This document shows positions 1 through 64,000 of a DNA stretch of 64,000 bases, in pieces. Position numbers and translations under genes: made by a program. Within the stretch, counting starts at the first letter, position 1; each line of letters opens with the position of its first letter. Below the pieces are notes generated by a model. The model searched no databases. It was given only the letters and a program-made list of their open reading frames with translations, and was not told where the DNA came from. Source of the stretch: Siphonodentalium dalli (Eukaryota > Mollusca > Scaphopoda > Gadilida > Siphonodentaliidae); contig CP136069.1 in the NCBI GenBank assembly GCA_032622095.1, positions 109,706,278-109,770,277 of the forward strand, in the 5' to 3' direction.

Positions 1-36
1 ATACATTCCAGTGTTTATCAATCAGACGCAGTCCAT
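1..36 (+). repeat. Left terminal inverted repeat, outer block
   Basis: These 36 bases are the exact reverse complement of 17276-17311. The match starts at the first base of the window, so the repeat may continue further left; the sequence right of 17311 would show its partner only if the left flank were known. Confidence 0.85.
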
Positions 37-124
37 ACTCATATAATTGTCTCCACAATACCTGAAATAATTTGACACCATTACTCTTACATAAATAATA
101 AAGAGCGTTTATTCTTTACTTCTC

Positions 125-349
125 TATCCCGATGAAGTTATTGAGTATATGACAGGTGTGCATTATCGCGAATTATAAATTATTGAGATGTTGTACTATT
201 TTGAATCACGATTGGACGAAGAGGGTGATGCGAAATTACAACCCCAGAATGAACTGACATATTCGATGGAACAAATTTTCAAGTATGTACACATAATCAC
301 ACGCGGCATTGGGGGAACACATGTCGAAAAAGACTCACACCTTGGATAA
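125..349 (+). pseudogene. Possible decayed coding remnant in the extra left-end DNA
   Basis: The frame starting at 125 reads through with one stop at 176-178 and then runs open from 179 to a stop at 347-349 (56 codons), with a protein-like composition rich in E, D, Y and I. I do not recognise it. It lies wholly in the 607-bp segment missing from the right TIR, so it may have come in with that segment. A chance open frame is a real alternative. Confidence 0.2.
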
Positions 350-367
350 ATTTACCAAATGACTGCA

Positions 368-510
368 AACATTACGTAATAACCACTTATAGACCTATTC
401 ATACTTACGTGATCATAACCCGTTAAACAACTAATGTTGTCTCATCCGTGCTAACTATGTTCGGGGGTTATGGTATGTAAATATCTATGACGAAGCTTCC
501 TTTTATGCAT
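368..510 (+). repeat. Upstream copy of a promoter-proximal direct repeat
   Basis: Strongly similar to 914-1055: both begin with ACATTACGTAATAACCACTT and both hold the GTTCGGGGGTTATGGTAT block followed by an AAATATCTATG stretch. The TATA-like core reads TATGTAAATA here and TATATAAATA in the downstream copy. It lies in the extra DNA that splits the left TIR. Confidence 0.8.
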
Positions 511-643
511 GTTCAGACACGCTTTCAATTAAGTTATCTATAGCATGTCTGAAACATTACTTGATAGTTATCAAAAATATGTATACATAATACGTACAGG
601 TGATAAGACACTCAATAATTGGTCTGAGGCATTACGTTATGGA

Positions 644-900
644 ATGAATAACGTTACTCATACGAACGAAGAGTGTTTCACTTGTACAAAATTACTGATT
701 ACAACACGAATGCACTGAGCCTTGAAATTTATATTCCACATCTTCCTTAAATGTCCCAACAGATACAGCCATAGGCATAGTTTTATGCTCGTCCTAATTG
801 GTGATCCATAGACATCTATGCTGAATGATACTTTTCGACATTAATGTGAACTCAATATTTTATCTCACAATGTACAAACGTTTATGCTATCGCCTTCGGT
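644..900 (+). repeat. Left terminal inverted repeat, inner block
   Basis: 257 bases match the reverse complement of 17015-17271 with only a few differences. On the right the two blocks are separated by 4 bases; on the left they are separated by about 607 bases (37-643), so the left TIR is interrupted by extra DNA. Confidence 0.85.
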
Positions 901-913
901 GTCATTGTTATAA

Positions 914-1055
914 CAACATTACGTAATAACCACTTATCGACCTATTCATACTTACGCTCATATATAATCGTATATAATGTTACCTTATCCGTGCTTACAT
1001 ATGTTCGGGGTATGTTCGGGGGTTATGGTATATAAATATCTATGCCGAAGCTTCA
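914..1055 (+). repeat. Gene-proximal copy of the promoter-region direct repeat
   Basis: Partner of 368-510, about 545 bp downstream. It contains an internal partial duplication (TTCGGGG appears twice around 1002-1021) and the TATA-like element at 1029-1038 that lies before the polymerase gene. Confidence 0.8.
1029..1038 (+). promoter_or_regulatory. TATA-like promoter of the polymerase transcription unit
   Basis: TATATAAATA lies 73 bases before the first ATG at 1111. The next plus-strand frame (1266) is the polymerase N-terminal region. Transcription would start about 30 bases downstream, leaving a leader of roughly 50 bases. Inferred from sequence only. Confidence 0.55.
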
Positions 1056-1110
1056 TCCCATATAGTGAATAGACACCGTTGTAATCACTTCTCAGGACTT
1101 ATTCTCGAAA

Positions 1111-1404
1111 ATGGCTGAAGAAATAATGACACCTCTAACAGTGGAGGAAATTTATGAAATAGAATGTATTCTACAATATATCGAAGAATACGACAGGGCT
1201 ATAGAAGCTTATCAGCTTGATGAAGATATTGTTGAAGCATCTACGCTTTGTTCAGGAGATGACCCATGGCGAACCAAATCGGATACGGAGAAGATGATGC
1301 ACCTAAAAATGATGTTACAAACTCACAACCCGATACAGCTGGACCATCAGGCTTACAAAACCGAGAAGACGAACATACACCTGATCAAGACGAAGGAGCC
1401 GTAA
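1111..1404 (+). CDS. Acidic N-terminal ORF: polymerase N-terminus in another frame, or a separate small protein
   Basis: A 97-codon frame begins with the first ATG after the TATA-like element and overlaps the polymerase frame that opens at 1266. Its first 50 residues are rich in E, D and I. The polymerase frame has a stop immediately before its own ATG at 1266 (TGA at 1260-1262), so translation may originally have started at 1111 and a single-base indel near 1260-1290 may have split the protein. The residues after about position 55 look like an out-of-frame read of the polymerase. I recognise no domain. A short independent ORF remains possible. Confidence 0.4.
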   Translation: MAEEIMTPLTVEEIYEIECILQYIEEYDRAIEAYQLDEDIVEASTLCSGDDPWRTKSDTEKMMHLKMMLQTHNPIQLDHQAYKTEKTNIHLIKTKEP

Positions 1405-2874
1405 AATCAGACAGTCAAACAGCCAGCAGTTCTGATAATCAAATAACCGGATATAGCATTCGCAAAAGAAGTGAACGGACCTTCGGAAACAATTTGGCAA
1501 CACAGAGAACATATGAAATCAAACTAGATGAAATTTACAAAGATAAAAAGTTAATCGACATATACAGGAATCTACATTCAATGTTCGAGGACACTATTCA
1601 AAGAGCTCGTGGAAATTTGGCTGACAATGATCTTGGTAGAGTTATCATTCACCATGAGAGTTTGGACAACCCTATAATAGTTCCGTTACAAACGTTGCAA
1701 ACGTTAAATGCTAACACGGTGATTGACAGAATCGAACTCGTTTTGAACAGTAACCAAACACTGACTGTTAATCAAAGTTTCAGCATAGATATAGGCACCA
1801 TTGAGTTACCTAAAGGTGGAGCACGGCGGAGGATAACGGCGTTACACTCTGAAAGTAATATTCTAAGAAATAAAACATCGATCGTTACGATTGAAAATAC
1901 CGACAATATGTGTATGGCTCGGGCTATCGCCATTTGTTGGTGTAAATTAAATATTTGCAGTCCTGATGAATGGCTAGAAATAACCCAGAATAGAGGAACC
2001 AGAAGTAATTTACAGCTCATCATGGACTACAGAAAAGTACCGATCAATTATTACAACAATATGACGTACAAAAAACGTACTGAGCAAGGAAAATTAGCCA
2101 AAGCAATTAGTGACATCGCCGGTGTACCAACAGACAGACCAGCCAGTTTAGCAGTCCTAAAAGCATTCGCGGACACTCTGAATTTGACAATACTAGTCGT
2201 TAGTGCTAGACTAGGTAATAAATTCATTACCAGCGCGCCTACAGACGTAGCAGAAAGACCCGTGATATATTTATATCTGACTGATAATGAACATTTCCAC
2301 GCTATTCAATCCATAACAGGATTCTTTAGTGCAGTATATTTCTGTGTGCATTGCTTAAAACATTATTCAACCAAAGGAAAGCATTATTGTGAACGCACCT
2401 GTTTCGTGTGTAAAAGTGATAAATGTGAACAAAGTGAAAACAAAGAACATTGTTCAGATTGTAACATGACGTGTATGTCTCATCAATGTTTCGTGCATCA
2501 TAAAGCAAAACCTATTAATCAAGCTTCGAAAGAAACGACAGCTCCTTGCGAGAAATGGTGGAAATGTTTGGACTACAAAAGTCATGGAGACACGGAAAAG
2601 ACGTCCGAATCAACACGTGTGCGGAGAAACATTTTGTAGATCGTGTGACAAATACACAATGGCAGGACACGAATGTTATGTAAGGGCCATACTTCCTGTT
2701 ACTGACAATGAAAGGGCTAAATTCTGTTTCTTTGACTTTGAAACCTTTCAACACGATATACTGGAATGTTCAGACGGATATTCACCTTTACATACAAAGG
2801 ATTGCCAGGACTGTAAAGAGGATCATATATGCAAGAAATGTGCTTGGTGTCAGGTGAGTCTTAACCTAATTGTA

Positions 2875-2900
2875 ATATATATATATATATATATATATAT
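2875..2900. repeat. (TA)n microsatellite
   Basis: Uninterrupted TA dinucleotides just inside the 5' end of the probable polymerase intron. Confidence 0.9.
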
Positions 2901-2932
2901 GTAACACATTACAGTCGAAATCACGATAACGT

Positions 2933-5037
2933 AACGCTCTTTATTATCGGCGCGCATAAGTAGAGACGCTCTTTTATTTTTAAAATTATATTAGACTAGA
3001 AGGTGACCCGACTTCGTCCGGGCTATTCAAAAACCAAATTTCAAGTCGATTGCTCCACCCGTTTCCTAGATCTGGTCTGCGCATGCGCGAAGCTGGTGTC
3101 GCACGTGCTCGGCGACCCGATAAAATTCGTTTCCGGGGCAAGATACATTCACATACCAAATTTCAAGTCGATAGCTACACCCGTTTCCGAGATATATAGC
3201 CCAATGTCATTTGCGGATACCTCGGCCGGTGATGAGTTAACGCGACACAGTCAAATGCATCGGCAGGGTGAGAGTTAACGTAATCTAACTTTATGACCTC
3301 TGACGACGTCATAGAAATTACGCATTGATTTTATCCCGATAAAAGCATTGTACCACTTGTACCTAATAATTGAGGCAGATAACTAAAACGGATACATACA
3401 TATTATATATCGTTGGAAAGATGAAGCCACACAGATTCTAACCGTGCAAATTATATGACTGGCAATTTATTATTCGCGCTATATCGAATCGATTTGTGAG
3501 CACCGAACTGAAATATATTAGCGCAAAAACGGCGTAAAAATAGATTTGACCTCCGCACGTGAAAAGTTGACCTCACACGGACAAATAAATATGCCTATGT
3601 TCGTCTCCGGCCGAAAATACCCTAAAATACCAAATTTCATCGAAATTGGCTTAGTCGTTTTCGAGTCCATCGATTTCAAACACACAAACAAACACATACA
3701 CACACAGATCTTTCAAAATATATAATAGATTATCGAGGAACGCTCTTTAGCTGTTACTTTATCTGCGTGTGAGATTACCATATAACAATTACATACTTGA
3801 ATTCGACCAAAGTTAAGGGTCTCAATATTAAAATTCAACTAAACTGAGTCACAGATGTTAAACCGAGTAATTAACTTTTTTTTAATTCTTGACACATTGA
3901 AAATGTGTAACATATTTTTTGTGAAAAGAGTTTTGTAATTGTTATATGGTAAACTAACATAATATATAATTTTTAACTTTATTGAACTTGATATCTGCGT
4001 GCTTGAATCGTCAACGATAGAGGCTATATGTCGATGGTCTGATCATCATACATTTTTAATATTGACACGTAGATTGGAACGAGTAATTTTTAGGGTCAAC
4101 ACACAAACAATATTAATACGTCAACGCTCTTTATTATCGGCGCGCATAAGTAGAGACGCTCTTTTATTTTTAAAATTATATTAGATTATCGAGGAACGCT
4201 CTTTAGCTGTTACTTTATCTGCGTGTGAGATTACCATATAACGATTACATACTTGAATTCGACCAAAGTTAAGGGTCTCAATATTAAAATTCAACTAAAC
4301 TGAGTCACAGATGTTAAACCGAGTAATTAACTTTTAATTCTTGACACATTGAATATGTGTAACATATTTTTTGTGAAAAGAGCTTTGTAATTGTTATATG
4401 GTAAACTAACATAATATATAATTTTTAACTTTATTGAACTTGATATCTGCGTGCTTGAATCGTCAACGATAGAGGCTATATGTCGATGGTCTGATCATCA
4501 TACATTTTTAATATTGACACGTAGATTGGAACGAGTAATTTTTAGGGTCAACACACAAACAATAGTAATACGTCAACGCTCTTTATTATCGGCGCGCATA
4601 AGTAGAGACGCTCTTTTATTTTTAAAATTATATTAGATTATCGAGGAACGCTCTTTAGCTGTTACTTTATCTGCGTGTGAGATTACCATATAACAATTAC
4701 ATACTTGAATTCGACCAAAGTTAAGGGTCTCAATATTAAAATTCAACTAAACTGAGTCACAGATGTTAAACCGAGTAATTAACTTTTAATTCTTGACACA
4801 TTGAAAATGTGTAACATATTTTTTGTGAAAAGAGCTTTGTAATTGTTATATGGTAAACTAACATAATATATAATTTTTAACTATATTGAACTTGGTATCA
4901 GCGTGCTTGAATCGTCAACGATACAGGCTATATGTCGATGGTCTGATCATCATACATTTTTAATATTGACACGTAGATTGGAACGAGTAATTTTTAGGGT
5001 CAACCCACAAACAATAGTAATACGTCAACGCTCTTTA
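2933..5037 (+). repeat. Three tandem repeats of about 452 bp with AACGCTCTTTA at their borders
   Basis: The border motif AACGCTCTTTA occurs at 2933, 4123, 4575 and 5027; the last two intervals are exactly 452 bp. The first unit is 1190 bp because a 734-bp retroposon sits in it and a T-run is 4 bases longer. Each unit carries a second AACGCTCTTTA (3739, 4195, 4647) and a pair of inverted segments, TTACCATATAACAATTAC and its reverse complement, about 160 bp apart (one base differs in the second unit). The units are otherwise nearly identical, so the amplification is recent. No coding frame is convincing. Confidence 0.92.
2996..3729 (+). mobile_element. RTE/SINE-like retroposon inserted in the first 452-bp repeat unit
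   Basis: Comparison with the uninterrupted unit at 4123-4574 shows 734 extra bases between TTAGA (2991-2995) and TTATCGAGG (3730). The insert has a head with repeated ACCAAATTTCAAGTCGATxGC segments (3037 and 3154 regions) and a tail with AAATTTCATCGAAATTGGC followed by ACACA-rich sequence, the type of ending seen in RTE-derived elements. There is no long ORF, so it is non-autonomous or truncated. TATATTAGA before and TATAATAGA at its end may be an imperfect target duplication. Confidence 0.7.
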
Positions 5038-8000
5038 TTAACGTTGAACCTATACCAAAACATTTTTTTTTTAAATAATTATCTGAACAAAGTGTAGACG
5101 TTTATTTTGTTTTTATTATCAATAAAGCTAGAGGTTAAAACGTTCAATTATTACTTTTCAGAACTGTTTAAAAACATGGTGCGGAAAAGTTCAGCATACA
5201 CCCATTTCCTCGTCGCCCAAACAGCTTGCTACGAATGCATGCATGAATCGCTGGAAACGAAACCGAACTGTAGAAATTGCGGTCCTTTATGTGATGCTTG
5301 TAACGACGGTGATGCGAAGAAGAAGAAGAAGAATGACCGAAATTTATGTCCGGATACATGCGGACTCCGTGAGGTTATATTTAGCGGTCATGATACCGGT
5401 GAAAAGTTTGGAAAATGGTTATTCTCTGAACAACATACGGGATTCATAGCACTGGCTCACAACTTCAAGGGTTACGATGGATATTTTCTCATGGAATATC
5501 TCATTGATCAATCATTGAGACCCAAAGTTATATATAATGGATCCAAATTGATGTACCTATACGTGGAAAAAGATCTTCATATCAAAGTACTGGACAGTCT
5601 CAGCTTTCTACCAATGAAGCTGGCACTGTTACCAAAAACATTCGGTCTTGATGGCGAGAAAAAAGGATGGTTCCCACACTTTTTCAATAAACCAGCCAAC
5701 CAGAATTATGAAGGACCCTATCCGGATGCCAAATATTACGGTGCTGATTATATGGGTGTGGCTGAACGAAAAGACTTCACGAAGTGGCACGCGGCTCAAA
5801 CAAATGCAGTTTTCATCTTCAAGAAAGAATTATCGGATTATTGTCGTAGTGATGTCAATATTTTGAGACAAGCTTGCATAAAATTCAGAACCCACATCAT
5901 GAACGCGACTGGAAATATACAACCCGTAATTGACGAGTTTTCTGGCGATATGAAGTTCAAACTGGTTGGTGCCGTTGATCCATTCCAATACGTTACCATC
6001 GCATCGGTATGTATGGGGATATTCAGAACGAAGTTCGTCGACGAGGAATGGAGAGTGCGCCTAAGTACCGAAGGGAAAACGTGGCTTCCAGCTAAATGTA
6101 AAGATGGAACTTTGTCGATTTTATACAAAGGTGAATGGGTTCAAGAAACAAAACTTGAAGATGAACGCGACGTACAAATTCGAGAGAAAGAATTTCTCAA
6201 ATCACAGATAGCTCGCGTCCCCAAGACATCATATAAAGATCAATACAGCAAAAGTTCGATTCAATGGCTGGAATGGATGATGTTCAAAGATAAAATCCAC
6301 ATAACTCACGCTTTGAACGGCCGTGAAAAGAAACTCGATGGTGCAAAGTACAGATTGGATGGATATTGTGAAGAGTTAAACACGACATTCAAATTTCACG
6401 GATGTCAATTCCATGGATGTGAACTTTGTCTGAGTCACGATAGAGACGTAGTCAAGAATCCGATAACCAACCAGACACCTAATGAATTATACGGACTGAC
6501 ACAGAAAAAGAAGAAGTATATAGAAAGTCGAGGCCTGAAATATGTGTGCATTTGGGAACACGAGTTCGTCGCTGCCCAAAAGACTAATCCGGAGCTTCGT
6601 GATTTCATTACTAGTTTGGACATTGTTGAACGACTAGAGCCTAGAGACAGTTTCTTCGGCGGCAGAACGAATGCAACTAAATTACACTACAAAGCTGACG
6701 TTGGTGAGAAAATACACTATTTTGACTTCACGTCGCTCTATCCAACTGTGCTCAAATACGCTCGATACCCGATTGGACACCCGAAAATCATTTTGGGCGA
6801 TGACATTACAGAACTTAATGATTACTTCGGAATAGCTCAAGTCAAGATTTTACCACCTAATAGACTCTATCACCCCGTATTACCGTATCGATCCAACGGT
6901 AAACTGAAGTTTCCACTGTGCAGGACTTGTGCTGATAATGAAAATCAACGACCTTGCACGTGTACGTGCCAACAGAGAGCTATGACTGGTGTTTGGTGTA
7001 TTCCTGACCTGGAGACAGCTATCAAAGTAGGATACAAGATTCTCAAAATATATGAAATATACCATTGGACCGAAACGTCAGACTATGGACAACAAAATGG
7101 ATTATTCACTGAATATATAAACACATTCTTAAAGTTCAAGCAGCAGGCTAGCGGTCCTCCGGATTGGATAAAATCTACCGAAGACATGGACAAATACATC
7201 ACAGAGTATAAAGACAACGAAGGTATATTGCTGGACAGAGAAAGCATCGAAAGAAATCCAGGATTACGCCAAATATCCAAGCTGATGCTGAATTCTTTTT
7301 GGGGAAAATGGGGTCAAAACCAGAATTTCAAACAGACCGAATATTTCCATGAATCGGAACAAGACAATCTATTCCAACTCATTTCAAATCCAATGAAACA
7401 AATGGAAAATTTTCATGTCATAACCGATGACATTCTTCAAATGGAGTGGACTTATAGAAATGACTGTGCGCCGTGTGGATCATCGAATAACATATATTTG
7501 GCCACGTTCACGACGTGTCACGCGCGATTAATGTTATATGAAGTTATTCATTCCTTGGGCAGAAGAGTGTTATATTACGACACGGATAGTTGTGTATTCA
7601 GCAGCACCGAGGATCAAATTAATCCCCCACTGGGTGACTATTTGGGACAGTTGACTAGTGAGCTAGACCCGGATGAATACATCGAGGAATTTGTTTCTGG
7701 AGGACCCAAGAATTACGCTTATAGAACCAATAAAGCTAAAGAGACGTGTAAAGTTCTGGTTTTATCTTTGAACTTCGAAAATTCAAAGTTCATCAATTTC
7801 AACACGATTAAAGATCTGTTAGAATCCAGAAGTACAGTGCCCATCACCACAACCAATCCTCGAAAAATATGCAGGTCCAAAGGAAAAAGATAATTATATA
7901 ACAGATCTGAGGAGAAGCAGTACCGAGTTGTGTATACAAAACGCAGACGCCTGGATAACCTGGATACTCTGCCATATGGATATTGAACGAGGTACGTAAT

Positions 8001-8076
8001 ATATATTATATAATTTAATCGTCTATATTTGATCAAGGTTGTAATGAGAGTGTAAACATTCGATCGATGGCAGCTA

Positions 8077-8158
8077 TCGGATTATACTAAGGCGTGTTCA
8101 GACACGTTCGATGTTAGATAACATCGAGCGTGCCTGAACACGTATTACTATAATCCGA
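8077..8158. repeat. 82-bp near-perfect hairpin
   Basis: Two 40-base arms with about five mismatches surround a 2-base loop (GA). The arms begin TCGGATTATA and end TATAATCCGA, and contain CGTGTTCAG / CTGAACACG and TCGATGTTA / TAACATCGA. It lies about 90 bp after the polymerase end and 45 bp before a TATA-like element. It could be a tiny palindromic MITE, a regulatory cruciform or a binding site; the flanking GATGGCAG (8066 and 8156) may be a duplication. Function unknown. Confidence 0.85.
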
Positions 8159-8202
8159 TGGCAGTCATTGGTCAATTTATCCACGGTGTCCATTTTTTCG
8201 AT

Positions 8203-8210
8203 CTATAAAA
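8203..8210 (+). promoter_or_regulatory. TATA-like promoter for the PC4-like/TBP-like transcription unit
   Basis: CTATAAAA followed by about 70 bases that end at a splice-donor-like ACAG/GTTAGT (8277-8286). No ATG of a known gene follows before 9309, so the transcript would have an untranslated first exon. Inferred from sequence only. Confidence 0.45.
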
Positions 8211-8395
8211 TGCTACCCAATCCAGTTCACATTTACAAATTCGTTAGTCCTATACTGTGTGTGTGAAACATTCTATACAGGTTAGTTATGAATTAGTTGT
8301 TTTGTCTATCATTGCATTTACCTCCAGTACAGTCTTAACGCTCTTTATACTTATAATATTATATCGGTCTTAAACCAAAAACAAATATGTTTTTT

Positions 8396-8956
8396 TTATT
8401 TTCTCAACGAAGAGTCACCATAATTCCAGATTATTCTGAATGACCAGATTAATTCATTCTCTAATTCTGAAATATATTTCGATTTACTTGTAGAAATGTA
8501 ATCCAAAATCACGCATCTGTTAAGTATTTGTTCAATCGTGAACAGTGTACACGGTTCACGGAGAATGATATATCCGTGAATTATTGTCACTTCTTCAAAA
8601 CTTCTCTGATTGAAAACCCAGTCTCGGTATTCTGCAAATCTCACAAAGTTATCTCCAATAAGTTCACGAATGTCATGTATTTTGTTTTTAGGAACGCCTC
8701 TAAATACCCAGCGATTCGAAAACATTTGATTCAATATATCCTGTAAGAAATCAGTTTCAAATTCAGACCTCGCAATCAAAGATTTCAATCGCTGTACAGG
8801 AAAATATCCTTCATCTATATTCTTCAGTATTATTTTAATTTCTCTTATAAACCAATTGTGTAGTAGTTGTTTTTTTATTTCTGGATTTATAGTTGACATG
8901 TCAATTAGCTGATTGTATATTTTCTCCAGTGTTTCTGCGGGTAGTATTTTCTCCAT
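8396..8956 (-). CDS. Orphan protein, 186 aa, antisense within a probable intron
   Basis: The start is set at the ATG at 8956 (MEKILPAETLEKIYNQL); the open frame extends further upstream, but only through the low-complexity minisatellite, which gives a P/G/R-rich translation and is not believable as protein. The N-terminus (LPAETLEKIYNQL) weakly resembles the first helix of an F-box, but no full domain can be shown. The rest is helix-prone, with aromatic and charged residues and no signal peptide or membrane span. An AATAAA on the minus strand (8395-8400) overlaps the stop codon, so a compact poly(A) end is plausible. I do not recognise the family; it may be a cargo gene of the transposon. Confidence 0.5.
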   Translation of the reverse strand: MEKILPAETLEKIYNQLIDMSTINPEIKKQLLHNWFIREIKIILKNIDEGYFPVQRLKSLIARSEFETDFLQDILNQMFSNRWVFRGVPKNKIHDIRELIGDNFVRFAEYRDWVFNQRSFEEVTIIHGYIILREPCTLFTIEQILNRCVILDYISTSKSKYISELENELIWSFRIIWNYGDSSLRK

Positions 8957-9011
8957 AATGAACTGACTCAATGAATCAATTTTCTTATTCTTATTGAGTA
9001 TGCGAGGGAGG

Positions 9012-9233
9012 GGGCGGACCCCCAGTGCGGGGCGGGCGGACCCCCCAGTGCGGAACCCCAGGGCGGGGCGGGCGGACCCCCCAGTGCGGACCCACAGGGC
9101 GGGCGGGCGGTCCCCCCAGTGCGGACCCCCAGGGCGGGCGGGCGGTCCCCCCAGTGCGGACCCCAGGGCGGGCGGGCGGACCCACAGTGCGGACCCCCAG
9201 GGCGGGCGGGCGGACCCCAGGGCGGGCGGACTC
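9012..9233. repeat. GC-rich minisatellite, unit about 33 bp
   Basis: About seven units built on GCGGGCGGGCGG, CCCCCCAGTGCGGA and CCCCAGG, with small length changes. The region is far more GC-rich than everything around it. All ORFs across it on both strands are low-complexity. Confidence 0.9.
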
Positions 9234-9308
9234 CTTTCGGACTTTGTACTCTCGATGTGTAACTGATAAGTAATGTTTGTTTTCTTATTTTCCAGGTTCA
9301 AATAAAAA

Positions 9309-9920
9309 ATGACTGATCAACCCGATGTTGAAGGAAACCAACGGACTGAAACCAACGAGAGAGCATTCCATCCACAATGCTTAGTCCCGTTAGGAAATGA
9401 CATTTTCCTATTTGACGGTCGATTCCTGGGAAACTTGTATATCCACATAAGAGAGTGCGGTGAAGTTTATGCAGGCCAAAAATTTCCGACAAAATCTGGA
9501 ATAACATTAAATCTAAGGAGATTCAAAGAGTTGAAATCTTACCTATCAGATATACATCAAGAAGTGGTCAGTTATCGTACCGGGGAATCCGATGTATTCA
9601 TGAGACGTCATATCGGTGGGAATTTCTTCATTACTATAAAGAGCGGCATCCCGCGTGTTGACATTCGCAGGTATTGGCTGCCTGAACATTCAGATGATTT
9701 GTGTGCAACCAAATACGGAATATCTCTGACATTCGACCAATTTGAAGAACTAGCTGGAGCTATATTCGTCCTGTGTGCTAATATTCCTGAAATTGATCAG
9801 ACTGTGCAGTGTTATTTGACCGACGATCACCAAAACCAGGAAGGATCTTTAAGATGTATGGAATGCTGCCCCAACGGTGATAGAACATGTTTGATTAACC
9901 GGATGCAGACATTGATCTAA
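9309..9920 (+). CDS. Tandem PC4-like (p15 coactivator) ssDNA-binding protein
   Basis: A 203-aa protein with two copies of the PC4/Sub1 fold signature. Copy 1 spans about residues 31-86: a beta region with YIHIRE followed by FPTKSGITLNLRRFKELKSY. Copy 2 spans about 103-160: VDIRRYW followed by KYGISLTFDQFEEL. In PC4 these are the strand that ends in DIREYW and the KKGISL-x-x-x-QWxxLK strand-helix. PC4 proteins bind single-stranded or melted promoter DNA as dimers and help general transcription; a fused tandem could form the dimer in one chain. A short Cys-rich tail (residues 183-194) is unexplained. The ATG is at the first in-frame position after the splice acceptor. The TBP-like gene starts 11 bases later, so the two are probably co-transcribed. 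Confidence 0.75.
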   Translation: MTDQPDVEGNQRTETNERAFHPQCLVPLGNDIFLFDGRFLGNLYIHIRECGEVYAGQKFPTKSGITLNLRRFKELKSYLSDIHQEVVSYRTGESDVFMRRHIGGNFFITIKSGIPRVDIRRYWLPEHSDDLCATKYGISLTFDQFEELAGAIFVLCANIPEIDQTVQCYLTDDHQNQEGSLRCMECCPNGDRTCLINRMQTLI

Positions 9921-9931
9921 ACATTACTCCT

Positions 9932-10456
9932 ATGATGCTACGAAAAACTAATGTCGTATGTTCTGCAGATTTGAACTGTTCTATTAATCTAAGGGATTTG
10001 ACACTCGGCTGTTCGAACATTGAATACAATTCCAAAAAGTTTAGCGGAGTTGTATGGAAACATTCTAAATTCGGTGGATGTTGCCTCGTGTTTAACACGG
10101 GTAAAATTTGTGTTAACGGGCGTTCTGATAATGTCAAACAGACACGCGTTCGACTGCGTCGATACGCTCGACATATTCAAAAATGTGGTTGGCGAGTGAG
10201 ATTACATTGCATAAAAATTTTGACAATGTCTGCATTTTGTCAGTTAAATGGAAAACTTGACTTAAACGTTTTAGTGAAACTTATGGAATGTTCTTACGAA
10301 TCAGAGCTGTTCCCTGCGGCAATGTTCAGACGTGAGAAAATACATTTTACATGCTTTCATAATGGAAAAATTGTGATTACAGGCATTAAAAGTGAAAAGC
10401 AGATGTTAAATATTGTATATCCTACTATATGTGAACTTGAATTACTTTCAGAATAA
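9932..10456 (+). CDS. TATA-binding-protein-like factor
   Basis: A 174-aa protein covering both halves of the TBP saddle and almost nothing else. Half 1 (residues 5-88) contains EYNSKKFSGV, LVFNTGKICVNG and ARHIQKCGW; half 2 (92-172) contains SYESELFPAAMFR and NGKIVITG. The four phenylalanines that in cellular TBP intercalate at the TATA box are all present (F37, F54, F127, F142). The protein is clearly diverged from cellular TBP (for example VWKHSKFGG in place of the basic loop), so it is not a recent host copy. The first ATG codons are at 9932 and 9935; the frame opens only at 9899. AATAAA at 10452-10457 overlaps the stop codon. Predicted role: promoter recognition for element genes in the host nucleus. 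Confidence 0.85.
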   Translation: MMLRKTNVVCSADLNCSINLRDLTLGCSNIEYNSKKFSGVVWKHSKFGGCCLVFNTGKICVNGRSDNVKQTRVRLRRYARHIQKCGWRVRLHCIKILTMSAFCQLNGKLDLNVLVKLMECSYESELFPAAMFRREKIHFTCFHNGKIVITGIKSEKQMLNIVYPTICELELLSE

Positions 10457-10759
10457 ATATATATATGTATCGATTATCTTTTTTCATTCGGGAAGGGCTC
10501 ACATACCTTTGTTTTTTGGCTTTTGACAACAAAAAAAAACAATAGATTTTTTTTGTTTTGGCAACAGACCTAATACCCCTCACCCGCCTCCCTCCACAGC
10601 CCCCTCAACCCAGTCATATATATATATATATATATATATATTTTCCCAGTCATACATATGATAATATAAGAACGATAAATGATTACATTTACAATATTTT
10701 ATTTATATACATAATATAATTTAAAGAGTGTTTCTCTCGTTGTCGCTAATGAAGAGCGT
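10457..10759. other. Convergent intergenic region with poly(A) signals and a (TA)n run
   Basis: This separates the plus-strand TBP-like gene from the minus-strand protease. It has A- and T-runs, a C-rich stretch (10570-10610), a (TA)n run at about 10616-10641 flanked by CCCAGTCAT on both sides, and TTTATT at 10698-10703, which is AATAAA for minus-strand transcripts. No gene is seen. Confidence 0.7.
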
Positions 10760-11206
10760 TTACAGAATATATTTCAACATAAAATCCTTATTAATTAAAT
10801 CATTATACATATAATTATTGGCACTGAAACGCCTCATTATATTTTCTAGACTGTATCCACACAGTTTATAGAATGCAAAGTTTATGCAATAGGGACCGCA
10901 TATATTAGAACCCTGTAATCTGTAATCATTACACTCGTAACGAGGTCCATTCAATAACAACACGTGTTTAAATCGTCCGTTGTAACACTCGGGTTTTAAC
11001 CCCATAGGGTCGAAGAACTCTGATAGTTTATGTTCATGGAATATCATCAATGTCCAGTGGCGTCCAGGTTGGCTACTCTCGTCAGTGTTAACTATATACA
11101 TCCGGGGATATTGGATATAAAGAGGTAATTTGTCTATGGGACAAACATCTATCTCATTATGGTTTGTGAAACTATTTATCGCCCTCATGAGTCCGCGTGT
11201 ATTCAT
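10760..11206 (-). CDS. pro: Adenain-like maturation cysteine protease
   Basis: A 148-aa protein of the adenovirus-type (C5-like) protease family used by Polintons to process virion proteins. Catalytic residues are visible: His50 in GRHWTL, Asp66 in EFFDPMG, Gln98 in YRLQG and Cys103 in SNICGPYC, in the family order His-Asp/Glu-Gln-Cys. The frame is complete, though short for the family. Its ATG shares one base with the stop of the major capsid gene (TAATG at 11204-11208), placing it last in the minus-strand gene run. The stop codon lies in TAAACGCTCTT, a copy of a motif that recurs in the element. Confidence 0.9.
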   Translation of the reverse strand: MNTRGLMRAINSFTNHNEIDVCPIDKLPLYIQYPRMYIVNTDESSQPGRHWTLMIFHEHKLSEFFDPMGLKPECYNGRFKHVLLLNGPRYECNDYRLQGSNICGPYCINFAFYKLCGYSLENIMRRFSANNYMYNDLINKDFMLKYIL

Positions 11207-12287
11207 TATTCAATGCAAACTTTACGACTCTCGTCAACTTTGAGAGCGGCAGGAAATTTGGCATAAACAATTACCGTACAATTGTCTTTCAAAGCCGATG
11301 AGAATTTAATCTCAAGGCGTGTGTGACCTTTCTGAGGTATAACTCTATCGTGATTACGAAGTTGCATCCAAAAGTCGCAAAGTTGAACGGGTTCTTATCG
11401 CGTGAACCGCTTTCAGCCTTTGATGATACTAAGCCAATAATACATCTACTAGGTACGTCTCCTTGAAATAGATTATCTTCTCCCAAACTGAATGCACCTT
11501 TTGACACTGTATACGTCTTTATGATAGATTTTGAAAAAGGATAACACGCATTCCTTTTCTTGAGTGACTCAGTATGACTGAGTAATACACCAGGGTTAAC
11601 TTTCACAGTCGCTAGTCTCAAATTAGCTTCCTGTATTTTCAACTTGTATGTCTCAGTGGTTCCCGTATACATCAGTCTAAAAACATCTCTCGTCTGCCAG
11701 AATTTTGACGTGAGCGGGAGACCATTTAGTAGTAATTTGTCCTGTTGGAAGAAGTCAAGCTGAATTGATCCCATAATATCCATTATTTGACTAGTACGGG
11801 TTGTTTTGGACCTGTAATACAGGCCAGAGTTCCCGCTTTTCGAATCTGCCAGGTCCATACCACCTGCCGTGTCCTTTTCGAACGCTTGTCCATGTAGCTG
11901 TTCCTTACGTTCAGTTTCCAAGAGTACATCGAAATATGCTTTGTATGGATAATTCGGACCGACTTGACTCACGGGAACTTGCTGTATATTCAAATCGATC
12001 TGCGAAAATATTGAATGTAGGGGTGCATTTATCAGACCCACATCGTCATTAACGGTTAGAGCCGAACCATCTTGCTTGGTTATTTTGAGTTTGAGAAGTA
12101 GCAATGTGCGTTTGAGGTCCATGTAGGTTGTGGCCATGGCGGGAATATTGAACTCTAAAGCTGCAGTGTCTGTCAGCTGATTCACGGGTCTGTAATTTAT
12201 CCATTCTGTCGATTGTATTCCACTGTCAACCGCCGGCGATTCAAATAATGCCAATTTATCGGTATGGTACTCTCTGTATTCATTCAT
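11206..12287 (-). pseudogene. mcp: Double jelly-roll major capsid protein, broken near its C-terminus
   Basis: The main frame (12287 to 11289, 332 codons) is the Polinton capsid protein that forms pseudo-hexameric capsomers: an N-terminal block with STEWINYRPV and LEFNIPA, a central block with HSIFSQIDLNI and NYPYKAYFDVLL, and RDKNPFNFATFG near the end. After about 11350 the family-typical C-terminal strand (KFSSALKDNCTVIVYAKF) is found in another frame, ending at TAA 11206-11208. The expected segment of roughly 70-80 residues between these parts is absent, so there is a deletion of around 200 bases plus a frame change near 11335-11350. The ATG overlaps the upstream gene's stop (ATGA). Confidence 0.88.
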
Positions 12288-12597
12288 GATTTATCGAATA
12301 TAGTTTTCACTTTCTTAGGATTATTAGCCAAACCGCTAGCGAACACTCTCTTATTGTTTTTTTTGGACGCCTTACGTGTGTGTGTCAACTTATTTTCTGC
12401 AACTTCGGCTTTGGCCATTTCAATCGCTTGCGCGACGGGCGTCACTACGTTAATATGTGGTCTTCTTCACCATCAGTATTTTGAGTTCTGTCAATAAAGT
12501 AGCGACCCTCATTATCTGGCGTTAACTTCCCATTAATCATGTCCCTGAAATGTTTTCTCCACTTTTCAATATCGGTTGGAATATACGTGATCGACAT
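12284..12597 (-). pseudogene. Small conserved-type Polinton protein upstream of the capsid gene, frameshifted
   Basis: The frame from the ATG at 12597 reads MSITYIPTDIEKWRKHF and ends at a stop at 12445. The following sequence continues coding in another frame, with NVVTPVAQAIEMAKAEVAE and a Lys/Arg-rich tail, to TGA 12284-12286, which overlaps the capsid ATG. The switch lies in a GAAGAAGA run near 12455-12470, a likely indel site. Total would be about 105 residues. Its place directly before the capsid gene and its basic C-terminus fit a small virion protein, but I cannot name its function. It is too short and broken to be seen as one ORF. Confidence 0.6.
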
Positions 12598-13003
12598 GTT
12601 TCTTCAAATGTAGTGTACAAGTCACTCTTTTTTCTGCATTTATTTTAGAAAGTTTATCGCCTCTTATAAAAATCCTGAGACGCTGAAGTTTATCCTGCCT
12701 TACGTTTATGTAGAATGAGTCCTCAAAACTCCGCCAATCACCCGTATCACGTGTGTCTCTCTTTATAACCCTGAGGATGGGGGATGATGTGTCACAAGCT
12801 ATTGATTCTCCACATATGTCCGAGCAAATATATAATAAATCCGTGTCTATATGATCAGTTATATTTATGTCTTTCAAACAACATAACCACGTTCCTTCCA
12901 ATATTAATAAACCAGGTAACTCTATTGTGAAGTCGAGAGGACGATTATCTGGATATTTATCTATGGAATCGTCGCTAGTCAGGTACAGATAATAATTATC
13001 CAT
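12566..13003 (-). CDS. Candidate minor capsid (penton-type, single jelly-roll) protein
   Basis: A 145-aa frame that begins with alternating beta-like segments: YYLYLTSDDS, YPDNRPLDFTIELP, LEGTWLCCLKDINI, FYINVRQDKLQRLRIFI and VTCTLHLKK. This resembles the small beta-rich proteins of Polintons that have been proposed as penton or minor capsid proteins. There is no signal peptide, membrane span or cysteine pattern. It starts 4 bases after the preceding gene's stop, and its end overlaps the start of the next gene by 32 bases. Family assignment is from pattern and position, not from a catalytic motif. Confidence 0.55.
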   Translation of the reverse strand: MDNYYLYLTSDDSIDKYPDNRPLDFTIELPGLLILEGTWLCCLKDINITDHIDTDLLYICSDICGESIACDTSSPILRVIKRDTRDTGDWRSFEDSFYINVRQDKLQRLRIFIRGDKLSKINAEKRVTCTLHLKKHVDHVYSNRY

Positions 13004-13007
13004 ATGA

Positions 13008-13505
13008 CTAGTTTCTAATTTTTTTCAAAAGAGAATCAATATTCATCTCTTCTCTTATAGTTTTATCAACATCACTGAATATATACTTGAAGTCAGACCA
13101 CTGATTATACGGAATACTTATAATCGTCGGAGTGTTATTCACAACTCGCATAATGTCTGTATAAATGTGCCCTTGATTATTACATAATGTAACAGTAATG
13201 TTTGATCGTATTGTCCACTTTTTCACGAACCCACAGGGGTGTTGTTCGTAATCATGGGGGTGTGACTCATTCGTATGACGTAATTCATAGTCCACCGGCT
13301 CACGCGGTATCTTCTTTGGAACTAAAATACCTGGTAGTGACAGAGTTATTGCCATAATAGTAAATCCTATCCATTTAAGGAGCTTCATATGTAGACGACC
13401 GCGTTCTGTTTGAAACATATTCATCAAGGTACCTGTTATATTATCCATGATTGTAATGGTTCCCGTGGATAGCTTACTCTTATTAATTTTGATATCTGGC
13501 GACAT
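13008..13505 (-). CDS. Membrane-anchored protein with PC4-like C-terminal domain
   Basis: A 165-aa protein. Residues about 42-62 (KWIGFTIMAITLSLPGILVP) form one hydrophobic segment, probably a membrane anchor. Residues about 96-155 match the PC4 pattern: ITVTLCNNQGHIYTDIMRV, then a short turn, then ISIPYNQWSDFKYIFSDVD. This is a third PC4-like domain in the element. The N-terminus overlaps the distal end of the integrase gene by 23 bases, and the minor capsid candidate follows 4 bases downstream. Location in the morphogenesis run suggests a virion or membrane role rather than the nuclear role of soluble PC4. The PC4 match is weaker than that of the 9309 gene. Confidence 0.55.
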   Translation of the reverse strand: MSPDIKINKSKLSTGTITIMDNITGTLMNMFQTERGRLHMKLLKWIGFTIMAITLSLPGILVPKKIPREPVDYELRHTNESHPHDYEQHPCGFVKKWTIRSNITVTLCNNQGHIYTDIMRVVNNTPTIISIPYNQWSDFKYIFSDVDKTIREEMNIDSLLKKIRN

Positions 13506-14591
13506 CGGACTCTAAAATCCATGAATTAAATTTGTCAGGCCATGAATGCCAGTGCACCATGACTTCAGTTTGACCCTTTCGTTTCCTTTTTTTGACAATT
13601 TTATCTATTCTGTAAACTGTTTCGTCATCAACGCGCACCCTTTGAAGTTCTGACTAGTAGAAAGCGCCCTCAATGGCTTCATCCAAGAAATCTGTCAATG
13701 TATACAAGGGTATGTTCTGCCTGTAAAACTTCTTAGTCACTTTGAACAACTCTCCAGTCCATTTCTGAGAATATTCTCGGTCAAAAACTGAATGGTGTGT
13801 GATATTCTAACGATATCATTTACATTGTATTTGAACTTTTTCTTCAATTTACTTTTAACACCTCCCTTCTGTCTTATTAACCACTGATCAAGGCGAGACT
13901 CATCTTCATTCTCAACAGTTATTGAGTCAGGGGTGGTACCCAAAGAACGATGTATTGTATGGTTATAACTTTTCACAATATCTTGTAGAATGTCGATATA
14001 TCTAGCATTATTATGCTTTATCATATAACGTGAAATCTTCTGCTTTATAGTTTTTATGACCCGTTCCGAATAATTGGCTTTCATTTCGTTTTGCGTAAAA
14101 ATTTGAAATATATGAAGATCCTTAAGGTAACTTTTGACCCGTTTGTTTGTGAATTCCGAACCGTGGTCCGTTCGGAGGAGGCGAGGTGTTCTTCCACCTT
14201 CAAATATATGTTTCATAGCATTGATCACATTAATTGCAGTTTTTCTCTTTATAGCTTCGCACCATAGCTTCCTAGAAAAAATGTCAATCATTATTAACAC
14301 GTACGTGTAATTGTCGTTGTCTTTGGAAACATCATTCATATCCATGAGGTCTCCATCCCATTGACTGTCAGAAGCGTTTACAATAACACGAGACCTCGGG
14401 AATTTTCGTCTAACACTTTTTGTTAGGGAATAACTTTCATGATTTTGTAGCCACGCCACAATCTCGCGCTTGGAAATGATGTGCTTATTTTCAGATTTTA
14501 CAGTCTGATGCAACTTTGTAGCTCCTGAGTACGATGCGGGGTGACCCGGATTAAAATAAATTGAACTCAGATAATCTTTCCAATCGGCCAT
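13483..14591 (-). pseudogene. int: Retroviral-type integrase with C-terminal chromodomain (broken)
   Basis: Integrates Polinton DNA into the host chromosome. The start is set at the ATG at 14591 (MADWKDYLSSIYFNPGHPAS), 5 bases after the preceding stop. The rve core shows D81 in QWDGDLMDM, D142 in RTDHGSEF and E176 in NYSERVIK, a D,D,E triad. The frame fails near 13790-13800; the coding sequence continues in another frame with SH3-like strands, meets TAG at 13654-13656 and then carries a clear chromodomain (YRIDKIVKKRKRKG, VHWHSWPDKFNSWILESDV) to TAA at 13483-13485. So there is one frameshift and one stop. The N-terminal HHCC finger of retroviral integrases is not evident, as is usual here. 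Confidence 0.9.
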
Positions 14592-14596
14592 ATTGT

Positions 14597-14977
14597 TCAC
14601 AGCGATATCCAACGTTTCTTCTTTATCTTAGTCAGTCTACCGGCGATTATACCCGGAGGTCTAGATATTTCACGCTTAATCTCTCTTATTTTCTTTTTTC
14701 TTTGCTTAGTGTGTGTCTTTTTCGATGTATTATTAGATGTGTTAACTCCTGATTTTTCGATTGCCTCCTGAGGTTCAGTCGCTTGAACTGTATTAACAAT
14801 CTGATTATTCATCGGGTCCCTTTCTTTATTAATTTCGTCAGAATGGCTACTATTGTTTGCCGAGATGTCGCTGTGTTCAATATCAGGCTCCGATGAAACT
14901 TTTTTGTGTTCACTTTTTTCTGTGTACATCATATATCTTTCATACGGGATCAAAACAGTTTTCTTCACAGACTCCAT
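14597..14977 (-). CDS. Polinton-type small protein with basic C-terminus
   Basis: A 126-aa frame starting at the ATG at 14977. The N-terminus, SVKKTVLIPYERYMMY, has the form K-x-V-L-I/V-P-x-E-x-Y that I associate with a small protein found beside Polinton integrase and capsid genes. The middle is polar (S, N, E) and the end is strongly basic (KQRKKKIREIKREISRPPG and GRLTKIKKKRW), which suggests binding to DNA or to capsid. TGATG couples it to the upstream gene by one base. The function is not established. Confidence 0.6.
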   Translation of the reverse strand: MESVKKTVLIPYERYMMYTEKSEHKKVSSEPDIEHSDISANNSSHSDEINKERDPMNNQIVNTVQATEPQEAIEKSGVNTSNNTSKKTHTKQRKKKIREIKREISRPPGIIAGRLTKIKKKRWISL

Positions 14978-15300
14978 CACAAAAACTGTTTCAATTTAGG
15001 TTCAACGATGATAAACATCAAAGCAATGGCGGGTGAGTGAATATTCACACTTTTTCTTTTCCTCAACAAGCTCACAGATTTATCACCCAAGAATATATAA
15101 AATGATTTATATTGCCGTAATTTAGCTTTTTGTTGAACTGTAACTGTTAAAATTTCATGTAATAAATTGACCGTAATTTCGACTAGAACTTTCAACTGAT
15201 TATTAGTTATCGATGTCAATAATGCGTTTCGTTGAGATCTTGATTGGGTTGATGTCAATATTCTGACAAAATTCAACTCCTTACGTAATAATCGACTCAT
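14977..15300 (-). CDS. Polinton-type small helical protein
   Basis: A 107-aa frame from the ATG at 15300 (MSRLLRKELNFVRIL). The pattern SQRNALLTSITNNQLKVLVEI, then LLHEILTV, KAKLRQYKSFYIFLG and a Lys-rich turn before a hydrophobic end (PAIALMFIIVEPKLKQFL) resembles a small Polinton virion-associated protein whose C-terminus is a hydrophobic, possibly membrane-active, tail. Here that tail lacks the Gly/Leu-rich form I expect. The frame is intact and overlaps the next gene by one base. Role inferred from position and pattern only. Confidence 0.6.
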   Translation of the reverse strand: MSRLLRKELNFVRILTSTQSRSQRNALLTSITNNQLKVLVEITVNLLHEILTVTVQQKAKLRQYKSFYIFLGDKSVSLLRKRKSVNIHSPAIALMFIIVEPKLKQFL

Positions 15301-15359
15301 TTTATCGTCGCGACTCAGCTCCAATACTGCCCCTTCTTATTACGTAGTAGGTACGTAAA

Positions 15360-16004
15360 TTATAGGTCTTGGTTGGGAAATACGTCTGTTCGTAGTCTGT
15401 ATTTATCCTCAGTGTGAGGGGACATATCTATTATAAGATACGCAAATGGTTTCTTCATACAATCCTTGTATGCATCAATGAGTACTTTAGATTTACCGGG
15501 ATACAATTGTCTACCCAATGTGGAAATTTGTGATCCATCCCTCAAATTTTTGAATAAAATTAGATATCCTGTGTTTAAGGCTATAGTTCTCGCAGCCTTG
15601 CCTTGTGCGTATAAATGTTGTGAAATAAATAGCACCGAAAGACAGCGATGATGAGTTTGCTGCGTAAATAGTAATTCAATCTCTTTTTGGTCAATAATAC
15701 GATGCATCAAGTCGTCTAATATTAACATATTATGTTTACCATCAGCAATTTCTTCGATTTCTGTTTGGGTAGGTAATCCTTGATGCATGACCAAATTTTC
15801 GATTGATGATTCAATTTCATCATAGAAATTTTGATAAATACCGTAACAGTACATTATTTTCTTAGGTGGATCTCTAGAATACATTCCACTAAGATTTTGT
15901 AGGAATCTGTAGACCCATCTCGTCTTACCAGAACCAGTTGGTCCATTGATGCAAATACTAGAACAAGGTTCAAATGGTATGGCGCTATGGTTAGTTGACC
16001 CCAT
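15360..16004 (-). CDS. FtsK/HerA-type genome packaging ATPase
   Basis: A 214-aa P-loop ATPase that would pump the element's DNA into its capsid. Walker A is GPTGSGKT at residues 21-28; Walker B is MLILDD at about 93-98; a sensor-like FISQH lies at 126-130. Compact length and motif spacing agree with the Polinton/A32-like ATPases. The frame is intact. It is first in the minus-strand morphogenesis run, with a TATA-like element 41-48 bases before its ATG and 59 bases between its stop and the next gene's ATG. Confidence 0.92.
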   Translation of the reverse strand: MGSTNHSAIPFEPCSSICINGPTGSGKTRWVYRFLQNLSGMYSRDPPKKIMYCYGIYQNFYDEIESSIENLVMHQGLPTQTEIEEIADGKHNMLILDDLMHRIIDQKEIELLFTQQTHHRCLSVLFISQHLYAQGKAARTIALNTGYLILFKNLRDGSQISTLGRQLYPGKSKVLIDAYKDCMKKPFAYLIIDMSPHTEDKYRLRTDVFPNQDL

Positions 16005-16044
16005 TTTTGTTCACTGTGTCCTATTTATTAGTAGCTATACAGTT

Positions 16045-16052
16045 CTTATATA
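16045..16052 (-). promoter_or_regulatory. TATA-like promoter of the minus-strand morphogenesis gene run
   Basis: TATATAAG on the minus strand, about 45 bases before the ATPase ATG at 16004, leaving a very short leader. No comparable element is seen between the packed downstream genes, so it may serve the whole run. Inferred from sequence. Confidence 0.5.
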
Positions 16053-16425
16053 CATCATACGTACACATTTGTTATGGAAGGCGTGTGTAGAGCAGCTTTA
16101 TATGGGTCGAAAGCGTGGTCTGATAAGGTTGATGGAAGAGAACGTGTAGGTTGAAGAGGCTATGGCCGGAACGAATATCTTCGGTGAAGATACAGAGGAC
16201 CCTTCTAATGTTCAGAGACAGGTGGTTGGTGGATGTTGTGGTGGGCGGGCGGGTATTATCACGTTGGTCTGTGATTGAGTGAAAAAAATCTCTTGTCAAA
16301 GATAGAACCACGATAGAACCCAGGGAGATATTATTTTGAAAATTATATCATACATATATTTATTATTGATAACATAAACAAAAACAATATAACATTATAC
16401 AATTCAATCAACAGCGTTACTAAAT
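16053..16425. other. Region without a convincing gene
   Basis: This lies between the ATPase promoter and the acidic-protein gene. Short ORFs on both strands lack recognisable features. The minus strand has AATAAA (plus-strand TTTATT at 16359-16364), which could end the acidic-protein transcript. A GGCGGGCGGG stretch lies near 16242. Confidence 0.5.
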
Positions 16426-16851
16426 CTACCAGTCACAGTCAGACATTTCTTCTGATGAATATGCACTATCCATGAGATATCCATATTCGGCATCCAACTC
16501 CAGTTCACGTTCCCAATCTTCGGGACGTTCGCAATAACAGTCTGTGCTTGACTCGGAATCAGACCACGACGAATGGGAACTGGTGGTCCAATAGTCCGCC
16601 TCCACGTCCCGATAAGAACTGTCTGAGGATATTGACCACTGGTCAGAGTCTCTGTCATCAGGGCCATTGTCTTCATCTTGATTGATATCCAAAATGGGTA
16701 CAGCCTCACCAGTATTGTTCTCATGTATATCCAATACGGGTACAGCCTCACCATTATTGTTCTCATGTTCAGACTCGTGTTGATCACTTAGACATGGACA
16801 CACAGAGGTTAGGCCTAAACATAAATATTTGAATATAGTTTCCAGCAGCAT
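16426..16851 (-). CDS. Acidic serine-rich protein with internal repeat
   Basis: A 141-aa protein. The start is set at the ATG at 16851 because a TATA-like element lies 42-49 bases upstream; an in-frame upstream ATG at 16947 would lie before that element. The N-terminus is hydrophobic with three cysteines (LGLTSVCPCL), then two 14-residue repeats (HENNNGEAVPVLDI and HENNTGEAVPILDI, 42-bp DNA repeat), then an S/D/E-rich tail with Tyr and Trp (SDQWSISSDSS, DWERELELDAEYG). No known domain. It may be a regulatory or activation-type acidic protein, or a lipid-anchored one through the cysteines. It lies next to the right TIR. Confidence 0.55.
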   Translation of the reverse strand: MLLETIFKYLCLGLTSVCPCLSDQHESEHENNNGEAVPVLDIHENNTGEAVPILDINQDEDNGPDDRDSDQWSISSDSSYRDVEADYWTTSSHSSWSDSESSTDCYCERPEDWERELELDAEYGYLMDSAYSSEEMSDCDW

Positions 16852-16892
16852 TTTTGTAGGTTGTCGATAGTATGACTTATATGTTATGAAAA

Positions 16893-16900
16893 TATATATA
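16893..16900 (-). promoter_or_regulatory. TATA-like promoter of the acidic-protein gene
   Basis: TATATATA on the minus strand, preceded by AAAAAA and TCGCG, 42-49 bases before the chosen ATG at 16851. Inferred from sequence and spacing. Confidence 0.45.
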
Positions 16901-16950
16901 TTTTTTCGCGAATAAATACCTAAAATCAAATGTGAACAGCTGCACATTTA

Positions 16951-16981
16951 CAATTAGTATAAAACTATTTCTAAACATCGA
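16951..16981 (+). repeat. Direct repeat bracketing the right TIR, inner copy
   Basis: ATTAGTATAAAACTATTTCT plus CTAAACATCGA-like sequence recurs at 17374-17404 with two or three differences. The two copies bracket the right TIR. Confidence 0.6.
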
Positions 16982-17014
16982 ACTTGTCTGAACACTCATA
17001 GCTATCAAATGATA

Positions 17015-17311
17015 ACCGAAGGCGATAGCATAAACGTTTGTACATTGTGAGATAAAATATTGAGTTCACATTAATGTCGAAAAGTATCATTCAGCATAGA
17101 TGTCTATGGATCACCAATTAGGACGAGCATAAAACTATGCCTATGGCTGTATCTGTTGGGACATTTAAGGAAGATGTGGATTATAAATTTCAAGGCTCAG
17201 TGCATTCGTGTTGTAATCAGTAATTTTGTACAAGTGAAACACTCTTCGTTCGTATGAGTAACTTTATTCATGGATATGGACTGCGTCTGATTGATAAACA
17301 CTGGAATGTAT
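17015..17311 (-). repeat. Right terminal inverted repeat
   Basis: Contiguous copy of the two left blocks: 17276-17311 pairs with 1-36 and 17015-17271 pairs with 644-900. A length near 300 bp is ordinary for Polinton TIRs. It begins about 120 bases beyond the TATA-like element of the acidic-protein gene. Confidence 0.88.
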
Positions 17312-17373
17312 GCATTCATACCGATGGTGACAATGTCCAAAATTACAGTGACTCGGACCAGTCCATACACATA

Positions 17374-17404
17374 TAATTGGTATAAAGCTATTTCTAAACA
17401 TCGA
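17374..17404 (+). repeat. Direct repeat bracketing the right TIR, outer copy
   Basis: Partner of 16951-16981. Just before it, AGTCCATACACATATAATTG resembles 30-49 at the left end (AGTCCATACTCATATAATTG), in the same orientation. Element-like sequence therefore continues past the end of the TIR match. Confidence 0.6.
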
Positions 17405-17700
17405 TTAATAAAATTAACAGAGTTTCATGAAAAATATTTAAAATTTGTTTGAACAAAAATAACAAAAGATATTACACGCAAATATTTAAAAATACATTCG
17501 ACATTTAATAGTCGGCCGAGATTTGGGTAAGAGACCGAAAACTCATTATAAAGTTTTGAGATTTGTTTAAAATGTTTAAAATTTTGGATTTTTTTTTTGG
17601 TTTTGAAAAAAAATATTTTGGGAATATTTTAGTACAAACAATTTTACCCCCATAAAATCAATTTTTAGATGTGAGGGTAACGAGACCCCCGTACTACTAA
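17405..17700. other. AT-rich junction between Polinton and satellite
   Basis: No gene is seen. The sequence is rich in ATTTAAAA-type words and T-runs (17585-17600) and does not match the satellite monomer. It may be original flanking DNA or a remnant of the element's end. Confidence 0.6.
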
Positions 17701-19048
17701 TGTGTTCTGGAGTCGGGGAGCGAGTACACCGTGGAATGCTAAAGGTGAAGGTAACCGAAGAATGACCTTCACCTGATACGTTATTAAAGGATGACATCGC
17801 GTTTATTTGATTTGTACATAATATCTAAATAATTTAAACTGGTGAATGAATGGGGGAACGGATTTTTGTGAGCGGGAAATGTATTTAACTAGCTGTTGTA
17901 GATCTGGGTTTTTCCAGATCAAATTTGGCTGTGAGATAGCCCTGTCGTACACTTGGGGATTTATTTTAAAAAGCAAACACATGACCTATGATTTTTCTTG
18001 CATTTTCGTGATCAACTGGTGTCAATCTAGCTGGGTAAACATCACTGGTATGGCCTGCAGGCTTCAATTCAGCGAATTTGGCCGAAACGTTAACACTGTC
18101 GCCTATGTGAAACCATTTAGTTCCGTGATTCCTATAAGAAAAATTTGAATTTTACGAAATTTCACGTCTCGCCATGATAAGTTGTTATTTCCATATTTTC
18201 TTATTTTCAAATGATAATGACCACATTTTGGACAGATTTAAAGAAGAAACGCATGGATTCGCCTGTAGATAGTAAAGAAAGTGATAAATCTGGTAATTTT
18301 GCATGGATGTCAGGTACCATTAGGGGGTCAGGGGGTCTAAAGCCCCCCTCCCCACAATTTTGAGGAGTGTTAGCCCCCCCCCCCCCACCCATTGGGAAAA
18401 TGTGTCATTTGACCCAATTAAGCTTTTCCGGCACCCAGTAGCCTTATCTTGGACCGTAGCTCCACCCCAAGCCGGGGGGGGGGGTGATGGCGTCACCACT
18501 AGAGTTACTGTCGTGCAAAACTGTCATGGCAGCTTTGTTAAACAGACCGTATGCCCTGCCATCTGGTAAAATTTCATTCCTGAGGCTTTGTCTGATGTTG
18601 TATCATAATGTTTCGATATTTAAATTGACTTATGGTTGCTTTACATTGCTATTAAAATATTTTTTTTTTTTATTTTCTGTTAATTTTGGTAAATATTTAT
18701 TATAAATTGCCAAATTCTGCATGAAAAGGGTTTAAAATTGGACAATATATCCCTCTCAAAATGTATATTAACATTTCCTCTTCAATTTAGTAATATTATG
18801 GTATATAAGGACATACTTCAGTTATACAAGATGCATTAGCTAGTAAAATTGAAAAAAAAGCTAAATTTTTTGGCTTTATTTTGAGGATTGACACTAATTT
18901 TCAGGATGCCTCATATTGGAAAAATAAACCACTACTGCTCGATATAATCCATTTTTGATTTCAGTAAGGTCTATATTTTGATAAAATACTATAAGAAACG
19001 CTGTTATTCACACATATACATATATATAATAGGAATCAGGGAGCTAAA

Positions 19049-22000
19049 TGTGTTCTGGAGTCGGGGAGCGAGTACACCGTGGAATGCTAAAGGTGAAGGT
19101 AACCGAAGAATGACCTTCACCTGATACATGCGACACGTTATTAAAGGATGACATCGCGTTTATTTGATTTGTACATAATATCTAAATAATTTAAACTGGT
19201 GAATGAATGGGGGAACGGATTTTTGTGAGCGGGAAATGTATTTAACTAGCTGCTGTAGATCTGGGTTTTTCCAGATCAAATTTGGCTGTGAGATAGCCCT
19301 GTCGTACACTTGGGGATTTATTTTAAAAAGTAAACACATGACCTATGATTTTTCTTGCATTTTCGTGATCAACTGGTGTCAATCTAGTTGGGTAAACATC
19401 ACTGGTATGGCCTGCAGGCTTCAATTCAGCGAATTTGGCCGAAACGTTAACACTGTCGCCTATGGGAAACCATTTAGTTCCGTGATTCCTATAAGAAAAA
19501 TTTGAATTTTACGAAATTTCACGTCTCGCCATGATAAGTTGTTATTTCCATATTTTCTTATTTTCAAATGATAATGACCACATTTTGGACAGATTTAAAG
19601 AAGAAACGCATGGATTCGCCTGTAGATAGTAAAGAAAGTGATAAATCTGGTAATTTTGCATGGATGTCAGGTACAGTGTTCGCGCTGGACGGAAAAAAAC
19701 TTTAGCCAAAAGTTTGGCCAAATGAAAATTTTATTAGCCAAATGAATTTTTTTTAGCCAAATTAAATCATCGTTTTCTGGTCGGTTCACAATTAATGACT
19801 AAAACGTAAAATCTAACAGACACAGGTAAAATACACAATAATTTAAATAATTTTGATGAACTAGAAGTATTTTTATATACATCATTTATTAAAAATTTAT
19901 TTAATCTTTATGTGAAAGAGTGATTTGGGGGGGGGGGGGGGTAACCCGCGATTGTCCTTAATTTTTGTTTTGTTTTATATCAATATCTTTTTTTAAATCA
20001 TTAAATATTTATCCTTGCGAAAATATCTAAGTGACATCTTGAAACTAATAACTTAATATTGTTACGCAATTATCAGATTACAATCTGTCATAAAAGCATG
20101 CATATTATTTTAACTGAATCGATATTGACGACAAATAGCCACAAAATATCTGACGTGATCCACTTTGGCTGATTAAGCTATTGTCTTACAATTGGTGCTC
20201 ATAAACCTCGACGGTCATAAATACAATGTCATCATAAACAATGCATTGTGCAGAGGCCCCGTGAGACAGACAATGGGGGATTAATCTTTCTCCAGATTAA
20301 AACACTAAATATGATTGCATATCACTTTGTGATTGCTTGGTTGATAGAGTTGTCGATCGGCTAGACTAGATCGTTCACATCACTAAATGTTAGAGCTTAC
20401 CTTTTGCTGCTACGGAACGATATTTCATAAGTACGAAAATGATGAAATACTTTCGTCATCTAACTTTATCTTGAAATGTCGATCTATTGAGCGCTTTTAT
20501 TAATTAGCTTTCTGACTCCATGCTTTCAGTCTCCATTTGGGGTCAAAAAAGTTTAGCCAAAAGTTTAGCCAAATGAAATTTTTATTAGCCAAATTCGAAA
20601 AAGATTAGCCATTGGCTAATTTGGCTACCGACAGCGCGAACACTGGTCAGGTACCATTAGGGGGTCAGGGGGTCTAAAGCCCCCCTCCCCACAATTTTGA
20701 GGAGTGTTAGCCCCCCCCCCACCCATTGGGAAAATGTGTCATTTGACCCAATTAAGCTTTTCCGGCACCCAGTAGCCTTATCTTGGACCGTAGCTCCACC
20801 CCAAGTCGGGGGGGGGGGGGTGATGGCGTCACCACTAGAGTTACTGTCGTGCAAAACTGTCATGGCAGCTTTGTTAAACAGACAGTATGCCCTGCCATCT
20901 GGTAAAATTTCATTCCTGAGGCTTTGTCTGATGTTGTATCATAATGTTTCGATATTTAAATTGACTTATGGTTGCTTTACATTGCTATTAAAATATTTTT
21001 AATTTTTATTTTCTGTTAATTTTGGTAAATATTTATTATAAATTGCCAAATTCTGCATGAAAAGGGTTTAAAATTGGACAATATATCCCTCTCAAAATGT
21101 ATATTAACATTTCCTCTTCAATTTAGTAATATTATGGTATATAAGGACATACTTCAGTTATACAAGATGCATTAGCTAGTAAAATTGAAAAAAAAAGCTA
21201 AATTTTTTGGCTTTATTTTGAGGATTGACACTAATTTTCAGGATGCCTCATATTGGAAAAATAAACCACTACTGCTCGATATAATCCATTTTTGATTTCA
21301 GTAAGGTCTATATTTTGATAAAATACTATAAGAAACGCTGTTATTCACACATATACATATATATAGGAATCAGGGAGCTAAATGTGTTCTGGAGTCGGGG
21401 AGCGAGTACACCGTGGAATGCTAAAGGTGAAGGTAACCGAAGAATGACCTTCACCTGATACATGCGACACGTTATTAAAGGATGACATCGCGTTTATTTG
21501 ATTTGTACATAATATCTAAATAATTTAAACTGGTGAATGAATGGGGGAACGGATTTTTGTGAGCGGGAAATGTATTTAACTAGCTGTTGTAGATCTGGGT
21601 TTTTCCAGATCAAATTTGGCTGTGAGATAGCCCTGTCGTACACTTGGGGATTTATTTTAAAAAGCAAACCCATGACCTATGATTTTTCTTGCATTTTCGT
21701 GATCAACTGGTGTCAATCTAGTTGGGTAAACATCACTGGTATGGCCTGCAGGCTTCAATTCAGCGAATTTGGCCGAAACGTTAACACTGTCGCCTATGGG
21801 AAACCATTTAGTTCCGTGATTCCTATAAGGAAAATTTGAATTTTACGAAATTTCACGTCTCGCCATGATAAGTTGTTATTTCCATATTTTCTTATTTTCA
21901 AATGATAATGACCACATTTTGGACAGATTTAAAGAAGAAACGCATGGATTCGCCTGTAGATAGTAAAGAAAGTGATAAATCTGGTAATTTTGCATGGATG

Positions 22001-25000
22001 TCAGGTACCATTAGGGGGTCAGGGGGTCTAAAGCCCCCCTCCCCACAATTTTGAGGAGTGTTAGCCCCCCCCCACCCATTGGGAAAATGTGTCATTTGAC
22101 CCAATTAAGCTTTTCCGGCACCCAGTAGCCTTATCTTGGACCGTAGCTCCCCCCCCCCAAGTCGGGGGGGGGGGGGGGTGATGGCGTCACCACTAGAGTT
22201 ACTGTCGTGCAAAACTGTCATGGCAGCTTTGTTAAACAGACAGTATGCCCTGCCATCTGGTAAAATTTCATTCCTGAGGCTTTGTCTGATGTTGTATCAT
22301 AATGTTTCGATATTTAAATTGACTTATGGTTGCTTTACATTGCTATTAAAATATTTTTAATTTTTATTTTCTGTTAATTTTGGTAAATATTTATTATAAA
22401 TTGCCAAATTCTGCATGAAAAGGGTTTAAAATTGGACAATATATCCCTCTCAAAATGTATATTAACATTTCCTCTTCAATTTAGTAATATTATGGTATAT
22501 AAGGACATACTTCAGTTATACAAGATGCATTAGCTAGTAAAATTGAAAAAAAAAGCTAAATTTTTTGGCTTTATTTTGAGGATTGACACTAATTTTCAGG
22601 ATGCCTCATATTGGAAAAATAAACCACTACTGCTCGATATAATCCATTTTTGATTTCAGTAAGGTCTATATTTTGATAAAATACTATAAGAAACGCTGTT
22701 ATTCACACATATACATATATATAGGAATCAGGGAGCTAAATGTGTTCTGGAGTCGGGGAGCGAGTACACCGTGGAATGCTAAAGGTGAAGGTAACCGAAG
22801 AATGACCTTCACCTGATACATGCGACACGTTATTAAAGGATGACATCGCGTTTATTTGATTTGTACATAATATCTAAATAATTTAAACTGGTGAATGAAT
22901 GGGGGAACGGATTTTTGTGAGCGGGAAATGTATTTAACTAGCTGTTGTAGATCTGGGTTTTTCCAGATCAAATTTGGCTGTGAGATAGCCCTGTCGTACA
23001 CTTGGGGATTTATTTTAAAAAGCAAACACATGACCTATGATTTTTCTTGCATTTTCGTGATCAACTGGTGTCAATGTAGCTGGGTAAACATCACTGGTAT
23101 GGCCTGCAGGCTTCAATTCAGCGAATTTGGCCGAAACGTTAACACTGTCGCCTATGGGAAACCATTTAGTTCCGTGATTCCTATAAGAAAAATTTGAATT
23201 TTACGAAATTTCACGTCTCGCCATGATAAGTTGTTATTTCCATATTTTCTTATTTTCAAATGATAATGACCACATTTTGGACAGATTTAAAGAAGAAACG
23301 CATGGATTCGCCTGTAGATAGTAAAGAAAGTGATAAATCTGGTAATTTTGCATGGATGTCAGGTACCATTAGGGGGTCAGGGGGTCTAAAGCCCCCCTCC
23401 CCACAATTTTGAGGAGTGTTAGCCCCCCCCCCCACCCATTGGGAAAATGTGTCATTTGACCCAATTAAGCTTTTCCGGCACCCAGTAGCCTTATCTTGGA
23501 CCGTAGCTCCACCCCAAGTCGGGGGGGGGGGGGGGGTGATGGCGTCACCACTAGAGTTACTGTCGTGCAAAACTGTCATGGCAGCTTTGTTAAACAGACC
23601 GTATGCCCTGCCATCTGGTAAAATTTCATTCCTGAGGCTTTGTCTGATGTTGTATCATAATGTTTCGATATTTAAATTGACTTATGGTTGCTTTACATTG
23701 CTATTAAAATATTTTTTTTTTTTATTTTCTGTTAATTTTGGTAAATATTTATTATAAATTGCCAAATTCTGCATGAAAAGGGTTTAAAATTGGACAATAT
23801 ATCCCTCTCAAAATGTATATTAACATTTCCTCTTCAATTTAGTAATATTATGGTATATAAGGACATACTTCAGTTATACAAGATGCATTAGCTAGTAAAA
23901 TTGAAAAAAAAGCTAAATTTTTTGGCTTTATTTTGAGGATTGACACTAATTTTCAGGATGCCTCATATTGGAAAAATAAACCACTACTGCTCGATATAAT
24001 CCATTTTTGATTTCAGTAAGGTCTATATTTTGATAAAATACTATAAGAAACGCTGTTATTCACACATATACATATATATAATAGGAATCAGGGAGCTAAA
24101 TGTGTTCTGGAGTCGGGGAGCGAGTACACCGTGGAATGCTAAAGGTGAAGGTAACCGAAGAATGACCTTCACCTGATACATGCGACACGTTATTAAAGGA
24201 TGACATCGCGTTTATTTGATTTGTACATAATATCTAAATAATTTAAACTGGTGAATGAATGGGGGAACGGATTTTTGTGAGCGGGAAATGTATTTAACTA
24301 GCTGCTGTAGATCTGGGTTTTTCCAGATCAAATTTGGCTGTGAGATAGCCCTGTCGTACACTTGGGGATTTATTTTAAAAAGTAAACACATGACCTATGA
24401 TTTTTCTTGCATTTTCGTGATCAACTGGTGTCAATCTAGTTGGGTAAACATCACTGGTATGGCCTGCAGGCTTCAATTCAGCGAATTTGGCCGAAACGTT
24501 AACACTGTCGCCTATGGGAAACCATTTAGTTCCGTGATTCCTATAAGAAAAATTTGAATTTTACGAAATTTCACGTCTCGCCATGATAAGTTGTTATTTC
24601 CATATTTTCTTATTTTCAAATGATAATGACCACATTTTGGACAGATTTAAAGAAGAAACGCATGGATTCGCCAGTAGATAGTAAAGAAAGTGATAAATCT
24701 GGTAATTTTGCATGGATGTCAGGTACCATTAGGGGGTCAGGGGGTCTAAAGCCCCCCTCCCCACAATTTTGAGGAGTGTTAGCCCCCCCCCCACCCATTG
24801 GGAAAATGTGTCATTTGACCCAATTAAGCTTTTCCGGCACCCAGTAGCCTTATCTTGGACCGTAGCTCCACCCCAAGTCGGGGGGGGGGTGATGGCGTCA
24901 CCACTAGAGTTACTGTCGTGCAAAACTGTCATGGCAGCTTTGTTAAACAGACAGTATGCCCTGCCATCTGGTAAAATTTCATTCCTGAGGCTTTGTCTGA

Positions 25001-28000
25001 TGTTGTATCATAATGTTTCGATATTTAAATTGACTTATGGTTGCTTTACATTGCTATTAAAATATTTTTAATTTTTATTTTCTGTTAATTTTGGTAAATA
25101 TTTATTATAAATTGCCAAATTCTGCATGAAAAGGGTTTAAAATTGGACAATATATCCCTCTCAAAATGTATATTAACATTTCCTCTTCAATTTAGTAATA
25201 TTATGGTATATAAGGACATACTTCAGTTATACAAGATGCATTAGCTAGTAAAATTGAAAAAAAAAGCTAAATTTTTTGGCTTTATTTTGAGGATTGACAC
25301 TAATTTTCAGGATGCCTCATATTGGAAAAATAAACCACTACTGCTCGATATAATCCATTTTTGATTTCAGTAAGGTCTATATTTTGATAAAATACTATAA
25401 GAAACGCTGTTATTCACACATATACATATATATAGGAATCAGGGAGCTAAATGTGTTCTGGAGTCGGGGAGCGAGTACACCGTGGAATGCTAAAGGTGAA
25501 GGTAACCGAAGAATGACCTTCACCTGATACATGCGACACGTTATTAAAGGATGACATCGCGTTTATTTGATTTGTACATAATATCTAAATAATTTAAACT
25601 GGTGAATGAATGGGGGAACGGATTTTTGTGAGCGGGAAATGTATTTAACTAGCTGTTGTAGATCTGGGTTTTTCCAGATCAAATTTGGCTGTGAGATAGC
25701 CCTGTCGTACACTTGGGGATTTATTTTAAAAAGCAAACCCATGACCTATGATTTTTCTTGCATTTTCGTGATCAACTGGTGTCAATCTAGTTGGGTAAAC
25801 ATCACTGGTATGGCCTGCAGGCTTCAATTCAGCGAATTTGGCCGAAACGTTAACACTGTCGCCTATGGGAAACCATTTAGTTCCGTGATTCCTATAAGAA
25901 AAATTTGAATTTTACGAAATTTCACGTCTCGCCATGATAAGTTGTTATTTCCATATTTTCTTATTTTCAAATGATAATGACCACATTTTGGACAGATTTA
26001 AAGAAGAAACGCATGGATTCGCCTGTAGATAGTAAAGAAAGTGATAAATCTGGTAATTTTGCATGGATGTCAGGTACCATTAGGGGGTCAGGGGGTCTAA
26101 AGCCCCCCTCCCCACAATTTTGAGGAGTGTTAGCCCCCCCCACCCATTGGGAAAATGTGTCATTTGACCCAATTAAGCTTTTCCGGCACCCAGTAGCCTT
26201 ATCTTGGACCGTAGCTCCCCCCCCCCAAGTCGGGGGGGGGGTGATGGCGTCACCACTAGAGTTACTGTCGTGCAAAACTGTCATGGCAGCTTTGTTAAAC
26301 AGACAGTATGCCCTGCCATCTGGTAAAATTTCATTCCTGAGGCTTTGTCTGATGTTGTATCATAATGTTTCGATATTTAAATTGACTTATGGTTGCTTTA
26401 CATTGCTATTAAAATATTTTTTATTTTTATTTTCTGTTAATTTTGGTAAATATTTATTATAAATTGCCAAATTCTGCATGAAAAGGGTTTAAAATTGGAC
26501 AATATATCCCTCTCAAAATGTATATTAACATTTCCTCTTCAATTTAGTAATATTATGGTATATAAGGACATACTTCAGTTATACAAGATGCATTAGCTAG
26601 TAAAATTGAAAAAAAAGCTAAATTTTTTGGCTTTATTTTGAGGATTGACACTAATTTTCAGGATGCCTCATATTGGAAAAATAAACCACTACTGCTCGAT
26701 ATAATCCATTTTTGATTTCAGTAAGGTCTATATTTTGATAAAATACTATAAGAAACGCTGTTATTCACACATATACATATATAGTATAGGAATCAGGGAG
26801 CTAAATGTGTTCTGGAGTCGGGGAGCGAGTACACCGTGGAATGCTAAAGGTGAAGGTAACCGAAGAATGACCTTCACCTGATACATGCGACACGTTATTA
26901 AAGGATGACATCGCGTTTATTTGATTTGTACATAATATCTAAATAATTTAAACTGGTGAATGAATGGGGGAACGGATTTTTGTGAGCGGGAAATGTATTT
27001 AACTAGCTGTTGTAGATCTGGGTTTTTCCAGATCAAATTTGGCTGTGAGATAGCCCTGTCGTACACTTGGGGATTTATTTTAAAAAGCAAACCCATGACC
27101 TATGATTTTTCTTGCATTTTCGTGATCAACTGGTGTCAATCTAGTTGGGTAAACATCACTGGTATGGCCTGCAGGCTTCAATTCAGCGAATTTGGCCGAA
27201 ACGTTAACACTGTCGCCTATGGGAAACCATTTAGTTCCGTGATTCCTATAAGGAAAATTTGAATTTTACGAAATTTCACGTCTCGCCATGATAAGTTGTT
27301 ATTTCCATATTTTCTTATTTTCAAATGATAATGACCACATTTTGGACAGATTTAAAGAAGAAACGCATGGATTCGCCTGTAGATAGTAAAGAAAGTGATA
27401 AATCTGGTAATTTTGCATGGATGTCAGGTACCATTAGGGGGTCAGGGGGTCTAAAGCCCACCTCCCCACAATTTTGAGGAGTGTTAGCCCCCCCCCCACC
27501 CATTGGGAAAATGTGTCATTTGACCCAATTAAGCTTTTCCGGCACCCAGTAGCCTTATCTTGGACCGTAGCTCCCCCCCCCAAGTCGGGGGGGGGGGGGG
27601 GGTGATGGCGTCACCACTAGAGTTACTGTCGTGCAAAACTGTCATGGCAGCTTTGTTAAACAGACAGTATGCCCTGCCATCTGGTAAAATTTCATTCCTG
27701 AGGCTTTGTCTGATGTTGTATCATAATGTTTCGATATTTAAATTGACTTATGGTTGCTTTACATTGCTATTAAAATATTTTTTATTTTTATTTTCTGTTA
27801 ATTTTGGTAAATATTTATTATAAATTGCCAAATTCTGCATGAAAAGGGTTTAAAATTGGACAATATATCCCTCTCAAAATGTATATTAACATTTCCTCTT
27901 CAATTTAGTAATATTATGGTATATAAGGACATACTTCAGTTATACAAGATGCATTAGCTAGTAAAATTGAAAAAAAAGCTAAATTTTTTGGCTTTATTTT

Positions 28001-31000
28001 GAGGATTGACACTAATTTTCAGGATGCCTCATATTGGAAAAATAAACCACTACTGCTCGATATAATCCATTTTTGATTTCAGTAAGGTCTATATTTTGAT
28101 AAAATACTATAAGAAACGCTGTTATTCACACATATACATATATAGTATAGGAATCAGGGAGCTAAATGTGTTCTGGAGTCGGGGAGCGAGTACACCGTGG
28201 AATGCTAAAGGTGAAGGTAACCGAAGAATGACCTTCACCTGATACATGCGACACGTTATTAAAGGATGACATCGCGTTTATTTGATTTGTACATAATATC
28301 TAAATAATTTAAACTGGTGAATGAATGGGGGAACGGATTTTTGTGAGCGGGAAATGTATTTAACTAGCTGTTGTAGATCTGGGTTTTTCCAGATCAAATT
28401 TGGCTGTGAGATAGCCCTGTCGTACACTTGGGGATTTATTTTAAAAAGCAAACACATGACCTATGATTTTTCTTGCATTTTCGTGATCAACTGGTGTCAA
28501 TGTAGCTGGGTAAACATCACTGGTATGGCCTGCAGGCTTCAATTCAGCGAATTTGGCCGAAACGTTAACACTGTCGCCTATGGGAAACCATTTAGTTCCG
28601 TGATTCCTATAAGAAAAATTTGAATTTTACGAAATTTCACGTCTCGCCATGATAAGTTGTTATTTCCATATTTTCTTATTTTCAAATGATAATGACCACA
28701 TTTTGGACAGATTTAAAGAAGAAACGCATGGATTCGCCTGTAGATAGTAAAGAAAGTGATAAATCTGGTAATTTTGCATGGATGTCAGGTACCATTAGGG
28801 GGTCAGGGGGTCTAAAGCCCCCCTCCGCACAATTTTGAGGAGTGTTAGCCCCCCCCCACCCATTGGGAAAATGTGTCATTTGACCCAATTAAGCTTTTCC
28901 GGCACCCAGTAGCCTTATCTTGGACCGTAGCTCCACCCCAAGTCGGGGGGGGGGGGGTGATGGCGTCACCACTAGAGTTACTGTCGTGCAAAACTGTCAT
29001 GGCAGCTTTGTTAAACAGACCGTATGCCCTGCCATCTGGTAAAATTTCATTCCTGAGGCTTTGTCTGATGTTGTATCATAATGTTTCGATATTTAAATTG
29101 ACTTATGGTTGCTTTACATTGCTATTAAAATATTTATTTTTTTTATTTTCTGTTAATTTTGGTAAATATTTATTATAAATTGCCAAATTCTGCATGAAAA
29201 GGGTTTAAAATTGGACAATATATCCCTCTCAAAATGTATATTAACATTTCCTCTTCAATTTAGTAATATTATGGTATATAAGGACATACTTCAGTTATAC
29301 AAGATGCATTAGCTAGTAAAATTGAAAAAAAAGCTAAATTTTTTGGCTTTATTTTGAGGATTGACACTAATTTTCAGGATGCCTCATATTGGAAAAATAA
29401 ACCACTACTGCTCGATATAATCCATTTTTGATTTCAGTAAGGTCTATATTTTGATAAAATACTATAAGAAACGCTGTTATTCACACATATACATATATAT
29501 AATAGGAATCAGGGAGCTAAATGTGTTCTGGAGTCGGGGAGCGAGTACACCGTGGAATGCTAAAGGTGAAGGTAACCGAAGAATGACCTTCACCTGATAC
29601 ATGCGACACGTTATTAAAGGATGACATCGCGTTTATTTGATTTGTACATAATATCTAAATAATTTAAACTGGTGAATGAATGGGGGAACGGATTTTTGTG
29701 AGCGGGAAATGTATTTAACTAGCTGCTGTAGATCTGGGTTTTTCCAGATCAAATTTGGCTGTGAGATAGCCCTGTCGTACACTTGGGGATTTATTTTAAA
29801 AAGTAAACACATGACCTATGATTTTTCTTGCATTTTCGTGATCAACTGGTGTCAATCTAGTTGGGTAAACATCACTGGTATGGCCTGCAGGCTTCAATTC
29901 AGCGAATTTGGCCGAAACGTTAACACTGTCGCCTATGGGAAACCATTTAGTTCCGTGATTCCTATAAGAAAAATTTGAATTTTACGAAATTTCACGTCTC
30001 GCCATGATAAGTTGTTATTTCCATATTTTCTTATTTTCAAATGATAATGACCACATTTTGGACAGATTTAAAGAAGAAACGCATGGATTCGCCAGTAGAT
30101 AGTAAAGAAAGTGATAAATCTGGTAATTTTGCATGGATGTCAGGTACCATTAGGGGGTCAGGGGGTCTAAAGCCCCCCTCCCCACAATTTTGAGGAGTGT
30201 TAGCCCCCCCCCCCCACCCATTGGGAAAATGTGTCATTTGACCCAATTAAGCTTTTCCGGCACCCAGTAGCCTTATCTTGGACCGTAGCTCCACCCCAAG
30301 TCGGGGGGGGGGGGGGTGATGGCGTCACCACTAGAGTTACTGTCGTGCAAAACTGTCATGGCAGCTTTGTTAAACAGACAGTATGCCCTGCCATCTGGTA
30401 AAATTTCATTCCTGAGGCTTTGTCTGATGTTGTATCATAATGTTTCGATATTTAAATTGACTTATGGTTGCTTTACATTGCTATTAAAATATTTTTAATT
30501 TTTATTTTCTGTTAATTTTGGTAAATATTTATTATAAATTGCCAAATTCTGCATGAAAAGGGTTTAAAATTGGACAATATATCCCTCTCAAAATGTATAT
30601 TAACATTTCCTCTTCAATTTAGTAATATTATGGTATATAAGGACATACTTCAGTTATACAAGATGCATTAGCTAGTAAAATTGAAAAAAAAAGCTAAATT
30701 TTTTGGCTTTATTTTGAGGATTGACACTAATTTTCAGGATGCCTCATATTGGAAAAATAAACCACTACTGCTCGATATAATCCATTTTTGATTTCAGTAA
30801 GGTCTATATTTTGATAAAATACTATGAGAAACGCTGTTATTCACACATATACATATATATAGGAATCAGGGAGCTAAATGTGTTCTGGAGTCGGGGAGCG
30901 AGTACACCGTGGAATGCTAAAGGTGAAGGTAACCGAAGAATGACCTTCACCTGATACATGCGACACGTTATTAAAGGATGACATCGCGTTTATTTGATTT

Positions 31001-34000
31001 GTACATAATATCTAAATAATTTAAACTGGTGAATGAATGGGGGAACGGATTTTTGTGAGCGGGAAATGTATTTAACTAGCTGTTGTAGATCTGGGTTTTT
31101 CCAGATCAAATTTGGCTGTGAGATAGCCCTGTCGTACACTTGGGGATTTATTTTAAAAAGCAAACCCATGACCTATGATTTTTCTTGCATTTTCGTGATC
31201 AACTGGTGTCAATCTAGTTGGGTAAACATCACTGGTATGGCCTGCAGGCTTCAATTCAGCGAATTTGGCCGAAACGTTAACACTGTCGCCTATGGGAAAC
31301 CATTTAGTTCCGTGATTCCTATAAGAAAAATTTGAATTTTACGAAATTTCACGTCTCGCCATGATAAGTTGTTATTTCCATATTTTCTTATTTTCAAATG
31401 ATAATGACCACATTTTGGACAGATTTAAAGAAGAAACGCATGGATTCGCCTGTAGATAGTAAAGAAAGTGATAAATCTGGTAATTTTGCATGGATGTCAG
31501 GTACCATTAGGGGGTCAGGGGGTCTAAAGCCCCCCTCCCCACAATTTTGAGGAGTGTTAGCCCCCCCCACCCATTGGGAAAATGTGTCATTTGACCCAAT
31601 TAAGCTTTTCCGGCACCCAGTAGCCTTATCTTGGACCGTAGCTCCCCCCCCCCAAGTCGGGGGGGGGGGGGTGATGGCGTCACCACTAGAGTTACTGTCG
31701 TGCAAAACTGTCATGGCAGCTTTGTTAAACAGACAGTATGCCCTGCCATCTGGTAAAATTTCATTCCTGAGGCTTTGTCTGATGTTGTATCATAATGTTT
31801 CGATATTTAAATTGACTTATGGTTGCTTTACATTGCTATTAAAATATTTTTTATTTTTATTTTCTGTTAATTTTGGTAAATATTTATTATAAATTGCCAA
31901 ATTCTGCATGAAAAGGGTTTAAAATTGGACAATATATCCCTCTCAAAATGTATATTAACATTTCCTCTTCAATTTAGTAATATTATGGTATATAAGGACA
32001 TACTTCAGTTATACAAGATGCATTAGCTAGTAAAATTGAAAAAAAAGCTAAATTTTTTGGCTTTATTTTGAGGATTGACACTAATTTTCAGGATGCCTCA
32101 TATTGGAAAAATAAACCACTACTGCTCGATATAATCCATTTTTGATTTCAGTAAGGTCTATATTTTGATAAAATACTATAAGAAACGCTGTTATTCACAC
32201 ATATACATATATAGTATAGGAATCAGGGAGCTAAATGTGTTCTGGAGTCGGGGAGCGAGTACACCGTGGAATGCTAAAGGTGAAGGTAACCGAAGAATGA
32301 CCTTCACCTGATACATGCGACACGTTATTAAAGGATGACATCGCGTTTATTTGATTTGTACATAATATCTAAATAATTTAAACTGGTGAATGAATGGGGG
32401 AACGGATTTTTGTGAGCGGGAAATGTATTTAACTAGCTGTTGTAGATCTGGGTTTTTCCAGATCAAATTTGGCTGTGAGATAGCCCTGTCGTACACTTGG
32501 GGATTTATTTTAAAAAGCAAACACATGACCTATGATTTTTCTTGCATTTTCGTGATCAACTGGTGTCAATGTAGCTGGGTAAACATCACTGGTATGGCCT
32601 GCAGGCTTCAATTCAGCGAATTTGGCCGAAACGTTAACACTGTCGCCTATGGGAAACCATTTAGTTCCGTGATTCCTATAAGAAAAATTTGAATTTTACG
32701 AAATTTCACGTCTCGCCATGATAAGTTGTTATTTCCATATTTTCTTATTTTCAAATGATAATGACCACATTTTGGACAGATTTAAAGAAGAAACGCATGG
32801 ATTCGCCTGTAGATAGTAAAGAAAGTGATAAATCTGGTAATTTTGCATGGATGTCAGGTACCATTAGGGGGTCAGGGGGTCTAAAGCCCCCCTCCCCACA
32901 ATTTTGAGGAGTGTTAGCCCCCCCCCCCCACCCATTGGGAAAATGTGTCATTTGACCCAATTAAGCTTTTCCGGCACCCAGTAGCCTTATCTTGGACCGT
33001 AGCTCCACCCCAAGTCGGGGGGGGGGGGTGATGGCGTCACCACTAGAGTTACTGTCGTGCAAAACTGTCATGGCAGCTTTGTTAAACAGACCGTATGCCC
33101 TGCCATCTGGTAAAATTTCATTCCTGAGGCTTTGTCTGATGTTGTATCATAATGTTTCGATATTTAAATTGACTTATGGTTGCTTTACATTGCTATTAAA
33201 ATATTTATTTTTTTTATTTTCTGTTAATTTTGGTAAATATTTATTATAAATTGCCAAATTCTGCATGAAAAGGGTTTAAAATTGGACAATATATCCCTCT
33301 CAAAATGTATATTAACATTTCCTCTTCAATTTAGTAATATTATGGTATATAAGGACATACTTCAGTTATACAAGATGCATTAGCTAGTAAAATTGAAAAA
33401 AAAGCTAAATTTTTTGGCTTTATTTTGAGGATTGACACTAATTTTCAGGATGCCTCATATTGGAAAAATAAACCACTACTGCTCGATATAATCCATTTTT
33501 GATTTCAGTAAGGTCTATATTTTGATAAAATACTATAAGAAACGCTGTTATTCACACATATACATATATATAATAGGAATCAGGGAGCTAAATGTGTTCT
33601 GGAGTCGGGGAGCGAGTACACCGTGGAATGCTAAAGGTGAAGGTAACCGAAGAATGACCTTCACCTGATACATGCGACACGTTATTAAAGGATGACATCG
33701 CGTTTATTTGATTTGTACATAATATCTAAATAATTTAAACTGGTGAATGAATGGGGGAACGGATTTTTGTGAGCGGGAAATGTATTTAACTAGCTGCTGT
33801 AGATCTGGGTTTTTCCAGATCAAATTTGGCTGTGAGATAGCCCTGTCGTACACTTGGGGATTTATTTTAAAAAGTAAACACATGACCTATGATTTTTCTT
33901 GCATTTTCGTGATCAACTGGTGTCAATCTAGTTGGGTAAACATCACTGGTATGGCCTGCAGGCTTCAATTCAGCGAATTTGGCCGAAACGTTAACACTGT

Positions 34001-37000
34001 CGCCTATGGGAAACCATTTAGTTCCGTGATTCCTATAAGAAAAATTTGAATTTTACGAAATTTCACGTCTCGCCATGATAAGTTGTTATTTCCATATTTT
34101 CTTATTTTCAAATGATAATGACCACATTTTGGACAGATTTAAAGAAGAAACGCATGGATTCGCCTGTAGATAGTAAAGAAAGTGATAAATCTGGTAATTT
34201 TGCATGGATGTCAGGTACCATTAGGGGGTCAGGGGGTCTAAAGCCCCCCTCCCCACAATTTTGAGGAGTGTTAGCCCCCCCCACCCATTGGGAAAATGTG
34301 TCATTTGACCCAATTAAGCTTTTCCGGCACCCAGTAGCCTTATCTTGGACCGTAGCTCCCCCCCCCAAGTCGGGGGGGGGGGGGGGGGTGATGGCGTCAC
34401 CACTAGAGTTACTGTCGTGCAAAACTGTCATGGCAGCTTTGTTAAACAGACAGTATGCCCTGCCATCTGGTAAAATTTCATTCCTGAGGCTTTGTCTGAT
34501 GTTGTATCATAATGTTTCGATATTTAAATTGACTTATGGTTGCTTTACATTGCTATTAAAATATTTTTTATTTTTATTTTCTGTTAATTTTGGTAAATAT
34601 TTATTATAAATTGCCAAATTCTGCATGAAAAGGGTTTAAAATTGGACAATATATCCCTCTCAAAATGTATATTAACATTTCCTCTTCAATTTAGTAATAT
34701 TATGGTATATAAGGACATACTTCAGTTATACAAGATGCATTAGCTAGTAAAATTGAAAAAAAAGCTAAATTTTTTGGCTTTATTTTGAGGATTGACACTA
34801 ATTTTCAGGATGCCTCATATTGGAAAAATAAACCACTACTGCTCGATATAATCCATTTTTGATTTCAGTAAGGTCTATATTTTGATAAAATACTATAAGA
34901 AACGCTGTTATTCACACATATACATATATAGTATAGGAATCAGGGAGCTAAATGTGTTCTGGAGTCGGGGAGCGAGTACACCGTGGAATGCTAAAGGTGA
35001 AGGTAACCGAAGAATGACCTTCACCTGATACATGCGACACGTTATTAAAGGATGACATCGCGTTTATTTGATTTGTACATAATATCTAAATAATTTAAAC
35101 TGGTGAATGAATGGGGGAACGGATTTTTGTGAGCGGGAAATGTATTTAACTAGCTGTTGTAGATCTGGGTTTTTCCAGATCAAATTTGGCTGTGAGATAG
35201 CCCTGTCGTACACTTGGGGATTTATTTTAAAAAGCAAACACATGACCTATGATTTTTCTTGCATTTTCGTGATCAACTGGTGTCAATGTAGCTGGGTAAA
35301 CATCACTGGTATGGCCTGCAGGCTTCAATTCAGCGAATTTGGCCGAAACGTTAACACTGTCGCCTATGGGAAACCATTTAGTTCCGTGATTCCTATAAGA
35401 AAAATTTGAATTTTACGAAATTTCACGTCTCGCCATGATAAGTTGTTATTTCCATATTTTCTTATTTTCAAATGATAATGACCACATTTTGGACAGATTT
35501 AAAGAAGAAACGCATGGATTCGCCTGTAGATAGTAAAGAAAGTGATAAATCTGGTAATTTTGCATGGATGTCAGGTACCATTAGGGGGTCAGGGGGTCTA
35601 AAGCCCCCCTCCCCACAATTTTGAGGAGTGTTAGCCCCCCCCCCACCCATTGGGAAAATGTGTCATTTGACCCAATTAAGCTTTTCCGGCACCCAGTAGC
35701 CTTATCTTGGACCGTAGCTCCACCCCAAGTCGGGGGGGGGGGGGTGATGGCGTCACCACTAGAGTTACTGTCGTGCAAAACTGTCATGGCAGCTTTGTTA
35801 AACAGACCGTATGCCCTGCCATCTGGTAAAATTTCATTCCTGAGGCTTTGTCTGATGTTGTATCATAATGTTTCGATATTTAAATTGACTTATGGTTGCT
35901 TTACATTGCTATTAAAATATTTTTTTTTTTTATTTTCTGTTAATTTTGGTAAATATTTATTATAAATTGCCAAATTCTGCATGAAAAGGGTTTAAAATTG
36001 GACAATATATCCCTCTCAAAATGTATATTAACATTTCCTCTTCAATTTAGTAATATTATGGTATATAAGGACATACTTCAGTTATACAAGATGCATTAGC
36101 TAGTAAAATTGAAAAAAAAGCTAAATTTTTTGGCTTTATTTTGAGGATTGACACTAATTTTCAGGATGCCTCATATTGGAAAAATAAACCACTACTGCTC
36201 GATATAATCCATTTTTGATTTCAGTAAGGTCTATATTTTGATAAAATACTATAAGAAACGCTGTTATTCACACATATACATATATATAATAGGAATCAGG
36301 GAGCTAAATGTGTTCTGGAGTCGGGGAGCGAGTACACCGTGGAATGCTAAAGGTGAAGGTAACCGAAGAATGACCTTCACCTGATACATGCGACACGTTA
36401 TTAAAGGATGACATCGCGTTTATTTGATTTGTACATAATATCTAAATAATTTAAACTGGTGAATGAATGGGGGAACGGATTTTTGTGAGCGGGAAATGTA
36501 TTTAACTAGCTGCTGTAGATCTGGGTTTTTCCAGATCAAATTTGGCTGTGAGATAGCCCTGTCGTACACTTGGGGATTTATTTTAAAAAGTAAACACATG
36601 ACCTATGATTTTTCTTGCATTTTCGTGATCAACTGGTGTCAATCTAGTTGGGTAAACATCACTGGTATGGCCTGCAGGCTTCAATTCAGCGAATTTGGCC
36701 GAAACGTTAACACTGTCGCCTATGGGAAACATTTAGTTCCGTGATTCCTATAAGAAAAATTTGAATTTTACGAAATTTCACGTCTCGCCATGATAAGTTG
36801 TTATTTCCATATTTTCTTATTTTCAAATGATAATGACCACATTTTGGACAGATTTAAAGAAGAAACGCATGGATTCGCCTGTAGATAGTGAAGAAAGTGA
36901 TAAATCTGGTAATTTTGCATGGATGTCAGGTACCATTAGGGGGTCAGGGGGTCTAAAGCCCCCCTCCCCACAATTTTGAGGAATGTTAGCCCCCCCCCCA

Positions 37001-40000
37001 CCCATTGGGAAAATGTGTCATTTGACCCAATTAAGCTTTTCCGGCACCCAGTAGCCTTATCTTGGACCGTAGCTCCCCCCCCCAAGTCGGGGGGGGGGGG
37101 GGGGGTGATGGCGTCACCACTAGAGTTACTGTCGTGCAAAACTGTCATGGCAGCTTTGTTAAACAGACAGTATGCCCTGCCATCTGGTAAAATTTCATTC
37201 CTGAGGCTTTGTCTGATGTTGTATCATAATGTTTCGATATTTAAATTGACTTATGGTTGCTTTACATTGCTATTAAAATATTTTTTATTTTTATTTTCTG
37301 TTAATTTTGGTAAATATTTATTATAAATTGCCAAATTCTGCATGAAAAGGGTTTAAAATTGGACAATATATCCCTCTCAAAATGTATATTAACATTTCCT
37401 CTTCAATTTAGTAATATTATGGTATATAAGGACATACTTCAGTTATACAAGATGCATTAGCTAGTAAAATTGAAAAAAAAGCTAAATTTTTTGGCTTTAT
37501 TTTGAGGATTGACACTAATTTTCAGGATGCCTCATATTGGAAAAATAAACCACTACTGCTCGATATAATCCATTTTTGATTTCAGTAAGGTCTATATTTT
37601 GATAAAATACTATAAGAAACGCTGTTATTCACACATATACATATATAGTATAGGAATCAGGGAGCTAAATGTGTTCTGGAGTCGGGGAGCGAGTACACCG
37701 TGGAATGCTAAAGGTGAAGGTAACCGAAGAATGACCTTCACCTGATACATGCGACACGTTATTAAAGGATGACATCGCGTTTATTTGATTTGTACATAAT
37801 ATCTAAATAATTTAAACTGGTGAATGAATGGGGGAACGGATTTTTGTGAGCGGGAAATGTATTTAACTAGCTGTTGTAGATCTGGGTTTTTCCAGATCAA
37901 ATTTGGCTGTGAGATAGCCCTGTCGTACACTTGGGGATTTATTTTAAAAAGCAAACACATGACCTATGATTTTTCTTGCATTTTCGTGATCAACTGGTGT
38001 CAATGTAGCTGGGTAAACATCACTGGTATGGCCTGCAGGCTTCAATTCAGCGAATTTGGCCGAAACGTTAACACTGTCGCCTATGGGAAACCATTTAGTT
38101 CCGTGATTCCTATAAGAAAAATTTGAATTTTACGAAATTTCACGTCTCGCCATGATAAGTTGTTATTTCCATATTTTCTTATTTTCAAATGATAATGACC
38201 ACATTTTGGACAGATTTAAAGAAGAAACGCATGGATTCGCCTGTAGATAGTAAAGAAAGTGATAAATCTGGTAATTTTGCATGGATGTCAGGTACCATTA
38301 GGGGGTCAGGGGGTCTAAAGCCCCCCTCCCCACAATTTTGAGGAGTGTTAGCCCCCCCCCCCCCACCCATTGGGAAAATGTGTCATTTGACCCAATTAAG
38401 CTTTTCCGGCACCCAGTAGCCTTATCTTGGACCGTAGCTCCACCCCAAGTCGGGGGGGGGGGGGGGTGATGGCGTCACCACTAGAGTTACTGTCGTGCAA
38501 AACTGTCATGGCAGCTTTGTTAAACAGACCGTATGCCCTGCCATCTGGTAAAATTTCATTCCTGAGGCTTTGTCTGATGTTGTATCATAATGTTTCGATA
38601 TTTAAATTGACTTATGGTTGCTTTACATTGCTATTAAAATATTTTTTTTTTTTATTTTCTGTTAATTTTGGTAAATATTTATTATAAATTGCCAAATTCT
38701 GCATGAAAAGGGTTTAAAATTGGACAATATATCCCTCTCAAAATGTATATTAACATTTCCTCTTCAATTTAGTAATATTATGGTATATAAGGACATACTT
38801 CAGTTATACAAGATGCATTAGCTAGTAAAATTGAAAAAAAAGCTAAATTTTTTGGCTTTATTTTGAGGATTGACACTAATTTTCAGGATGCCTCATATTG
38901 GAAAAATAAACCACTACTGCTCGATATAATCCATTTTTGATTTCAGTAAGGTCTATATTTTGATAAAATACTATAAGAAACGCTGTTATTCACACATATA
39001 CATATATATAATAGGAATCAGGGAGCTAAATGTGTTCTGGAGTCGGGGAGCGAGTACACCGTGGAATGCTAAAGGTGAAGGTAACCGAAGAATGACCTTC
39101 ACCTGATACATGCGACACGTTATTAAAGGATGACATCGCGTTTATTTGATTTGTACATAATATCTAAATAATTTAAACTGGTGAATGAATGGGGGAACGG
39201 ATTTTTGTGAGCGGGAAATGTATTTAACTAGCTGCTGTAGATCTGGGTTTTTCCAGATCAAATTTGGCTGTGAGATAGCCCTGTCGTACACTTGGGGATT
39301 TATTTTAAAAAGTAAACACATGACCTATGATTTTTCTTGCATTTTCGTGATCAACTGGTGTCAATCTAGTTGGGTAAACATCACTGGTATGGCCTGCAGG
39401 CTTCAATTCAGCGAATTTGGCCGAAACGTTAACACTGTCGCCTATGGGAAACCATTTAGTTCCGTGATTCCTATAAGAAAAATTTGAATTTTACGAAATT
39501 TCACGTCTCGCCATGATAAGTTGTTATTTCCATATTTTCTTATTTTCAAATGATAATGACCACATTTTGGACAGATTTAAAGAAGAAACGCATGGATTCG
39601 CCTGTAGATAGTAAAGAAAGTGATAAATCTGGTAATTTTGCATGGATGTCAGGTACCATTAGGGGGTCAGGGGGTCTAAAGCCCCCCTCCCCACAATTTT
39701 GAGGAGTGTTAGCCCCCCCCCCACCCATTGGGAAAATGTGTCATTTGACCCAATTAAGCTTTTCCGGCACCCAGTAGCCTTATCTTGGACCGTAGCTCCA
39801 CCCCAAGTCGGGGGGGGGGGGGTGATGGCGTCACCACTAGAGTTACTGTCGTGCAAAACTGTCATGGCAGCTTTGTTAAACAGACAGTATGCCCTGCCAT
39901 CTGGTAAAATTTCATTCCTGAGGCTTTGTCTGATGTTGTATCATAATGTTTCGATATTTAAATTGACTTATGGTTGCTTTACATTGCTATTAAAATATTT

Positions 40001-40384
40001 TTTATTTTTATTTTCTGTTAATTTTGGTAAATATTTATTATAAATTGCCAAATTCTGCATGAAAAGGGTTTAAAATTGGACAATATATCCCTCTCAAAAT
40101 GTATATTAACATTTCCTCTTCAATTTAGTAATATTATGGTATATAAGGACATACTTCAGTTATACAAGATGCATTAGCTAGTAAAATTGAAAAAAAAAGC
40201 TAAATTTTTTGGCTTTATTTTGAGGATTGACACTAATTTTCAGGATGCCTCATATTGGAAAAATAAACCACTACTGCTCGATATAATCCATTTTTGATTT
40301 CAGTAAGGTCTATATTTTGATAAAATACTATAAGAAACGCTGTTATTCACACATATACATATATATAGGAATCAGGGAGCTAAA
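19049..40384 (+). repeat. Array block of full monomers with three-variant higher-order pattern
   Basis: Three variants can be told apart by linked bases. A: AGTAAACACATG, preceded by TATATAATAGGAATC. B: AGCAAACCCATG, mostly preceded by TATATATAGGAATC. C: AGCAAACACATG with CAATGTAGC, mostly preceded by TATAGTATAGG. The order from 19049 on is A-B-C, A-B-B-C, A-B-C, A-C, A-C, A, then B at 40385. So a trimeric higher-order unit of about 4.07 kb with losses and a duplication is present. Confidence 0.8.
19674..20645. mobile_element. Non-autonomous hAT-type DNA transposon in satellite unit 2
   Basis: A 972-bp insertion flanked by an 8-bp target duplication GTCAGGTA (19666-19673 and 20646-20653). 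The ends are CAGTGTTCGCGCTG and CAGCGCGAACACTG, a 14-bp perfect TIR of the CAGTG...CACTG kind typical of hAT elements. Subterminal TTAGCCAAA-like motifs are repeated near both ends, as expected for transposase binding sites. There is no long ORF; an interior G-run lies at about 19926-19940. Only this monomer carries it, so the insertion followed local amplification. Confidence 0.88.
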
Positions 40385-43300
40385 TGTGTTCTGGAGTCGG
40401 GGAGCGAGTACACCGTGGAATGATAAAGGTGAAGGTAACCGAAGAATGACCTTCACCTGATACATGCGACACGTTATTAAAGGATGACATCGCGTTTATT
40501 TGATTTGTACATAATATCTAAATAATTTAAACTGGTGAATGAATGGGGGAACGGATTTTTGTGAGCGGGAAATGTATTTAACTAGCTGTTGTAGATCTGG
40601 GTTTTTCCAGATCAAATTTGGCTGTGAGATAGCCCTGTCGTACACTTGGGGATTTATTTTAAAAAGCAAACCCATGACCTATGATTTTTCTTGCATTTTC
40701 GTGATCAACTGGTGTCAATCTAGTTGGGTAAACATCACTGGTATGGCCTGCAGGCTTCAATTCAGCGAATTTGGCCGAAACGTTAACACTGTCGCCTATG
40801 GGAAACCATTTAGTTCCGTGATTCCTATAAGAAAAATTTGAATTTTACGAAATTTCACGTCTCGCCATGATAAGTTGTTATTTCCATATTTTCTTATTTT
40901 CAAATGATAATGACCACATTTTGGACAGATTTAAAGAAGAAACGCATGGATTCGCCTGTAGATAGTAAAGAAAGTGATAAATCTGGTAATTTTGCATGGA
41001 TGTCAGGTACCATTAGGGGGTCAGGGGGTCTAAAGCCCCCCTCCCCACAATTTTGAGGAGTGTTAGCCCCCCCCCCACCCATTGGGAAAATGTGTCATTT
41101 GACCCAATTAAGCTTTTCCGGCACCCAGTAGCCTTATCTTGGACCGTAGCTCCCCCCCCCCCCAAGTCGGGGGGGGGGGGGGGGTGATGGCGTCACCACT
41201 AGAGTTACTGTCGTGCAAAACTGTCATGGCAGCTTTGTTAAACAGACAGTATGCCCTGCCATCTGGTAAAATTTCATTCCTGAGGCTTTGTCTGATGTTG
41301 TATCATAATGTTTCGATATTTAAATTGACTTATGGTTGCTTTACATTGCTATTAAAATATTTTTTATTTTTATTTTCTGTTAATTTTGGTAAATATTTAT
41401 TATAAATTGCCAAATTCTGCATGAAAAGGGTTTAAAATTGGACAATATATCCCTCTCAAAATGTATATTAACATTTCCTCTTCAATTTAGTAATATTATG
41501 GTATATAAGGACATACTTCAGTTATACGAGATGCATTAGCTAGTAAAATTGAAAAAAAAAGCTAAATTTTTTGGCTTTATTTTGAGGATGGACACTAATT
41601 TTCAGGATGCCTCATATTGGAAAAATAAACCACTACTGCTCGATATAATCCATTTTTGATTTCAGTAAGGTCTATATTTTGATAAAATACTATAAGAAAC
41701 GCTGTTATTCACACATATACATATATATAAGAAAAATTTGAATTTTACGAAATTTCACGTCTCGCCATGATAAGTTGTTATTTCCATATTTTCTTATTTT
41801 CAAATGATAATGACCACATTTTGGACAGATTTAAAGAAGAAACGCATGGATTCGCCTGTAGATAGTGAAGAAAGTGATAAATCTGGTAATTTTGCATGGA
41901 TGTCAGGTACCATTAGGGGGTCAGGGGGTCTAAAGCCCCCCTCCCCACAATTTTGAGGAATGTTAGCCCCCCCCCCCACCCATTGGGAAAATGTGTCATT
42001 TGACCCAATTAAGCTTTTCCGGCACCCAGTAGCCTTATCTTGGACCGTAGCTCCACCCCAAGTCGGGGGGGGGGGGGGTGATGGCGTCACCACTAGAGTT
42101 ACTGTCGTGCAAAACTGTCATGGCAGCTTTGTTAAACAGACAGTATGCCCTGCCATCTGGTAAAATTTCATTCCTGAGGCTTTGTCTGATGTTGTATCAT
42201 AATGTTTCGATATTTAAATTGACTTATGGTTGCTTTACATTGCTATTAAAATATTTTTAATTTTTATTTTCTGTTAATTTTGGTAAATATTTATTATAAA
42301 TTGCCAAATTCTGCATGAAAAGGGTTTAAAATTGGACAATATATCCCTCTCAAAATGTATATTAACATTTCCTCTTCAATTTAGTAATATTATGGTATAT
42401 AAGGACATACTTCAGTTATACAAGATGCATTAGCTAGTAAAATTAAAAAAAAAAGCTAAATTTTTTGGCTTTATTTTGAGGATTGACACTAATTTTCAGG
42501 ATGCCTCATATTGGAAAAATAAACCACTACTGCTCGATATAATCCATTTTTGATTTCAGTAAGGTCTATATTTTGATAAAATACTATAAGAAACGCTGTT
42601 ATTCACACATATACATATATATAGGAATCAGGGAGCTAAATGTGTTCTGGAGTCGGGGAGCGAGTACACCGTGGAATGCTAAAGGTGAAGGTAACCGAAG
42701 AATGACCTTCACCTGATACATGCGACACGTTATTAAAGGATGACATCGCGTTTATTTGATTTGTACATAATATCTAAATAATTTAAACTGGTGAATGAAT
42801 GGGGGAACGGATTTTTGTGAGCGGGAAATGTATTTAACTAGCTGTTGTAGATCTGGGTTTTTCCAGATCAAATTTGGCTGTGAGATAGCCCTGTCGTACA
42901 CTTGGGGATTTATTTTAAAAAGCAAACCCATGACCTATGATTTTTCTTGCATTTTCGTGATCAACTGGTGTCAATCTAGTTGGGTAAACATCACTGGTAT
43001 GGCCTGCAGGCTTCAATTCAGCGAATTTGGCCGAAACGTTAACACTGTCGCCTATGGGAAACCATTTAGTTCCGTGATTCCTATAAGGAAAATTTGAATT
43101 TTACGAAATTTCACGTCTCGCCATGATAAGTTGTTATTTCCATATTTTCTTATTTTCAAATGATAATGACCACATTTTGGACAGATTTAAAGAAGAAACG
43201 CATGGATTCGCCTGTAGATAGTAAAGAAAGTGATAAATCTGGTAATTTTGCATGGATGTCAGGTACCATTAGGGGGTCAGGGGGTCTAAAGCCCCCCTCC

Positions 43301-46300
43301 CCACAATTTTGAGGAGTGTTAGCCCCCCCCACCCATTGGGAAAATGTGTCATTTGACCCAATTAAGCTTTTCCGGCACCCAGTAGCCTTATCTTGGACCG
43401 TAGCTCCCCCCCCAAGTCGGGGGGGGGGGGGGGGGGGGGTGATGGCGTCACCACTAGAGTTACTGTCGTGCAAAACTGTCATGGCAGCTTTGTTAAACAG
43501 ACAGTATGCCCTGCCATCTGGTAAAATTTCATTCCTGAGGCTTTGTCTGATGTTGTATCATAATGTTTCGATATTTAAATTGACTTATGGTTGCTTTACA
43601 TTGCTATTAAAATATTTTTTATTTTTATTTTCTGTTAATTTTGGTAAATATTTATTATAAATTGCCAAATTCTGCATGAAAAGGGTTTAAAATTGGACAA
43701 TATATCCCTCTCAAAATGTATATTAACATTTCCTCTTCAATTTAGTAATATTATGGTATATAAGGACATACTTCAGTTATACGAGATGCATTAGCTAGTA
43801 AAATTGAAAAAAAAAGCTAAATTTTTTGGCTTCATTTTGAGGATGGACACTAATTTTCAGGATGCCTCATATTGGAAAAATAAACCACTACTGCTCGATA
43901 TAATCCATTTTTGATTTCAGTAAGGTCTATATTTTGATAAAATACTATAAGAAACGCTGTTATTCACACATATACATATATATAAGAAAAATTTGAATTT
44001 TACGAAATTTCACGTCTCGCCATGATAAGTTGTTATTTCCATATTTTCTTATTTTCAAATGATAATGACCACATTTTGGACAGATTTAAAGAAGAAACGC
44101 ATGGATTCGCCTGTAGATAGTGAAGAAAGTGATAAATCTGGTAATTTTGCATGGATGTCAGGTACCATTAGGGGGTCAGGGGGTCTAAAGCCCCCCTCCC
44201 CACAATTTTGAGGAATGTTAGCCCCCCCCCCCACCCATTGGGAAAATGTGTCATTTGACCCAATTAAGCTTTTCCGGCACCCAGTAGCCTTATCTTGGAC
44301 CGTAGCTCCACCCCAAGTCGGGGGGGGGGGGGTGATGGCGTCACCACTAGAGTTACTGTCGTGCAAAACTGTCATGGCAGCTTTGTTAAACAGACAGTAT
44401 GCCCTGCCATCTGGTAAAATTTCATTCCTGAGGCTTTGTCTGATGTTGTATCATAATGTTTCGATATTTAAATTGACTTATGGTTGCTTTACATTGCTAT
44501 TAAAATATTTTTAATTTTTATTTTCTGTTAATTTTGGTAAATATTTATTATAAATTGCCAAATTCTGCATGAAAAGGGTTTAAAATTGGACAATATATCC
44601 CTCTCAAAATGTATATTAACATTTCCTCTTCAATTTAGTAATATTATGGTATATAAGGACATACTTCAGTTATACAAGATGCATTAGCTAGTAAAATTGA
44701 AAAAAAAAGCTAAATTTTTTGGCTTTATTTTGAGGATTGACACTAATTTTCAGGATGCCTCATATTGGAAAAATAAACCACTACTGCTCGATATAATCCA
44801 TTTTTGATTTCAGTAAGGTCTATATTTTGATAAAATACTATAAGAAACGCTGTTATTCACACATATACATATATATAGGAATCAGGGAGCTAAATGTGTT
44901 CTGGAGTCGGGGAGCGAGTACACCGTGGAATGCTAAAGGTGAAGGTAACCGAAGAATGACCTTCACCTGATACATGCGACACGTTATTAAAGGATGACAT
45001 CGCGTTTATTTGATTTGTACATAATATCTAAATAATTTAAACTGGTGAATGAATGGGGGAACGGATTTTTGTGAGCGGGAAATGTATTTAACTAGCTGTT
45101 GTAGATCTGGGTTTTTCCAGATCAAATTTGGCTGTGAGATAGCCCTGTCGTACACTTGGGGATTTATTTTAAAAAGCAAACCCATGACCTATGATTTTTC
45201 TTGCATTTTCGTGATCAACTGGTGTCAATCTAGTTGGGTAAACATCACTGGTATGGCCTGCAGGCTTCAATTCAGCGAATTTGGCCGAAACGTTAACACT
45301 GTCGCCTATGGGAAACCATTTAGTTCCGTGATTCCTATAAGGAAAATTTGAATTTTACGAAATTTCACGTCTCGCCATGATAAGTTGTTATTTCCATATT
45401 TTCTTATTTTCAAATGATAATGACCACATTTTGGACAGATTTAAAGAAGAAACGCATGGATTCGCCTGTAGATAGTAAAGAAAGTGATAAATCTGGTAAT
45501 TTTGCATGGATGTCAGGTACCATTAGGGGGTCAGGGGGTCTAAAGCCCCCCTCCCCACAATTTTGAGGAGTGTTAGCCCCCCCCACCCATTGGGAAAATG
45601 TGTCATTTGACCCAATTAAGCTTTTCCGGCACCCAGTAGCCTTATCTTGGACCGTAGCTCCCCCCCAAGTCGGGGGGGGGGGTGATGGCGTCACCACTAG
45701 AGTTACTGTCGTGCAAAACTGTCATGGCAGCTTTGTTAAACAGACAGTATGCCCTGCCATCTGGTAAAATTTCATTCCTGAGGCTTTGTCTGATGTTGTA
45801 TCATAATGTTTCGATATTTAAATTGACTTATGGTTGCTTTACATTGCTATTAAAATATTTTTTATTTTTATTTTCTGTTAATTTTGGTAAATATTTATTA
45901 TAAATTGCCAAATTCTGCATGAAAAGGGTTTAAAATTGGACAATATATCCCTCTCAAAATGTATATTAACATTTCCTCTTCAATTTAGTAATATTATGGT
46001 ATATAAGGACATACTTCAGTTATACGAGATGCATTAGCTAGTAAAATTGAAAAAAAAAGCTAAATTTTTTGGCTTCATTTTGAGGATGGACACTAATTTT
46101 CAGGATGCCTCATATTGGAAAAATAAACCACTACTGCTCGATATAATCCATTTTTGATTTCAGTAAGGTCTATATTTTGATAAAATACTATAAGAAACGC
46201 TGTTATTCACACATATACATATATATAAGAAAAATTTGAATTTTACGAAATTTCACGTCTCGCCATGATAAGTTGTTATTTCCATATTTTCTTATTTTCA

Positions 46301-49300
46301 AATGATAATGACCACATTTTGGACAGATTTAAAGAAGAAACGCATGGATTCGCCTGTAGATAGTGAAGAAAGTGATAAATCTGGTAATTTTGCATGGATG
46401 TCAGGTACCATTAGGGGGTCAGGGGGTCTAAAGCCCCCCTCCCCACAATTTTGAGGAATGTTAGCCCCCCCCCCACCCATTGGGAAAATGTGTCATTTGA
46501 CCCAATTAAGCTTTTCCGGCACCCAGTAGCCTTATCTTGGACCGTAGCTCCACCCCAAGTCGGGGGGGGGGGGGGTGATGGCGTCACCACTAGAGTTACT
46601 GTCGTGCAAAACTGTCATGGCAGCTTTGTTAAACAGACAGTATGCCCTGCCATCTGGTAAAATTTCATTCCTGAGGCTTTGTCTGATGTTGTATCATAAT
46701 GTTTCGATATTTAAATTGACTTATGGTTGCTTTACATTGCTATTAAAATATTTTTAATTTTTATTTTCTGTTAATTTTGGTAAATATTTATTATAAATTG
46801 CCAAATTCTGCATGAAAAGGGTTTAAAATTGGACAATATATCCCTCTCAAAATGTATATTAACATTTCCTCTTCAATTTAGTAATATTATGGTATATAAG
46901 GACATACTTCAGTTATACAAGATGCATTAGCTAGTAAAATTGAAAAAAAAAGCTAAATTTTTTGGCTTTATTTTGAGGATTGACACTAATTTTCAGGATG
47001 CCTCATATTGGAAAAATAAACCACTACTGCTCGATATAATCCATTTTTGATTTCAGTAAGGTCTATATTTTGATAAAATACTATAAGAAACGCTGTTATT
47101 CACACATATACATATATATAGGAATCAGGGAGCTAAATGTGTTCTGGAGTCGGGGAGCGAGTACACCGTGGAATGCTAAAGGTGAAGGTAACCGAAGAAT
47201 GACCTTCACCTGATACATGCGACACGTTATTAAAGGATGACATCGCGTTTATTTGATTTGTACATAATATCTAAATAATTTAAACTGGTGAATGAATGGG
47301 GGAACGGATTTTTGTGAGCGGGAAATGTATTTAACTAGCTGTTGTAGATCTGGGTTTTTCCAGATCAAATTTGGCTGTGAGATAGCCCTGTCGTACACTT
47401 GGGGATTTATTTTAAAAAGCAAACCCATGACCTATGATTTTTCTTGCATTTTCGTGATCAACTGGTGTCAATCTAGTTGGGTAAACATCACTGGTATGGC
47501 CTGCAGGCTTCAATTCAGCGAATTTGGCCGAAACGTTAACACTGTCGCCTATGGGAAACCATTTAGTTCCGTGATTCCTATAAGGAAAATTTGAATTTTA
47601 CGAAATTTCACGTCTCGCCATGATAAGTTGTTATTTCCATATTTTCTTATTTTCAAATGATAATGACCACATTTTGGACAGATTTAAAGAAGAAACGCAT
47701 GGATTCGCCTGTAGATAGTAAAGAAAGTGATAAATCTGGTAATTTTGCATGGATGTCAGGTACCATTAGGGGGTCAGGGGGTCTAAAGCCCCCCTCCCCA
47801 CAATTTTGAGGAGTGTTAGCCCCCCCCCCACCCATTGGGAAAATGTGTCATTTGACCCAATTAAGCTTTTCCGGCACCCAGTAGCCTTATCTTGGATCGT
47901 AGCTCCCCCCCAAGTCGGGGGGGGGGGGTGATGGCGTCACCACTAGAGTTACTGTCGTGCAAAACTGTCATGGCAGCTTTGTTAAACAGACAGTATGCCC
48001 TGCCATCTGGTAAAATTTCATTCCTGAGGCTTTGTCTGATGTTGTATCATAATGTTTCGATATTTAAATTGACTTATGGTTGCTTTACATTGCTATTAAA
48101 ATATTTTTTATTTTTATTTTCTGTTAATTTTGGTAAATATTTATTATAAATTGCCAAATTCTGCATGAAAAGGGTTTAAAATTGGACAATATATCCCTCT
48201 CAAAATGTATATTAACATTTCCTCTTCAATTTAGTAATATTATGGTATATAAGGACATACTTCAGTTATACAAGATGCATTAGCTAGTAAAATTGAAAAA
48301 AAAAGCTAAATTTTTTGGCTTTATTTTGAGGATGGACACTAATTTTCAGGATGCCTCATATTGGAAAAATAAACCACTACTGCTCGATATAATCCATTTT
48401 TGATTTCAGTAAGGTCTATATTTTGATAAAATACTATAAGAAACGCTGTTATTCACACATATACATATATATAAGAAAAATTTGAATTTTACGAAATTTC
48501 ACGTCTCGCCATGATAAGTTGTTATTTCCATATTTTCTTATTTTCAAATGATAATGACCACATTTTGGACAGATTTAAAGAAGAAACGCATGGATTCGCC
48601 TGTAGATAGTGAAGAAAGTGATAAATCTGGTAATTTTGCATGGATGTCAGGTACCATTAGGGGGTCAGGGGGTCTAAAGCCCCCCTCCCCACAATTTTGA
48701 GGAGTGTTAGCCCCCCCCCCCACCCATTGGGAAAATGTGTCATTTGACCCAATTAAGCTTTTCCGGCACCCAGTAGCCTTATCTTGGACCGTAGCTCCAC
48801 CCCAAGTCGCGGGGGGGGGGGGGGTGATGGCGTCACCACTAGAGTTACTGTCGTGCAAAACTGTCATGGCAGCTTTGTTAAACAGACAGTATGCCCTGCC
48901 ATCTGGTAAAATTTCATTCCTGAGGCTTTGTCTGATGTTGTATCATAATGTTTCGATATTTAAATTGACTTATGGTTGCTTTACATTGCTATTAAAATAT
49001 TTTTAATTTTTATTTTCTGTTAATTTTGGTAAATATTTATTATAAATTGCCAAATTCTGCATGAAAAGGGTTTAAAATTGGACAATATATCCCTCTCAAA
49101 ATGTATATTAACATTTCCTCTTCAATTTAGTAATATTATGGTATATAAGGACATACTTCAGTTATACAAGATGCATTAGCTAGTAAAATTGAAAAAAAAA
49201 GCTAAATTTTTTGGCTTTATTTTGAGGATTGACACTAATTTTCAGGATGCCTCATATTGGAAAAATAAACCACTACTGCTCGATATAATCCATTTTTGAT

Positions 49301-52300
49301 TTCAGTAAGGTCTATATTTTGATAAAATACTATAAGAAACGCTGTTATTCACACATATACATATATATAGGAATCAGGGAGCTAAATGTGTTCTGGAGTC
49401 GGGGAGCGAGTACACCGTGGAATGCTAAAGGTGAAGGTAACCGAAGAATGACCTTCACCTGATACATGCGACACGTTATTAAAGGATGACATCGCGTTTA
49501 TTTGATTTGTACATAATATCTAAATAATTTAAACTGGTGAATGAATGGGGGAACGGATTTTTGTGAGCGGGAAATGTATTTAACTAGCTGTTGTAGATCT
49601 GGGTTTTTCCAGATCAAATTTGGCTGTGAGATAGCCCTGTCGTACACTTGGGGATTTATTTTAAAAAGCAAACCCATGACCTATGATTTTTCTTGCATTT
49701 TCGTGATCAACTGGTGTCAATCTAGTTGGGTAAACATCACTGGTATGGCCTGCAGGCTTCAATTCAGCGAATTTGGCCGAAACGTTAACACTGTCGCCTA
49801 TGGGAAACCATTTAGTTCCGTGATTCCTATAAGGAAAATTTGAATTTTACGAAATTTCACGTCTCGCCATGATAAGTTGTTATTTCCATATTTTCTTATT
49901 TTCAAATGATAATGACCACATTTTGGACAGATTTAAAGAAGAAACGCATGGATTCGCCTGTAGATAGTAAAGAAAGTGATAAATCTGGTAATTTTGCATG
50001 GATGTCAGGTACCATTAGGGGGTCAGGGGGTCTAAAGCCCCCCTCCCCACAATTTTGAGGAGTGTTAGCCCCCCCCACCCATTGGGAAAATGTGTCATTT
50101 GACCCAATTAAGCTTTTCCGGCACCCAGTAGCCTTATCTTGGATCGTAGCTCCCCCCCAAGTCGGGGGGGGGGGGGGTGATGGCGTCACCACTAGAGTTA
50201 CTGTCGTGCAAAACTGTCATGGCAGCTTTGTTAAACAGACAGTATGCCCTGCCATCTGGTAAAATTTCATTCCTGAGGCTTTGTCTGATGTTGTATCATA
50301 ATGTTTCGATATTTAAATTGACTTATGGTTGCTTTACATTGCTATTAAAATATTTTTTATTTTTATTTTCTGTTAATTTTGGTAAATATTTATTATAAAT
50401 TGCCAAATTCTGCATGAAAAGGGTTTAAAATTGGACAATATATCCCTCTCAAAATGTATATTAACATTTCCTCTTCAATTTAGTAATATTATGGTATATA
50501 AGGACATACTTCAGTTATACAAGATGCATTAGCTAGTAAAATTGAAAAAAAAAGCTAAATTTTTTGGCTTTATTTTGAGGATGGACACTAATTTTCAGGA
50601 TGCCTCATATTGGAAAAATAAACCACTACTGCTCGATATAATCCATTTTTGATTTCAGTAAGGTCTATATTTTGATAAAATACTATAAGAAACGCTGTTA
50701 TTCACACATATACATATATATAAGAAAAATTTGAATTTTACGAAATTTCACGTCTCGCCATGATAAGTTGTTATTTCCATATTTTCTTATTTTCAAATGA
50801 TAATGACCACATTTTGGACAGATTTAAAGAAGAAACGCATGGATTCGCCTGTAGATAGTGAAGAAAGTGATAAATCTGGTAATTTTGCATGGATGTCAGG
50901 TACCATTAGGGGGTCAGGGGGTCTAAAGCCCCCCTCCCCACAATTTTGAGGAGTGTTAGCCCCCCCCCCACCCATTGGGAAAATGTGTCATTTGACCCAA
51001 TTAAGCTTTTCCGGCACCCAGTAGCCTTATCTTGGACCGTAGCTCCACCCCAAGTCGGGGGGGGGGGGTGATGGCGTCACCACTAGAGTTACTGTCGTGC
51101 AAAACTGTCATGGCAGCTTTGTTAAACAGACAGTATGCCCTGCCATCTGGTAAAATTTCATTCCTGAGGCTTTGTCTGATGTTGTATCATAATGTTTCGA
51201 TATTTAAATTGACTTATGGTTGCTTTACATTGCTATTAAAATATTTTTTATTTTTATTTTCTGTTAATTTTGGTAAATATTTATTATAAATTGCCAAATT
51301 CTGCATGAAAAGGGTTTAAAATTGGACAATATATCCCTCTCAAAATGTATATTAACATTTCCTCTTCAATTTAGTAATATTATGGTATATAAGGACATAC
51401 TTCAGTTATACGAGATGCATTAGCTAGTAAAATTGAAAAAAAAAGCTAAATTTTTTGGCTTCATTTTGAGGATGGACACTAATTTTCAGGATGCCTCATA
51501 TTGGAAAAATAAACCACTACTGCTCGATATAATCCATTTTTGATTTCAGTAAGGTCTATATTTTGATAAAATACTATAAGAAACGCTGTTATTCACACAT
51601 ATACATATATATAAGAAAAATTTGAATTTTACGAAATTTCACGTCTCGCCATGATAAGTTGTTATTTCCATATTTTCTTATTTTCAAATGATAATGACCA
51701 CATTTTGGACAGATTTAAAGAAGAAACGCATGGATTCGCCTGTAGATAGTGAAGAAAGTGATAAATCTGGTAATTTTGCATGGATGTCAGGTACCATTAG
51801 GGGGTCAGGGGGTCTAAAGCCCCCCTCCCCACAATTTTGAGGAATGTTAGCCCCCCTCCCCACCCATTGGGAAAATGTGTCATTTGACCCAATTAAGCTT
51901 TTCCGGCACCCAGTAGCCTTATCTTGGACCGTAGCTCCACCCCAAGTCGGGGGGGGGGTGATGGCGTCACCACTAGAGTTACTGTCGTGCAAAACTGTCA
52001 TGGCAGCTTTGTTAAACAGACAGTATGCCCTGCCATCTGGTAAAATTTCATTCCTGAGGCTTTGTCTGATGTTGTATCATAATGTTTCGATATTTAAATT
52101 GACTTATGGTTGCTTTACATTGCTATTAAAATATTTTTAATTTTTATTTTCTGTTAATTTTGGTAAATATTTATTATAAATTGCCAAATTCTGCATGAAA
52201 AGGGTTTAAAATTGGACAATATATCCCTCTCAAAATGTATATTAACATTTCCTCTTCAATTTAGTAATATTATGGTATATAAGGACATACTTCAGTTATA

Positions 52301-55300
52301 CAAGATGCATTAGCTAGTAAAATTGAAAAAAAAAGCTAAATTTTTTGGCTTTATTTTGAGGATTGACACTAATTTTCAGGATGCCTCATATTGGAAAAAT
52401 AAACCACTACTGCTCGATATAATCCATTTTTGATTTCAGTAAGGTCTATATTTTGATAAAATACTATAAGAAACGCTGTTATTCACACATATACATATAT
52501 ATAGGAATCAGGGAGCTAAATGTGTTCTGGAGTCGGGGAGCGAGTACACCGTGGAATGCTAAAGGTGAAGGTAACCGAAGAATGACCTTCACCTGATACA
52601 TGCGACACGTTATTAAAGGATGACATCGCGTTTATTTGATTTGTACATAATATCTAAATAATTTAAACTGGTGAATGAATGGGGGAACGGATTTTTGTGA
52701 GCGGGAAATGTATTTAACTAGCTGTTGTAGATCTGGGTTTTTCCAGATCAAATTTGGCTGTGAGATAGCCCTGTCGTACACTTGGGGATTTATTTTAAAA
52801 AGCAAACCCATGACCTATGATTTTTCTTGCATTTTCGTGATCAACTGGTGTCAATCTAGTTGGGTAAACATCACTGGTATGGCCTGCAGGCTTCAATTCA
52901 GCGAATTTGGCCGAAACGTTAACACTGTCGCCTATGGGAAACCATTTAGTTCCGTGATTCCTATAAGGAAAATTTGAATTTTACGAAATTTCACGTCTCG
53001 CCATGATAAGTTGTTATTTCCATATTTTCTTATTTTCAAATGATAATGACCACATTTTGGACAGATTTAAAGAAGAAACGCATGGATTCGCCTGTAGATA
53101 GTAAAGAAAGTGATAAATCTGGTAATTTTGCATGGATGTCAGGTACCATTAGGGGGTCAGGGGGTCTAAAGCCCCCCTCCCCACAATTTTGAGGAGTGTT
53201 AGCCCCCCCCCCCCCCCACCCATTGGGAAAATGTGTCATTTGACCCAATTAAGCTTTTCCGGCACCCAGTAGCCTTATCTTGGATCGTAGCTCCCCCCCA
53301 AGTCGGGGGGGGGGTGATGGCGTCACCACTAGAGTTACTGTCGTGCAAAACTGTCATGGCAGCTTTGTTAAACAGACAGTATGCCCTGCCATCTGGTAAA
53401 ATTTCATTCCTGAGGCTTTGTCTGATGTTGTATCATAATGTTTCGATATTTAAATTGACTTATGGTTGCTTTACATTGCTATTAAAATATTTTTTATTTT
53501 TATTTTCTGTTAATTTTGGTAAATATTTATTATAAATTGCCAAATTCTGCATGAAAAGGGTTTAAAATTGGACAATATATCCCTCTCAAAATGTATATTA
53601 ACATTTCCTCTTCAATTTAGTAATATTATGGTATATAAGGACATACTTCAGTTATACAAGATGCATTAGCTAGTAAAATTGAAAAAAAAAGCTAAATTTT
53701 TTGGCTTTATTTTGAGGATGGACACTAATTTTCAGGATGCCTCATATTGGAAAAATAAACCACTACTGCTCGATATAATCCATTTTTGATTTCAGTAAGG
53801 TCTATATTTTGATAAAATACTATAAGAAACGCTGTTATTCACACATATACATATATATAAGAAAAATTTGAATTTTACGAAATTTCACGTCTCGCCATGA
53901 TAAGTTGTTATTTCCATATTTTCTTATTTTCAAATGATAATGACCACATTTTGGACAGATTTAAAGAAGAAACGCATGGATTCGCCTGTAGATAGTGAAG
54001 AAAGTGATAAATCTGGTAATTTTGCATGGATGTCAGGTACCATTAGGGGGTCAGGGGGTCTAAAGCCCCCCTCCCCACAATTTTGAGGAGTGTTAGCCCC
54101 CCCCCCCACCCATTGGGAAAATGTGTCATTTGACCCAATTAAGCTTTTCCGGCACCCAGTAGCCTTATCTTGGACCGTAGCTCCACCCCAAGTCGCGGGG
54201 GGGGGGGGGGTGATGGCGTCACCACTAGAGTTACTGTCGTGCAAAACTGTCATGGCAGCTTTGTTAAACAGACAGTATGCCCTGCCATCTGGTAAAATTT
54301 CATTCCTGAGGCTTTGTCTGATGTTGTATCATAATGTTTCGATATTTAAATTGACTTATGGTTGCTTTACATTGCTATTAAAATATTTTTAATTTTTATT
54401 TTCTGTTAATTTTGGTAAATATTTATTATAAATTGCCAAATTCTGCATGAAAAGGGTTTAAAATTGGACAATATATCCCTCTCAAAATGTATATTAACAT
54501 TTCCTCTTCAATTTAGTAATATTATGGTATATAAGGACATACTTCAGTTATACAAGATGCATTAGCTAGTAAAATTGAAAAAAAAAGCTAAATTTTTTGG
54601 CTTTATTTTGAGGATTGACACTAATTTTCAGGATGCCTCATATTGGAAAAATAAACCACTACTGCTCGATATAATCCATTTTTGATTTCAGTAAGGTCTA
54701 TATTTTGATAAAATACTATAAGAAACGCTGTTATTCACACATATACATATATATAGGAATCAGGGAGCTAAATGTGTTCTGGAGTCGGGGAGCGAGTACA
54801 CCGTGGAATGCTAAAGGTGAAGGTAACCGAAGAATGACCTTCACCTGATACATGCGACACGTTATTAAAGGATGACATCGCGTTTATTTGATTTGTACAT
54901 AATATCTAAATAATTTAAACTGGTGAATGAATGGGGGAACGGATTTTTGTGAGCGGGAAATGTATTTAACTAGCTGTTGTAGATCTGGGTTTTTCCAGAT
55001 CAAATTTGGCTGTGAGATAGCCCTGTCGTACACTTGGGGATTTATTTTAAAAAGCAAACCCATGACCTATGATTTTTCTTGCATTTTCGTGATCAACTGG
55101 TGTCAATCTAGTTGGGTAAACATCACTGGTATGGCCTGCAGGCTTCAATTCAGCGAATTTGGCCGAAACGTTAACACTGTCGCCTATGGGAAACCATTTA
55201 GTTCCGTGATTCCTATAAGGAAAATTTGAATTTTACGAAATTTCACGTCTCGCCATGATAAGTTGTTATTTCCATATTTTCTTATTTTCAAATGATAATG

Positions 55301-58300
55301 ACCACATTTTGGACAGATTTAAAGAAGAAACGCATGGATTCGCCTGTAGATAGTAAAGAAAGTGATAAATCTGGTAATTTTGCATGGATGTCAGGTACCA
55401 TTAGGGGGTCAGGGGGTCTAAAGCCCCCCTCCCCACAATTTTGAGGAGTGTTAGCCCCCCCCACCCATTGGGAAAATGTGTCATTTGACCCAATTAAGCT
55501 TTTCCGGCACCCAGTAGCCTTATCTTGGACCGTAGCTCCCCCCCCCAAGTCGGGGGGGGGTGATGGCGTCACCACTAGAGTTACTGTCGTGCAAAACTGT
55601 CATGGCAGCTTTGTTAAACAGACAGTATGCCCTGCCATCTGGTAAAATTTCATTCCTGAGGCTTTGTCTGATGTTGTATCATAATGTTTCGATATTTAAA
55701 TTGACTTATGGTTGCTTTACATTGCTATTAAAATATTTTTTATTTTTATTTTCTGTTAATTTTGGTAAATATTTATTATAAATTGCCAAATTCTGCATGA
55801 AAAGGGTTTAAAATTGGACAATATATCCCTCTCAAAATGTATATTAACATTTCCTCTTCAATTTAGTAATATTATGGTATATAAGGACATACTTCAGTTA
55901 TACGAGATGCATTAGCTAGTAAAATTGAAAAAAAAAGCTAAATTTTTTGGCTTTATTTTGAGGATGGACACTAATTTTCAGGATGCCTCATATTGGAAAA
56001 ATAAACCACTACTGCTCGATATAATCCATTTTTGATTTCAGTAAGGTCTATATTTTGATAAAATACTATAAGAAACGCTGTTATTCACACATATACATAT
56101 ATATATAAGAAAAATTTGAATTTTACGAAATTTCACGTCTCGCCATGATAAGTTGTTATTTCCATATTTTCTTATTTTCAAATGATAATGACCACATTTT
56201 GGACTGATTTAAAGAAGAAACGCATGGATTCGCCTGTAGATAGTGAAGAAAGTGATAAATCTGGTAATTTTGCATGGATGTCAGGTACCATTAGGGGGTC
56301 AGGGGGTCTAAAGCCCCCCTCCCCACAATTTTGAGGAATGTTAGCCCCCCCCCCCACCCATCGGGAAAATGTGTCATTTGACCCAATTAAGCTTTTCCGG
56401 CACCCAGTAGCCTTATCTTGGACCGTAGCTCCACCCCAAGTCGGGGGGGGGGGGGTGATGGCGTCACCACTAGAGTTACTGTCGTGCAAAACTGTCATGG
56501 CAGCTTTGTTAAACAGACAGTATGCCCTGCCATCTGGTAAAATTTCATTCCTGAGGCTTTGTCTGATGTTGTATCATAATGTTTCGATATTTAAATTGAC
56601 TTATGGTTGCTTTACATTGCTATTAAAATATTTTTAATTTTTATTTTCTGTTAATTTTGGTAAATATTTATTATAAATTGCCAAATTCTGCATGAAAAGG
56701 GTTTAAAATTGGACAATATATCCCTCTCAAAATGTATATTAACATTTCCTCTTCAATTTAGTAATATTATGGTATATAAGGACATACTTCAGTTATACAA
56801 GATGCATTAGCTAGTAAAATTGAAAAAAAAAGCTAAATTTTTTGGCTTTATTTTGAGGATTGACACTAATTTTCAGGATGCCTCATATTGGAAAAATAAA
56901 CCACTACTGCTCGATATAATCCATTTTTGATTTCAGTAAGGTCTATATTTTGATAAAATACTATAAGAAACGCTGTTATTCACACATATACATATATATA
57001 GGAATCAGGGAGCTAAATGTGTTCTGGAGTCGGGGAGCGAGTACACCGTGGAATGCTAAAGGTGAAGGTAACCGAAGAATGACCTTCACCTGATACATGC
57101 GACACGTTATTAAAGGATGACATCGCGTTTATTTGATTTGTACATAATATCTAAATAATTTAAACTGGTGAATGAATGGGGGAACGGATTTTTGTGAGCG
57201 GGAAATGTATTTAACTAGCTGTTGTAGATCTGGGTTTTTCCAGATCAAATTTGGCTGTGAGATAGCCCTGTCGTACACTTGGGGATTTATTTTAAAAAGC
57301 AAACCCATGACCTATGATTTTTCTTGCATTTTCGTGATCAACTGGTGTCAATCTAGTTGGGTAAACATCACTGGTATGGCCTGCAGGCTTCAATTCAGCG
57401 AATTTGGCCGAAACGTTAACACTGTCGCCTATGGGAAACCATTTAGTTCCGTGATTCCTATAAGGAAAATTTGAATTTTACGAAATTTCACGTCTCGCCA
57501 TGATAAGTTGTTATTTCCATATTTTCTTATTTTCAAATGATAATGACCACATTTTGGACAGATTTAAAGAAGAAACGCATGGATTCGCCTGTAGATAGTA
57601 AAGAAAGTGATAAATCTGGTAATTTTGCATGGATGTCAGGTACCATTAGGGGGTCAGGGGGTCTAAAGCCCCCCTCCCCACAATTTTGAGGAGTGTTAGC
57701 CCCCCCCCACCCATTGGGAAAATGTGTCATTTGACCCAATTAAGCTTTTCCGGCACCCAGTAGCCTTATCTTGGATCGTAGCTCCCCCCCAAGTCGGGGG
57801 GGGGGGGGGGTGATGGCGTCACCACTAGAGTTACTGTCGTGCAAAACTGTCATGGCAGCTTTGTTAAACAGACAGTATGCCCTGCCATCTGGTAAAATTT
57901 CATTCCTGAGGCTTTGTCTGATGTTGTATCATAATGTTTCGATATTTAAATTGACTTATGGTTGCTTTACATTGCTATTAAAATATTTTTTATTTTTATT
58001 TTCTGTTAATTTTGGTAAATATTTATTATAAATTGCCAAATTCTGCATGAAAAGGGTTTAAAATTGGACAATATATCCCTCTCAAAATGTATATTAACAT
58101 TTCCTCTTCAATTTAGTAATATTATGGTATATAAGGACATACTTCAGTTATACAAGATGCATTAGCTAGTAAAATTGAAAAAAAAAGCTAAATTTTTTGG
58201 CTTTATTTTGAGGATGGACACTAATTTTCAGGATGCCTCATATTGGAAAAATAAACCACTACTGCTCGATATAATCCATTTTTGATTTCAGTAAGGTCTA

Positions 58301-61300
58301 TATTTTGATAAAATACTATAAGAAACGCTGTTATTCACACATATACATATATATAAGAAAAATTTGAATTTTACGAAATTTCACGTCTCGCCATGATAAG
58401 TTGTTATTTCCATATTTTCTTATTTTCAAATGATAATGACCACATTTTGGACAGATTTAAAGAAGAAACGCATGGATTCGCCTGTAGATAGTGAAGAAAG
58501 TGATAAATCTGGTAATTTTGCATGGATGTCAGGTACCATTAGGGGGTCAGGGGGTCTAAAGCCCCCCTCCCCACAATTTTGAGGAGTGTTAGCCCCCCCC
58601 CCACCCATTGGGAAAATGTGTCATTTGACCCAATTAAGCTTTTCCGGCACCCAGTAGCCTTATCTTGGACCGTAGCTCCACCCCAAGTCGGGGGGGGGGG
58701 GGGGGTGATGGCGTCACCACTAGAGTTACTGTCGTGCAAAACTGCCATGGCAGCTTTGTTAAACAGACAGTATGCCCTGCCATCTGGTAAAATTTCATTC
58801 CTGAGGCTTTGTCTGATGTTGTATCATAATGTTTCGATATTTAAATTGACTTATGGTTGCTTTACATTGCTATTAAAATATTTTTAATTTTTATTTTCTG
58901 TTAATTTTGGTAAATATTTATTATAAATTGCCAAATTCTGCATGAAAAGGGTTTAAAATTGGACAATATATCCCTCTCAAAATGTATATTAACATTTCCT
59001 CTTCAATTTAGTAATATTATGGTATATAAGGACATACTTCAGTTATACAAGATGCATTAGCTAGTAAAATTGAAAAAAAAAGCTAAATTTTTTGGCTTTA
59101 TTTTGAGGATTGACACTAATTTTCAGGATGCCTCATATTGGAAAAATAAACCACTACTGCTCGATATAATCCATTTTTGATTTCAGTAAGGTCTATATTT
59201 TGATAAAATACTATAAGAAACGCTGTTATTCACACATATACATATATATAGGAATCAGGGAGCTAAATGTGTTCTGGAGTCGGGGAGCGAGTACACCGTG
59301 GAATGCTAAAGGTGAAGGTAACCGAAGAATGACCTTCACCTGATACATGCGACACGTTATTAAAGGATGACATCGCGTTTATTTGATTTGTACATAATAT
59401 CTAAATAATTTAAACTGGTGAATGAATGGGGGAACGGATTTTTGTGAGCGGGAAATGTATTTAACTAGCTGTTGTAGATCTGGGTTTTTCCAGATCAAAT
59501 TTGGCTGTGAGATAGCCCTGTCGTACACTTGGGGATTTATTTTAAAAAGCAAACCCATGACCTATGATTTTTCTTGCATTTTCGTGATCAACTGGTGTCA
59601 ATCTAGTTGGGTAAACATCACTGGTATGGCCTGCAGGCTTCAATTCAGCGAATTTGACCGAAACGTTAACACTGTCGCCTATGGGAAACCATTTAGTTCC
59701 GTGATTCCTATAAGAAAAATTTGAATTTTACGAAATTTCACGTCTCGCCATGATAAGTTGTTATTTCCATATTTTCTTATTTTCAAATGATAATGACCAC
59801 ATTTTGGACAGATTTAAAGAAGAAACGCATGGATTCGCCTGTAGATAGTAAAGAAAGTGATAAATCTGGTAATTTTGCATGGATGTCAGGTACCATTAGG
59901 GGTCAGGGGGTCTAAAGCCCCCCTCCCCACAATTTTGAGGAGTGTTAGCCCCCCCCCACCCATTGGGAAAATGTGTCATTTGACCCAATTAAGCTTTTCC
60001 GGCACCCAGTAGCCTTATCTTGGACCGTAGCTCCACCCCAAGTCGGGGGGGGGGGTGATGGCGTCACCACTAGAGTTACTGTCGTGCAAAACTGTCATGG
60101 CAGCTTTGTTAAACAGACAGTATGCCCTGCCATCTGGTAAAATTTCATTCCTGAGGCTTTGTCTGATGTTGTATCATAATGTTTCGATATTTAAATTGAC
60201 TTATGGTTGCTTTACATTGCTATTAAAATATTTTTTATTTTTATTTTTTGTTAATTTTGGTAAATATTTATTATAAATTGCCAAATTCTGCATGAAAAGG
60301 GTTTAAAATTGGACAATATATCCCTCTCAAAATGTATATTAACATTTCCTCTTCAATTTAGTAATATTATGGTATATAAGGACATACTTCAGTTATACAA
60401 GATGCATTAGCTAGTAAAATTGAAAAAAAAAGCAAATTTTTTTGGCTTTATTTTGAGGATTGACATTAATTTTCAGGATGCCTCATATTGGAAAAATAAA
60501 CCACTACTGCTCGATATAATCCATTTTTGATTTCAGTAAGGTCTATATTTTGATAAAATACTATAAGAAACGCTGTTATTCACACATATACATATATATA
60601 AGAAAAATTTGAATTTTACGAAATTTCACGTCTCGCCATAATAAGTTGTTATTTCCATATTTTCTTATTTTCAAATGATAATGACCACATTTTGGACAGA
60701 TTTAAAGAAGAAACGCATGGATTCGCCTGTAGATAGTAAAGAAAGTGATAAATCTGGTAATTTTGCATGGATGTCAGGTACCATTAGGGGGTCAGGGGGT
60801 CTAAAGCCCCCCTCCCCACAATTTTGAGGAGTGTTAGCCCCCCCCCCCACCCATTGGGAAAATGTGTCGTTTGACCCAATTAAGCTTTTCCGGCACCCAG
60901 TAGCCTTATCTTGGACCGTAGCTCCCCCCCCCCCCAAGTCGGGGGGGGGGGGGTGATGGCGTCACCACTAGAGTTACTGTCGTGCAAAACTGTCATGGCA
61001 GCTTTGTTAAACAGACAGTATGCCCTGCCATCTGGTAAAATTTCATTCCTGAGGCTTTGTCTGATGTTGTATCATAATGTTTCGATATTTAAATTGACTT
61101 ATGGTTGCTTTACATTGCTATTAAAATATTTTTTTTTTTTATTTTCTGTTAATTTTGGTAAATATTTATTATAAATTGCCAAATTCTGCATGAAAAGGGT
61201 TTAAAATTGGACAATATATCCCTCTCAAAATGTATATTAACATTTCCTCTTCAATTTAGTAATATTATGGTATATAAGGACATACTTCAGTTATACAAGA

Positions 61301-61515
61301 TGCATTAGCTAGTAAAATTGAAAAAAAAAGCTAAATTTTTTGGCTTTATTTTGAGGATGGACACTAATTTTCAGGATGCCTCATATTGGAAAAATAAACC
61401 ACTACTGCTCGATATAATCCATTTTTGATTTCAGTAAGGTCTATATTTTGATAAAATACTATAAGAAACGCTGTTATTCACACATATACATATATATAGG
61501 AATCAGAGAGCTAAA
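40385..61515 (+). repeat. Array block of L-S dimers (about 2.25 kb) with one L-S-S trimer
   Basis: Each B-type full unit is followed by a short unit (S) of about 890 bp, with junctions near 41729, 43984, 46228, 48472, 50721, 51612, 53859, 56107, 58354 and 60600. Two S units in a row follow the L unit at 49387. In S the sequence jumps from CATATATATA to AGAAAAATTTG, removing about 463 bp including both conserved hairpins. All S units share the same junction, so one deletion event was amplified. Confidence 0.92.
41150..41184. repeat. Example of the C-run / G-run hairpin in satellite units
   Basis: In this unit a C-run is followed by AAGTC and then a longer G-run, so that the runs can pair around a 5-base loop. 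B-type units mostly have the long C-run; A and C units have CTCCACCCC in its place. Run lengths differ in nearly every unit, from about 8 to 20 G. Confidence 0.75.
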
Positions 61516-64000
61516 TGTGTTCTGGAGTCGGGGAGCGAGTACACCGTGGAATGCTAAAGGTGAAGGTAACCGAAGAATGACCTTCACCTGATACATGCGA
61601 CACGTTATTAAATGATGACATCGCGTTTATTTGATTTGTACATAATATCTAAATAATTTAAACTGGTGAATGAATGGGGGAACGGATTTTTGTGAGCGGG
61701 AAATGTATTTAACTAGCTGTTGTAGATCTGGGTTTTTCCAGATCAAATTTGGCTGTGAGATAGCCCTGTCGTACACTTGGGGATTTATTTTAAAAAGTAA
61801 ACACATGACCTATGATTTTTCTTGCATTTTCGTGATCAACTGGTGTCAATCTAGTTGGGTAAACATCACTGGTATGGCCTGCAGGCTTCAATTCAGCGAA
61901 TTTGGCCGAAACGTTAACACTGTCGCCTATGGGAAACCATTTAGTTCCGTGATTCCTATAAGAAAAATTTGAATTTTACGAAATTTCACGTCTCGCCATG
62001 ATAAGTTGTTATTTCCATATTTTCTTATTTTCAAATGATAATGACCACATTTTGGACAGATTTAAAGAAGAAACGCATGGATTCGCCTGTAGATAGTAAA
62101 GAAAGTGATAAATCTGGTAATTTTGCATGGATGTCAGGTACCATTATGGGGTCAGGGGGTCTACAGCCCCCCTCCCCACAATTTTGAGGAGTGTTAGGCC
62201 CCCCCCCCCACCCATTGGGAAAATGTGTCATTTGACCCAATTATGCTTTTCCGGCACCCAGTAGCCTTATCTTGGACCGTAGCTCCACCCCAAGTCGGGG
62301 GGGGGGGGGGGGGGTGATGGCGTCACCACTAGAGTTACTGTCGTGCAAAACTGTCATGGCAGCTTTGTTAAACAGACAGTATGCCCTGCCATCTTGTAAA
62401 ATTTCATTCCTGAGGCTTTGTCTGATGTTGTATCATAATGTTTCGATATTTAAATTGACTTATGGTTGCTTTAAATTGCTATTAAAATATTTTTTATTTT
62501 TATTTTCTGTTAATTTTGGTAAATATTTATTATAAATTGCCAAATTCTGCATGAAAAGGGTTTAAAATTGGACAATATATCCCTCTCAAAATGTATATTA
62601 ACATTTCCTCTTCAATTTAGTAATATTATGGTATATAAGGACATACTTCAGTTATACAAGATGCATTAGCTAGTAAAATTGAAAAAAAAAGCTTTTTTTT
62701 TTGGCTTTATTTTGAGGATTGACACTAATTTTCAGGATGCCTTATATTGGAAAAATAAACCACTATTGCTCGATATAATCCATTTTTGATTTCAGTAAGG
62801 TCTATATTTTGATAAAATACTATAAGAAACGCTGTTATTCACACATATACATATATATAGGAATCAGGGAGCTAAATGTGTTCTGGAGTCGGGGAGCGAG
62901 TACACCGTGGAATGCTAAAGGTGAAGGTAACTGAAGAATGACCTTCACCTGATACATGCGACACGTTATTAAAGGATGACATCGCGTTTATTTGATTTGT
63001 ACATAATATCTAAATAATTTAAACTGGTGAATGAATGGGGGAACGGATTTTTGTGAGCGGGAAATGTATTTAACTAGCTGCTGTAGATCTGGGTTTTTCC
63101 AGATCAAATTTGGCTGTGAGATAGCCCTGTCGTACACTTGGGGATTTATTTTAAAAAGTAAACACATGACCTATGATTTTTCTTGCATTTTCGTGATCAA
63201 CTGGTGTCAATCTAGTTGGGTAAACATCACTGGTATGGCCTGCAGGCTTCAATTCAGCGAATTTGGCCGAAACGTTAACACTGTCGCCTATGGGAAACCA
63301 TTTAGTTCCGTGATTCCTATAAGAAAAATTTGAATTTTACGAAATTTCACGTCTCGCCATGATAAGTTGTTATTTCCATATTTTCTTATTTTCAAATGAT
63401 AATGACCACATTTTGGACAGATTTAAAGAAGAAACGCATGGATTCGCCTGTAGATAGTAAAGAAAGTGATAAATCTGGTAATTTTGCATGGATGTCAGGT
63501 ACCATTAGGGGGTCAGGGGGTCTAAAGCCCCCCTCCCCACAATTTTGAGGAGTGTTAGCCCCCCCCCCACCCATTGGGAAAATGTGTCATTTGACCCAAT
63601 TAAGCTTTTCCGGCACCCAGTAGCCTTATCTTGGACCGTAGCTCCACCCCAAGTCGGGGGGGGGGGGGGTGATGGCGTCACCACTAGAGTTACTGTCGTG
63701 CAAAACTGTCATGGCAGCTTTGTTAAACAGACAGTATGCCCTGCCATCTGGTAAAATTTCATTCCTGAGGCTTTGTCTGATGTTGTATCATAATGTTTCG
63801 ATATTTAAATTGACTTATGGTTGCTTTACATTGCTATTAAAATATTTTTTATTTTTATTTTCTGTTAATTTTGGTAAATATTTATTATAAATTGCCAAAT
63901 TCTGCATGAAAAGGGTTTAAAATTGGACAATATATCCCTCTCAAAATGTATATTAACATTTCCTCTTCAATTTAGTAATATTATGGTATATAAGGACATA
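61516..64000 (+). repeat. Array block returning to full monomers
   Basis: Two full units follow the last dimer; the second is cut by the window end. They carry several private changes (for example AGCTTTTTTTTTTGGC near 62690 and ATTATGGGGTC near 62145) and AGTAAACACATG as in the A type. Higher divergence than inside the dimer block. Confidence 0.8.

Follow-up and report, generated by a model that had tools for sequence, protein, structure and literature searches.

Polintons characteristically have terminal inverted repeats and a 6-bp duplication of the target site, and these elements are usually thought to depend on host transcription factors. Mavericks were present in all mollusc genomes analysed in one study (PMC10294476, excerpt). 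No report of a TATA-binding protein (TBP) or of the coactivator PC4 in a Polinton was found among the papers listed by full-text searches (Polinton, Maverick, adintovirus). Apart from words unrelated to TBP, terms for the two proteins are absent from the main text of PMC11071308, PMC11071296, PMC8097293, PMC10120064, PMC11244446, PMC7805220 and PMC4028283, and in the main text of PMC12220804 "TATA" occurs only as an author name.

TBP genes have been described in other viruses and elements. They are present in 59% of mirusvirus genomes (PMC10132985, excerpt) and occur sporadically in elements of alga genomes that are without polymerase, packaging ATPase and double jelly-roll capsid genes (PMC10675990, excerpt). 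In the phage collection, only two records matched the TBP studied here, both of Haloarcula virus HJTV-2; this haloarchaeal tailed virus (L108, MZ334513.1) has an annotated TBP with an adjoining winged-helix gene. Mirusviruses, which we compare by description only, and HJTV-2 share with our element a TBP encoded by the virus, but they are unrelated and larger viruses.

Diverged TBPs are also found among the proteins of animals. The TBP paralogue TLF (TBPL1, TRF2) does not bind TATA, binds TFIIA and TFIIB and can reduce TATA-driven transcription, and insect TRF1 acts mainly with Brf1 (PMC3142196, excerpt). The element TBP resembles TLF as a diverged TBP of animals with a TFIIB contact; TLF differs in being without TATA binding, and we set it apart by its description. 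Concerning PC4, TAF-independent transcription from a TATA-less promoter needs this protein in vitro in fission yeast (PMC8871863, excerpt), and activity in both transcription and DNA replication has been reported (PMC9409219, excerpt). Bivalves have expansions of PC4 genes, with up to 18 in Mytilus galloprovincialis (PMC9223095, excerpt).

An element of Polinton type and its genes

The stretch of Siphonodentalium dalli DNA analysed here, called the window, is 64,000 nucleotides long. Within it lies the greater part of an element of 18,073 bp (about 18.07 kb), the left end of which lies 375 bases before the window start and the right end at 17698. Its features are the following.

1..37, no strand: part of the left terminal inverted repeat, which begins 375 bases ahead of the window
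644..900, no strand: inner stretch of the left terminal inverted repeat
5107..7893, forward: family B DNA polymerase frame, 928 aa open (PF03175, E 5.5e-52)
8396..9301, reverse: frame with no assigned function adjoining PC4, no Pfam match; its C-terminal part is also in copy L002
9309..9920, forward: homologue of the PC4 coactivator, 203 aa, with a tandem pair of PC4 domains (PF02229, E 2.9e-13)
9932..10456, forward: TBP homologue, 174 aa, two repeats in one uninterrupted frame (PF00352, E 3.3e-30)
10760..11206, reverse: adenovirus-type protease-like frame, 148 aa, weak match (Peptidase_C5, 14.7 bits, below the cut-off of 21.3)
11289..12287, reverse: frame of 332 aa, putative capsid protein by position only, no Pfam match
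13737..14612, reverse: integrase frame (PF00665 rve, E 7.7e-14)
15360..16004, reverse: P-loop ATPase-like frame, 214 aa; several weak P-loop families, all below cut-off (Pox_A32, E 0.017)
17015..17698, no strand: right terminal inverted repeat, closing the element at 17698
17699..17704, no strand: target site duplication AATGTG, 6 bp, also found immediately outside the left end

Judged by its sequence, this is an integrated element of Polinton type, with a family B polymerase, an rve integrase, terminal repeats and a 6-bp duplication. It shares these features and the length of 18 kb with Polintons/Mavericks, adintoviruses included, and differs from them in adding genes for TBP and PC4. The two terminal inverted repeats align in two blocks, one of 424 columns with 18 mismatches and 12 gaps, the other of 257 columns with 2 mismatches, and positions 38-643 are without counterpart in the right repeat. 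The frame at 15360..16004 is a candidate packaging ATPase, and the 332-aa frame had no PDB sequence match and no locus in the viral-contig search.

The element and its surroundings contain further repeats. A 452-base tandem repeat (3711-5040; 2.9 copies, 97% alike) lies ahead of the polymerase frame, and a GC-rich minisatellite with a 35-base unit (9014-9218; 5.9 copies) lies just upstream of PC4, at a place where copy L002 has a different GC-rich stretch. Outside both ends of the element there is a direct repeat (-1299..-1023, in L104, and 18123-18400), 99.3% identical over 278 columns. The remaining 46 kb or so of the window (17700-64000) lack ORFs of at least 120 aa, and their GC skew is positive at every 2-kb step from 18001.

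The TBP homologue and its relatives

An earlier note on this DNA had proposed a Polinton carrying, as a gene of its own, a TBP homologue with both repeats and all four intercalating phenylalanines, without an extra N-terminal domain and well diverged from cellular TBP. The profile match, the predicted fold and the many related copies described below agree with this proposal. The note also called the polymerase, integrase and capsid genes broken; the polymerase frame, for its part, stays open over 928 aa. The frame is open throughout, from an ATG at 9932 to a stop ending at 10456. Its product matches PF00352 in two stretches (104.2 bits against a Pfam cut-off of 22.9, E 3.3e-30), and since the domain begins at residue 6, there is no N-terminal extension. 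All ten NCBIfam TBP models (PRK00394 series) also matched, each under its own curated cut-off (at best 86.3 against 181 bits). In a PDB sequence search, 35 of the 37 chains listed belonged to TBPs or to fusions with TBP, at E values down to 2.8e-23, and the remaining two had E values of 0.63 and 1.3.

The AlphaFold2 model, made from the window protein and 25 relatives, has the saddle fold with a pLDDT of 94.6. When it was compared with the PDB by Foldseek, 44 of the 45 matches at E <= 0.001 were chains of TBP or complexes that contain it, with TM scores up to 0.90 to solved TBPs at 24-31% sequence identity. Residues F37, F54, F127 and F142 fall on the four columns where every one of the 16 cellular rows has Phe. 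The frame thus encodes a complete two-repeat TBP with a confidently modelled saddle fold. It shares with eukaryotic TBP the repeats, the fold, the four Phe and the TFIIB stirrup, and differs from it by its low identity, by an Asn-to-Thr change, by altered TFIIA contacts and by forming a separate clade with its relatives.

The changes at the contact positions emerge from a comparison of 24 aligned family members with 20 cellular and archaeal rows. We take the relevant columns to be two minor-groove Asn, the TFIIB contacts E, E and L, and the TFIIA contacts A, N, E and R. All 24 family rows have retained the first minor-groove Asn, and all 24 have Thr in place of the second; both positions are Asn in 20 of 20 cellular and archaeal rows. 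The four intercalating positions are Phe in 20, 23, 23 and 21 of the 24 family rows, and the TFIIB contacts are kept in 24, 22 and 23. The TFIIA contacts are kept in 3, 19, 1 and 14 rows, the window protein itself having T, N, E and S. From these residues, DNA bending and TFIIB recruitment appear to be preserved, unlike base reading and TFIIA contact, which seem altered. As a DNA-contact residue is altered in every family row, the protein may have a target other than a plain TATA box; the altered residues could mean either a lost or a different function.

The 25 relatives from the protein database are 37-58% identical to the window TBP, and 23 of them are 169-199 residues long. By kinship, they would be viral. 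One of them, P0018, lies on a contig of 9,776 bases in a record that carries the name of a MAG of the bacterium Sedimenticola sp.; the contig is probably DNA of a eukaryote or a virus that ended up in the bacterial bin. No locus was confirmed in the viral-contig search (queries TBP, alignments A2 and A3, P0020, the 332-aa frame, PC4 and the family B polymerase) or in the genome-contig search (queries alignment A3 and P0018).

The tree comprised 44 rows, 24 of element type, 16 cellular and 4 from archaea or archaeal viruses; P0022 and P0025, partial or odd, had been excluded beforehand, and TLF and the TBPs of protists and mirusviruses were outside this set. All rows of element type fall into a single clade (100/98) that lies outside the cellular ones (98/95) and outside a grouping of animals and Encephalitozoon. 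HJTV-2 groups with archaea, unlike the element TBP. When five long-branch rows were removed, the element-type clade had 100/99 and the support of the cellular clade fell to 90/76. In this reduced tree, placing the element-type rows with animals was not rejected (AU p 0.209), which leaves a derivation of the element TBP from animal TBP compatible with the sequences.

The PC4 neighbour and the copies in the host genome

The frame before TBP, which the earlier note had missed, stops 11 bases ahead of the TBP start codon, the two genes being in different frames. Its whole 203-aa product matches PF02229 in two stretches (49.5 bits, E 2.9e-13, Pfam cut-off 25). We regard it as a tandem double PC4 because each half matches PC4 by itself, at 27.7 and 24.5 bits against the same cut-off, the second half lying just under it. 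The element protein thus shares the PF02229 domain with PC4/Sub1, present twice, and differs in having two domains in one chain and in resembling solved PC4 no more than weakly in sequence (best E 0.0067 in the PDB). PC4 usually works as a dimer, so one chain with two domains could stand in for it. A single-sequence structure model (pLDDT 31) was uninformative on the fold, and none of 159 candidate PC4 relatives in the protein database scored at E 0.001 or better.

Copies were searched for in the 2.23 Gb of the host genome (9 contigs). There are at least 150 copies of TBP, 94-100% identical (150 of 455 candidates scored); 149 of these span residues 1-174 and one spans 2-174. A stop is present in only 4 of them, and 146 are without a stop, in a list that holds the best-scoring copies and hence leans to intact ones. 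At 37 loci, the window's own included, the frame is full and open for TBP in 35, for PC4 in 24 and for the protease in 30, a comparison that favours TBP since the loci were selected by it. The gene is thus present in many related Polinton copies of the same genome, and the listed copies together with the selection signal rule out a chance host insertion of TBP.

Selection was assessed in 97 copies (7, 30 and 60, the last two sets from the list of 150), 37 of which also covered the protease. PC4 sequence lies beside TBP in all 97, at full length in 90. For TBP, the ratio of non-synonymous to synonymous variants per site is 0.62 among singletons, 0.27 among variants in 2-4 copies and 0.23 among those in at least 5. 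The same classes give 0.79, 0.30 and 0.15 for PC4, and 0.66, 0.23 and 0.15 for the protease in its 37 copies. Picking copies by protein similarity may depress non-synonymous counts in all classes, so the contrast between classes outweighs the values themselves. Shared variants are presumably mostly older than the insertions and singletons mostly younger. Variants common to several TBP copies look purified by selection, and on this test TBP and PC4 both appear about as constrained as the protease. The reading of the sequences that stands is a Polinton family in many copies, bearing a TBP-PC4 pair under selection.

The unit at about 7.8-10.5 kb of the window, containing PC4 and TBP, is itself repeated at some places. 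It occurs three times head to tail in L109 (G000:C2:85769001-85779000), twice head to tail in L110 (C2:195208501-195217500) and as an inverted pair in L111 (C9:9107501-9115500). These repeats may reflect either amplification of a cassette or an assembly fault.

Possible roles of the TBP-PC4 pair

The element's TBP and PC4 may be its own promoter-recognition kit. We lean, if slightly, towards a promoter factor, encoded by the element and altered in its specificity, which would bring host RNA polymerase II to the element's genes. Once expressed, the element TBP would bind and bend the element's core promoters with a preference differing from that of host TBP, and would recruit host TFIIB and RNA polymerase II. 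Its partner would be PC4, one chain replacing the usual dimer, rather than host TFIIA and TAFs. As an outcome, transcription of the element would be less dependent on host TFIID. The two proteins make a sensible pair, because in the fission yeast system a TATA-less promoter needs PC4 for its TAF-independent transcription (PMC8871863, excerpt), and the adjoining position of the genes favours a role in transcription. The profile matches of these neighbours, the presence of PC4 in all 97 copies, the fall of the non-synonymous ratio and the kept TFIIB and Phe positions also favour the promoter-factor reading. Against it are the promoter sequences, the altered contact residues with their possible loss or change of function, and the protein-database search, in which no PC4 relative scored and no TBP-PC4 pair was seen outside this genome.

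The earlier note had singled out TATA elements at 1029, 8203, 16045 and 16893. TATA-like strings do occur at or beside these positions (at 16045 on the reverse strand), but their frequency is no higher than chance. TATAWA is present in 3 of 11 upstream regions, a count reached in 124 of 500 shuffles, and no motif common to the element genes was found upstream of them (for both, 11 of 13 gene starts). The density of TATAWAW is 5.6 per kb in positions 1-17311, AT microsatellites counted, versus 4.2 per kb beyond 18000. A plain TATA reading finds no support in these results, which agree with an altered specificity and also with an absence of function at those sites. A bolder version of the promoter-factor reading, which we put forward tentatively and think somewhat improbable, is an orthogonal core-promoter system in a branch of animal Polintons. 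It would have an element-specific, non-TATA, TFIIA-free TBP with a double PC4, and would be switched separately from host TFIID. If this were true, the 25 relatives would represent this gene in further viruses of the kind.

Other roles can be proposed for the same genes. The TBP homologue could be a decoy that captures TFIIB or other factors and shuts off host transcription rather than starting that of the element. The kept TFIIB surface, with the DNA-contact Asn and the TFIIA-contact positions altered, would suit such a role, and TLF provides a precedent in lowering TATA-driven transcription while binding TFIIA and TFIIB without TATA binding (PMC3142196, excerpt). We nevertheless find this unlikely: the intercalating positions, Phe in 20-23 of 24 rows, would be needless for a pure decoy, and the gene is paired with one for a coactivator. 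A role in replication or architecture is less likely again. There, PC4 would be the single-stranded-DNA-binding protein of protein-primed replication and TBP would mark or bend the terminal repeats; the family B polymerase, the repeats themselves and the reported part of PC4 in replication as well as transcription (PMC9409219, excerpt) would fit, but the kept TFIIB-contact positions point to transcription initiation.

The surface kept in the element TBP might also serve Brf1, which would recruit RNA polymerase III or another polymerase, and insect TRF1 works mainly in this way (PMC3142196, excerpt). The element genes are long protein-coding frames and PC4 is known as a coactivator of RNA polymerase II, both of which make this route very improbable. 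Even less credible is domestication, in which the host would use the element gene: the open frames of 146 of the 150 listed copies would agree with it, but the copies are many and dispersed inside elements, their shared variants are constrained like those of the element protease (0.15), and the host has a multi-exon TBP of its own. The core of this host protein is 95% identical to that of the snail Bradybaena similaris, its best named match among 120 listed, other named species having at most 93%. By this comparison the host is an animal, probably a lophotrochozoan and perhaps a mollusc, TBP being too conserved for a finer placement. A functionless chance capture of host TBP by one element, for which an animal origin (AU p 0.21) would speak, is refuted by the copy number (at least 150 listed) and the selection data, and deserves next to no credence given also the separate clade of 24 rows and an element gene in one frame, 24-31% identical to solved TBPs, against a host core 95% identical to that of a snail.

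With a TBP and a PC4 that it encodes itself, both maintained under selection and dispersed through an animal genome, the element would be an unusually small virus-like system having a general promoter-recognition factor of its own. Its TBP would be a natural variant with altered DNA and TFIIA contacts, in which a change of TBP specificity is directly testable. Expansions of PC4 and TBP genes annotated in invertebrate genomes are worth checking for a viral origin, as in the bivalve PC4 genes (PMC9223095, excerpt). Our guess is that some of the latter are Polinton genes, as they may be if the orthogonal system exists.
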